Of a DNA stretch of 64,000 nt, positions 1 through 64,000 are shown in pieces. Positions within the stretch are counted from its first letter, which is position 1; each line of letters opens with the position of its first letter. Under the pieces are notes generated by a model that saw nothing but the letters and a program-made list of their open reading frames with translations, ran no database searches and had not been told where the DNA came from. Source of the stretch: Polytrichum commune (taxonomy: Eukaryota; Streptophyta; Polytrichopsida; Polytrichales; Polytrichaceae). The position numbers were made by a program, and so were the translations under genes. The stretch spans positions 16,698,527 to 16,762,526 of the forward strand of contig OX485808.1 in assembly GCA_950295325.1 (NCBI GenBank). Direction: 5' to 3'.

Positions 1-1983
1 TTTTTTTGAAAGGGGTGAGGTGGTATTGTGGGTTATTGTATTTGTAGTGATATGGTGTGTGTTTGTATGTTTTCTTATTGTTTTTCGTGTTTGATATGGT
101 TTTTGTTTTGTATATGTGTGTTTTGTATTTTGGATGTGTCCTTTGGTTCTGTTTGTTTGTTTCTTGTGTTTGTCCGTAGGATTTATGTTTAATTTCGGTA
201 AGGTTTTATATGTATAATGAAGTTTGTATTGTTGTTGAGGTCTATATTTTGTGTGTGGCATTGAGTTTGGGTGGGGTTTGTATTTTGGATGTGTGTAGTA
301 TATTGTTTGAGTGTTGCCTTTGTGTGTGTGTATAGTAAGGTAGTTGTACTTGTGTTTTATATGGTATTTTGGGTATTGTAGGATATCACGCTTAGTATGA
401 TAATATCTAGATTTAAAGAGTGTGGGCTTTGTTGTAGGTGTGTATATGGTACTAGGGTGTTGTTGGGTTTCTTTGTTGTTTGATGGTATATCTTTTATTG
501 CATAAGAGGTGTATTGTGGTTGTAGGGCAGTGTAGATATTTGTATTATAGGAATACAAAAGGATTTCTAATCTCATAGGGGATATAGTAATTGGGTTGAT
601 GTGTCTTTGTTGGTAAGGGGTGTTGGGTGGTTTATGTCTTGTTATGTTAGCTGTGGTTTTGGTTTTTTGGTATATTTTTGTTTTGTTGATCTTTTCTTTT
701 ATCTTTTTTTGTTTTTTGTTTTCTTTATTGGCGAGGCCGGTAGGCCGAGCTCGTTCTAGTTTATTACGGTTTTTGTTAATTTTTAACATGGAGGTTGAGT
801 ATTTTACGTGGTATTTGTGTTTTGGGTTGTAGTATAGTTTTGGGTGGGTTTTGAGGTTTGGGCAAGGTGTGTTTGGTTTAGTGATATCTATTTTTTGATA
901 TTTTGTGAATATATATTTGGTTGTGGTGGAAGGGTTAGTTGTGGCGGGTGTTATGTTTCTTACTTGTTTGGGTAAGTATATGTATTTTGGATGTGTTTTG
1001 TATGTTGGGTGGGGTTTGTATTTTTGGTGGAGTTTATATGTTTGGCGAGGATTGTATTTTGGGTGTAATATGTATTTTGTGTGGGTTTGTATTTTGGGTG
1101 TGTATATTGTTTCGTTTGAGTTCTGTCTTTGTGCATGCGTGAAGTAAAGTAATTGTATTTATATTTCATATGGTATCATGGCTGGTATGATGGTATCTTT
1201 TATGATAGAATACGGACTTCGTTGTAGGTGTGTGTATGATGTTTGGGTGTGGTCGGGTTTTTGTTTTATTTATTCTTTGGTTTTTTATAATTATGTTTTT
1301 GGTTATAGTGAAAGGGTTAGTTTTGGCGGGTGATATGCTTTTTATTTGTTTGAGTAGGAAGTATGTGTATTTTGGATTAATTGTATGGTATTTGTATTTT
1401 GTTTGAGTATAGTGTTTTGTTTGGGTATTGTATTTTGCTTGAGTATGGTATTCTGATTGAGTATAGTGTTTTTCTTGAGTATGGTATTTTGCTTGAGTAT
1501 GGTGTTTTGTTTGAGTATGATGTGTTGCTTGAGTATGGCATTTTGTTTGTGTATGGTATTTTGTTTGAGTACGGTATTTTTCTTGGGTATGATATTTTGC
1601 TTGGGTATGGTATTTTGCTTGTGTATAGTATTTTGTTTGAGTATGGCATTTTGTTTGAATATGGTATTTTGCTTGAGTATGGTATTTTGTTTGAGTATGA
1701 TATTTTGCTTGGGTACGGTATTTTTCTGGAGTATGGTATTTTGCTTGAGTATGGAATTTGTGTTCGTATAAAGTAGATAACTTGTATTTCATATGGTATT
1801 TTGGACATTGTGGGATACTGTGAGTAGTACGATGGTATCTAGTATTTATTCTAGTATTTATTCTAGGTGTAATAGTATATAGAATACTATGTGTAATACT
1901 ATGTTTAATACTATGTCTACATATGTGTATGTATCTAAGATAGTATTGAAGTAAATACTTTTGTTTTACCCGGCGATTTGTGG
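1..1983 (-). repeat. A/C-rich spacer of LINE C with degenerate ORF2 N-terminal modules
   Basis: Read on the minus strand this stretch is almost free of G and rich in A and C, like the ORF1-ORF2 spacers of A and B. It starts just after the ORF1 stop. A relic of the conserved module box (GGCCTACCGGCCTCGCC on the minus strand) lies near 730-746 with its start codon lost. Similar phrases near 880-970 and 1290-1360, and near 380-450 and 1160-1240, suggest partly duplicated modules about 0.4-0.8 kb apart. Long open frames across this region follow from the composition and the internal repeat; I do not call them genes. Confidence 0.6.
1390..1760 (-). repeat. 18-bp tandem repeat array in LINE C spacer
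   Basis: About 20 imperfect copies of an 18-bp unit, on the plus strand TATTTTGCTTGAGTATGG with variants. Because 18 is a multiple of three, every frame stays open; one minus-strand frame gives a repeated YHTQAK hexapeptide. It is probably non-coding expansion inside the spacer, though translation cannot be excluded from sequence alone. Confidence 0.85.
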
Positions 1984-2476
1984 TCAATCCACATTTGGCA
2001 AGTCTTTAATCATAAGATTTGGGTTTACCAACCCAGTAATTTGTTGCATCCCGGTAAGTGCAATGGTTAATGTGCTTTGGATATCCAACATTTGCTTCTT
2101 CAATTTTTCGTTGATGTCATCTACATAGTTGTGGGCCTCTTTGACTATGTCATCCTTCAAGACCTTCATCTCTTTGTGTAGTTCAAGCTTGAGTTTCTTG
2201 TTACCTTCTTCAATGGCCTCCTTCATGATGGTAAAAACTTCGCTTTTGGTGGCATTCTTCTCCCCTTGGTTTTGGTTTTGGATTGCTTCAATGGTGTTCA
2301 CCAAGCAAGTGTTAGTATCTTCAAATCCAAACTTGACCAACAAATCTTTGGAGGGTTTGTCAATACCATCAAGACTTCTACGATGAGGAGTGATTTTCAC
2401 ATGATAAACACCAATTTTTTCCTCTTTTCCTACAAACTTTTTGTATACAAAGGGGTTGAGGCATTCAACATTTGCA
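1984..2476 (-). pseudogene. LINE C ORF1, C-terminal part
   Basis: C-terminal third of the ORF1 protein of copy C. It begins at the LINE A insertion point with an ECLNPFVY-like segment, continues through ITPHRRSLDG and a helical, charged segment rich in Lys/Glu (EEGNKKLKLELHKEM) that looks like a coiled coil, and ends PNVD followed by TGA. The matching segment of A (12782-13270) is very similar. The N-terminal two thirds lie at 16227-17502; the duplicated CAACATTTGCA shows the two halves were once contiguous. The last codon GTG-GAT-TGA leads directly into the A/C-rich spacer. Function by family: RNA-binding chaperone of the LINE RNP. Confidence 0.8.
2466..2476. repeat. Target site duplication of LINE A (3' side)
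   Basis: CAACATTTGCA, identical to 16227-16237 at the other end of LINE A. The copies lie in ORF1 of LINE C, and removing the insert plus one copy restores collinearity with the uninterrupted ORF1 of A around 13260. Confidence 0.9.
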
Positions 2477-2488
2477 ATAATAACAACT

Positions 2489-2509
2489 TCGGTCTCCGAA
2501 GGAGACCGA
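2489..2509 (-). promoter_or_regulatory. Terminal 3' hairpin of LINE A
   Basis: Perfect 9-bp stem TCGGTCTCC / GGAGACCGA with a TTC loop on the minus strand, about 12 bases from the element's end. The same structure with a TCC loop ends LINE B (56611-56629). Confidence 0.8.
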
Positions 2510-2579
2510 CGTGAATTAAGTGTCTGTTCGATCTACCTTCAATCCCAAGCCCACAGGACAGAGGTATGAAGGAGAAGAT

Positions 2580-2602
2580 CTACTCCCCCCTTTCGAGAGT
2601 AG
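2580..2602 (-). promoter_or_regulatory. Second 3' UTR hairpin of LINE A
   Basis: CTACTC paired with GAGTAG around a roughly 11-base loop containing CGAAAGG. The equivalent in LINE B is at 56517-56536, with the same stem and a shorter loop also containing CGAAAGG. Confidence 0.6.
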
Positions 2603-2686
2603 ACACTTTAGACACAAGAAACCAGTAATGTAACCTACGCCTAATATAATACCCTTTGCCCCTTACCCTAACTTTTAAGTTCTGAG

Positions 2687-5600
2687 TTATGGGGGGTCTG
2701 GATTTTGGGGGAGTGGTTGGTGGTTTTCAATTCTCCTTTTATGGAGGAGAATATACATAGCATATTGTATTGCAATGGTGTTAATATTTTTGAAAGTATT
2801 TTTGATGGTGGCCATAGGTATTTTGAAGTTGGTCTCTAGTGCTTTCATAGATGGGATGTGGGCAGTCGCTCTGGCATCAGCAGTGATAACAATAAGTGGT
2901 TCGATTTTCCATCCTTTGGAAGCAATGCTAGCAATTAGTGAGTTGTATTTATTATTTTTTGCTTCAATTGCTTCTGGGGAGAATCTGTCATTGCAGTATG
3001 TGAATTCAATGAATTGTATGGTAAGGTGAGGGTCGACATCTCTGGGAGGGGCATTTTGATAGGGTAGTCCTTTAACACAGAGGATATCAAGTCTAAATCT
3101 TGCGTTGCAGTGACATCTTTGTGTACTACATGTGCAGGGGAGTAGCCAATTGGGGACTGTGTTTTCTTGGGGGTTGTTATTGAAGGTGCCAGCATTCATG
3201 AGAGTAAAGCATCGGGATTTTTCTGATGAGATTAGGAGCTTCCTAATTTCTCCGACTGCTTTGTTATGTCTTTTAACTCTAAGTGAGTGTATATGTTGGT
3301 GTTTACATGTAAGTAATACATGTATCCATGTATCTGGTTCATTTGAGTTGCATATGGGGCACGTGATAGTGGGAAATCTTTGGTGGCCAAAAAACATTTG
3401 TTTTCTCGCATTCCCCATGTAGGTTCCTGTGCGGAATTTGATGAGGCATGATTTTTGTTTGTCGGTGATAGCGGGATCTGTCCAGAACTCGTTCGACAAC
3501 TCGTTGTCTATCTCTATGTTTTCTGTCCATTTACAGGTGTTGGGGGTTTGTGTGGCCATGATTGGTAGGTTCTTTTCCCTATCATATTTTTTAATTTGTT
3601 TTTCTAAGAATCCAACTGGGCCTTTGTCCGGAACGTCTTCCATCGAGGCCCATACGTCTTTTTGGTAATAGTAAGGGGTGGCGTGGGCATGTTCGTATGG
3701 GTGGGCGGCAATTTTGTGCTCTAATTCTAATCCTTCTTTTGCTAGTTTGTGTGCTTTTTCATTGCCGTCAATGTTGACGTGTGCTCAAACTTTGTATAGT
3801 GTAATTGGTTGTGTCATTTTTTGAAGAATTTTTACCATGGAGGCTAGTGTGGTTTGGTCTGGGTGACTATTATGAAGTGTGGGGTGTTTAATTTGAGTGT
3901 TAAGTAGGTATAATACATTTAGACTGTCTGTGAATATGAATGCGGGTTCGTTGGGATATTGTGTGTTGATGATGCTTAGTGTTTCGTGTATAGCAATCAT
4001 TTCTGCTCGTAATATGTTTTGATGTCCATGTAATCTATTGGCGATGTTTAGCCCTTTGGGGCTGTAGATACCGTATCCGGCTCTTTCTCTTCTCCATTCC
4101 CCAGGGGCTATTTCTTTGGGTTTCATAAAGGAGCCATCAGTGTAGTAGCTGAATTGGGGGTGGAATTTTAGTGGTAGGTTCGTTTGGTAGTTTGGGAGTT
4201 GTGGGGTGGGGGTGTTATTGTTTGGGGGTATCTTTGGGTAATTTGATTTAGACCATTTTTTACTAGAGTTCACTGTGATGTTTGAAGGGGTGGATGGTGC
4301 AATTTGGGTGTGGCTTTGTAATATTTGGAGATTGTCTGCTATGTCCTTTAGTAATTTCATTTGTTTATAGGTGCCTATATTATTGTTTTGGTGGTGGATA
4401 CAAAATATTTGTAGGGTAGACGGTTCTTTTCTTGTAATATTGAGTTCGGGAGGTATTGTGGGTTCTTCATATGCAATCGTATCGGCTGCAAATTGGGCAA
4501 TGATGTGTGTGTCCAAGAATGAACCTATGTGCGGGTTTGGGTTTTTGTACCAGTCGGTATCCGGAGATATAAGTATAGTGATTGTATATGGATCATTTTG
4601 GGCCGCCATGCGAGCCCAGTGAATGGCTTGTTGTAAGTCTGTTGCGTTGTGGGGGTGAGCGTATCCTTTTCCTTGCCATTTGTGGTCGAATGCTTTCCCT
4701 AAGGATCCAAATATTATGTCCCGTGAGAATGGCGAGTAGAATTGGGTGAGTTGCGTGGGGCATGTCACTGGGGATGAGAAGTATGACTGGTTGATATTGA
4801 ATGTGGTTATTAGGAGATCTAATATTGGGGTTGGTATTGTGTATTGGGCACGTTTGAGTGGGTCATTTTTCGGGATTCGGTATTTGTATCTTTGATATAG
4901 CCAAACCATTTCGGTTTCGAAAGATTGGGTGGGCGGTTCTAGACCATGTGTGGTATTTTTTGCCAATTGGTATTGTTTCCATAACCACATTAGTCTGGTT
5001 TTCGGGATGGTGATGAGGTGCCTACCATTATCTTCGTATATGTGAGCGACGTTGAATTGTATTTGGATAGTATCGGAGTTGGTTTCGATGTCATTTTTTG
5101 GGTTACATTCATTAATAAAGATATGTGCTAGTGGGATTATTGTGGTAGGTATGACATATCTTGTGTCTCTTTGTTGTTCGGTGGAGAAGTAGGCATTAAT
5201 AATGTTTGAGAAGTGTTTGTGTTGTCTTTCCGTGTAGTAGTGGGTAAGTAGGACGGTGTTGTGGTTGCATGTGTTGGCATCACAATAGGGGTATAGGTCC
5301 CTTGGGGTTTGCCATTTGTTGCATGTGTGGTTATTTGTTGTAGTCCATTGACATAGGTATGACGTGACTGTTCTTTTTATTCCGTTATGGTCGGTAGATT
5401 GTTTTTGTTTGTGATCAAGTATTTTGTATATGGGATATTGTCGGGGGTCCTTAAGTATGTTGTTGGGGGGAGGGGGTAGAGGGGGGATGGGAGGGTTTGG
5501 GGGGTGTATGGGGGGAGTCGGTAGGTGAGGTAGAATGTTGTGGTGTCTTAGTATATATTTGTCTTTGAGGGATCTGGGTGGATGGTGTCGTTGGCATGGT

Positions 5601-8600
5601 AGGGGGCATTCGGGATTACAGAGAGGTTGGCAAAATAGTTGATTAACGATGTTTAGTGCACTTTGGATGAGTTTGGAAGGGGTGGAGTGGTAGATTTTGA
5701 ATTCGTATAGGTTCATTAGTGTGGTGCCATTAGGCATGGTAATTTGGTCTAGTGTTGTTATATTATGTATGAGCAATTTGTGTAATAGCTTAAGTGAGGT
5801 GTTGGGATTTAGACCCTGTAGCATTTGTGCTTCTTGCATCCACGCGTTTTCGAGTGGGGATGGGTGTAGGAGGAAGTTGTTTATTGTACTTTTAAGGTGG
5901 ACTCCTGCTTCATGCTTGAGCAGAAATAATGTTATAGTAATAGGTGATCTAATACAATGGTAGTATTTAATACGGGTAATTTCTTTAGAACCTCCGTATT
6001 TGGCAAGTATAAATTGCGTTAGGCCGGTATAAATTTTGCCAATTCGGCCTTTATCGTTAAGGGCGTTTTGTAGTTGCTCTCCAATACACCGTAGGTAGGC
6101 ATTTTGTAGTGAAAATGCTTCAATTCCAAATAGGTTGTGGGGGAGTTGTGTAGTAATATTAGATGTGCATTTGGGTATTCCGCATATTGTTTTATGGAGT
6201 GCGATGATCTTTTTGTCAAGTTTTTTTATGGCTGGTATGGAGTATAGTACTGCATAAAAGCTATATGCTATTCCAGCGCGTATGACTGTATCAGCCATGT
6301 TGATTTTTTGTTTCATAGTAGTTGGGCATGCTACGAGGGCTTGATATTGTTTGATTACTTTAGCTGTAGTGGTATTTATTTGTGTTTTCCACTTAAGTGA
6401 TGGTGCGAAATTTATTCCTAGGTATGTGTAGGGTTCGTGTTGGTTTAGGACTGGTATAGGTTGGTTTCTATAGTTTATGTTGGTGGATTGGATTAGGGCC
6501 TTGAAGGTTGTGGGATTAAGTTTAGATTTATTTGGGCATCCAGTTACTGCGCATTTTGGTATTCCTAGATCCATTCCTGCCCATTTGCAGAATTTGTCTA
6601 GTTTATGTAATTGTGTTTGTAGTGTCTCTAGTTTGTTGGCGATTGCTGCAAGGTCGTCTGCATATGCTACTGATGAGATTTTAACTCTCGACGTACCGAA
6701 AGTATATCCATTGTTTCCTTGTTGTAGCCATCTAAGTAGGGGTTGTAGAAATATGATGAATAAGTATGGGCTAAGGGTATCGCCTTGTATTGTACCTCTT
6801 TGGATGTGAATTGGTAGGGTTTTTCCAAAGTGTTCGCCAGCGAATATGGTTGAAGATTGTGAGTATATGTTTCCTATGAGGTTTATTGAGTCATTGGGGT
6901 AACCCAAGTCTTTCATTATGGCTAAGAGTCTGGCGTGGTCAATGGAGCCAAAGGCGTTTTTGAAGTCAATGTAAAGAATGTATATATCTTGGTTTGTGAG
7001 TCTTGCGTCTTCAAGCACTGCAATTAGTATTTGGAATTGTCTGGAGGTGCTTCTTTCTGCTCTGAACCCTTCTTGGCTATCGTGTAGTATTTGGTATCTT
7101 TCTCCGTATGCTGATAGGATAGAGGTTAGTGTACTTGTGTAAAGTTTATATATGGTGTTAGCAAGTGCAATAGGTCTGTGATTCGTTAGTTGTGATTTAT
7201 TACCTTTTTTATATAATAAAACTGTTAGGCTAGTTTTCTATGATGCGGGAATTTGTTTTTGTTTATAGCAGTGCTTAAAGAATAGGAAAAATAATTTGTG
7301 AAAGCGCGGAGGCATATTTTTTAGGATTGAGTTGGGAATTTTGTCTGGACCTGGAGCTTTGTTATTACTCAGGTTTTTAAGACAGAAGTCATAGGTTTCT
7401 TGATCAAAATATGTGTGTAAGGGGATTTGGGGTTCGTCTCGTTTGTCAATTATGTATCCTTCTAAGTCGTGCCATTGGTATTGTCTGACTCCACATGTAC
7501 AGTGTAGTGGATGTGTATTTTGATGGTGGCATGTGGGGACTGTTGGGCGGTTACTGATGGATTGTTGTGCGTAAATCTCTGATGCAATGTCTTCAGGGTT
7601 GGTTAATATGTTGTTTTGTCTATCAATGATGGAGTCAAGAGGTGAGGTTTCAGTGTTTTTGAAGACTTTTTGGTTTATTTTCTTGGGGCTTTTTTCATAC
7701 ATTTGGCGGTATTTCGATACGGCTTTTAGAATGCAGTCTCTAGTATATTTTGTGGTGATTTTTCTGGCTTTTTTATTTGCAGTTTTTGCGATGGCCGCTA
7801 TTGTGTTAATCCATTCATCAGGGGATGCTGCTATAGCGGGTGGGTACGGAATGCTGACGTGTTGGTGGTTTCGGATATCGTTTAGGATGGAGTGCACTTG
7901 CCAGCGTGGATCATGTTGTGCTATGTAAATGGCTTTCCTGATGAGGTGATATGTGTTGAGGTATCTTTTCCATTCTCTAGCTAGTTTACGTGGTAGAAAA
8001 CCACCTTGTTGCGATGTTCTGGTTGTAAGGTTGGGTAGTGGGTTTGCTTTGCAGGTTTTTTCAATTGTTTCTGAGATTTTGTTTATAATGTAGTCCAGTG
8101 ATGTACATACAAGTTGCCATTGATCAGATGTTAAGTGTTGGTGGTTTTCTAATAGTGTGGTAAGTATTTTAAGTTGGGTGGAGTTTTCTTCAAAGAATGT
8201 TATGTTGAATTTTTCTAGGTTTTCAGGTGGTATCGGGTTCAGTATTATAGTTGGTGAGGTGTTTGTAGGGGGTGGGGGTCTGGCTATAAGTGTGTTGTGT
8301 GGGATGTGTAATGTGACTGGATAGTGATCTGAATTTAGATTCATGTTTGTGTTTGTAGTAGAGGTAAATTTGTTGTTGTCTGGGAAGTGAATATAGAAAC
8401 AATCTATTAGGCTTGTTGATGTGTAGTTGTATCCACCTTGTCTGGAGATACTAGTGTTGGTTTGAATATATTCTAAGTTGAGAGATGTGGTGAAGTTTTT
8501 CCATTGGAAGTCTTCTTCTTGTGGGGGGGTGTTAGTGCTGTTATTTTGTCTGCCCCTGAGTGCAATATCTCTGTTAAAGTCTCCGCATAGTGTGTATATG

Positions 8601-10012
8601 TGATTAGGGTGTATAGTGATTTGGTTAGTGATTTCATTCTTAAGGTGTGGGATAAGACATGTGTTTTCTAAGTGCGTGGGAATATACATGTGTATGATTA
8701 GCCAAGGTATTAGTGGGTGGTTATTTATTTTTATTATTTGTAGATATGGGAAGATGTTTGCTGGTGTGGGGATTTTTGTGACATTCCCTGGGAATGCATA
8801 TTTACAATGGATAAATGTAAGTAGGCCACCTCTTCCGGGGGTATAAGGCATCATTTGTTGGATGCACCTTGTGAGTGCGTGTGTGTTGTTGAAAATGAGT
8901 TTGAATTCCGGGAATAGGTTTTGTATATATTTCGTAGATTTGTTTGCAGTAAGTTTGGTTTCTTGGATATGTATGATTGCTGTGTTGTTTTGAGAGTTGT
9001 TTATTAAGCTTTGTAAGTCTGGTAATGATGTGTTGAGTGATGACGCATTCCAAGTTATTATGATTGTTTCATGTTCGGTGTTGGTGTTTATTCTTGTGAT
9101 TGGTGTGGGAGCGGCTGGGAGTGGGGGTGGGTGTGAATATTCGCTGATGTTTTCTAAACATCTAAGTGTTTCAGCTATCAACTAGTTTGGGAGGAAAGGG
9201 AATTATTTCTTAAGGGCGGTTGATGTGGGTGTGGTTACTTGGTTGTGGATGAATTCGTATATTTTTGTGTGTATTGAATTTTGAGGGAGTATTATATGTT
9301 GATTGTTTTCTATGAATGTTGTGTAGGGGTGCGGTGTCAGTATGTGTCGCTCGGGGGGGTTGGTGAGGTTAGCTAGCCTAATGATTAACGTGTTGGTCCA
9401 TATGTTATTAAAGTGGTAGTTTTGGGGTTGGACTAGCATGTTATTGCATATGTCTATTGCGGGGTGGATGGTAATAATTAGGGCGTATAGCATATGGGTT
9501 GGTGGCGACTGGTTTTGTGTTTGGGTATAATGGTGTAGATGTGGGTATGTGGTGATTGCTTGGAGGTGTAGTGGGTGTGTGTGTTTTAGGATAGGGGCGA
9601 ATGTATTTGCTAGGTGTTGGTATTCAGGTTGTAGTTTTATAGTATTTGGGATAAAATACGTGTTGGCTCTTTTTTTGCGTGTAATAGGGTGTGTTCGTAG
9701 AATATCAGGCATTGGTCCCGGGTTAAGTTCGATATCTCCGCATTTTAGTAGATCTAGTATGTCAATGAAGTAATATCCGTAGAATTGAAGTGTTTTTGGT
9801 TTTCTCATATTTATTTTAAGATATTTCAAACATGTGAATTTGGTTGTGGAAAAGAGGTTAGGCATAGCGGGAGTGGTTTTTTCTACTAGTTCGGGTGAGA
9901 AGTGTGACGTTGCATTGTTTGTAGGTAGTGGGTTTGTTACTGAGTTAGGTTTCCAATTTTTTATGAAGTGGTATGTGTTATTTATGTGGCGAGGCCGGTA
10001 GGCCGAGGCCAT
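2687..10012 (-). pseudogene. LINE A ORF2: 2A - APE endonuclease - RT - RNase H - CCHC polyprotein (four nonsense codons)
   Basis: One reading frame of 2,441 codons from the ATG of MASAYRPRH (10012) to a stop at 2687, with no frameshift but four in-frame stops: TAA 9203-9205, TAG 9182-9184, TAG 7238-7240 (Trp in B) and TGA 3785-3787 (Arg in B). Approximate residues: 1-99 N-terminal module; 93-100 DIELNPGP; about 315-570 APE endonuclease (TWN, QETKL, GDFN, SDHYPV); about 900-1300 RT (KAPGPDKIP, DFKNAFGS, GDTLSPYLF, YADD); about 1970-2140 RNase H (TDGSF, AEM, TDS, then GNEKAH where an Asp is expected); about 2215-2240 finger CPIC...H...C. It would nick target DNA and copy the element RNA by target-primed reverse transcription. 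B's ORF2 is almost the same length. Confidence 0.9.
9713..9736 (-). other. 2A-like ribosome-skipping motif in LINE A ORF2
   Basis: Codons read LLKCG then DIELNPGP, matching the 2A consensus D-(V/I)-E-x-N-P-G-P exactly, preceded by a short hydrophobic helix-like segment (YYFIDILDLL) as in known 2A sequences. In 2A peptides the ribosome fails to join Gly to Pro and continues, giving two proteins. Here a 99-residue N-terminal peptide would be separated from the endonuclease-RT part, which would begin P-MPDILR. Skipping itself is inference from the motif. Confidence 0.85.
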
Positions 10013-12781
10013 TTTGTTATTTGGGTAGGGATTGTATTTTGAATATGGGTGTTTATGTTTTTGGTAGGGTTTGTATTTAGGGTGTAGGTGGTGTTTGGAG
10101 TGGGGGTAAGGTGTGGGGTTTAGGTACAAGTTGTATGTAGGGTGAGGCTTGTGAGATTTTGAGTTGGATTGGGTTTCTTGTTTTGGTTGGTACCAATACG
10201 GTTGTTGGTATTTGTGTTTTGGGTATATTTTGGCTTTTGGATGAAGTATATGTTTTAGGTGGACTCTATGGTTTGGATGAAGCTTATCCCTTGGATGAAG
10301 ATTGTGCTTTTGGTGAGGGCTATATCTTGGATGAGAATAGTATTGTGGGTGGGACCGAGGTATTTTTTGTTTTGGGTAGGAATCTTGTTGTGGGGGGGGG
10401 GGGGTGTTATATTTCCTAATTGATTGGGTGAAGGGCGTGTTTTGTTTGTTTTTAGGTTTTTCATGCTTATGGTTTTAATTATGGTAATCGGGTTGGGTGG
10501 GGTGTGTGTGATGTTACTAGGTTGTTTAGGTGCGAGGGAAGGTTTAGGTTTTGGTTGTGTATTGTGTTTAGGATGTAAACTATGCTTTGGATGTGGTTTG
10601 AGTTTAGGGTGGAATCTATTTTTTGATGAGTACTTGTATTGTGAGAGAGGCCGTTGTATTTTTTGTTTTGGATGGGTGGTAAAATTTGGGTGTGTAGGGT
10701 GTTGTGCTCGGGGGTTGTATTTTGTGTAGTTGTTAGTGTAATTTGGTACATTTATAAGTTTAATATTTGATGTACTTGAGATAGTAGGGAAGTATCTATA
10801 TAGGTTAGTTGTTTTTGGTTGTGTCTTACTTGGTTTTTGATTTTTGATGAATGTTAGTTTTGTTGTAGAGGGGATGTGGTGTAGGGTGGGTATTATGTTT
10901 TCTTGTTGTTTAGATAAGGGGCGTGTGTTCACATAGTATTTAGGTACTTGATTTGTTACTAAGGTAGGTTTCCAATTGGTGAGGTGATTTTTTCGGTTAG
11001 TTTTGTGGCGAGGCCGGTAGGCCGAGGCCATTTTGTTTGTTGGGTGTTGTTTGTATTTTGAGTAGGGGTATGGTTGTGAGTGGGGGTAGAGTACGGATTT
11101 TTGTCGGGGTTTATGTTTAGGATGTAGTCTATTTTGTTGGCATGCTTTTAGGTTAGGGTAGGTTCCTTGTTCATGATGTGGGTTATGTTTTGGATGAGAT
11201 ATATGTGTTGAGTGGCTTATGTGTTTTGGATGGGATCCATATCTTGGATGAAGGTAGTTCATTGGGTGTGGTATGTGTTTTGGGTACTTTCCGTAATTCA
11301 GGGCGTGTGTAATGTTACTTGATTGTTTAGATGTGAGGGGGGGATTTAGTTGTGGGTGTGGCCTATATTTTGGATGCGGTTTGGATGTAGGATGAAGTTC
11401 GTTTCTTGTGAGGTACCTACATTGTGAGTGAGGCCGTTGTATTTTGTGTTTTGGATGAGAAGTATAGTTTGGATGTGTGGTGTGTTTTGTTCGGAGAGTA
11501 TGTTTTGGGTTGTTGTTGTGTGAGTGGTTAGTGTAATTTGGTTTGTTTATAGATATTTGATTTACTTTTGTTGTACTTGAGGTAGAGGGGTAGTATTTAT
11601 GTAGGTTAGTTGTTTTGATTTTTGGTATTTTAATGAGTGCGCGGTTAGTTTTAGAGGAGGTGTGATGTAGGGCAAGTATTATGTTTCTTGTTGTTTGGTT
11701 AAGGGGTATGCGTTTGCATCGTGTTTAGATATTTGGTTTGTTATTGGGGTAGGTTTCCAATTAGTGAGGTGGAGTTTGCGGTTAGTTTTATGGCGAGGCC
11801 GGTAGGCCGAGGCCATTTTGTTTGTTGAGTATTGTTTGTACTTTGGGTGTGAATGATGTTTAGGATGTAATTTATTGTCTTTAGGGATGTACGTTGTTAT
11901 TGTGCGAGGTTTTTGATGCGTACTTGATATACTTGATGTAATGAGGTAGTATTTATATAAGTTGAGTATCTTTGGTTTTTTCTTATTTGGTTTTTGATAT
12001 TTGGTGAGTGCAAGTTTTGTTATGGGAGGGATATTGGGTAGGGTGGGTATAATGTTTTTTGGTTGTTTGGGTACGGAGTGTAATTTTGCATGGTTTGTTG
12101 GTATTTGAATTGTTATTGAGTGAGGTTTCCAATTATTTATGAAGTGATGTTGGCCATTAGGATTGTGGTAAGGCCGGTAGGCCGATGCCATTTTGCTTTT
12201 TGGGTGTCTTTTGTGATTGAAATAGGAGTTAGGGTTTGAGAGGGGACAGGGTTTGGGGTTTAGATGTGGGTTGTGTTTAGAGTGAAGTTTATTTTGTAGG
12301 TGTGGTTTTGAGTTGGGATGTGTTGCTTGTTTTGGGTGTGAACTATGTTTTGGATGAAATATGCGTTTTAGATGACATCCGTTCGTTGGATGGAGTATGC
12401 ATTTTGGGCACTTACCGTATTTCGTATGGAGATTGTTTTTTGAATGAGGTGGGAGGTATTTTGAGTTGAGGGTATGCTTTGTGTGACCATTGTACGTTGA
12501 ATGGTAGTACTTTCTATGTTTGTTGTTTTGTATGTGGGGATTGTATTTTGGTTTGAGTATTGGGTATGTAGTTTTTTGTTGTATATTGTATTTATTCGGG
12601 TATATGAGACATATTTTGTATTTGTATTCCATATGGTTTTTTGGGTGTTGTAGAATACCTTCTTTGTTGTTATGGTATTTTGTAGTTATTCTAGTATATG
12701 TTTCATGTATATGTCTATATATGTATATATGTATATGGTAGTATTGTGATAAATACTTTTTTATTTCTTGGCGGTTTGTGG
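10013..12781 (-). repeat. LINE A inter-ORF spacer with three upstream copies of the ORF2 N-terminal module
   Basis: 2.8 kb between ORF1 and ORF2, A/C-rich and G-poor on the element strand, with imperfect short repeats (CCCAAAACACAA- or CATCCAAAG-like, giving Pro/Lys/His-rich frames). It holds three extra module starts, each ATG followed by codons for ASAYRP: 12191, 11816 and 11031, besides the ORF2 start at 10012. Each continues with a recognisable NWKP...TN...IIPTL...TTKL...KPK...LY-YY series but diverges before the 2A motif. Frames after each module are open for hundreds of bases without clear function. I read this as duplicated 5' ends of ORF2 inside an unstructured leader. Confidence 0.7.
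10391..10404. repeat. Poly-G tract
   Basis: Uninterrupted run of about 13 G on the plus strand (C on the element strand) in the LINE A spacer; prone to length errors in sequencing. Confidence 0.8.
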
Positions 12782-14587
12782 TCAATCCACATTTGGTTGG
12801 TCCTTTAGCATAAGGTTTGGTTTAACCACACCCGTAATTTGTTGCATTCCCGTAAGTGCCAAAGTCAAGGTGCTTTGGATGTCCATCATCTATTTTTTGA
12901 GTTTATCGTTTATTTCATCCGCATAGATGTGTGCTTCTCTTACTATGTCATCTTTTAACTCCTTCATATCCTTGTGGAGTTCAAGTTTGAGTTTTTTGTT
13001 ACCTTCCTCAATGGCCTCTTTCATGACGGTAAGAACATCCCCCTTTGTTGTACTTTCTTCTCCTTGTGTTTGGTTTTGGATGGCTTCAATTGTGTTTACC
13101 AAACACGTATTAGTATCTTCAAAACCAAATTTGGTTAGTAGCTCTTTGGGGGGTTTGTCATTACCATCTAGGCTACGGCGGTGTGGGGTAATTTCCACAT
13201 GGTAGGCCCCAATTTTTGCTTCTTTACCCACAAACTTCCTATACACAAAGGGGTTGAGGCATTCCACATTGGCACTCCCATTGTGTCTCAAGCCATCTTG
13301 CTTGTGGAACCAAATGGATACCACATTTTTGGTTCCTAGTACCTTGCAAATTTCAAGGGAGGTGTCTTCAATATTCATCAAAATGGGGAGGTTGTAGAAA
13401 GTTAGGGTAAGAGCCTCTTTCCTTGCCTTTTGCTCCATAGTAAGAGAGGGGCCCTTTGTTACTTGCCCATCAAGAATTTGGTGGTGTGTGGATATTTGGA
13501 GGGTTTGTATTTTCTTAGCTTGTAGGGGGGTAGGAGCAACAATGTAGGCATGGTTGTTAGCGGTGGTCTTTTGTACTTCTACAATTTCAAAGTTATGACC
13601 TCTTCTAAAGCTATTTTCAAGGATATCAAGAAAGAGAGCATGAGATGTCAATCCTACTAGAGTGTCATTTGAAATTTTGATGGAGAGGTTGTTATTCCTA
13701 GCAATGGAGTGATATGATTTACATACCTTGCCTAGGCTTCCAACATTTGAGTGGGGCTCAAGGTGGAGAATGAAGGGTCTAAGACCCGTGAGTAAGGCTA
13801 CTCCATCGGTTTGGGGGTGAAGGAGGTGGAGTTTGACTATCCCAGCCCAAACGCCCTTAACCCCTCCTCTCTTGATACTCATGCATAGAACCGAGATAGG
13901 TTCGATGAGGTTAGTACCTAGTGGAATGTGCATGTCATTTAGCCTCTCTTTAACAAGCTCTTTGACATGGTTATGAAATAGGGGGTTGTTGGGGAGTTGA
14001 AAATGAATGGCAATTTGAAAGTCTAAGGACATGCAAGAGATGGGGTCAGTTTCTATCTCTGATGGGAGTTGAGTGAGGTTAAGATGTTGACCCGGTAATC
14101 CATCACTTCTCTCACTTGGGTACAAAGTTTGTGGCACTCTTGGGTATGAAATGCTTACACTCTCTAATTCCTCGGCTTCCTTACGGGGGATGCCTCTTGT
14201 GGTTCTATCAGCAATGGTTTCATCATTAAATAACTCATCAATTCCTTGTTCAATTGCAAGTTTTTCCATGACTTCAAATCCTAACCATAATTTGAGTTTT
14301 GGGTCTGATGTGGGCTCTGTGGCATGAACTACATTGCGGGGAGAAATCACCTTGTGGGAATTCGAGGGTGAGGATGTCCCGGCCCGGTCTCTAGCTCTCT
14401 TCCCATTGGCTGCAGCTCGGGCATTTGTTTTGGCCTTCTCTGCAAGGAGTTTCTTTAGGCTCTGAGTAGGCGAGTCAATCTCCATTATGTCTTCCTCGTC
14501 ACCAAAAACCTTTGCTAGGGTTTTCGGAATCAGGTCCCTTCCCTCCATGTTGTTGTTGTCTCGGGGAGGGGCTCTTGACGCGGCCAT
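12782..14587 (-). pseudogene. LINE A ORF1: RRM-like and coiled-coil RNA-binding protein (one amber codon)
   Basis: About 600 codons. I choose the start at MAASRAPP (14587) because it aligns with the MASPST start of copy C and the conserved MEIDSPTQSL segment follows; the open frame upstream to 15724 is the in-phase tandem repeat leader. The central region is conserved in all three copies (LWLGF, YHSIARNN, HNFEIVEVQK). Next comes an RRM-like stretch (LTLTFYNLP as RNP2-like, GSANVECL as RNP1-like), then ITPHRRSLDG, then a Lys/Glu-rich coiled-coil candidate. A TAG at 12890-12892 replaces a Gln codon of copy C and removes the last 35 residues, which otherwise continue to TGA at 12782. Expected role: binding LINE RNA in the RNP. 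Confidence 0.8.
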
Positions 14588-14699
14588 CTCAGCTAAGTTT
14601 GGGCTTCGGGGTCTGCTTCTGCTTGTGGGATCTGCAAGGTCGGGGCTGTGTGTGCTCTGGTACCGCTCTCCTTTCTCTGGTTCGGTGCAGTCACAGGTG

Positions 14700-15480
14700 T
14701 TTCGGTGTTGCTCACTTCCCCGAGTACAATGTGTATGAGATCTGCCTGTACTGCTAGGGATTACTCCGCCTCTTCTCCAGCTCCACTCGTTGTCTCGGTG
14801 TAGAATGTAGCCTCTGTTTCGGTGATGGGTTTGTTGCCCAGTGAGCTCGGTGCCAGATTCGGTGTAATCGCAGGTTGTCTGATCTTCCCGAATATGTGTA
14901 TGAGATCTGCTTGTACTGCTAGGGATTACTCCGCCTCTTCTCCAGCTCCACTCGTTGTCTTGGTGTAGAATGTAGCCTCTGTTTCGGTGATGGGTTTGTT
15001 GCCCAGTGAGCTCGGTGCTAGATTCGGTGTAATCGCAGGTTGTCTGATCTTCCCGAATACAATGTGTATGAGATTTGCCTGTATTGCTAGGGATTACTCC
15101 ACCTCTTCTCCAGCTCCACTCGTTGTCTCGATGTAGAATGTAGCCTCTGTTTCGGTGATGGGTTTGTTGCCTAGTGAGCTCGGTGCCAGATTCGGTGTAA
15201 TCGCAGGTTGTATGATCTGCAAGGTCAGGGCTGTGGGTGCTCAGGTACCGCTCTCCTTGCTCTGGTGCGGTGCACTCACAGGTGATTCGGTGTTGCTCAC
15301 CTTCCCGAATACAATGTGTATGAGATCTGCCTGTATTGCTAGGGATTACTCCACTTCTTCTCCAGCTCCACTCGTTGTCTCGGTGATGGGTTTGTTGTCC
15401 AGTGAGCTTGGTGCCAAATTCGGTGTAATCGCAGGTTTTCTGATGCTGCTCTACTCTCTGATTGCAGTGTGTGCGAGATC
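14700..15480 (-). repeat. About 167-bp tandem monomers in LINE A leader
   Basis: The phrase GGTGATGGGTTTGTTG recurs near 14820, 14986, 15154 and 15382. Spacings are about 166, 168 and 228 bases, the last containing an extra segment. Units contain repeated TCGGTG words, which also dominate the 5' array of copy C. Confidence 0.85.
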
Positions 15481-15757
15481 TGCCTATTTTGTTGTGGGTT
15501 ACTCCTCTTCTGCGTATGTCTCGATGTGGGGCGTCGTCTTCTTTGTAATCTCCTTGGATTTCTTCTACGACACCCTTTCTGCAACCTCTTCCGCCTTCTG
15601 CAACGATCCCTTCTTGCGCTCCACTATCTTGGGTCGATGGTTCTCCCACCAGTGGATCGGGCTTGTAACAAGGGTTTAGTTCTAGATCTAGGGGACATGC
15701 ATCTATGCTATGTTTGAAAAGCAAGATAAATGTATTAATGATATAAATGAAAGAGAA

Positions 15758-15776
15758 AAGGAGCCTTCGGCTCCTT
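15758..15776. promoter_or_regulatory. Hairpin in LINE A 5' leader
   Basis: Stem AAGGAGCC / GGCTCCTT with a TTC loop. It has the same stem-triloop design as the terminal 3' hairpin but a different stem sequence. Confidence 0.6.
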
Positions 15777-16226
15777 CTATGCGACTCTCTGGCTATTGCT
15801 GAAACTGTAATTCTGGTACAATGTGACGATCGGAAGTATCAATGTGCCTGAGTCCTGGGTGTTTGCTACCTCTCCCGCCGTGTTTGCATAGAAATCTCAG
15901 ATCTAGATAACTACAAGCAAAAATGAAGTTTTAATCTCAATCACAACCAATCGGAGCCCCAACTCTTTCAGAGTACTCTTCCCCTTGAGATCTAACTATC
16001 ATTTACACGCTTGAGTCTCTAGATCTGGGACTTTGAGCATTCACAGGTACCCCTCAACACATCCAATCACCTCTTCAAACACCCTGACCATCTGTTGTCT
16101 AGTGTATGCGGGGTCACTGCGAGGCCAGCTCCTGGCAGCACACGCACTAGTCTCCAGCGGCTTACTTCACAATCTCACGCCATACCAGAAAATACAGAGC
16201 CCTTAGCAGCTCCTCATCCGTGAATC

Positions 16227-16237
16227 CAACATTTGCA
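16227..16237. repeat. Target site duplication of LINE A (5' side)
   Basis: CAACATTTGCA, identical to 2466-2476. It marks the 5' boundary of LINE A at 16226. Confidence 0.9.
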
Positions 16238-17502
16238 CTACCATTGTGTCTAATTCCATCTTGCTTATGGAACCAAATGGAGACAACATTCTTGGTTCCA
16301 ATTATCTTGCAAATTTCAAGAGTTGTGTCATCTATTCTCATCAAGATGGGAAGGTTGTAGAAGGTGAGGGTTAGAGCTTCTTTCCTTTGTTTTTGCTCCA
16401 AGGTGAGAAAAGGCCCCTTGTTCACTTGTCCTTCCAAAATTTCATGGTGTGTTGCAACTTGAAGTGTTTGGATTTTCTTGGCTTGTGAGGGGGTTGGTGC
16501 AACAATGTAAGCATGATTGTTGGGAGTGCTCTTTTGCACCTCTACAATCTCAAATTCATGACCTCTCCTAAAACTATTCTCTAAGATATCTTTGAAGAGC
16601 ATGTGTGAAGAAACATCAATCAAGGTTTCGCTAGTGATTTTGATTGAAAGGTTGTTGTTCCTAGCTATGGAGTGGTAAGTCTTACATACCTTTCCAAGAG
16701 TACCTTGGGTTGATTTGGGGTCCAATTGTAGAATGAATGGTCTAAGTCCTTTCAACAAAGCCACACCATCAATTTCGGGGTGGAGAAGGTGGAGTTTGGC
16801 AATTCCCGCCCAAACTCCTTTTTCCCCACCTCTCTTGACACTCATGCACATGATAGATATGGGCTCAATAAGGTTAGTGCCAAGAGGTATTTGCATAAAC
16901 TCAAGTCTTTTCCGTACTAGTTCTTTCACATGGTTGTGTAGGAGAGGGGTGTTAGGTAATTGGAATTCAATAGCAACATGAAAGTCCAAAGCAAGACATG
17001 TATTGGGATCAATTGGGATATCATATGGGATTTGTGTGAGGTTGAGGTGTTGTCCAAGGACACCATCCTCTCTCTTACCTGGGTAGTAGGTTTGGGGTAT
17101 CCTTGGGAAGGATATTACGACACCCTCCATTTCTTCCGCTTCCTTCCTTGGCACTCCCCTAAGTACCCTATCTTCAATGGATTCACCATCGAAGAGTTCT
17201 TCCAACCCTTCTTCCATAGCCAATTTCTCCATGTTAGTGAAACCATACCAAAAATTTTGACGGAACCTTCGTTCCGGGACAATAGAATTTACCTGTGAGG
17301 CTTGTGGGCGTCGTTGTGGAGTTTGGTGTAAAGATTTATTCGGTGTTGTCTTCTCCCGGGTCCTCTTGGTACCTATTTCCTTCGCAGCTTGATTCTCATT
17401 TGCTTTCTCCGCTAAGAGCCGCATGAGGTTTTGTGTGGATGTGTCTACCTCCATGTTGTCATCATCTCCCAAGATGGGTCGGAATGTGGAGGGCGATGCC
17501 AT
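16227..17502 (-). pseudogene. LINE C ORF1, N-terminal part
   Basis: Begins MASPSTFRP at 17502, followed by MEVDTSTQNLMRLLAEK, and runs in frame for about 425 codons to HNGSANV, where LINE A is inserted. Beyond that the frame enters LINE A leader sequence (GFTDEELL...) and stops at 16162. It aligns throughout with LINE A ORF1 after residue MAAS, with conserved YHSIARNNNLSIKI and LTFYNLPILM segments. The break falls in the RNP1-like strand of the presumed RRM, so copy C cannot make full-length ORF1. No other nonsense codon is seen, so the copy may have been intact when hit. Confidence 0.85.
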
Positions 17503-17693
17503 GTTTGAATTGGGGACACGATGGGTAGCCGCTCCTTCTTTGTTGGTGTTGCCTTTGTGTCCTTTGCCTCAAACACCCTCCCTTGGCAATCTCCTTAATC
17601 TTCACAGCTACAAGCTCACAATCTCCCGAATTCTTGTTGTCTTGGTGTAGACTCGGTGCTTACCTTGCTGTCTTGGTCCTGGTGTAGACTTGG
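17503..17693 (-). repeat. LINE C 5' leader array, part 1
   Basis: Short leader next to ORF1, entering the TCGGTG/CTTGGTG repeats that resume at 24737 on the far side of the gypsy insertion. Confidence 0.65.
17689..17693. repeat. Target site duplication of gypsy element (left)
   Basis: CTTGG, repeated at 24737-24741 (the bases after the right LTR read CTTGGTGTTG). Five-bp duplications are typical of LTR retrotransposons. Confidence 0.85.
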
Positions 17694-18666
17694 TGTCGCA
17701 ACCCTTGCTAAGCCCCCTTGACAATCTTGCCAATTTTCAATTCTAGCAAAGGTTACGAGCGCTAACCATTCGCATTCCGCCATGCTAATGGTTAGCTCCT
17801 CCTACCCCGGACCTTATAGTTCATAGGAGGGAACCAACCCTCCTACTTTGCTTTTGGGACTCACCCCTTAATCGGTAACCATTCCTTAGATGTGGACTTC
17901 CATCCATGGAAGCCCAATCCTATGTTGATCATCGCATTGCCGGAGCAACACTACAACAACCCGAACCATACTAGGCAACTATGGCCTCACAATGGGCCAA
18001 TGCCCATGGACGCCTTGCCGTTTGGCCTCGGGTGGGTGAGGCCACACCACCTCACCCATATAAGCCTCTAGGACTCTACGCGGGGCCCCTACCCCACCGT
18101 CAACCAACCTCTTGTCTCTCTACCAAGAGTTGGGGCCAAGTGGACACTTTCCTTTAGCCGCTGGGCCTAGAAGCCCCCAGCAGCTTCAGACCATCATAAC
18201 TTCCTTGTATGATGTTTGATTCCAACAACAAACCACTCCATCTTCATCTACGCTTCACGTAGATGCCGATGGACTCCTCACTTGCCCCATTCCGGCAAGT
18301 ATTGAGGAAGTTATGCCTGTTTGAACCTTCGCAGTCCCGGGAATCACTCCCAGGCACTGCTGTACCAGGGCGCTGTCCCGGGACAGCGCCCCACTCAAAT
18401 GGCCATAACTCCTAGCTCACACCTCCGATTGAGGTGTTCTTGAGCATTCTAGAATCACCACGCCATGAGCTACGCATAACTCATGGCCTTCCCCTTGTGC
18501 CTCCTAGTCTTCGTGGGTGGGAGGCGTTCTCAACGCCCGGGGCCCTCACCCACACTAGGATCACTTGGGCCCTCTCACCAACGGCGCCACAAGTCCCGGG
18601 TGTCACTCCGGGGTCCCCCTTGTGCCCATGGTGTTTCGGGCACTCCTCATGGAGAGGTGCGCGACA
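17694..18666 (-). repeat. Left LTR (3' LTR) of gypsy element
   Basis: Begins TGTCGCAACCC and ends GGTGCGCGACA on the plus strand. 973 bp and, as far as I can read, identical to 23764-24736. Open frames inside it are shared by both LTRs and are not genes. Confidence 0.95.
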
Positions 18667-18680
18667 CTCACCCCCACCAA
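18667..18680 (-). promoter_or_regulatory. Polypurine tract of gypsy element
   Basis: GGTGGGGGTGAG on the minus strand directly before the 3' LTR, the expected plus-strand primer site. Confidence 0.75.
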
Positions 18681-19499
18681 ACGGAGTCGATGCCCTCATC
18701 GACTATACTCGTAGTCGGCACACCAATTCTCAAGTTGCCATCCTCTATGGTGCGGCATTGTGTTTACCTTAGGGCGCGACCCCCACAATGCATCTTCAAA
18801 TTTGGCATAGTCCCAAAGGTGTCGTTCCTAGGTGGTCCGTTAGCGACCTTGGATCTCTCCTCCAAGGACCTAACCTACACTAGACCCACCTACTTTGGGA
18901 CTCACTTGGGTTGCCCCTCCTTTGGGGCCTCCCCCGTTAGGCTCCACTAGCCTAACATGACACATCTAGGCGAGACCTCAACGCTTCCACTAAGTTGTCT
19001 CGGTTGCAACTCCGAGATGGCTTTCCATTGTTAAGCCACGCCTCGATCGCACGGGGGTGATGCCAAGTCCCGCCCGACTCGGTTCCCACTTTGCTCTTTC
19101 GAGACATGGGTTCATGACTCCCATGCGCCAACTCTCGTTAGCTCGCGGGTAGCACTTTTATGAGCACGCGCCATCACCTTGCCCCCGCCCGGACAAGCCC
19201 ATAACGAAGAAGTTTCTTGGTTTTATCCAAGGCCCCTCCAAGCCATGGCCCCCAATTACTCGGCTTACCCAACCTAGTTTGGCATATCTATTCCCCCTCT
19301 TCCATTAACCAAGCACAAGTACAAGACTAGGACCTCATCTCATACTTTTCTCTTTGCACCACTAAAGTTTGGACTTTATTCCCTCAAGCCAAAGAACAAG
19401 TTCATGTTGTGGAGTAACTAACCTCGAAGCTAAGTGTGCTACTATCGTCTCTCCCCCACTAAAGGAGATTGATGTCCTCATCAATGCCTACGCTTCATT

Positions 19500-20929
19500 T
19501 TATTGGAATCCTTAGCCTTAGTTTCTTCAAAGTGCTTCACCAATTCATTGGTGTTCACCATGTCTCTTGCCGCCACCCAAGCGGTTTCTTTCTCATGGTA
19601 TCCTCACCATTTCACCAAGTACTCCTTTGTACATTTTCTTTCATTTTCACTTGGGCTTCCTACACTTGAGGATGCCCTCTTACCTCATGTTCCAAATGAC
19701 CTCCACAAGGTCGGGACGTGGCCTAATCACTTGCTTGTGATCGGGCCACAAGGTGTTGTCCTAAAATGACTTTCGTAATGAGACATGAAATGTCGGATGC
19801 ACTTTGATCTCCGGCGGTAATTCCAACTTATACATGTCCTTGAACACTTGTTCCACAATGGAAAACGAAGCTCCAATTTTGGACATGAACTTTTGAAGTA
19901 AGGCCTTTGGGCAAGGTGAAGTTGTCCACATTCAACAACACCTTATTGGCCCACCTCGTACTCCACTTCGCGTCTTCCGGCATTGATTTGCACTCCGTAG
20001 CACCTTCGGGCTTTCTCCACCAACAACTTGGTCATCTCCAAGACTTGTTTACCATCCTTGGCCAAGTCCTCACCATCTTGGTTGAATTCTAGTGTTGAAT
20101 GTGCCCCCTCGAGAGCTAGGTTAATAGGTTGGAGCGCATCCACTCCATAAGCCACCACGAAAGACCACCCCTTGGTAGCCAAGTGCGTGGCTACATTGCA
20201 ATTACACTCCGCTCGACCCACATAGACCGCCCAATCTCCTTGGTCCGCCCCCACCAAGTTCCTCAAGTATTGCTTCAAGACTACATTCACATGCTCCGCT
20301 TTCCCATTCATTTGGGAATGCAAGGCCGTGCTAAACCTTAGTTTCATTCCGACCTCCTTAGAGAAATGCATTGAAAATGCACTTGTGAACTTTGGATCTT
20401 GATCCCACACAATCACTCTTGGCAACCCGTGGTGCCTCAACCATCCTTTGAGAAAAGGCTATGCGGTCTCCAACGCGGTGGCGGTTCCCACAATCGGCAC
20501 CATGTGTGCCAACTTGGCAAACCGCTCTACCATCAACAAGATGGCATCATACCCATGTGACTCCGGCAAACTTGTGATCAAGTCCATGCACATACTATGC
20601 CATGGCCCCGACGGGATAGGCAACGGTTGCAAGAAGCCGCCTTACTTTTGGTAAGAGGCTCGGTTCACTTGGCACTTCATCCAAGCCTTCACAAAGTGGG
20701 CTATATCCTTCTTTATGCACCGCCAATGGTACCCCCATGACACCATTCTATGGCGGTTTTTTCTTTCTCCTCTATGGCCGGCAATAGGACTATCACATTC
20801 TTCCTTCAAAACCGATAGCCTCAACTTGCCTTGTGGCACATACACCCGACTTTGTTTACACTTGAACAATCCGTCCACCAACTTAACCTCTTTGAGCACC
20901 TTGCTCTTGCGAAGCTCACCTAAAAGCAT
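19500..20929 (-). pseudogene. Gypsy integrase and chromodomain remnant
   Basis: 20642-20929 holds the zinc-binding N-terminus of integrase (AGHRGERK...C...C pattern). 19943-20440 holds the catalytic-core part (WDQDPKFTS, then FSTALHSQMNGKAEHVN, corresponding to the second Asp and the Glu region). After a stop-riddled C-terminal stretch (LLNVDNFTLPKGL), 19510-19640 encodes a chromodomain-like EYLVKW-GYHEKETAWV segment, which marks a chromovirus. The first catalytic Asp region around 20450-20640 is not clear. Stops and frame changes make it non-functional. Confidence 0.75.
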
Positions 20930-20984
20930 TTGTGCTTTGGGGTAGTGAATTTACCCCTCCCGTATCTTGCATCACAAGTTTCCT

Positions 20985-21290
20985 TCGCCGGCACACATTA
21001 GCCACAAGGTTTGGATGGTTCTCATTGCTTGGAACTCTTCCCGTCTACTTAGCGCATCCGGCACCACATTTCCACGGTCCGGTTTGTGGACCAAATCCAC
21101 CTTCATAAGCGCCAAGCTATCATGCCAACGCAATGACTTGGCGCTCACTTGCGCTTGTATGTCAAAATACTTTTAGGACACATTGTCCTTGTAGACCTTT
21201 ACTTTGTGCGACCCCAACTAGTGTCGCCACATCTTCAAGCAATGCACTACGGCAAAGAAGTTCTTTGTCATGAGTTGGTTGTCTTCTTTG
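20985..21290 (-). pseudogene. Gypsy RNase H remnant
   Basis: The minus strand reads FFAVVHCLKMWRHY, then LVHKP and NVVPDALSRR, matching the end of a Ty3/gypsy RNase H domain, with stops in frame. Confidence 0.7.
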
Positions 21291-21990
21291 CCAACCATCG
21301 AGCGTCAAGCCCCCATATGCAAAGGCCATCCATCTTACATTAGCAATCCATCATTGGCAAAGTTACTCGTCCCCGTATGCACCTCAAAAGGTTTGTCAAA
21401 CTCCACGAACTTGAGCACGGGCGGCGAAGAGAACTTGGTCTTAAGCTCCCCAAAGACTCGTGACAAACATCATCCCACTCTTGGGATAGCCATTTCTTCC
21501 ACAAGTCGAACCATCGAGCTTCATGCTCTCATATGCGATGGCCATCCATCTTGCATCAACATCCGCCAATGGTAAAGTCACTCGCCCCCCGTATGCACCT
21601 CAAAAGGTTTTTCAAGCTCCGCGAACTTGAACATGGGTGGTAAAGAGGAACTTGGTCTTAAGCCCCTCAAAGACTTGGTGGCAAGGCTCATCCCACTCTT
21701 GGGATAGCCATCTCTTGCACAAGTTGGACAAGCTTCTACAACCATGGAGCTTAATGCTCCTATAAGCAATGGTCATCCATCTTGGATCAACATCCGCCAA
21801 TGGTAAAATCCTTCGCCTTCATGTGCACCTCAACATGCTCATGAAAACCCGGAAACTTAACCACATGTTGTGAAGAGAACTTACTCTTGAGCTCCCCAAA
21901 GGCTTGGTGGCAAGGCTCATCCCACTCTTGGGATAGCCATTTTTTCCAACATGTTGACTAAGGTTCTAGCAACCTTAGAAAAACCATGAA
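21290..21990 (-). repeat. Triplicated RT/RNase H junction in gypsy element
   Basis: A segment of about 220-240 bp appears three times (CCCACTCTTGGGATAGCCAT near 21476, 21692 and 21925). It encodes remnants of the EWD...FEGLKTK...FEVHTG region between RT and RNase H. Confidence 0.75.
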
Positions 21991-22543
21991 TGAAGTGGTG
22001 GTAGTAGTTGTCTAGGCCAACAAATGACCTAAGCCCTTTTCTTGAATCAAGGGCCAATTCTCTTCTTGGATTGCCTTGACATTCTTCATGTTCGTCCACC
22101 AACTTCCTTTGTCACCACATACCTCAAGAACTCAATCTCTCCTTGAGCAAAGTTATTTTTCACTTCTTGGCGGTAACTTTTTGGGCAACACATTGATGAA
22201 TACATCCTTGTATCTCACCAACATCCCACCAATGTGGTTTGGAGGAGGCCCATCTTTCCTAGCCTCCCCATACATTCCTTGGAGTTGCTCCAATTGAACC
22301 ACGACCATTATGTTTTCTATTTTTCATTTGGTCCATTAAGACCAAATTCAACTTGGGTCCTCCTACCATAGGAGTCCTTGTCAATTTGAACTTCAATTCT
22401 TTGCCATTATGACACATCATAATGCACCGCAAGCTCACCAGCTTGCACCTCACATCTATCATGTGAGTTTCAAAGTAGGCGGCCTTCACAATGACATGCA
22501 TTTCATCTATTTCACATGGTGTGAAATTTTGACAAAAATCCAA
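21917..22543 (-). pseudogene. Gypsy protease-like region and RT thumb remnant
   Basis: 22000-22075 encodes GLRSFVGLDNYYHHFIHGFSK, the RT thumb signature. Only about 400 bases separate it from upstream sequence near 22400-22543, too short to hold the RT fingers and palm, so the catalytic RT core is deleted. Confidence 0.6.
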
Positions 22544-22799
22544 TGTCCCACATTGAAAGTTACATGCATCGCGGCCTCCTTTGTCTCATGCGGTTCGCCC
22601 TTTCCAAACCGCACCTTGGTGGGCTTGCTTTTTCTATCAATCGGCAAGCCCCAACTCCCTTGTGGGTTTTGGGCTCAAGAAGGAGTGGTAGGCTCTTTGT
22701 CAACACATGAGACATTTCTCCCATTCATTGAGCCTCAAGGTACAAAAGATTTGGCCTTGGCTTAAGGCTACTAGCCTTGGCCACAATGCCATCGTCTTA

Positions 22800-23110
22800 C
22801 ATTCGGTCCTCGGCAACTTGGCTTGGCTTGGTCCGCAAAGCCAACTTTAAACATTTCGTCCGCGGGACAAATTGGTTTGGCGCCACAAAACCAATTTCTA
22901 ATAGTTTGTCCGCAAAACAAACATGTTTTGCCTTGGTAGCACAAAGCCACCTTCCCACACTCCGTCCGCGGCACGAACATGAATTGCCTTGGTAGGACAA
23001 ACCCACCTCCCAACATTCCGTCCGCGGCACAAGTATGATTTGCTTTGGAAGCATAAAGCCACCTTTCAACATTCCGTCCGCGGCACCAACATGTTTTGCC
23101 TAAGTAAAAT
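22800..23110 (-). repeat. About 67-bp tandem repeats in gypsy gag region
   Basis: Repeats of CATTCCGTCCGCGGCAC-type units (near 22955, 23015, 23075 and weaker ones to 22850), giving Cys-rich repeated peptides in two frames. Gag function is not recognisable here. Confidence 0.7.
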
Positions 23111-23749
23111 GGACCAAACAATTTGCACTCATTTCTTTGGGACCTACTTTGGCTAAAGCCACTTGTGGTGATGCGCCGCCACACTTCTCTTTGGGACCAT
23201 CGGCTTCAATGCTCTTGCAAACTTGATGGTCCCCACCATGTCCTCAAGAAGCCTTAGGGACTTAAACAAGGCATCCACCACCCGCTTTTAAAACCCCACC
23301 TAAAAGGATGCATTTCTTAGAAAGCTCGTCCGTTTTAGGTGTATCCTTCATTTGTGCGTTTGAATAGCGCACATAGGCCTTAAGAGGCCCCGGGTGCCTC
23401 ATTAGCACCAAATTCATTCCAACATCAATACCTTCCAAGCATTTCGAATTGGAATTTCAATCCAACATTAATGCCCTCCAAGGTTTTGGGTGCATTCGGT
23501 ATTCTAGGCCCCAAATGCTTTTTGAGGCGTGCGGGAGCCCTTTCAAAGGACTCCACCATTTTCCTTACCGAATCCACCATCATGCCCACCATTGTCATTA
23601 GAACCAATGGTACGGTCAAATTCCATTTACACATGATCTCTGTTCCAATTTGAGCCTCACAACCTTTTGGAAACCCCGGGTCACCATCACAACCCGCTTA
23701 TTTGATAGCCATGCTTCCCTCAAAGTGCTAGCTCAAAAATTGGAAACCT

Positions 23750-23761
23750 GCTCTGATACCA
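23750..23761 (-). promoter_or_regulatory. Primer-binding site of gypsy element
   Basis: TGGTATCAGAGC on the minus strand, two bases from the 5' LTR end; complementary to the 3' end of initiator-Met tRNA. Confidence 0.9.
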
Positions 23762-23763
23762 AG

Positions 23764-24736
23764 TGTCGCAACCCTTGCTAAGCCCCCTTGACAATCTTGC
23801 CAATTTTCAATTCTAGCAAAGGTTACGAGCGCTAACCATTCGCATTCCGCCATGCTAATGGTTAGCTCCTCCTACCCCGGACCTTATAGTTCATAGGAGG
23901 GAACCAACCCTCCTACTTTGCTTTTGGGACTCACCCCTTAATCGGTAACCATTCCTTAGATGTGGACTTCCATCCATGGAAGCCCAATCCTATGTTGATC
24001 ATCGCATTGCCGGAGCAACACTACAACAACCCGAACCATACTAGGCAACTATGGCCTCACAATGGGCCAATGCCCATGGACGCCTTGCCGTTTGGCCTCG
24101 GGTGGGTGAGGCCACACCACCTCACCCATATAAGCCTCTAGGACTCTACGCGGGGCCCCTACCCCACCGTCAACCAACCTCTTGTCTCTCTACCAAGAGT
24201 TGGGGCCAAGTGGACACTTTCCTTTAGCCGCTGGGCCTAGAAGCCCCCAGCAGCTTCAGACCATCATAACTTCCTTGTATGATGTTTGATTCCAACAACA
24301 AACCACTCCATCTTCATCTACGCTTCACGTAGATGCCGATGGACTCCTCACTTGCCCCATTCCGGCAAGTATTGAGGAAGTTATGCCTGTTTGAACCTTC
24401 GCAGTCCCGGGAATCACTCCCAGGCACTGCTGTACCAGGGCGCTGTCCCGGGACAGCGCCCCACTCAAATGGCCATAACTCCTAGCTCACACCTCCGATT
24501 GAGGTGTTCTTGAGCATTCTAGAATCACCACGCCATGAGCTACGCATAACTCATGGCCTTCCCCTTGTGCCTCCTAGTCTTCGTGGGTGGGAGGCGTTCT
24601 CAACGCCCGGGGCCCTCACCCACACTAGGATCACTTGGGCCCTCTCACCAACGGCGCCACAAGTCCCGGGTGTCACTCCGGGGTCCCCCTTGTGCCCATG
24701 GTGTTTCGGGCACTCCTCATGGAGAGGTGCGCGACA
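23764..24736 (-). repeat. Right LTR (5' LTR) of gypsy element
   Basis: 973 bp, the partner of 17694-18666, offset by exactly 6,070 bases along its whole length with no difference noticed. Confidence 0.95.
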
Positions 24737-25805
24737 CTTGGTGTTGTCTTGGTGCGGTCTCGGTACAGATTTGGTGTGGTCTCGATGTTTTCGGTGCTTA
24801 CCTCGATGTCTTGGTGTAGACTTGGTGCTTTCAGTGTAGTCGATACAAATTCAGTGCGGTCTCGGTGTAGACTCGGTGCGTTCGGAGCAGTCGTTACAGA
24901 TTCGGTGTGGCCTCGGTGCTTTCGGTGGTGCTTTCGGTGCAGTCAGGACAGATTTGGTGTGGTCTCTGTGCTTCCGGTGCTTACCTTGCAGTCACGGTGT
25001 GGCCTCGTCGGTGTAGACTCGGTGCTTATGGTGTAGTCTGTACTGGTTCAGTGCGGTTTCGGTGTAAATTCGGTGTTTTTGGTGCAGTCGGTACAGATTC
25101 GGTGCGGTCTCGCTGTAACTCGGAGCTTTCGGTGCAGTCGGTACAGAGTTGTGCGGTCTCGGTGTGGACTCGGTGCTTTCGGCGCAGTCGGTACAGGTTC
25201 GGTGCGGTTTCGGTGTAGCTACTGTGTTTTCGGTGCAGACGGTACAGATTCGTGCGGTCTCGGTGAAGACTCAGTGTGGTCGATATAGGTTCGGTGTGGA
25301 CTCGGTGTGGGCTGTGTTTTTGGTGCAGTCGGGTAGATTCGGTGCGGTCTCGATGCTTACCTTGCTGTCTCGGTGTAGACTCGGTGCTTTCGGTGTGGTC
25401 GGTACCGGTTCGATGCGATTTCGGTGTAGCTTCTGTGCTTTCAGCGTAGACGGTACAGATTCGTGCGGTCTCTGTGAAGACTAAGTGCTTTCGGTGCGGT
25501 CGGTACAGGTTCGGTGAAGTCTCGGTGTGGGCTTTGTGTTTTCGGTGCAGTCGGATAGATTTGGTGCGGTCTCGATGCTTACTTGCGGTCTCGCTGTAGA
25601 CTCGGTGCTTTCGGTACAGGTTCAGTGAGGTCTCGTTGTGGACTTTGTGTTTTCGGTGCAGTCGGACAAATTCGGTGCGATCTCAGTGCAGACTCAATGC
25701 TGTCGGAAGTCGGTGTAGATTCGGTGCGGTCTCAGCGTTTTCGGTGCTTATCAGTGCTGATTTGGTGTCGATTCGGTGCTTTCGGGGCAGTCTGGCTTTC
25801 GGAGA
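24737..25805 (-). repeat. LINE C 5' leader array, part 2 (TCGGTG-rich)
   Basis: About 20 imperfect copies of a roughly 50-bp unit built from TCGGTG words (CTCGGTGTAGACTCGGTG, TTTCGGTGCAGTCGGTACAG), with higher-order periodicity. It continues 17640-17693 across the gypsy insertion and shares its TCGGTG vocabulary with the monomers of LINE A. Probable 5' promoter monomers of copy C. Plus-strand open frames here are periodic artefacts. Confidence 0.8.
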
Positions 25806-26571
25806 TCGATCTATCGTACTTAGCTAACTTCACAGACGCCTATTTTCTCACAAAGCAATAGATCTGGGAGTCCGTGTAGCAGGCCTCTCTCTATCCTCGT
25901 TCCCTCTCGGTGTTTCTACAGCGATCTCCTCCTTCGGAGATCTGCTCTCACTTTCTTCTTCGGCAGCGACTTTGGTAGTGATTAGGAGTACTGTCTCGGC
26001 AGCGACGTACTTCTTTAGCATTGATCGTTGTGGGGTGCTGTGTATTTGTTGAGTGCTCGGTGAGGATGAGCTCGAGTACCCTTCGGCACTTGTAGTTCAA
26101 GAAGCTGAGGTGTGGTGGCGGACGGTGCACAGGTCCCGAATGAAGAACGCTCCTGGTGCGGGCCTCCAGCTGCTTTCAGAATTAGGTCACCGTGTTTCCA
26201 ACTTTTCCAGGAGCGGCTACATCATTCTTCTTGGGTCCATGTACACTTTCCACTGTCACAACATCGTTTCCTCGAACTCCCTAGTGCTTCCGGCACTTGT
26301 TGAACGTGTTTCTGCACGTTTAACTGCCATCGCTGGTTTGTCAAGTCCATTATTGCGGATGGGATGGCATCGGCAAAGACTAAGCGACGCACCAGGTACA
26401 AGTTCTCAAAGAGATCATACAAAGGAGTCGGTGTTGAGCGAGGGCAGTGGACGACATGAAGGGAGGGGAACCTCCACTGAGCAAGAGGCGCATCGTCGTG
26501 TTCGAACGGACAACATAGAACTTAGATCAAAACCAAATAGTTAAGATGGAACTGTTGGTCAGGGAAGTCGA
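25806..26571. other. Junction region: probable LINE C 5' leader and unidentified sequence
   Basis: The first part carries a hairpin at 25923-25942 (GATCTCC / GGAGATC, 6-base loop) in the position where LINE A has its leader hairpin, so the 5' end of LINE C probably lies in this stretch. From about 26053 a plus-strand frame of 163 codons is open, but I recognise no domain in it. It may be upstream sequence of the neighbouring RNase H1-like domain frame. Confidence 0.4.
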
Positions 26572-27003
26572 ATGGTCGAGCAACCCAGACTAGTTTTCGA
26601 AGGTAAATCTGTAGAGCAGATGAGACCAAGAGCGGCTATTCGTGCTGATGTTGAGCGGTCAGAAGCCATCAAAGTAGAATGGGATGAGATGGTTGATGCA
26701 GTCGTTGCAGCTCGCTGGAGGGAATTGAATGAGAGTGCTCAGAACGGTCACTTTTATGGAGTGGCCGTAGGAAGGGTGCCAGGAATCTATCCTTCGTGGG
26801 CACAAGCTTACCAGCAAGTGCATAAGGTGTCTAGTAACAACCACCAGAAGTTCAGTGAGCTACAACATGCCTTGATGTTCATCCGGGAGCATCAATTGGC
26901 AGTTGGATTTGATGAAGACATTAAACAATTTGGCAGCAACGGAGTAGTTGTAGCGGTGTGGAGATTCCCTCTTGACCAGTGTCGGATTGGAAGGTCGATG
27001 TAG
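26572..27003 (+). CDS. RNase H1 N-terminal (hybrid-binding, viroplasmin-like) domain ORF
   Basis: A 143-codon frame with ATG at 26572. Residues about 60-106 carry the short RNase H1 hybrid-binding domain pattern: FYGVAVGRVPGIY-SW, then Q-V-K-S, then KFSELQHALMFI. This fold binds RNA/DNA hybrids in eukaryotic RNase H1 and also occurs in caulimovirus inclusion-body proteins. The first 55 residues (VEQPRLVFEG..., EMVDAVVAARWRELNE) and the last 35 match nothing I know. No RNase H catalytic domain follows on this strand. It ends 22 bases from the convergent copia pol stop, so it could be a host gene fragment, an exon or a captured domain. Whether it is expressed is unknown. Confidence 0.5.
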   Translation: MVEQPRLVFEGKSVEQMRPRAAIRADVERSEAIKVEWDEMVDAVVAARWRELNESAQNGHFYGVAVGRVPGIYPSWAQAYQQVHKVSSNNHQKFSELQHALMFIREHQLAVGFDEDIKQFGSNGVVVAVWRFPLDQCRIGRSM

Positions 27004-27025
27004 CTAGAGTACACTATGTGTTGTT

Positions 27026-30000
27026 TCAGTTGATTTGCCCATGCTGTACATCTTGCAAAGAGTGAAGGCCAATAAAATATCTATGCTTCTCAAACTTGTG
27101 TTTGGGTAACGGCTTGGTTAGAAGGTCTGCTGGATTATCGTCTGTGTTCACGTACTTGAGCTGAATTTCCCCCTCTAGCACTCTTTCATGAACAAAGTGG
27201 TGCTTGCCCTCTATATGCTTCGTCTTAGCATGAAACTGTGGGTTCTTGGCTAATTTAAGGGCACCCTGGTTATCACAGGACAAGTGCAGGTCGGCCAAAG
27301 TTGGTGTAGACGCAGAAGCGAGGTCGCGATGCACCTGTTCGTCCTGGCAAGAGATGGAAACCTTGAGTAAATTGAGAATTTTTAACTCGTTGAGTAGTCT
27401 GCGGATGTAGACGCCCTCCTTAGTAGCCTTGTACTCAACTTCGGTGGTGTTGTCACTCACAGTTGGTTGTTGCTTGCTAGCCCAAGAAACAGGTCCACCT
27501 GCGAGCTTAAATATGTACGAGCCAACCGAGCGTCTAGTAATTTTGCAACTCAGGTAATTAGAGTCAGTAAACCCATGGAGAGTGCTCTCGTCAGAGGGAT
27601 CAAATAGAATGCCCAGATCTGGGGTGAAATTTAAATAACGAATAATGTGTTGGAGGGCACTCCAGTGAGCAGCTTGCGGTGAGTGCATGTAACGACTCAT
27701 GATGCCTACAACATAGGAAATGTCAAGGCGAGTGTGACATAAGAAGATCAATTTACCTACAATGTGACAGTAGGCTGAAACGTCGACTGATGTCATGTGG
27801 GTATCTGCCTCCAGTACAAGCCCTACTGGTAAGGAAATGGTTTCGACCATCCATGGCTCAATGTTGCACTCCTTGAGAAGCTCCATGGTGTAGTTGTGCT
27901 CGTGCAAGAAAACCTTGTCGTCGGTTGTGCACACAAAGTCAATGCCGAGGTAACGATTCACGAGCCCTAAATCCTTCATCTTATACTTTTGACCGAGTTG
28001 TACTTTGATTTCAGCAACTCTCTCCTTGCTACTGCCGAAGATAAACAAATCGTCAACGTAGAGCATCGGAACTATGATAGTGTCACCTTCTCTTAGAAAG
28101 TACAGATTGGGGTCGAGCTCACTGCGAGTCCATCTAGAATTCCTCAAATGATTGTCAATCTCCTCATACCACTGTCGAGGAGACTGTTTCAAGCCGTAAA
28201 GCGACCGATTCAATTGGCAGACTTTATCCTCATGGCCGGGTATAGCAAACCCAGGAGGTTGTTCCATGCTGATGCGTTCCTTAACCTTGCCGTTGAGGAA
28301 AGCGGTAATCACATCCATGTGATTGAGCTCCCATCCTAATGTGACAGATAGAGCGATTATTGCCCGAAGTGTAACCCAGCGAGCTACAGGTGCGAACGTC
28401 TCATTATAATCAATTCCATACTTTTGCTCGAGTCCACGTGCAATGAGACGAGCTTTGAGGCGTATTCTAGTTGGATTAATCTCTGATTTTGCCTTGTAGA
28501 CCCACTTAGAGTGCAGGACGTGTTGGCCAAGGGGTCGATCCACTAATTCCCATGTGAGATTTTGAATGAGGGCATCAAATTCCTCACGTCGAGCTGCTTG
28601 CCATTGAGGGTCATTCTGAGCCTCCCGTTCGGATATCTTATCACTGATGGGGCCAGTGGTCTCAACGATGTCTGTGTCGTCTGATGAGTCCGAACCTCCC
28701 ATGTCGAAGAGGTCAAAATGCGAAGGCAGTCTCCTGGTAGCACGTGGTGGATTGCGTCGGGGTACAGTCGGCGAGGCAGGACTGTCCAGAGGAGTTAGTG
28801 GTGACCTTGGTGGTGTAGACCCCGTGTCATCGTTGTCCATAGGTGTAATGTCTGCTTACGTGACTGGGTGCGAGGCCGAGGGCTCGAGATCATTGTCATC
28901 ATCAAGAAGTCTCGCAAAGACGTCAACGAACGGTGTATCAGAGTGAAAATTACCTAGGACTGACTCAAACACTGTCACATCGTTAGACAATATGACTTTC
29001 CATCGGGTTGGACACCATAGCCGATAAGCTTTGGATTGGTCATCATAACCCACCAACACGCATTTGGATGCCTTATGCCCTAGCTTGGTGTGTTTGTCTT
29101 TAGGAATGTAGACATACGCCGTGCTCCCAAGAACTCGAAGTTGAGACAGATTGGGCTGGTAGCCATATAGCTTCTCAAATGGAGTCGTGAGGTTTAATGC
29201 ACGAGTACCTGACCTGTTGAGCACATAGTTAACAACACGGGTACATTCAGTCCAAAGGTGGGCTGAATACTTATGTGAGTTGAAAACGCAGCGTGTTGCC
29301 TCCATTAAGGTCCAATTTTTTTTCTCTGAGATTCCGTTTTGATGCGGCGTATCTGCGATTGTCAATTGTCGTTGAATCCCCTTCTGGACAAGATAACTGG
29401 TGAATTCGGCTGATAAGTATTCCCCTCCGCGGTCGGACCTTAGATTTGCCACAGTGTTTGACCAATCGTGCTCAGTATGTGTCATCGAGTGCACTTTGTG
29501 GGAAAACTGAGTTTTCACTAGCTTTACAAAATCTTTAAAATGTTGGAAGGTGTCGCTTTTCAAACGAAGAAAACGAACCCACGTGTAACGTGTGTAATCA
29601 TCTGTCAACGTGAGTAAGTATTTAAACTCAGTGTCCTTGTGAATCGGTCCACACAAGTCACTGTGCACTAGCTCGAAGGGGCGAGTAGTTCGTTTGACAG
29701 CGCGTTTAGGTCGTCTAGATCTATGTTGCTTGGCGAGTACACAGGTTTCACACTTCCTGTCCTTGCCTACTTGCAAATAGGGAATGCCTTCAACAAATTT
29801 TTTAGACGACATGTTGTGTGTTGTTTGGTGATTGATGTGGCACAAGCGCTTGTGCCACAAGTCGGTGGAATCCTCCTTACTGATGGTCGGAGCCGGTACG
29901 TCTTCCGCGAGTCCTATGAAGTTAGGAAGGTCGAATGGAACCGTGAGTGAAGCGGAGTGTGCGTAGAATTTAGCTCGTTGTAAGCTGTTGCTAACCCTAT

Positions 30001-30340
30001 ACAATTTGGACTTAGGGTCCCGTTCACCAAAGAGGACTACTCGCTTTGGGTCCTTCTTTTCTAGAACAAAGCATGACTCGGGAGTAAAAACTACTAGATG
30101 ACCAGTGTCTGTTAGCTTTCCTACAGACAACAAGTTCTTAGTGAGTCCAGGCACGTACAAAATCGGTTTGATGCTTTTATTTGCCTCAACGTGAAGTATT
30201 CCTTTTCCTACAACTGGGAGCCTTGATCCGCTTGCAGTGGAAACTCCAGAGGTGGAGGCTGTCAGCTGGAAAGATGAGAGCGTGGACCTATTGCCTGTCA
30301 CATGGCTAGAGGCACCTGAGTCTATAAAAAATCTCTATGA
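27026..30340 (-). pseudogene. Copia pol: protease, integrase, RT, RNase H (one TAA)
   Basis: Protease active site FFIDSGASSHVTG lies near 30330-30290. Integrase follows: WHKRLCH...C-ETC zinc-binding part, then catalytic HSDLCGP, LRSDRGGEY and the NGISEKKN Glu region. After a single TAA at 28856-28858 the same frame continues with RT (ETFAPVARW, DVITAFLNG, SLYGLKQSPRQWYE, catalytic LYVDD) and RNase H (GFTDSNY, EVEYKA, SCDNQGA, TKHIEGKHHF). The key catalytic residues look intact, so this copy is only mildly damaged. Protease is out of frame with gag and preceded by a stop. Confidence 0.88.
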
Positions 30341-30375
30341 GCCTCAAATCCTGCAAAATTAGCTTCAAGCTCTAC

Positions 30376-31338
30376 CTATTCACATGGGAGCAATTCGCTT
30401 GGGACATCCAGGTCGCCTTCAACCAAGTTGACTTGACGTTTGGCACCTCGTAATGTAGCGGCGTGAACTTGCATTTGCGCTATCTGCTCGTCAAGTTTCT
30501 TCAAGTCGCAGTTGGCGGAGAGGTGATTCTTTCTACTACAGTAATCACACTGAATGGTTCCCGTCGAATGGGTATAGGCTTGCGGGTTGGTGTAGTGCTG
30601 CGAGTTTGCTTGCGTTGACCCATTACCCCCTCCTCGAGAAAACGAGGGAGGACGATACTGCTGAAAAGGTTGTCGGGGACGAAAAGTTTGATGGCCGCGG
30701 TGAGAAAAGCGGGACACAAGATTGGATTCTTCGTCCGCGTCGCGTTGCTGGCCATCCTTGTAGAACTGTTATGAATGAAGGCGCCCAACTAAGTCGTGAT
30801 AGGTGGGCGGAGGGTCGCGAGCGAGCTCTCCATTGAAGTTGGAGACGAAGTGGGACCACGTCGAGGGAAGTCCTTTGAGTGTGATGTGAATGAGCTCCTC
30901 GTCGAGCGTGCGATAGCCAATGGAATTAAGCTGGGAGACCATGGAATCAATACGTTGAATGTACTCGTCTGCATCATTGCCCTGCATTTTAACAGCAGAA
31001 AGAGTTTGGGTGAGAACGAGGCGGCGTTGAGTATTTCGAGACTCATACCTGGACTGTAGATGTTGCCACATGGCGAAGGGATCTTCCTCAAACTCGTTGA
31101 TGGTAGACAGTAAGTCGTCATGAACTGTAGATTGTATTAACGCAATCGCCTTGATCTGGCGCTTGCGATATGTGAGTATGTCGTCATCGGTGGCAGGAAC
31201 TTCCAGGGGTAGTTGAACGACGCCACTATAACAATCCTTGTGACGTAAGATGGTACGGAGACGGATAGACCAGTTGTGGTAATTCGCACGACCTGTGAGT
31301 TTCTCGGTGTCAGAGAGAGGACCAGAAGATTTAGGCAT
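30376..31338 (-). pseudogene. Copia gag with zinc knuckle
   Basis: Starts MPKSSGPLSD at 31338 and carries the copia gag core (NYHNWSIRLRTIL, WQHLQSRYES, TLKGLPSTWSHFV). A TAA at 30769-30771 interrupts it; the same frame continues to 30376 and contains the CX2CX4HX4C knuckle CDYCSRKNHLSANC. It would form the virus-like particle and bind element RNA. Confidence 0.82.
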
Positions 31339-31456
31339 TGTAGCGGAAAGTAGGTGGGGATTGAAAACGAGACAACTGCTCGAGATATCTAGAATTGAGA
31401 AGGGACGCAGGGACTTAGAAAGAAGAGGACCAAGGAACGAAGCTAAACTGATACCA

Positions 31457-31764
31457 TGTTGTTGGACTTAAGAACATGACTTATTTGATTAGCGGGAGGC
31501 AAAACGCCTAAATACAAAACAGAGGTGAAATCAAGTGGTCATGGTGAAACCCCTAAATTGGAGCGCCAAGATGTCTACCTATTTATGTGGACTACAAGAC
31601 AAGAGAGATCTCCTCTCTTCCTATCTGCTTAGCCTAAGTGGATTGTCGTGATGTCCCTCGTAAAGTAACTTCGAACAACACCGCTTTGAGTCTGGTGCAT
31701 GTAATGTCCACACCTTTGGTCAGTTGTTGACCGATCCAACCATAAGTGACATTGTCTTCCTCAC
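31457..31764 (-). repeat. 5' LTR of copia element with adjacent PBS
   Basis: Starts TGTTG on the plus strand directly beside the PBS (TGGTATCAG on the minus strand, 31448-31456). The outer end is set only by a TG...CA match near 31764 because the partner LTR is missing; it is approximate. Confidence 0.6.
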
Positions 31765-32066
31765 ATATCAAGCTCGGGGGGTTCACTGGCGAAAATCGTA
31801 GAACAACGTGCAATAAAAAATAGGGTCCAATATATTCATTGTATATAAATTTTATAAAAAATGTACATGTAAAATAGGGGATTTTAAAATAGTGAAACGT
31901 GTTTACATATAAAATACCATCACATATAATATTTTCAGGCTTTTTACATGTAAAATGCCATCACCTTATAATCTTTTATGCAAGGTAAATAACCCCCCCA
32001 AATAATAGGTCCCGAACGCACGTGTATGCAAAATATAAGAGGGAGTGAACCCCCCGAGATATCAAG
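31765..32066. mobile_element. MITE with 8-bp target duplication (hAT-like)
   Basis: The element itself is 31773-32058 (286 bp). Ends are inverted: CTCGGGGGGTTCACT at the left and its complement AGTGAACCCCCCGAG at the right. Target duplication ATATCAAG lies at 31765-31772 and 32059-32066. Eight-bp duplications suggest hAT. There is no coding capacity. The interior is A/T-rich with repeated ACATGTAAAAT and ATATAAAAT words. Confidence 0.85.
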
Positions 32067-32158
32067 ATGTTGGTGTTATAGATTGCGTGTGCATGAAGTA
32101 TGGCCAAACATACAATGCCCTCTTGCTTTTTGTTGTGTACAAACCCAAATGACTAACA

Positions 32159-33290
32159 CTACACCCTGTACCAATAGTGTGTGATAACGTCCTTTAACAA
32201 ATGGTAGATCAACCAATCCATTCTTCGACCCACAAAATGTTTTCTCGTTGAATTCAAAATGCTCTTAAGGTTGGACTGGTAAGATTCTATTGCCGCATTT
32301 GTGTTTTGACCAACATGCGGAATCCTCCTCGCACCCACAACCCACATGTCAATCTTCCCTCTCCAAATTCCATTCATGTATTTCATGAAAGATGTTGCTC
32401 TTGGCCTTGATGTTGCAATTTTGTCAAGCTGCGAGGACGCCCATAACACATGGTCCTCGTCTTCTTTGCACCCTTTGCTATACATTATGGTACCAACGAG
32501 GTTGAGAACGATTGCTCGCTCTTCCACAATTGTTATTTTCTTCACAACATTGCATGCCCATGCCTTCCTCACATGCCAAAGGCATAAAAAAACCTTGACA
32601 TGTGTCCACACACATCTGAACTCAAAAGCATGCACTACCGTCAATGTCTGACAATGAAGTACACTAGAAATACACTAGAAATACACACATGTTTTACAAT
32701 GAAGTAATCACGCAATCACCGCATACAAGTACGAAGATTGAATTATAGGAAGTCAATGTACCCTAACGTGTTGATTTTAGCTTGAGCATTGTCGACTATT
32801 ATCGATGATGGTTCCCAATTGTTGTTTGTTTTCTTCAACTTATCATCCAGCGTTGCGAGCACTAGAAAAAAAAATCTTATTCTCGTGTGCGCAAAATTAC
32901 AAAAAACGCAACAAGTTTACTGTTCCTCCAATCGTCAAAGACCATCATCATGTACAACGGGTACTGCACACACACCCTTACACAACCATTGTGGTGAGTT
33001 TGCACTTCATTACAAATGAAATGAAGTACATTGAATCACTAAATTCACACAAGTACATTGATGTACATTTCATTACATTGAAAATAAATTGATTGCGATT
33101 AAATCACACATAAAGTATATGTAACAATCACCCACCTTAGTTTGATTTGTCCCAAATGCCGCATCAATAGATACCGCATTGTTGTGACTATATCGTACCA
33201 ACATCTCGAGCTGCTAGTCAATTTGTATCCCAAGAGTAAATGGAGAGTCGTCTAGTGAGCTAGTATTCAAGTCCAATAACGAGTTCTCTT
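32159..33290 (-). pseudogene. MULE (Mutator-like) transposase remnant
   Basis: Minus-strand pieces follow plant MULE transposase order. 33290-33130 reads PFTLGIQID, a stop, then EMLVRYSHNNAVSIDAAFGTN (first catalytic Asp region). 33000-32770 reads YPLYMMMVFDDWR...VAFFVIL and WEPSSIIVDNA (second Asp region) in shifted frames. 32644-32159 is one open frame with LCLWHVRKAW and HVGQNTNAAIESYQSNLK, typical of the region before the SWIM finger. The finger itself is not found. Stops and frame changes make it a pseudogene. No terminal inverted repeats were identified. Confidence 0.7.
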
Positions 33291-33590
33291 GATTAAAATT
33301 TTTTTTTTCGACAAATCCACATACGCACACTTATAAGGTCAAAAAGGTTATTCTCCCGAAGCATTTTTTTCCTCTTCCGACATATGCTCTGAACATTGGT
33401 GGGCAACACGAATGCGTCTCGTTTGACAACACCATTCTTCAAAGCAAGTTAGCGCACTTCCTCTGTGTGCTATCCCATTAACTGGGCGGGGGATAACCCA
33501 AATGCGTGCATTTGCGCTATCTTTGTCTTCATCTCTTCTAGCTCCTATAGCGTGTCTGAACCCTCTAATCATCATCCTATGGCAATGTAG
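33291..33590. other. Unassigned sequence between MULE remnant and duplication arm
   Basis: No gene recognised. An 83-codon minus-strand frame (33348-33599) may be further decayed upstream MULE sequence, but has no convincing motif. Confidence 0.3.
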
Positions 33591-34346
33591 TAGGGTCATA
33601 TTAGTATAAGTAATATCCTATGGACAATAAAGTCTTTAATAACTTTCTCTTTGAAAAGTGAAAAGTGGATTGGATATACAATAAAGGTACACATTATCTA
33701 CTCCATGCAAAGGGTAAAGTAGTTCTACACCCATATAGAACTTTAGTTTTCTATATATTTGTGCAATATTTTTAAGGAGGGTCCACAATCCACTATTGGG
33801 AGTAGAGATGCATACCATTTTTATTCAAACCATGTGGAGTTTTCCACAAATATCTCTTTGGCTTGAAGATTCTCATGCATGCAATGAACACTCCCATGTG
33901 ACATTTGAAAGAATAGGAATAAATGGTTTTTGTACTTTTGGCAACACAAGAAAGTGAGTGGTATTACAATACTTTGCCTCAACCATCTTGGTCCCTATAT
34001 CAAAACCTACTTTATTAACACTAGTGCCCTTCTCATTGCACTAATGCAATAGAGTTGCCATCTTCAAGACAGTTGTTTCTAATATGTGTGCACAAAACCA
34101 ACTGCCTTCCATTTCTCCAGCATCTAAGTGTTATGATAATTAACCAACTTGGGAGTCGTTTTACATGATCATTGGGAATAATTATCCACACATTGGTCCA
34201 AGTCCACTCACAGTGGAGCTTCTCCCATGTGATTCACACATTTAAATGAAGCGACAAGCAAAATAATACATGTTATATTTTGGCATGCTTCTAGGTAGTA
34301 TCCCAAAACCTAAACCTTAAACCCTCATATCACATTAGGAATCCTA

Positions 34347-36160
34347 TCAAAATGCGACATCTCTACGATCATGGAATAACTTACCCGTGGGGTGCTCTTC
34401 CCTCGGCAACAAAGCAAGCCACACAATTGTATCCGCCCCTTGCTCCGGAGTGTTCATGGTGGCAGGATCAATGCCCCGGGCATCGATGTAGGGTCGTGTC
34501 ATGTCTGTGAGGGTCAAGCCAGGGCAGGCTGCATTCACAAAAACAACCAAGTGTTGTTGTTGTGTCACAGGGGATCGAATCTGGCTCTCAAAATCCCGTG
34601 CTAGCATTCGTGTGTATGCATTCAAGAATACCTTGGAGATTCGGTATGTTGCTAAGCTCATGAGAATCGTGGAGTCCCTGAACCATCCCTCGCTGTGTAT
34701 CCGGCCGGCCTGCAAGTCTTCAAGATATTTTTTGGCAAGAGAATCGATCATCTCCTCAGTGAGGTTTTGTACATCCGCTATCTTCTCCCTCAATTCCGCA
34801 CTACCTAGATCCTGTGTGGTGACAATCGTTGTTTGTTCAGTAACATTTCTCCCCTTGAAATCTAACTTTGAGCAAGATTACTTTACACTTGTTCAAAATT
34901 GTGTAGGACTTTGAAGATTAATCAAGCTCTCCATAAATTGAACTTTAGACGAGCACTTGTCAAATTCAAGTACCAAACTCTTGAAACTTGCAAGTTAGAG
35001 CTTTCAACTCAAGCTCTAGTGTAAAAAAGAGGCATGCAACAACACTGTAGAGGGCTCTCTATTTCGATAGAAATTAATTATTTTTACCTCAAGTTTTGCC
35101 ACATGCCAATTCTACATTGGTAGAGTTCTTCTTGAATCCCTACGTGGAAACTACATTCCGACACTAATAAAGATGAAATAGAGTGCCCCCTTTACGATAT
35201 TTTAGAGCATTTGAGTAGAGGGTAGATGGGTAGGGTTGATATATTACCTCTAGTGCACCATACATTGAGGAGACATTCACAATGCGTGCCCCGGCTGGAG
35301 AATCCCTAAGCAAAGGCAACAAGGCCTTGGTGACATTCTTCATTCCGAAATAGTTTGTATCAAGTATCGTCACACTTAGCTCGACGTCGTTTGAAATTGC
35401 ACCCACTCCTGCATTGTTTACCTATCCAATTGACCGCAAATGAATATTGCTAAATCGTTTATATAGTTGAAAGAGTAATAAAACAATCATGGTCAAATAT
35501 GCCACAATGTGTAAAGACATGAATTCTACCAATCTCATCCTTGAGCTAGGTCACAAGACTCTTGACAGACATCAACCTTGTGTCCAATGAAGACTTGACA
35601 TGTCGGTGAATTATGAGATGGTGAACATTACATAGTGTTGATGAACTTCATTTTGATACAGGACCCAACAAACATTCACAAGAGACCCAACAATAGTTAT
35701 TGATGATGAACACAAATATGATGAAAAATGTTTAATCGTATATATGTAGTAAAAATGAATACTAAAGTGATCATGATTGAAAACTTACAAGGATATCAAT
35801 CCCACCAAACTCATCCTTGAGCCACGCTGCAAGACTTTCGGCAGATGTTGAGCTTGTCACTTCCAAAGGATGGAAATGTATGTTCTCAAGCCCCTCTTCA
35901 GTTTTGAGGGCCTGCACTGCTGCATTTCCTTTCACATGGTCTCTCGCAGTGAGCACCACAGTGAGGCCATGCTTGGCGAGTTCCTTGACAATCACAAACC
36001 CAATGCCTTTGTTGCCTCCGGTCACCACAGCCACCGTCGCCTTTGTCCATGATGACCTGGAATTAATCTCTCCAAAGACACTCTTAATCGATATGTTTGT
36101 TGGGTCCTTCAGTTTTACACATGAGCCTAAGTCTATGTCAAAGGGTGAAACATCTCTCAT
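34347..36160 (-). CDS. Short-chain dehydrogenase/reductase (carbonyl/neomenthol reductase-like), copy 1
   Basis: Three exons on the minus strand: 36160-35789, 35421-35248, 34811-34347, all phase 0 with GT-AG borders; 336 residues. Exon 1 has the NAD(P)-binding TGGNKGIG motif near residue 49. Exon 2 starts VNNAGVGAIS (NNAG motif) and contains NVSSM. Exon 3 has the catalytic YRISK (YxxxK), then PGLTLTD and a C-terminal GADTIVWLALLP-PTGKLF typical of the plant neomenthol dehydrogenase-like group. It would reduce a carbonyl using NADPH; the substrate is unknown. The N-terminus is about 40 residues longer than usual. A 9-codon upstream ORF ends by overlapping the start codon (ATGA). No damage is seen. 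Confidence 0.85.
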
Positions 36161-36950
36161 TCACGCCAAAATACGGTTGGCGTCATCTCTCTTTCACTAC
36201 TTATGTTGGTTTCTCTATTGAAAATTGATATTTTAGTCATAGTACCCTTCTCCCATGTCGAAACATTGCACAAGATCGAGGAACAAATAAACAAGGAATC
36301 CACAACATGACAAAACCAAAGTATTTTACAACCACATGACCACGCACATGACGCAATTGCACACCCATGTTGCAATTTGAATGCAAAGGAGAAGTCCATT
36401 TGAAAAAGGTTACACACAATTGCCTTCTACTTCTCAATTCAGATTCACCAGCAAATGGCGTTTCCTCCCCATGGTTCAGATGTTTGAACAAACCAATGAC
36501 CAAGAGAAGATTGTTTGTTACTTCCTCCACTTCTAGTGACATCTCACATGACTGCTCCAAATTCATCAACAATAACATTGCAAACTACGTATTGAGGAAT
36601 TGGGTGTGAGAATAATGCCTTTGGGAAGCCACATCCTGATCTGCCATTTTGGATGGAGGTACGATCCCTTGCAATTGCCACTCAAGCCACTTAAAATTCA
36701 CTTTCACTTTCAATCCAGTTGTCACATTCCAAAACACTGCGATGGATTTGAGTTTTGAAGCTCGTCACTCGCCTTCTCTTGATATGCAAGTGTACAGAAC
36801 TGGACATGGAAAGGACTCGTCACTTGATTTCCTCTTCCCAGCAGGTGAGCTGAGACTAGCTAGTGTAGGAGTTGTTTTGTCCACCATGAAGCCTCTGAAA
36901 GACCTTTGTACTTGAGAAGCTTTCCATTGCTACTCACTGGCTTATATACT
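36161..36950 (-). promoter_or_regulatory. Upstream region of SDR copy 1
   Basis: Conserved with the upstream region of SDR copy 2, but without the LINE and MITE present there. It includes a short uORF (ATG 36188, stop overlapping the SDR start) and a run of stops in all frames, so it is probably 5' UTR and promoter. No clear TATA box was chosen. Confidence 0.45.
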
Positions 36951-39900
36951 TATGCCCCCTTCCACCTAAATTTTGCCTCCTTCACACTTGATTTTAGCTA
37001 AGCTTAAAAGTTGGTTCTAAGAACACGGCCTTCACACCATTGACACTATCTAGCCCTGAGCTTAGTTGGCAAATGATGTGGCATGGTTAAAACATGGAGG
37101 TTTTAAGCCCCAAGCATCAATCCTCCTATCGGTACTAAGAGACGTGGCAAGAACGTAGGACTCTTAAAAGTGTCGCCTCCCGTCCTTGTGATTGGGTATT
37201 TTTAGTCGTGGCTACGAGTGCACGAGGAGCTCCTTTAATAAAGATCAACTTCTTCTTACTTTAGGGCTTTTGTGTTGAATGGATGGGAGGTACGCTCATA
37301 CATGATAATTCCCTCTCTCCACGCCACTCGTAAAGTTTGTACCAATGTTGGATTGGTATATAAGTGAATGCATGGTATTAGTATTCAATGTCAATAATCA
37401 ATATAAAAATACAAGAAGGGCTCAAGAATGAGCCTTTTATGTTGTCAAAGAACGTACCCAACTACCTAGTCTCAAAACTATAATACCATTGAAATAGTTA
37501 TATTGTGTGGGGATCTCAAGATGAGAGGAAAAATGTACACATGATTGACTATTTGGGTCAAGTCATTTATTAACCATGTTGTCACTAAGGTGATTTTACC
37601 TAAGTTTAAATGCTCTAGGATTGTATTTAGACCTGAATGATATCACAACCAAAATTCTCCTCAAATATTCATACCCGTCTTGTATCAAAGTAATGTGAAT
37701 TCTTCATAGTAGATATCCCAATGGTATTAAATAAATAAACAAAATGACACCAATCCAACACCGGTTCATACCTATGCATGTACCATGTTGCCTTATCAAT
37801 TTTGGCAGAACCTATATATTTCATGAGTGTGAGTGCCACATGTTGTACAATGTTTGGTTGGAATATTGAAATTGTTGGTGTGGCATGAGAATAGAATCAA
37901 TTTTGACAAGGAAAGTGATAACGTACTATGGTAACAATAATTCTTGTTAGCCAACAAGAGACGCAACCCTCTAAAGTCATCCGTCACTTGATTTTTGAAG
38001 GTGTTGCATGTTTCCCATTCAAATGTGCAACATTTAGGATTTAAAAAGCATTTGTGTTTTGTAGGTGGGATGATCAATTCGAAAATGAAACAACACCATA
38101 ATTCATGCTAGTGGCAACATCGCAGTCATCTTTCTATCTTTCTTAGGTGGGATGAGCATGTGGTTTTGCTCCGAAAACTCAAAAAGCCCATAACTTAGAG
38201 AACAATTTTAGAATGGTTGTTGAAGATGCTCTTACAACGACCCCCACACCCACTTGAAGAGCACTTTCATTACACACAACCCAAGGATTGTAACATTGTG
38301 ACTAATGAAACTATAAGTACCTTTGACATTGAATATTGGGCAGTGTTCCCTTGGGGGTTCATTGGTAAGTTTGGGAGCCCCTTATAGGTTTAATAGTAAC
38401 AACCATTGAGAGATTGTGGTATTGGGTGATATGGAAGCAATAGATAAGGCTAGAAATGATGGGAATCGAGTTATACTAATTCATGACCACTTGAATTAAG
38501 TCGATATGCATTAAATAATCAAGGTTGTCAATGTACAATTATAGTGTATGATTTGTACTTGCATGCAGTTTGATTTCATTGATTTTTGCATGCTTCCCCT
38601 TGAACCTTGGAACAAATCTTGGGAATTTACTTGAGCTAAGTTGATCAACACAATATACATGAGTGCAAGGGTGGGCTAATGTCAAATTCTCGTCTCACAC
38701 ATAAATGCCCAAACAATTTCAAATCATCATTCCTTGGTGATCATCGAATGAGAGACAACCATGTTAAGCCCGTTCACTCTCAATTTATTGAGGGTTTAAA
38801 GGGTTATCTTAGTGGGCAATAAGGATATTTTAACACACATGGGTTTTGTGGGTGGGGCGAGCATGTGGACTTGCCCCCAAAACATGTAGAAAGCGGGTTA
38901 TACGTGGTATAGTTCACTGTACAGTCACAAGAAGAGGGGTTCATAACCCTCTTTTGAAAGAGTCTTTCATATTTTTCATTTTTAGAATATGTGCCAATGT
39001 TTAAATACAAATTGAAGTTAAAGCTCCTTTAGCTTCTTTTCCAAGACTATAAACTTTTGGAATCCTTTGAGTTCCATTCTTGGGTTTGCCTCTATTTGGA
39101 GAACACAAAAGTGGTGAGAGGAGGAAAGGGTGTCCAGGTAAGATATGTGCTTATAAGTGGCAAAGAACATGAGAATATTTTTAGTTATATAAAGATGAAA
39201 CATGTCATCACCTAAAACTCAAAGAAGTTCACCAAGACTTTCCGGTTACATTCAAACTAGGGGAACTTGTCTTAAATTCCCCTATTTTTCCTAGTTTTTT
39301 TACGGCAAATTTTATTGAGAGCCTAAGTTACAGTGGCCATATATAGCAATTGCTTGTATGGTATAGCAGTTATAGTGTCCAATTTGATGCACGAATTGAG
39401 TATGTTTCCACCATTGTTGAGGTGTGTGGGGTTTACATGGTCACCCTTCTTCATCGGATGTCTATATTTGAGTAAAGGAGGGAGAGAGAGAGAGAGATGA
39501 CACCGACCACTTGTGTTGGCGTGAATGAGCGAGGGATGCTTCACCTCGATCATCGTTGCGAGCTCATGTGTGAAGCCAAAGCGGGTTAATTGAGCAAGGA
39601 TATTTGAGTGGAGGTATATGGAAAGGTGGTTAGTTAGTAATGGCCACCATAAAGACATGTACATTGTGTTATTGGACGATGTACTTAGAACATAGGCACC
39701 ATAGTTAGTTGTAGGCTTTAAATAGTTAGCACAATGGGGAAGGTCTATGTGATTGTTTGAATGCCACAATTTTCTTCAATTTGGCCTCTTTTTACTTTTG
39801 AATCTTTCCAACTTTAGACATAAATTTTGAATTGACAATGTACATGATTCACAATTTCTAATCATATGAGATAATTCTTGCTATGATCCAATGGTCAAAA

Positions 39901-40411
39901 ATTGCATGTAACATTAGAAGTGACCACAATAGGTCACATGCTTTACGCATTGTTGGATGCACCAATTGGGTCATTTTTCTTAATTGGATACCAAAATATT
40001 TGATTAGCATATGGCAAGCCTCATAGTTAAGAATGGGCACAAAAAAAGACACATATCACATCTCAATTGGACTAAGCGCTTAGAGTAGACACCGCTTCAA
40101 GCTCAATAACAAATACAAATTGTCTGAAGACCTACGTAATCACTTAAAACGAAATAGAATCTTCATTTCAACTTCTTATAACTTTTGCATATCAACTTCG
40201 ATTGTGGAACTTGAAATGTGAACTTGTGTAAATGACAATTCCTAACCAAATAAGACAAATTCCAGTCCGATCGAACATCCAAAATTGCATGTGGAGTTGA
40301 AAGAATGCACAATAGGACCCACGTACGTTATGACCCCTCCTCAACTAACCTTAAGGTGACCATTTTAAACTAATAACCAGCTTTTACAAAGCTTGTTCTT
40401 CACCAGTCCAC
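36951..40411. other. Intergenic sequence, no gene recognised
   Basis: A/T-rich unique-looking DNA with only short random frames. A small (GA)n run lies at about 39480-39500. The 148-codon frame at 39323-39769 (minus) has no recognisable motif. I see no transposon ends here. Confidence 0.4.
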
Positions 40412-40937
40412 TAAGGGCCACTTCATGCACGAAACTGTGAGCCCGTGACCATAACACTTCAAGCACTCTCATTGGTGGAAAAGGCAGAGCCGGTCCAAGT
40501 TTGCTTCACACAACACTCGAGGGACCAACGGAGTATGTGAATGCAAGATGGATGTAAAAGTCTACATGGATTCCTACATGGCATGGCATGGATCATGTTT
40601 CATGGTCACTTGGACTATTTTCAAAAATCACCTCTTGGACGTAGGCCTCACACAAAACCGAGAGACCATGGCACTTTGAACACTCACAACCATTGATTGA
40701 TTTTTTGATTTATTTATAAATACATTTTTATCATGTGTGAGGACCCACATGAATAGAAATTCATTGAAATAGCATATGGTTCGGGGCCTGGTCACATATG
40801 ACTTCACATTACACTTGAGGATATGTGACCACACTACATGATTTTGGAGGTGTGTTGGGGCGACCTTTGGACACTTTCTTTTGGGCTCTCACAATTTCAT
40901 GGTCACAACTTTTGGCTTGTACATGAAGTGACCCTAA
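40412..40937. mobile_element. PIF/Harbinger-type MITE 1
   Basis: The element is 40415-40934 (520 bp) between TAA target duplications (40412-40414, 40935-40937). Inverted ends are GGGCCACTTCATGCAC at the left and the complement of GGGTCACTTCATGTAC at the right; imperfect inverted homology continues inward for about 40 bases. Non-coding. Confidence 0.75.
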
Positions 40938-43125
40938 CTCTTCCCCAATCGTAGGTTGGCGTCCTTGCTAGTGGAGACAAAATGCGTTAAAAACCCCCCT
41001 TAAATGCCGACCTTGTGGACCTTGCCATGTTGTGCTTCACGTTCTATGTAGCTATAAAGCTTCCACAAATGTCTATGCTCATTGGCCAAGATGCTGATAG
41101 TGAGGGCCTCATGATATTGAGGGTTAATTTTCATGGAGCTTACCATGGTCAATGTTTGGTGTTCTCGACAATTAAGTTTCACAACACTTACCATGGGGGA
41201 TGACCTCTATAGGGTTGTGGTTAGTGAATCGAAATTGGATCCCACTAGACTAAGTTGGGGCCTTTGAATCTATTCCAGCGTCAAAATGCTCCTATAAATT
41301 TATCTATCATGTTCAATGGACTAACTGATGGGTGCGGTTTAGGAGGCACACCAAATTCTTGATTTAATGGCTTAAATATTTCATTTTTGTCTTAATTGTA
41401 TAATTAGCACCTTAATTGTTGCCTTATTAGACTAACCCATTGCCTAAACCATACCATATGCTTGACCTCTTTTATTAGGAGTAACTTTCTAGTTCTAGTC
41501 GAACGTAAAGTAATGGCCTCTATGCAACGTAGAAAGGGTCTTTTCATGGTAAGAACACGGGTTCGAATTAAATGCTTAAATGTTTCATTTTTATCTTAAG
41601 TGTGTGATTAGCACCTTAATTGTTGCGTTATTAGCCTAATGCTATCTTGTTTATGCTAATTGTTGCATTATTAAACCTACTTGTAGCCTAAGCCATACTA
41701 TATGCTTGATTAAATACTTGATTTTTTTCATTTTTATCTTAAGTATGTGATTAACGCCCTAATTGTTGCCTTATTAGTCTAATGCAATTGTATTTATGCT
41801 AAGTGTTGCGTTATTAGAGGAGTGGAGAGGAGAGGAGAGGAAAATAATTTACCCCCTATAGATTGACGGGCGAGATGAGCTCAATCCAACGGATGAGCCC
41901 AATCTGACCCCAGATGAAAATTCGGGCCCAGGAAAAGCTCGTCCCCATTTCTTCAAGCTGGCATGATGGTTTGATGCCAAAATTGTGCCACCTAGGATGC
42001 CACATGGGATGAGTGAGTGTTCGAACCGGCCCCTAGTATAAAGCCCTTGGGCCCGATTTGATGAAATCGAGCCATGGGCCGGCCCTCAATCCGGCCCCAA
42101 GTATAAAGTGACCCTTAATAAAAACAACCCTTCTACTGTATGAGCGAGAACATCGAATTCTGTTGTGGGTCGGTTGAATTTGTGGCTTGTTTGTCTGGAA
42201 TCCTGTGATTTCGAAGAGTTTTCTACAGCTCACTACAATGTTCAGCTTGCGATTACGAAATGGATGACGCTCTGCTGCTGATCGCTTCAATTCGGTACCT
42301 GCTAGTCCTCGAAGTCTTTTCTACTCTTCTGTGCTGACAGCTTCATTTCGGCACTGAAGGGGGCGGCATTATATCAAGTTGGACCCTTCTGCCGGGCGTC
42401 GAACCCACTGTCCAGGTTGGAATCTTGAGCATAATCAGTCAAAATCCTGGAGGATCCAAGTCCACCCGCTTCCATGTAGATCTCCCGGGTTAGCTTTAGT
42501 AAATTCAGTTGTGTTCTACAGATGCGTCTAAAATGATAGGTTATTCTCCTGAACTTCAATCGGTTGTTGTCAAACTCAACTGGTTCATCTGAATCTAGCA
42601 GTTGCTTCTCTTTGTTCCTTGGTTGAACCCTGCTTGGAGATTTGCAATGTAGTACTTTGCTGCACTCAAGAGCACTTGGTGTCTGAATTCATCACTGTCA
42701 GGTATGTGGGTGTTATTTGGTTTGTGCTTAATGTTCTCCTACTTCTATTGATTAGGTACTAATTAGCCTCACTGCAATCAACTCACAGAGATCACCTTCA
42801 AAGCAAAACCCCAGGTAAATCAACCTACCCGAATGTGGGAAGGTCGCAGAGCCACTTCACTTCAAGCTCGCTGTCCACGGAAAGCTTAAGGATTTGGCAA
42901 TAATCACAGATGAAACCACAAGCAGTTCAAAGAGAGGGAGGAAGGGCCGAATTTTCACTTGAATCCCTCGCTCAGAGCAATTGCGGGCGTTGCCTTGGTG
43001 CAAAATAAACCCCCGGCAGACTCCTCAAACCTTGTCGCAAGGAGCAGGTGTGGACGGAGGTCTTCTGGGCTGCCTAGGTAGTAGAGATCGTGGATAATAC
43101 CACAACGCTGAGTGAATGACGAGGT
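40938..43125. other. Intergenic sequence with a local repeat
   Basis: No gene recognised. 41380-41815 carries three diverged copies of a 120-190-bp segment. Near 42030-42105 a CCGGCCCC-AGTATAAAG phrase occurs twice and ends GTGACCC-TTAA, like a MITE end without a partner. Frames between 42120 and 43125 are short. Confidence 0.4.
41380..41815. repeat. Local imperfect tandem repeat
   Basis: Three copies (about 41385, 41570 and 41715) containing TTTCATTTTTATCTTAAGT, then AGCACCTTAATTGTTG and TATGCTTGA. No function suggested. Confidence 0.65.
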
Positions 43126-43726
43126 TAAGGGCCGGTTCACACTGTGCCCAAGTCGAGAGGAGAAGCGTCACTTTTCTGGACCCAACTATGTTGAGAGGAG
43201 AAGCTGTATTCAGATTTTGAATATTTGAATGAAAAAAAAGTTTGGCCTCTCGACGGAAGTTTGGGTCGAGCATTTTGCTCGACTCATACCAGGGCCACAC
43301 CAAAAACCCCAGCAGCTCCAGTAGCCAGAAACACCAGCCCGACGTATTCTCCAGAAATATAGGGTTGGAATTTCAGATGGCTGGAGCTACTAGAGTGGCT
43401 GGAAGTAGGCGGGTAGCCTACAACCAACAGCTCTAGTCATCTGAAATCTCACCCCTGTATTTACGGAGAATACGTAGGGCTGGTATTTCTGGCTGGGCCG
43501 CTCGGTGTGGCCCTCTAGGCTGGTATCAAACTTTGCTCGAGAGGCCGAACTCTTGGCGCCATAACTTCCTAAAAGTGTTGCCACCTAGGCTCTTTTGGAG
43601 GCGACGTCCTTTGGACTTCGGCCTCTAGTGTGAAGGCCGAGAGGACGGACTTTGGACATTTCTGCATTTTCATTGGTCCAAACGCCTTTCCTCTAGAAGT
43701 TTGGCCATAGTGTGAACCGGCCCTAA
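43126..43726. mobile_element. PIF/Harbinger-type MITE 2
   Basis: The element is 43129-43723 (595 bp) with TAA target duplications at 43126-43128 and 43724-43726. Terminal inverted repeats are GGGCCGGTTCACACT at the left and the complement of the same sequence at the right. Non-coding. Confidence 0.88.
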
Positions 43727-43904
43727 CTCTCTGGCCACTTTTTGACCCAAAATCCACTTATTGACCCTCCACCGTGCAAACATAGCCACTGCACTTTCCT
43801 GGAGCATTATCACATAGCCACTATTTGCTAGGAGGGTCAACTAAGAAGGGGCCATAAGTCTATGATCCAGTAAGTAGCTATGGAAAGGTCCTCAAGTATG
43901 AAGG
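43727..43904. other. Flank of LINE B; end of the inverted-duplication arm
   Basis: The last 55-65 bases before LINE B match (inverted) the sequence near 36890-36955, so the SDR copy 2 arm begins here. The rest is unassigned. Confidence 0.5.
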
Positions 43905-43917
43905 TCTTTCGGAAGCT
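43905..43917. repeat. Target site duplication of LINE B (5' side)
   Basis: TCTTTCGGAAGCT, repeated at 56646-56658. The corresponding site in SDR copy 1, near 36880-36895, has a single related sequence (TCTTTCAGAGGCT), i.e. an empty site. Confidence 0.9.
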
Positions 43918-44634
43918 GAATGCCGAGAGAGGTCTGCGTTTGTTGCGGTGAGATTTGGTCAGAAGGTTGCCGGAGGTAGGGAGGAGGGAGGAAAGGGTCG
44001 AAGCGGCAACAGTCTATTGCTCCCCAAGCTTCCCTCCCCCAGCCACCCACCCTTTCGATGCCCGAAGGGTCACCCAGCTAACGTAGCCACACAAAGAGTA
44101 TAAAAACCTCCCAACCCATCCCCACAACTCATCTTCTTGTGATCTTGGTTAAGACAGAGACAGAGTTGAGACAGTGCTGTCGACAACGGTGGGAGCTACT
44201 ACGGACCTGTTGCTGCCCAAGAGCGACACCGGAGAGATACACCATAGAGTTGCACGGAGAAGGACTTGAGATCTACTACGAGGAGCTGCTCTGACACTAG
44301 GAAATGTGTTGCTGCACTCACGAACTTGGGATGTGCTACAAGGAGGAACTACTACAACATGAGTGGTGCTAATACATCAATAAACTTGAGATCTAAAACG
44401 AAGGAGTTGTTATTGCACCAAGAGCCGCGCTACTGCATAAACAAGACATTGGCGAAGGCTTTGCAAGTTAGAGCTGCAGACAACGAGCTACTGTGGAGTT
44501 GTGTGTTGTGTGAACCGAGCGAAGGAACTCAACAAAGCACTGCCCAGATGAGATCTAACCCTACTCTCTAAAGTTCAAAGATTGGAAACGTCATACTATA
44601 CCAGATCATGACTTAGATCTAACATTATGCTCAA

Positions 44635-45860
44635 AGGATTAAAACTTAGCAAAACCTTGCTCTCTTTGATTAGCTGACAGGAACCGCATGATTGTTGTTG
44701 GCCGGAGTACATAGATAGCTACAGAAACTAAAAAAGCTTCTGAAAAGGAAGAAATCGCTTCAAAAGATAGTATTGCTTAGGTGACCTCAGATCAACCCCC
44801 ACTCAGATTAGATTCACAATAACTCAAAAATCTCTGAAAGTTTAGCTTAATCCCTGTTATCAACAATACGCATATATGAGTCCGATATGCCCAAAAGCAA
44901 CCCTCTGATAGATCAGACCTTACCTTAGTTCATGCTTCAAAAAATCGGGAGTTTAGCTTAACCCCTGTTCCTCACAAAAAACCCAGATTAGATCACAACC
45001 TTAGCTCAAAAATTTCATACAGACTAGCTTAATTTCTTGCTACCAGAGTTGTTAGGTGACTTTAGCTAATCTCTGTTTCGATCAGATCTAACTAGTGATT
45101 GAAGATTAGCTCAAAACCTCGACAATTTAACGAACCTAGTACAAATAATCCAGCAAATAGAGATTTGTTAGCATAACGTCTCTTCTTGATAAAACGTACT
45201 CAGATTTGTGAGGTGACTCCTGCCGAATCAATTCTTACCAGGACTTAGGACTAAAACTTAATAAAACCTTGCTCTTCCTATTAGTTGACAGAAACCACAT
45301 GATTGTTGTTGGCCGAAATAACTACACAGCTACATAAAAGGAAGAAATCGCTTCAAAAGATAGTATCGATAAGGAGACCTCAGATCAACCCGTGATTAGA
45401 TCAGATCCACTCTAACCTCTAAAGTCTCTGAAATATTAGTATCATCCCTGTTACCAACAATACGTGTGCCCAAAACCAATCCTAGATTAGTTTACAACCT
45501 TAGCTCAAAAAAATTCTTACAAACTTGCTTGATATCGGCTTCTAGAATTGTTTGGTGACCTTAGTTCAAACCTTAACTTCGATCAGTACTCACTAGCTGC
45601 TTGAATATTAGCTAAATCTACGATTTCAGCAATCTAACGAATCTAGAAGAGACAATCCAACAACTAGAGACTTAATCAACTTTAATCCCTGTTAACAGAA
45701 CTTCTGTTATCAACAATAAAGGTGTCCATATTCGTGAAGTGACCCCTGCTGGATTAGCCTAATCCCTGCTTCCGATAAACTAACGAATCTGTGACTGTTA
45801 AGGGATTTCAGATTAGAGCTGAGGAGCTGTTAAGTTAAGTAGAGCTACGGAGCTGCCTGC
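44635..45860 (+). repeat. Two 612-bp tandem monomers in LINE B leader
   Basis: Unit 1 starts AGGATTAAAACTTAGCAAAACC near 44635 and unit 2 AGGACTAAAACTTAATAAAACC near 45247. Matching landmarks run through both (CATGATTGTTGTTGGCCG, AAGGAAGAAATCGCTTCAAA). They are unlike the monomers of A and C. Confidence 0.85.
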
Positions 45861-45878
45861 CACCTCCTTCGCTACCAG

Positions 45879-46434
45879 GTAAGACTTCTCAGCCCTCCTC
45901 TTAAGCACACAATTAGACACTTAGAGCACACACTTAATTAACAAACAAACTCTCTTGATTTCATAGTTGACACACACATAGGCACTTAGAAGCACACACA
46001 TAAGACTAGTTAAGCACACAACACTTGTAATTTATTAGAAGTAGTAGTAGTTGCACCTAGTAATAGGCACATAGAATTGTTAGTTATTGTTAGGTTAGAT
46101 TAAAAATGAAGGTTGCAACCGCATCATGCCTTGTTCTCATGTGGTTGCTCATTACCACACTATATTGGAACAACTCTCACAGCGTCCTCTCTCACACTCT
46201 ATGGAAATGTTATGCACAAGCATGTTTTACTGCTATAGCTACATTTAAAGGAACATCTAACGGAATTGCATGGTATTTTGTAAATGATAGTAAGCAACAC
46301 ACACACATAAATAATAACATCTTCCTAATACCCCCCCTACAAAGCCCACTTATTTATAAGTGGAAAGGGAATGGGTTGAGGAGCAAAGAAAATGTATCGA
46401 AAACATGCAATAACAACATACTTTACTTTTGCAG
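45879..46434 (+). other. Possible intron in LINE B leader
   Basis: Donor CAG|GTAAGA at 45879 and acceptor TTACTTTTGCAG at 46434, the latter one base before the ATG (46436) where ORF1 homology begins. Upstream ATG 46106 would be removed by splicing. Sequence signals only; not demonstrated. Confidence 0.4.
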
Positions 46435-46435
46435 A

Positions 46436-48049
46436 ATGACATATGCTCGTAGTCTTGAAAAGTCATTGGATGGGGTAAAAGATATGGAAGTAACTCAAAC
46501 AAAAAAGAGGACATCAAGTAATGCATGCCTAACTATTGTTGATAAAACTAAAAATCGGTCTAGCACACAAGGAAAATCCCTTCCGTTGTGGCTTGGATTC
46601 AAAGCAATGAATGCTTTGAATGCAAGCAACAAACTAGCAAAAGAAAACCATAAGAGTGTTAGTGAGCTAGTCAAAATGGGCATGTATGAAGGAGAAGCAC
46701 TAGAATGCCAGGATATTGTTGTCTCATACCCGTATGTACCTCAAGAATTATGGCCTAGTATGAACAACCTAGGTAAACAAAACTATCATCACACACAAAT
46801 TCCTTCAGAGATAGAAACTTGTGATGGCTTTGCAATGGATTACCACGTAGCTTTATTCTTTGAGTTAGATGAGATGATTATTCCCAAAGAAGAAGCACTT
46901 ATAAGCATCACCAAGAGGATGAATGAAATGAGAATCCCTCTAGGTGATGATATAAGTGACCCAATTGCTATAATGTGCACACATGGAGGCAAGCAATGGT
47001 CGGGACAAGCTAAAATACATTTAAAAAATATACAAGAAGACGGTATTCCCATGCTTCAAGGACTTAGGCCATTTATTATCCGGCTCCCGGATAATAAATT
47101 GCACAGGGGTAAAATTTGTAAGTCTTACGACACCATTGCCTCAAGCGAGATGTTATCAGTCAAAATTACCACTGATAGCATCAAAGATGAGACATGGTAC
47201 AAAGTATTTGATGAAGTGGTAAATGAAGGATTTCATAGAGGGCACAATTTTGAAATTATCCATGTGCGAAAAGGGGAAAGTCACAACTTTGCTTGGATCG
47301 TTGCAACTAGCCCGGAACAAGTAGAAAATATAAGAAAGAACAAAATAACATTCGGGCATGAAAGCATTGATGTTACGATAGGAAAACCCTCGGGCGACGA
47401 CTTAGCTAAAAAGAATGCACTCATCCTCATTGCAAAAAATTTAAATATATTAAAACCTAAAGAGGTCATTGAAACCGAAATAAGGGCACGCATGGGTGAG
47501 AAAAACGTCTTAAACATCTTCTTCAAAACGGATGACAAAGGCAAACTCACCGGTGTATACAATGTGCAATGCTTAAGTATGGCGGTCTATAAATTTTTTG
47601 TAAAAAAGAATCATAAAATATGTAATAAATATGTCGAATTTGCTCCTCACCCAAAAAGCTTAGATGGAATATCTAAACCTTCGGGAGAGGAGCTTATACG
47701 ACTAGGCTTTAACAATATGAACACCGCCTTAGCAAACACCGTAGAAGCCATGGAAAATGCCCCATCCAATGGACTAAGAAAGAAAGACATACACCAAATG
47801 GTTGAGGAAGCTGTGGCCAAAGGGACCGCTATAGTGAGAGATGAGATGCAAACCATGGAGACTCGCTTAACAAGCCAAACGAAAAACTTTGCAACATACG
47901 CGGCAGAAAAGGCAGCTAGGGCACTCAAAAAAGAGATGGCCACACTCCGACAAGCCCTCACCAAAACCATGGCAGCCTTGGACTCCTCAGAAATGCTCGA
48001 CAAAGAATATTCATCAAGCGACAAAGAAGATTTAATGGCGATAAACTAA
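46436..48049 (+). CDS. LINE B ORF1: RNA-binding coiled-coil protein
   Basis: 537 codons from MTYARSLEKS to a stop at 48049, fully open. Family landmarks shared with A and C are LWLGFKAM, SYPYVPQ, QIPSEIET, RIPLG...DPIAIMC, LQGLRPFI, GKICKSYD, RGHNFEI, an RRM-like part (ILIAKNLNILKP, then VYNVQCLS), FAPHPKSLDG and a C-terminal Ala/Lys/Glu-rich coiled-coil candidate (about residues 440-520). It differs strongly from A in sequence but keeps the order. Expected role: binding of element RNA. The ATG choice rests on where homology starts and on the acceptor site just before it; an in-frame ATG at 46106 would add 110 residues. Confidence 0.8.
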   Translation: MTYARSLEKSLDGVKDMEVTQTKKRTSSNACLTIVDKTKNRSSTQGKSLPLWLGFKAMNALNASNKLAKENHKSVSELVKMGMYEGEALECQDIVVSYPYVPQELWPSMNNLGKQNYHHTQIPSEIETCDGFAMDYHVALFFELDEMIIPKEEALISITKRMNEMRIPLGDDISDPIAIMCTHGGKQWSGQAKIHLKNIQEDGIPMLQGLRPFIIRLPDNKLHRGKICKSYDTIASSEMLSVKITTDSIKDETWYKVFDEVVNEGFHRGHNFEIIHVRKGESHNFAWIVATSPEQVENIRKNKITFGHESIDVTIGKPSGDDLAKKNALILIAKNLNILKPKEVIETEIRARMGEKNVLNIFFKTDDKGKLTGVYNVQCLSMAVYKFFVKKNHKICNKYVEFAPHPKSLDGISKPSGEELIRLGFNNMNTALANTVEAMENAPSNGLRKKDIHQMVEEAVAKGTAIVRDEMQTMETRLTSQTKNFATYAAEKAARALKKEMATLRQALTKTMAALDSSEMLDKEYSSSDKEDLMAIN

Positions 48050-49036
48050 ATAAGCTCACCACTTCAATACCAAAAAGATACCAACAAAAATCAAATAAAA
48101 AGGTATTTATAAATACCCCCCTCAAACAAGAAACACTTATCAAAAAATCCAAAAATAGAAACAAAACTAATCATACACATAAATATATAAAACCAATACA
48201 TATCACAACACATAAAATACTTACCCCTAACCTTATTAAACTATTTATCTCAACTCTTGAACAAAACCCCTTAAAACTATATACCAAAACAACTATATAC
48301 CAAACCGAATACTAAATCAAATACCAAAATCCAACCAAACAACAAATCAAATACCAAACCAAATACCTACATCTTTTCAAATACCAACACCAAATAAAAT
48401 ACCAAATAAAACACCAAAACCAAACCAAATACCAAATCAAATACCTTCTCCAAATCAAATACAAAACCAAGTACCAACACCAAAACAAACACCGAAACAT
48501 ATACCAAACTAAATACCAAACCCAATACCAATATCTAAACCAATACCCAACCAGATATCAATACAACCACCAACACCCACAACTATACCAGCATCAAAAC
48601 CACCACCAACACCCAAACCTCCACCAAAACCATCACCAAAACCAATATAAAAAACAACACCAAACCCAAAACCCAAAACTAACAACAAAACTCCCTGTGA
48701 CATACAACTACCACCCAATATTACCTAACTTATTTTTTACAAGCAAATACACACTTATACAAAATCACAAAATAGCCGACTCAAAAATTAAACAATACCA
48801 CAAACACTACTTCATCAACAACAACGCTATAATAAAATATTACACAATAATACTAAATACCATACAAAAAATACACATAAACACAATATTCAATAATACT
48901 CCAACTAAAACAAAAACCAAAACCAAATCACTTACCAAACACGTCAAAAGTAATAACCAAACAAACAACACAACCAGTAATAAACCTACAAAATACCACC
49001 AACAAGTGCCTTATACACCTGGGAAAGGCGGATAAA
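48050..49036 (+). repeat. LINE B A/C-rich spacer
   Basis: About 1 kb nearly devoid of G, built of ACCAAATCAAATACCAAA-type words with 12-18-bp loose periodicity. It is shorter than the 2.8-kb spacer of A and has only one module box, the one starting ORF2. A VPYTPGKGG-coding patch ends at 49035, just before the ORF2 module. Confidence 0.7.
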
Positions 49037-52000
49037 ACGGCCTCGGCCTCCCGGCCTCGCCACAAAACTAAAAACAAATACCAATTCACAAACATCTGGA
49101 CACCCAACACAATAACAAATAACGAACCTAAAAGCAACACAAGTACACACTTTCCAACTTTCCAACTAGCAAACATAATACCCGCCTTACCTAACCTATT
49201 TACTACAACTAAGTTCATACTCAATAAATATCAAAAAATACATAAGAAAAAACCAAAATTACTTCAACTCCACGGATACTACTTCATCAATAAATTAACA
49301 TTATTACAATGCGGAGGAGATATAGAACCTAACCCCGGACCAATGCCTGATATCCTACGCACACACCCTGCTACACATAAAATGAGACCCAAAACATATT
49401 TTATCCCAAACACAATAAAATTACAACCAGAGTACCAACACATAGCAAACACGTTCGCTCCCATACTAAAACGGAATCACCCACTACATCACCAAACAAC
49501 CATCATATATCCACACCTACATCAATACATCCTAACACAAAGTCATTCCCAATCAACTCATATACTATATACTTTAGTCATTACAATAAACCCCTTAATA
49601 GACACATGTAACAACATATTAGCCCAACCCCGCATGTACCACTTTAACGACATATGGACCAACACACTAATCATTAGACTGGCCAACCTTAACAACCCTC
49701 CCGAGTGACACATTCTAACACAACACCCATACACAACATTTGTTGAAAATAACCAAGATATAATACACCCCAAAAATTCTATACATACCGAATTATATAA
49801 ATTTATACACAACCAAGAGACTCCACCTACACTAACCACACTCCAAAGGAAATTCTTCTTTCTCCCTGTAAAACTGATTACCGAGTCACTCCGGTGCTTA
49901 GAAAACATAGATGAATACTCACATCCACCTCCACTTCCAAACATCCCCACACCAGCCCCAAGAACAATTACAAACTCTAACCACGAAACAAATATAATAA
50001 CATGGAATGCCTCGTCACTTAAAACAGCCTTACCAAACCTACAAAGCTTAATAAACCATTCCTTTAGCAACATAGCGATTATAAATATCCAAGAAACCAA
50101 ACTCACAGCAACTAAATCCACTAAATACATTCAAAATCAATTCCCTGAATACAAGCTCATTTTTAACAACACACACGCCCTCACAAGATGCATATAACAA
50201 AGAATGCCTTACACCCCCGGTAGAGGTGGTCTTCTCACACTTATTCATAACAAATACGCATTTTCTGGAAATGTTATCAAGATACCCACACCAGCAAATA
50301 TCTCCCCTTATCTACAAATAATAAAAATACACAACAATCCACTCCTGCCATGGATAATCATACATATGTATATGCCCACACACGTAGATGACACCCACCT
50401 CATTCCCTACCTCAAACCACAATCACCAACCAAATAACTGCGCACCCAAACCACACGCACATTTTATGTAGATATTTTAATAAAGATATTGCACTTACCG
50501 GAGGACAAAATAACAACAATCACACGGTACCACAAGAGGACGACATCCAATGGAAAAACTTCACTACAACCCTAAATCTAGAATATATTCCAACAAACAC
50601 TAACTTTTCAAGACAAGGAGGTTATAATTACACGTCAACCAGCCTTATAGACGGTTTCTATATCAACTCACCAGATAACAACAGATTCGCCTTTACAACA
50701 ATCACAAACATAAATCTAAACTCAGACCACTATCCAGTCACCTTACACATACCCCAAAACTTACTTATTGCTAGACCACCACCCCCCGCAAATATTACAC
50801 CAACTAGAATACTAAATCCAATCCCGCCGGAAAACTTAGAGAAATTTAATATAGAATTTTTTGAAGCAAATACCACGCAAGTAAACGAACTAACCATCCT
50901 ACTAGAAAATCACAACAACCTCACCCCTGATCAATGGCAAGAAGCTTGTACAGCATTAGACAACATTGTAGAAAAAATTTCAGTTATCATTGAAAAAACC
51001 TGCAAAGCAGCCCCAATACCAACCCTTACAAATAGAACAGCTCAGCAAGGTGGCTTCCTACCACGAAAACTATCCAAAGAATGGAAACGACACCTCGACA
51101 CATACCATCTTATTAGAAAAACAATATATATTGCAAGAAACAACCCACACTGGCAAACTCATCCCATTTTAAATGAAATCCGTAACCACCAACATGTGCA
51201 AATTCCACATCCACCTACAACAACCACTCTCCCAAATGAATGGATTGACACCATAGCCGCTATCGCAAAAACCTCCAATAAAGAAGCCAGAAAAATCACC
51301 ACAAAATACACCAAACAATGTATTCTAAAAGCCGTATCAAAATACCGCCAAATGTATGAAAAAAGTCCCAAAAAGATAAATAGGAAAGTCTTTAAGCACT
51401 CCGAAACCTCACCCCTCGACTCCATCACGGATAGACAAAATAACATATTAACCAATCCTGAAGATATTGCAAAAGAAATATACATTCAACAATCCATCAG
51501 TTATCGGCCAACAGTATCCACATGCTACTACCATAACATTCACCCACCACATTGCACATGTGGCGTTAGGCAATATCCATGGCATGACTTAGAAGAATTC
51601 ACGATTAAACAACGGAGAGAACCCCAAATCCCCCTACACACATACTTTGACCAAGAAACATACGACTTCTGCCTCAAAAACCTAGGAAATAATAAAGCCC
51701 CAGGACCAGACAAAATTCCTAATTCAATCATAAAGAATATGCCTCCACGTTTCCACAAGCTACTCTTTCTATTCTTTAAACACTGCTACAAACAAAAACA
51801 AATCCCCGCATCCTGGAAAACTAGTTTAACGGTTTTACTATACAAGAAAGGTGATCCATCACTACTTACTTACCATAGACCTATTGCACTAGCTAACACC
51901 ATATACAAATTATACATAAGCACATTAACCTCTATTCTCTCAGCTTATGGTGAAAGACACCAAATACTGCATGATAGCCAAGAAGGATTCAGAGCAGAAC

Positions 52001-55000
52001 GAGGAACATCTAGACAACTTCAACTCCTCATTGCAGCATTAGAAGACGCAAGATTTACGAACCAAAATATATATATCCTCTACATTGATTTCAAAAACGC
52101 TTTCGGTTCCATTGATCATGCAAGACTCTTAGCCATAATGAAAGACCTTGGATACCCAATAGATGCAATAAATCTTATCGGAAATATATACATACAATCC
52201 ACTACTATATATCTTGGAGAATACTTCGGCAAAACCCTACCCATCCCCATTCAAAGAGGTACAATACAAGGAGATACTCTCAGCCCTTACTTATTTTTAA
52301 TATTTTTAGAACCCCTCCTTAGATGGTTACAACAAGGTGACAATGGATATACCTTTGGAACTTCCAAAATTAAAATCACATCCGCAACATATGCCGATGA
52401 TCTAGCAGCGATTGCCAACAAATTAAAATCATTACAAACACAACTAAACAAATTAGACAAATTCTACGAATGGGCGGGAATGGACCTTGGAATACCCAAG
52501 TGTGCAGTGACCGGATGCCCTAACAAATCTAAAATGAACCCCATAACATTCAAAGCCCTGATTCAATCCACTAATATAAACTATAGAAACCAACCATTAC
52601 CAGTCCTAGATCAACACGAACCATATACCTATCTGGGAATCAACCTCGCACCATCTCTTAAATGGAAAACACAAATTAATACCACTACAGCTAAAGTTAT
52701 TAAACAATGCCAAACCCTTGTAGCATGCCCAGCCAACTTGAAACAAAAAATCAACATGGCAGATACAGTCATACGTGCTGGTATAGCCTACAGCTTTTAC
52801 GCAGTACCATACTCTATTCCGGCTATCAAAAAACTCGATAAGAAGATTATAGCACTTCATAAAACAATATGCGGATTACCAAAAAACACATCTAATATCG
52901 CTACACAACTCCCGCACGATCTATTCGGAATTGAAGCATTCTCTCTACAAAATGCCTACTTGCGTTGTATCGGAGAACAACTACAAAATGCCCTCAATGA
53001 CAAAGGTAGACTCGGTAAAATCTATCATGGCTTAACACAATTTATACTTGCAAAATTTGGAGGTTCCAAAGAAATAACCCGCATTAAATACCATCATTGT
53101 ATTATATCACCTATCACTAGAACGCTATTCCTACTTAAACATGAAGCCGGAGTCCACCTAAAAAATACAATAAATAGCTTCTTATTAAACCCATTCACAT
53201 TTGAAACCGCATGGTTGAAAGAAGCTCAAAACCTACAGGGCCTAAACCCCAACACTTCACTTAAATTATTACAAAAACTTCTATTGCACAATATAATAAA
53301 ATTAGAACAAATAATCATGCCCAATGGCACAACCTTAATGAACCCAGACGACTTTAAAATATACCACTCCAATCCTACAAAACTCATCAAGAGTGCATTA
53401 AACATTGCGAATCAACTATTTTGCCATCCTTCCTGCCACCAAGAATGCCACCTACCATGCCCACACCATTAACCCCCACGAACCTTAAAGAATAATTACA
53501 CAATAATAAATCATACCATCCTCCCCCAACACCCAACCCCCCCTATACACCCCCCAAACCCCCCTATCCCCCACCTACCCCCGCCTCCCAACAATATGCT
53601 TAACAACCCCCGTCAATTTCCTATACACACAATACTAGATCACAAACAACGACAACTCATAGATTCTAACGGGATTACAAGAAATGACACATCATACCTA
53701 TGCCAATGGACTACAACAAATAATACCAAATACAACAAATGGCGCACCCAAAGAGATTTATTTCCCTATTGTGATGCCTATACTAGTTGTCACAACACCG
53801 AACTACTTACCCAATATTATACGAAAAGGCAACACAAACACTTCACAAATATCGTCAACGCATACTTCTCCACGGAACAACTAAGAGATACTAGATACGT
53901 TATCCCTGCCACAATAATTCCATTAGCACATATCTCCATTAATGAATGCAACCCAGAGAGTGACATCGAAACAAATACTAACACTATCCAAACACAATTA
54001 GACGTCGCTCACATATATGAAGACAACGGCCGGCACCTCATTACCATCCCAAAAACTAGACTACTGTGGCTATGGAAACAATACCATCAAGCTAAAGATA
54101 CCCCACATAGTCTAGAACCACCTATCCAATCATTTGAAACTAAAATCGTGTGGCTATATCAAAGGTATAAATACCGTATTCCTAAAAATGACCCACTTAA
54201 ACGTGCCCAATATACTATACCAACTCCAATACTAGATTTCCTAATAACAACATTTAATATCAACCATTCAAACTTCTCATCCCCAATTATTTGTTCCACA
54301 CAATTCACCCAATTCCACTCACCATTCTCTAGGGATAGAATATTTGGATCCCTAGGAAAAGCATTTGACCAAAAATGGAAGGGAATTGGTTACGCCCACC
54401 CCCATAACGCAACAGACTTACAACAAGCCATCCATTGGGCCCGCATTGCGGCCAAAAACGACCCAAATACAATCACTATACTTATCTCAAAAGATATGGA
54501 TTGGTACCATAACTTTAACCCATACACTGGCCCATTCTTAGACACACACATCATTGCCCACTTTGCAGCAGACACCATCATATACGAAGAACCCACAATT
54601 CCCCCTGAACTCAATATCACGAGAAAAGAATTATCAACACTACGAATATTTTGTATCCACCACCAAAACAATCATATCGGTACCTACGAACAAATGAATC
54701 AACTCACCAACATAGCAAATAACCTCCAAATATTACAAATTCACACACAAATTGCACAAACCACCCCCTTAAATACCGCCGTTAATTCTAGCAAAAAATG
54801 GGCTAAATCTAATTATCCAAACACACCCAATAATAATAACATACTTATTCCACAATTCCCTAATTACCAAACCAACTTACCATTAAAATTCCATCCATAA
54901 TTCAGCTACTATACAGACGGTTCTTTTATGAAACCCAAAGAAATTAACCCTGGAGTATGGAGAAGAGAAAGAGCTGGATATGGAATCTATAGCCCGAAGG

Positions 55001-56368
55001 GCCTTAACATCTCCAAAAGACTACATGGACTCCAAAACATACTACGAGCAGAAATGATAGCCATACATGAAACACTAACAATCATTAATACACTATATCC
55101 AAACGAACCCGCATACATATTTACCAACAGTCTCAATGTATTATACTTACTCAATACACAAATTAAACACCCCACACTTCACAATAGCCACCCTGACCAA
55201 ATCACCCTCGCCACCATGGTACAACTACTTCAAAACCGAATACAACCAATCACACTATACAAAGTCAGAGCACACATCAACATTAACGGCAACGAACAAG
55301 CAGACAAATTGGCAAAAGAAGGGCTAGAACTAGAGCACAAAATTGCCATTCACCCATATGAACATGCCCATGCCACCCCATACTACTACCAAAAGGACGT
55401 TTGGGCCTCAATGACGGACGTTCCTGATAAAGGCCCCGTTAGATTCCTAGAAAAACAAATTATTAAATACGATAGGGAAAACAACTTGGAAAGCATGGCC
55501 ACACAAACCCCCAACACTTACAAATGGACAGGAAATGCAGATATAGACAAAGAACTTTCTAACGAATTCTGGGAAAACCCGGAAATCACGGATAAACAAA
55601 AATCATGCCTCATCAAATTCCGAACAGGAACCTATATGGGCAATGCTCGAAAACAATTGTTCTTCGGTAGACAATCATATCCCTCTATTACATGCCCCAT
55701 TTGCAACTCATACGAACCGGACACGTGGTTACATGTACTACTTATGTGTAAACAACAACATATACATTCACTTCACGTCAAAAGACACAACAAAGCTGTA
55801 TGGGAAATTAGGAAATTACTAATCTCATCTGAAAAATCTCGATGTTATATTCTCATGAACGCTGGCACCTTCAATAATACATCCCAGGAAAACACCGTTC
55901 CCAATTGGCTACTCCCTTGCACATGCGGTACACAAAGATGTCATTGTAACTCCAGAGTTAGACCTGACATCCTTTGTGTTAGAGGATTACCGTACCAACA
56001 TGACCCCCCCCACAGACATGGACCCCAACCTCACCATACAATTCATCGAATTCGCATACTGTAATGATAGATTCTCTCCAGAAACACTCGAAGCAAAAAA
56101 TAACAAATATAAACCATTAATTGATAGTATCGTTGCTAGAGGATGGAAAGTTGATCCCCTTATTATAATCACCGCAGGCACTAGAGCCACTACACACATT
56201 CCTTCAATGAAATCACTCGAAAATAAATTTAAAATACCTATGCCTATCATTAAAAATACTTTTAAAAACATCAATACTATCGCTATTAAGTATGCCATGT
56301 CTATCCTCCTACACAAAAGAAGAATAGAAAACCACCAACCCCTGCCCCAAACACTAGACCCCCCATAG
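49037..56368 (+). pseudogene. LINE B ORF2: 2A-like - endonuclease - RT - RNase H - finger polyprotein (damaged)
   Basis: Same order and almost the same length as in A (7,332 against 7,326 bases). Damage seen: start codon ATG changed to ACG (49037); TGA at about 49706-49708 (Arg in A); one-base frameshift near 50415; endonuclease GDFN changed to RYFN near 50475; stop at 53470-53472; TAA at about 54898-54900 (Gln in A); RNase H TDS changed to TNS near 55123; frameshift in a C run near 56005. RT is intact over a long stretch (51196-53472), with KAPGPDKIP, DFKNAFGS, GDTLSPYLF and YADD. The RNase H GNEQADKL Asp and the CPIC...H...C finger are present. This copy cannot encode an active protein. Confidence 0.88.
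49319..49342 (+). other. 2A-like motif in LINE B ORF2
   Basis: Codes DIEPNPGP after a LTLLQCGG segment. It keeps D-I-E-x-N-P-G-P, the x position being Pro here instead of Leu in A. It lies at codons 95-102 of ORF2, close to codons 93-100 in A, and is again followed by MPDILRTHP. Confidence 0.8.
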
Positions 56369-56645
56369 ATAAAGCCATAAAACTTTAGTAACTAAGCCAC
56401 TCTACTCCATCCACTAACAAATGCACTAGCGACTTGGCGACCCAAACCATACTAACAATCCCCCCTAAAAACTAACCATTTTGGTTCTTGTTACTAGTAA
56501 CTGGTGACTATAGTGTCTACTCACGAAAGGGAGTAGTAGATCTTTACCTCCATACCTTTGTGCTGTGGGCATCGGATTGGAGGAGGATCGAACAGACACT
56601 TCATTCACGTCGGTCTCCTCCGGAGACCGAAGTTTTTCTTCTTCT
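56369..56645 (+). promoter_or_regulatory. LINE B 3' UTR with two hairpins
   Basis: Hairpin 1 at 56517-56536 (CTACTC / GAGTAG) and terminal hairpin at 56611-56629 (CGGTCTCC, loop TCC, GGAGACCG), then GAAGTTTTTC and TTC repeats. Outside these blocks the UTR differs from A. Confidence 0.7.
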
Positions 56646-56658
56646 TCTTTCGGAAGCT
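56646..56658. repeat. Target site duplication of LINE B (3' side)
   Basis: TCTTTCGGAAGCT, identical to 43905-43917. The TTC-rich tail makes the exact 5' base of this copy uncertain by one or two positions. Confidence 0.88.
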
Positions 56659-56685
56659 TCATGGTGGGCGAAACAACTCCTACAC

Positions 56686-57522
56686 TAAGGGCCAAGTTCC
56701 ATGTGCCGGTCCCGGTCCGTTTTCTTCAAAATAAATGGGTGGGCCGGTGAAAAGAGGGTGGTGCCATGTGCCCATCCCTCTCACCCAAGGACCGGTACTC
56801 CCCATGGATGGGTGTCCCACATTTTGTGTTGTGCAAGAACGGGTGCCAAAGGACCAGCGGTCCTAACGGTCATAAGAAGGACATGTGCCGGTTATAAAGT
56901 TTTGGTGACCGGATCGGCCGGTCACCTAGGGTACACCCTTGGATACTAAAGGCCACTTTGTTCTTCAAGTCCTTTCTTTTGAGGAGTACTCTTAGGGAAC
57001 GTGTATTTTATGATGTTTTTAGAATCTAGATCTTAAAACTATATATATATATATAAGGCAAACAAACCAAAGGAAACACTCATGAAATATTTAAAAGAAT
57101 ATTTTGGTGTCATTTAGGTGTCACAGTTAAAATCACTTATAAACAATGTACAATGACAATTTCAACTAAAATAATAATAAATATAAATATTTACATATTT
57201 CCCTAGATGACAGTAGTACCAACCTACGCATATCAACAACACATAATTTGGAATTCATTCAATAAACATATGGAAATTGATGTGCAAATCAAATATGAAA
57301 AGTTAAATGATGATGACCTTCATTGCCGGTGACCTTCATAAAGTGTCATGTCTTATCACTCACCAAATTTAGTTAGAAAGTAGGAAATCGAAATAATCCC
57401 GCACCCCACATAGAAGTACCCCTCCATAAAATGGGTGACATCACCCATTTTTTAGATGATGTCACCCGTTTCTCACCCATTTAAAAAACGGACCAGGACC
57501 GGCACATGGAACGTGACCCTAA
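56686..57522. mobile_element. PIF/Harbinger-type MITE 3
   Basis: The element is 56689-57519 (831 bp), with TAA target duplications at 56686-56688 and 57520-57522. Ends: GGGCCAAGTTCCATGTGCC at the left and the complement of GGGTCACGTTCCATGTGCC at the right, with inverted similarity continuing to about 38 bases. SDR copy 1 shows the empty site (CTACACTAG-CTAG near 36860). It includes an AT dinucleotide run near 57041-57053. Non-coding. Confidence 0.9.
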
Positions 57523-58189
57523 CTAATTTAAGTCTCAGAGCTCACTTGCTAGGAAGAGGAAAGCAGCAGAAGAGTCCTTTCCATGTCCAGTTCGGTACAC
57601 TTGCATATCAAGAGAAGAATGATCGCAGTGTTTTGTAACATGGCAGCTGGATTGAATTGAATTTTAAGTGGCTTGAGTGGCGATTGCAAGGGATCGTAGC
57701 TCCATCGAAAATGGCAGATCAGGATGTGGCTTCCCAAAGGCATTATTCTCACACCCAATTCCTCGAAACGCAGTTTGCAATATTATTGTTGATGAATCTG
57801 GAGCAGTCATGTGAGATGTCACTAGAAGCAGAGGAAGTAAAAAACAATCTTCTCTTGGTCACTGGTTTGTTCAAACATCTGAACCATGGGGAGGAAACTT
57901 GCAGGTGAATCTGAATTGAGAAATAGAAGGCAATTGTGTGCAACCTTCTTCAAAAGGACTTCTCCTTTGCATTAAAATTGCATCATGGGTGTGCAATTGA
58001 GTCATGTGCGTGGTCATGTGGTTGTAAAAGACTTTGGTTTTGTCATGTCGTGGATTCCTTGTTAATTTGTTCCTCTTGCGCAATGTTTCGACATGGGAGA
58101 AGGGTACTATGACTAAAAAAATCAATTTTGAGTAGAGAAACCAACATAAGTAGAGAAAGAGAGATGACGGCAACCATATTTTGGTGTGA
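57523..58189 (+). promoter_or_regulatory. Upstream region of SDR copy 2
   Basis: Matches 36161-36850 inverted. It contains the same 9-codon uORF (ATG near 58163) whose stop overlaps the SDR start codon as ATGA. The promoter-distal part is separated from its ancestral flank by MITE 3 and LINE B. Confidence 0.5.
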
Positions 58190-60028
58190 ATGAGAGATGA
58201 CTCACCCTTTGACATAGACTTAGGCTCGTGTGTAAAACTTAAGGACCCAACAAACATATTGATTGAGAGTGTCTTTGGAGAGGTTGATTCTAGGTCATTG
58301 TGGACAAAGGCGACGGTGGCTGTGGTGACCGGAGGCAACAAAGGGATCGGGTTTGTGATCGTCAAGGAACTCGCCAAGCATGGCCTCACTGTGGTGCTCA
58401 CCGCGAGAGACCATGTGAAAGGAAATGCAACCATGGAGGCCCTCAAAACTGAAGAGGGGTTTGAGAACATACATTTCCATCCTTTGGAAGTGACAAGCTC
58501 AACATCTGCCGAAAACCTCGCAGCGTGGCTCAAGGATGAGTTTGGTGGGATTGATATCCTTGTAAGTTTTCAATTATGATCACTTTAGTATTCATTTTGA
58601 CTATATATATATGATTAAACATTTTTCATTATATTTGTGTTCATCATCAATAACTATTGTTGGGTCTCTTGTTTATGTTTGTTGGGTACCCTATCAAAAT
58701 GGAGTTCATCAACACTATGTAGTATTCACCACACTATGTAGTATTCACCATCTCATAATTCGCCGACATGTCATGTCTTCATTGGACACAAGCTCGATGT
58801 CCGTCAAAAGTCTTATGGCCTAGCTCAAGGATGAGATTGCTAGAATTCATGTCTTTACACATTGTGGCATATTTGACCATGTTTGTTTTCTTACTCTTTC
58901 AACTATATATACGATTTAACAATATTCATTTGCGGTGAATTGGATAGGTTAATAATGCAGGAGTGGGTGCAATTTCAAACGAGGTAGAGCTAAGTGTGAC
59001 GATACTTGATACAAACTATTTCGGGATGAAGAATGTCACCAAGGCCTTGTTGCCTTTGCTCAGGGATTCTCCAGCCGGGGCACGCATTGTGAATGTCTCC
59101 TCAATGGCGGGTGCACTAGAGGTAATATATCAACCCTACCCATCTCCCCTCTACTCAAATGCTCTAAAATATCGCAGAGGGGGCACTCTATTTCATCTTT
59201 ATCAGTGCCGGAATGTAGTTTCCATGTGGGTATTCAAGAGGGTCTCTATCATTGTAAGATCGGCATGTGGCAAAACTTGAGGTAAACATAACTAATTTCT
59301 ATTGAAATAAAGAGTCCAGTACAGTGTTGTTGCATGCCTCTTTTTAACACTAGAGCTCCAGCTGAGAGCTCTAACTTGCAAGTTTCAAGAATTTGGTACT
59401 TGAATTTGACAAGTGCTCGTCTAAAGTTCAAATTACGGAGAGCTTGATCAATCTTCAAAGTCCTACACAATCTTGAACAAGTGTAAAGTAATCGTGCTGA
59501 AAGTTAGATTTCAAGGGCAGAAATGTTACTGAACAAACGACGATTGTCACCACACAGGATCTAGGTAGTGCGGAATTGAGGGAGAAGATAGCGGATGTAC
59601 AAAACCTCGCCGAGGAGATGATCGATTCTCTTGCCAAAAAATATCTTGAAGACTTGCAGGCCGGCCGGATACACAGCGAGGGATGGTTCAGGGACTCCAC
59701 GATTCTCATGAGCTTAGCAACATACCGAATCTCCAAGGTATTCTTGAATGCGTACACACGAATGCTAGCACGGGATTTTGAGAGCCAGATTCAATCCCCC
59801 GTGACACAACAACAACAACAACACTTGGTTGTTCTTGTGAATGCGGCCACCCCCGGCTTGACCCTCACGGACCTGTCACGGCCCTTCATTGATGCCCGGG
59901 GCATTGATCCTGCCACCATGAACACTCCGGAGCAAGGGGCGGATACAATTGTGTGGCTTACTTTGTTGCCGAGGGAAGAGCACCCCACGGGTAAGTTATT
60001 CCGTGATCGTAGAGATGTCGCATTTTGA
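58190..60028 (+). CDS. Short-chain dehydrogenase/reductase, copy 2
   Basis: Exons 58190-58561, 58948-59121 and 59558-60028; 338 residues, phase-0 GT-AG introns like copy 1. Motifs: TGGNKGIG, NNAGVGAIS, NVSSM, YRISK, PGLTLTD. Differences from copy 1 are few: SSMAG instead of SSMYG, a longer Gln run (QQQQQ) before HLVVLVNAATPG, and scattered substitutions. Exons 1 and 2 have the same length in both copies; exon 3 is 6 bases longer here. The coding part looks intact, but the upstream region carries LINE B and a MITE, so expression may differ from copy 1. NADPH-dependent carbonyl reduction is inferred from the family; the substrate is unknown. Confidence 0.85.
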
Positions 60029-60904
60029 TAGGATTCCCAATGTGATATGAGGGTTTAAGGTTTAGGTTTTTGGGATATTACCTAGAAGCATGACAAAATA
60101 TAACATGTATTATGTTGCTTGTTGATTCATTGAAACATGTGAATCGTGGGGAGGAAGCACCATTGTGAGTAAACTCGACCGATGTGTGGATAATTATTCC
60201 CATGGATTATGTAAAACGATTCCCAAGTTGGTTAATTATCATAACACTTAGATGCTTGAGAACTGGAAGGCGGTTGGTTTTGTGCACACGTATTAGAAAC
60301 AACTTTCTTGAAGTTGGCAACTCCATTGCATCAGTGCAATGAGAAGGGCGCTAGTGTTACTAAACTAGGTTCTGATATAGGGACCAAGATGGTTGAGGCA
60401 AAGTATTGTAATACCACACACATTCTTGTGTTGCCACAAGTACAAAAGCCAGTTATCCTTATTCTTTCGAATGTCACATGGGAATGTTCATTGCATGCAT
60501 GAGAATCTTCAAGCCAAAGAGATATTTGTGGAAAACTCCACATGGTTTGAATAAAAATGGTATGCATCTCTACTCCCAGTAGTGGATTGCGGACCCTCCA
60601 TAAACACATTGCACAAGTATATAAAAATCTAAAGTTCTATATGAGTGCCACATCGTTTAAACAATGACCCACCCTTTATAAAATGGGGGGTGTGCTCTTC
60701 ATCCTAATCCTAATTAACATGTGCGGATGACTATGAAATGAACCCCATTGTATACATGAAACCTATACATAAAAAACAAAGATATACGTACTAATGTATA
60801 CGATTGATAATAGGCTTGTATGTTTACATTAAGATTATCAATCAATGCATGAAAGTCTCAAGTACATACACAAGACATAGATCATGAAAAATATAAGCCT
60901 TTAT

Positions 60905-60940
<36 letters not shown>

Positions 60941-61170
60941 AAGAAGAAGAATTGTGGTCTTTGAATGAGGTTGGAGTGAATAAAGTATATGCTCATAAAA
61001 CATCCTTGGCCACGTCCTAAAGGACAATGACTTTGGGTGTAGCACTAGTTCACCCTTTGTAGGGAGTAGATGTACTATGTCCTTTTATTGTATATACACT
61101 CCACTTTCGTTTTCCAAAGAGAAAGTTATTAAAGACTTTATCGTCCATTGGATTTTACTTATAATAACAT
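60029..61170. other. Downstream flank of SDR copy 2
   Basis: Homologous (inverted) to 33600-34346, except for an extra stretch at about 60650-61020 that contains the TAG microsatellite. No gene seen. Confidence 0.5.
60905..60951. repeat. TAG/AAG microsatellite
   Basis: Twelve TAG units (60905-60940) followed by three AAG units. Located in the stretch absent from the other duplication arm. Confidence 0.95.
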
Positions 61171-63301
61171 GACCTACTGCATATGTCATTGAAGCTAAGG
61201 GAATGAATTGGATGAAACTAGCACATTTATTATCAACTTTTTCTCTAAAATTTAGGAACCCCCTTTTGACATCTACCTCTACTTTATTTACTTATTTGGC
61301 ACAAATTGAAGACATCTACCTCTACTTGAAAAACCCTGATAGGAATCTTATTTGTGTATACTAAAGCAAAACAATTACCCCCCCCCCCCTAATGTACACT
61401 ATGTACATTAATGCCTCGAGTAATTCCCCTTGTTACACTTGTGTTAGTTCATATGTGGTACAAAGAATGCCCCTGCCCATCTTGGCTCCTTCCCAACTTC
61501 CTCCATTCCTTATGCCTTCCGTGGGTCTTTGTTTACTTCAAATTTCCAATGTGCATTCAAGATGGGAAATGTTGTCATATGAGCAATGAGCAATAACATG
61601 TGAGCAATGAGCAAGAAAATGTCCACGGTAATACATGCACTAATATCCTATAACTGTGATACATTTACCTAGAAAGTGCATTTGAATGCACATAAATATG
61701 ATGTATTGTACGATTGCTATATTCACAAATTTAAACATTGCCTTTGAAGATGCCACTAAATAAACATCATATAAGCAACATGAGGGAAATGCAAACCATT
61801 AAGTGGTTCCAAACCCTTCTTCGAGCATTGGAAAAATGATTGAAGGGCTTTGTGATGCACACATTGTCTATAGCTCCTTGCCAAGGTCTACGACAGACAT
61901 TTTATTGAACTTCTAAACCTCAACATTTAAAAGATTGCAACCTACAATTACACGTTATGGTCCAATTTGAATAGTGCAATTGACAATATAATGAATTTTA
62001 GATGGGGTCATATTTGTCATCATAAACAAAGAACAACTTGAAGCAATCTTATAGCAAGGCCAGTGGATCCTAGACTTGCATAAGGAAAATTTTATGCAAA
62101 GCAAATGTCAAAAATGATGCATGTGTGGATCAGAAGCATGTGATGCACATGTGATGTTATTTCCATAAAACGATTTGCAAGTGATGTACATGAAAGAAGA
62201 AGTGTCTAGGAATGAGTGGCACATTGAATCGATAATTTTCTTGCATTGGACTGTGTATGTACGAGATTCGTACGGAGAATTACACAATGTAGGAGACAAA
62301 CACAATCAACGCATTTTAGGAAAGAGTGTGATTGATGTGTTATCAAACAAGTGTCCATTTTCCCAAATGAAGGTCAAAAGTCCACTCGCCTTGCTATTGA
62401 ACAACTTTAAGATATGGAGCTTGAAGTGGTTGGATCAACTTATATTTATCTTTGGTACAAGATTTATTGTTTTAATAAAATATAAATGTCATTGACAAAA
62501 TAAATTTTGAATTTCCCCACTAAAGTATAAAACTCGGACTTTGAGCCAATCACATCAAAGATAAAGTGATTTTGATACATTGTGAAAAATTAGTTGTTTT
62601 TAAGGGGAAAATGCTTCTAAAAACATTTGGTAAAAAAATGCAAGGTAGATATTTGTATTGCAACCCAACATATTATGTGGTCTAAAAATCACTCTCTTCA
62701 ACTTTCTCTTGTGTTCGGCAACTCCCAATAAGGTTTTTGAATTCGTATTTTTACAAGACATCTCTTGATTCGGGTGGAAACCAAGTTAGGGCCCTTTGGG
62801 ATTGTGAGACTTTGAAGCGAAAGCTAGATGGATGGAGTGCTCATATGGGGGACGTTGGGAACTTTGGGAACTTCGTCTCTCTCAAGGCGTGGGGTTCAAG
62901 AAGCCCCAAACCCTAAAACTTTAGCTCTGAAGTTCGTGAAGGAATTACTGTTGAGATTGAGTCTTCGGCAGGTAATCTGTGCCCGATTGAATTCGAATCC
63001 AGCTTCACGTTAGATTTCTACTGCGACTCGGTGGAATCATGATTTTCAAGGAGGCGATGAGTTGAACCTTCTGTTTCGCAGACTCTGTTGGTGCACTTCG
63101 TGATTGAGTCGAATTATACCTCAGAACTGTTGGACCTAAAAATAAGTGAATCACCTAAACGTTGCACCGAGGAGGATGTCGAGACGAATTGGGACATGGA
63201 AATTGCCAATGAACGAAATTTCCTGCTGCCTTGGAGGTTAAAGGAGCTTTACAGGGTCGATTGCAGATTGCCCTGGAGCATCCCAACCGGTATGCGGAAG
63301 T
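61171..63301. other. Intergenic region and probable 5' leader of the AAA ATPase gene
   Basis: A/T-rich to about 62760 with no recognised gene (a poly-C run at about 61379-61389; a 106-codon frame at 62175-62495 with no motif). From about 62780 base composition rises to that of the downstream exon, fitting a 5' UTR or an upstream non-coding exon. Confidence 0.4.
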
Positions 63302-64000
63302 ATGTGGAAGCTCTTTGAGAGCCTGTCCACGGCGTTGCTTCCATCGGGGGATGAGCAGTCGTCGCAACAAGGATCACGGGGAACAGGGGCAGGGCCAGAT
63401 GCTGGCATGGAGAGAGGGACGTCGCTTGTATTGGGGAACGTGGATGGCGAACGTGTTGTGGAGAAGCTGAAAGGATACTTCAGTCTGGGGAAGAATGAGA
63501 TTGACAAGGCAGTGCGGGCGGATGAGTGGGGGCTTCTGGCGGATGCGTTGCACCATTATAGAAGTGCGGATCGGATTTTGTCGGAAGGTGTGTCTGCTCC
63601 GGCAGCCGTGGAGTCCAGCAGGTGTGGTGAAGAAACCCTTGGAATTGCTTTATGACCATGAATTGCAAGAGATGATCATGGTTGTGTTGAATTGGTGGAG
63701 TTTTAGTATATTTAGGGTTTTAGTACATGACAGCTATGTGTGGTGTGGTCAGATTAGCAGATGAGGTGAGGCAGAATAAAGAGAAAATGGCCAAGTGGAG
63801 GGGCAAGATTGCAGAAAGATTGCAAGTTCTCGAAAAGCGAGCGCGGGCAGAGAATATCGACACGGTACATAAAATGTTGTCACCTGATTCTATCAGCTTG
63901 GAGCTATGAAGGTCTTTGTTGATTGTGCAATTTTTGTCAACCGTAGAGTTACTCAATGGGACTCGTCGTTGGGAGTTGGTCCACTTTGATTTTCCACAGG
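63302..64000 (+). CDS. MIT-domain AAA ATPase (spastin-like), 5' exons, partial
   Basis: Exon 1 63302-63621 starts MWKLFESLSTALL and contains ERVVEKLKGYFSLGKNEI, then KAVRADEWGLLADALHHY, the first helices of a MIT domain, with donor AG|GTGTGG. Exon 2 starts at 63753 after TGGTCAG. The join is in frame and gives SSRLADEVRQNKEKMAKW followed by KIAERLQVLEKR, the third MIT helix. The arrangement matches plant MIT-AAA ATPases of the spastin/katanin (meiotic) clade, which act on ESCRT-III or microtubules. The AAA domain would lie beyond the right edge, and the exon 2 donor is not fixed; the frame stops at 63909 if unspliced. Confidence 0.75.

Follow-up and report, generated by a model that had tools for sequence, protein, structure and literature searches.

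A probable StopGo/2A signal near the N-terminus of ORF2 in dual-endonuclease LINEs

The peptide motif DIELNPGP, encoded on the minus strand of the 64-kb window (the whole stretch of DNA analysed here), most probably acts as a StopGo/2A signal that fixes the N-terminus of the ORF2 protein among the LINEs of a large dual-endonuclease clade (Dualen/RandI type). We assign this reading a probability of about 0.83. 2A-type peptide signals are known from viruses, where the ribosome releases one protein and then continues with the next, and how the ORF2 protein of a LINE is made from an RNA with two ORFs is an old question. 2A and 2A-like sequences reportedly occur in APE-type non-LTR retrotransposons, namely in L1Tc of Trypanosoma cruzi and in elements of sea urchin and other animals, observations that are said to go back to Heras 2006 and Odon 2013. 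If the reading is correct, dual-endonuclease LINEs would join the elements that use a native 2A, and so, probably, would the plant lineage. A single genome would then provide skip signals in hundreds of natural copies, with the skip residues clearly under selection and the leader showing none, so that the role of 2A in retrotransposon expression could be tested directly; biotechnology would gain many new 2A sequences, among them Gln variants. No report of a 2A sequence in Dualen/RandI elements or plant LINEs, nor any paper combining 'Dualen' with '2A-like', was found in the literature searched, most subscription papers lying outside its reach. According to a recent survey, there is no evidence that plant viruses use 2A (PMC12846837); further sources are PMC12747079, PMC8623073 and PMC12371167.

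The motif and the element that carries it

Two copies of the element, A and B, lie in the window, and NPGP occurs in its six frames at their two sites only:

9713..9736, minus strand: 2A core DIELNPGP of copy A, with the expected skip between Gly 99 and Pro 100
9713..9805, minus strand: hydrophobic stretch plus 2A core, codons 70-100; amino-acid constraint between copies A and B begins about here
49319..49342, plus strand: 2A core DIEPNPGP of copy B

Both sites had been picked out by an earlier, sequence-only reading of the window and are confirmed. Counted from an in-frame ATG at 10012, DIELNPGP occupies codons 93-100 of ORF2, and DIEPNPGP lies at nearly the same codon, with one extra Gly codon ahead of the Asp. 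Both copies carry the (D/G/C/N)(V/I)ExNPGP core of StopGo/2A sequences. The hydrophobic stretch that had been described ahead of the motif is present, contains Leu (copy A reads GYYFIDILDLLKCG up to the core) and is also found in relatives. When compared by eye, DLLKCG before DIELNPGP matches the Leu-rich context class ending in (A/S/C)G ahead of the Asp, as given in section 10 of PMC12846837. The motif resembles motifs 2 and 6 of that paper, which form a viral Leu-rich StopGo class, in that a Leu-rich hexapeptide with CG or SG at its end precedes the Asp at p12, but differs from them in residing in a cellular mobile element and in carrying Gln at p14 in one subfamily. In 60 order-2 Markov simulations of the window, the core appeared in none and NPGP 0.47 times per simulation.

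The architecture of the element supports the position proposed for this 2A-type motif, close to the N-terminal end of ORF2 in a LINE and ahead of an APE endonuclease and a reverse transcriptase (RT):

2687..10012, minus strand: ORF2 of copy A, a single frame of 2441 codons interrupted by four stops (9203-9205, 9182-9184, 7238-7240, 3785-3787)
10010..10012, minus strand: candidate ATG of ORF2, 99 codons to the Gly; Met 92-93 codons ahead of the core in six of seven related loci
8318..9058, minus strand: APE-type endonuclease, codons 319-565
6407..7201, minus strand: reverse transcriptase, codons 938-1202 (RVT_1, E 1.8e-29)
4664..4945, minus strand: PCIF1_WW-like region, codons 1690-1783
3728..4150, minus strand: RNase H, codons 1955-2095 (E 2.4e-11)
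2690..3445, minus strand: CCHC motif and R2-type restriction-like endonuclease (RLE), codons 2190-2441
12890..15724, minus strand: ORF1 open frame of copy A
2477..16226, minus strand: copy A, full-length insertion of about 13.75 kb
16227..16237, minus strand: 5' copy of the 11-bp target-site duplication TGCAAATGTTG
2466..2476, minus strand: 3' copy of the target-site duplication
2490..2508, minus strand: 3'-terminal hairpin of copy A, also in copy B at about 56611-56629
48160..56643, plus strand: part of copy B aligning with copy A (76% nucleotide identity)
46106-48049, plus strand: ORF1 of copy B

Description of the element as a LINE with endonuclease and RT was sound, but has to be corrected with regard to the endonuclease, because an APE and an R2-type RLE are both present. 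The two together, the latter recognised by its fold, are the hallmark of the dual-endonuclease Dualen/RandI type, a group that combines an APE with an R2-type RLE (PMC4640811, PMC3636483). The APE was found although Pfam models reported none in the window protein. The N-terminal region 1-315 had no match in the protein collection, and the predicted fold of the post-2A region was uninformative (pLDDT 34).

Copy A keeps its frame to the end despite the in-frame stops, two of which (codons 270 and 277) fall between motif and endonuclease; copy B also has in-frame stops and loses its frame within the endonuclease. An intact ORF2 protein cannot come from either copy as they stand, and their broken downstream parts count against the 2A reading. 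Stop-codon reassignment was dropped as a cause of the stops in copy A, because its four stops include all three kinds and because stop-free long frames exist among the copies. A PCIF1-like region (window 4433-5035, minus strand, ORF2 codons 1660-1860) was matched in six of ten aligned members. The matched region belongs to the cap methyltransferase part of PCIF1; since the window copy aligns HPHN where PCIF1 has NPPF, it is predicted to be probably not catalytic. Tandem repeats of 165 bp (window 14623-15511) lie within the open frame, ahead of that part of ORF1 which is conserved.

Conservation of the core and selection on it

The pattern [DEG][VIM]ExNPGP yielded 276 matches in the 407.8-Mb genome and three in the reversed control. 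The 100 matches listed in contig order, which represent contigs C1 and C2 up to 64.14 Mb and to which classification applies, all represent one and the same site in this LINE clade: by position, 44 fall inside close-family hits; by tblastn, 55 of the other 56 resemble P0001 (101-700) on the same strand; in the remaining one (L049), an insertion comes after the shared flanking peptide.

NPGP has not been lost from most other copies of the family. The exact core was kept in 44 of the 51 close-family copies found with a 308-aa ORF on C1 and C2 below 64.14 Mb, hit counts being lower bounds here and in all copy searches of the genome, and copies not being independent events. The seven non-exact copies were one residue off each (four with GDIKPNPGP, one each with GNIEPNPGP, NRGP and NPRP), and GNIEPNPGP lies within the expanded 2A motif of PMC12846837. 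When the search was made free of the motif by using a query that begins right after NPGP (L040:1040-1939; seed excluded), the exact core was directly adjacent in 43 of 52 copies in the same range, and in 16 of the 20 hits that were new relative to the close-family list. Among the nine non-exact cases, one was offset by 13 nt, one was split by an insertion, five were among the seven close-family copies just described, and L079 and L080 carried GDIKTNPGP. These two, together with 17 copies from beyond the listed 64.14-Mb range, were read base by base, which gave 11 exact cores and eight with one or two core changes, one being a stop. Core changes are therefore common (7/51 close-family copies, 8/19 read copies), and this counts against the 2A reading.

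The broken state of copies A and B would suit a chance match, or a relic confined to two dead copies. We consider this scarcely credible: it is contradicted by the genome-wide counts (276 matches against three) and by the purifying selection described below, as well as by the occurrence of [DGCN][VI]ExNPGP in six of 106 RT relatives, where 0.0018 were expected.

A deeper subfamily was collected with the post-2A region of L054 as query. Twenty L054-type copies were read, 15 picked by eye from hits on C1 and C2 without an exact core and five from other contigs, chosen for long open frames or high identity. The site was recognisable in 19 of them, with Gln at p14 in ten (near-duplicates L111, L112 and L121 included), His in six and Glu in three; L107, L110, L114 and L117 have a change within NPGP, and the frame is broken in L124. 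His at p14 is an active 2A variant, and Gln is not among the variants named, according to section 9 of PMC12846837. One locus, L063 (C2:36079500-36082400), bears two 2A cores, at 998 and 1799, which are 801 nt apart in one open frame and both of which precede post-2A sequence of the same kind, possibly a double-2A polyprotein.

Purifying selection acts on the 2A peptide in frame, while the leader ahead of it is without amino-acid constraint. Between subfamilies, 19 read copies were compared with 18 close-family copies (the two window copies, six best hits, the seven non-exact copies and three motif-found ones, L009, L014 and L016), the latter anchored on the site by a pattern allowing its seen variants, with none lost. 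The core without its free x had an amino-acid identity of 0.89 and a pN/pS of 0.07 at a pS of 0.70; for codons -60 to -15 the corresponding values were 0.10-0.12 and 0.93-1.02. In three within-family pairs, pN/pS was 0.72-1.06 in the leader, 0.18-0.28 at the site and 0.11-0.26 after it. Between copies A and B, 35-codon windows gave 0.72-1.26 upstream, 0.60 at codons 30-64, 0.47 at 50-84 and 0.32 at 70-104. Codons 86-105 show three amino-acid changes per 11 nucleotide changes, which 63 of 20,000 random placements matched, and codons 1-70 look random (1770/4000 random placements).

In a rival reading, a conserved, translated peptide would act without skipping, for example as a hydrophobic signal, an anchor or a pause site. 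The hydrophobic stretch ahead of the motif in the window and in relatives would agree with this, as would the 2A-like N-termini of sea urchin NLR proteins, which serve as signal sequences when skipping fails (PMC4981915). We nevertheless hold it to be quite improbable, given that the constraint falls on D-I-E-x-N-P-G-P with x free, and that neither a signal nor an anchor needs NPGP.

The leader and the route to ORF2

Ribosome skipping at the motif is well supported as a prediction from these comparisons. In the 2A mechanism that we infer, along with translation of the leader and the route by which ribosomes enter it, ribosomes would arrive through the long AC-rich leader between ORF1 and ORF2, which is open in frame and not conserved in sequence. 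Entry could be through a leader AUG, through re-initiation or through a frameshift near the end of ORF1. At Gly-Pro the nascent leader would be released and synthesis would resume with Pro as the first residue of a protein comprising the post-2A region, APE, RT, PCIF1-like region, RNase H and RLE. Because the 2A would discard its product, the leader could change in both sequence and length, provided that it remained open. It is long, open and unconserved, and apparently disposable. In copy A it includes:

9737..10474, minus strand: leader in the 2A frame, 246 codons, stop-free
10764-, 11684-, 11921-: upstream repeats of leader part 9745-10044

The three further leader-region repeats between ORF1 and ORF2 of copy A (window 9745-12400), each with a block like AAAATGGCCTCGGCCTACCGGCC, resemble promoter monomers.

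In the 2A frame, 578 stop-free codons precede the motif in L099, 576 in L100, 357 in L101, 246 in copy A, 146 in copy B and 43 in L102, as against 9-24 stops per 300 codons in the other two frames of these six copies. None of 2000 Markov simulations was open as long as L099, L100, L101 or copy A; one reached copy B and 325 reached L102. Across 61 loci, mostly motif-found and with at least 900 nt upstream, the roughly 300 codons ahead of the motif contained on average 7.2 stops in the 2A frame versus 16.5 and 15.6 in the others, and 13 loci were stop-free in the 2A frame versus 0 and 0. Note that a mean of 7.2 stops, together with the short openings of L102 (43 codons) and copy B (146), also means that not all copies have an open leader, which counts against the 2A reading. 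In L099 and L100, the 2A-frame opening starts 91 and 80 nt, respectively, before the ORF1 stop. L101 has an early stop in the ORF1 frame, and copies A, B and L102 show no such overlap with ORF1.

These data bear on a more specific proposal, namely that the ORF1-ORF2 interval is a stop-free, sequence-indifferent corridor, translated from at or near the ORF1 end and stripped by the 2A so that the ORF2 protein starts at the same proline, and that Gln-p14 variants are active though outside the published motif. To this combination we give somewhat less than an even chance; the corridor is whole in two of the six copies examined and partial in others. A frameshift near the ORF1 stop, yielding an ORF1-leader-ORF2 polyprotein that is split by the 2A, would be a form of the 2A explanation and does not exclude it. 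The overlapping openings in L099 and L100 are in its favour, but we judge it unlikely, as the frame relation to ORF1 differs (2 in L099, 1 in L100), the AUG of the 2A frame that overlaps the ORF1 stop in L100 suits re-initiation better, and the overlap is missing from copies A, B, L101 and L102.

Alternatively, ORF2 might start at a Met directly after NPGP, leaving the motif in untranslated sequence. A Met stands there in 19 of 19 copies of group X, and also in group Y, although the anchor for Y required it; moreover, the 146 open codons that precede the motif in copy B include no in-frame ATG. This start is very improbable in view of the pN/pS of 0.07 for the core in the 2A frame and of the upstream frame being open beyond chance in copy A and L099-L101. 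Furthermore, that codon is L, I, S, P or F in the majority of the L054-type copies read (it is M in L108), and V, A, I, N, I and G in relatives.

Returning to the 2A reading, release of a 99-residue peptide, as earlier proposed, appears doubtful. Six of seven long loci keep a Met 92-93 codons ahead of the core (L075 lacks it); however, since the open frame reaches further upstream (its length is 246 codons in copy A and 576-578 in L099 and L100) and the leader lacks amino-acid constraint, the released peptide would not be a conserved product. Taken as a whole, the sequence-only reading stands for the motif and its place in ORF2, and is revised for the element type, for the 99-residue peptide and for the plant origin, which is no more than likely on the basis of one gene fragment and the Copia search described below.

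Relatives of the element and other features of the window

In an RT tree of 32 chosen rows of 89, none of them named Dualen, the window protein groups with dual-endonuclease relatives and two green-algal proteins (98/89). The element shares APE, R2-type RLE with CCHC motif, RT and RNase H with Dualen/RandI, and the green-algal proteins in its RT clade are from Haematococcus and Pleodorina. A cysteine protease domain is typical of Dualen/RandI. Josephin was found in five and OTU in two of ten aligned members (A1), and neither of these domains of its relatives gave a Pfam match in the window protein, its post-2A region included.

Five of the six core-bearing RT relatives (P0007, P0017, P0031, P0052, P0064) lie inside the clade, in favour of the 2A reading, and one (P0089) outside. 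Downstream of the core, P0052 and P0064 match Josephin, as does P0007 at a level below Pfam's cut-off; P0017 matches OTU, and P0031 has an OTU-like GDGNCLFN by eye. The leaders of seven core-bearing proteins align mutually over 12-32 residues only, and a 2A site stands at the end of every such stretch; in P0007, a leader alignment also ends at a second, altered 2A site (GIEPNPGE at 305). Three observations count against the 2A reading: only the six of 106 RT relatives bear the core, within the clade it is present in just five of the 32 rows with 450 or more residues ahead of the endonuclease, and P0002, the nearest relative, is without it. A single ancestral 2A in the clade is possible; on a quick tree the label is scattered, with six changes for seven rows. 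With the 2A-bearing elements of the L1Tc and animal type, the window element shares a D[VI]ExNPGP-type core in frame with non-LTR retrotransposon proteins (PMC11512398, PMC5972666, PMC12846837 and PMC4981915), but differs in having an APE plus an RLE, a long open unconserved leader and a large plant-like genome as its host. Viral contigs gave 43 pattern matches, none confirmed, and no match was found in plasmids and phages.

Elsewhere in the window, no tRNA genes and no matches to Rfam families were found. A Copia-type element (27026-31338) has gag and pol frames interrupted by stops; a search with it gave one contig at 89% over half of the query, further contigs at up to 62%, and named plants mostly at 33-42%. 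A 976-bp direct repeat, 100% identical between 17693-18668 and 23763-24738, looks like the LTRs of a recent insertion. Finally, an inverted pair of segments (33728-36857 and 57531-60647) is 91% identical; the former carries a fragment of a short-chain dehydrogenase (SDR), and the best PDB match of the SDR exon is salutaridine reductase, a poppy enzyme.
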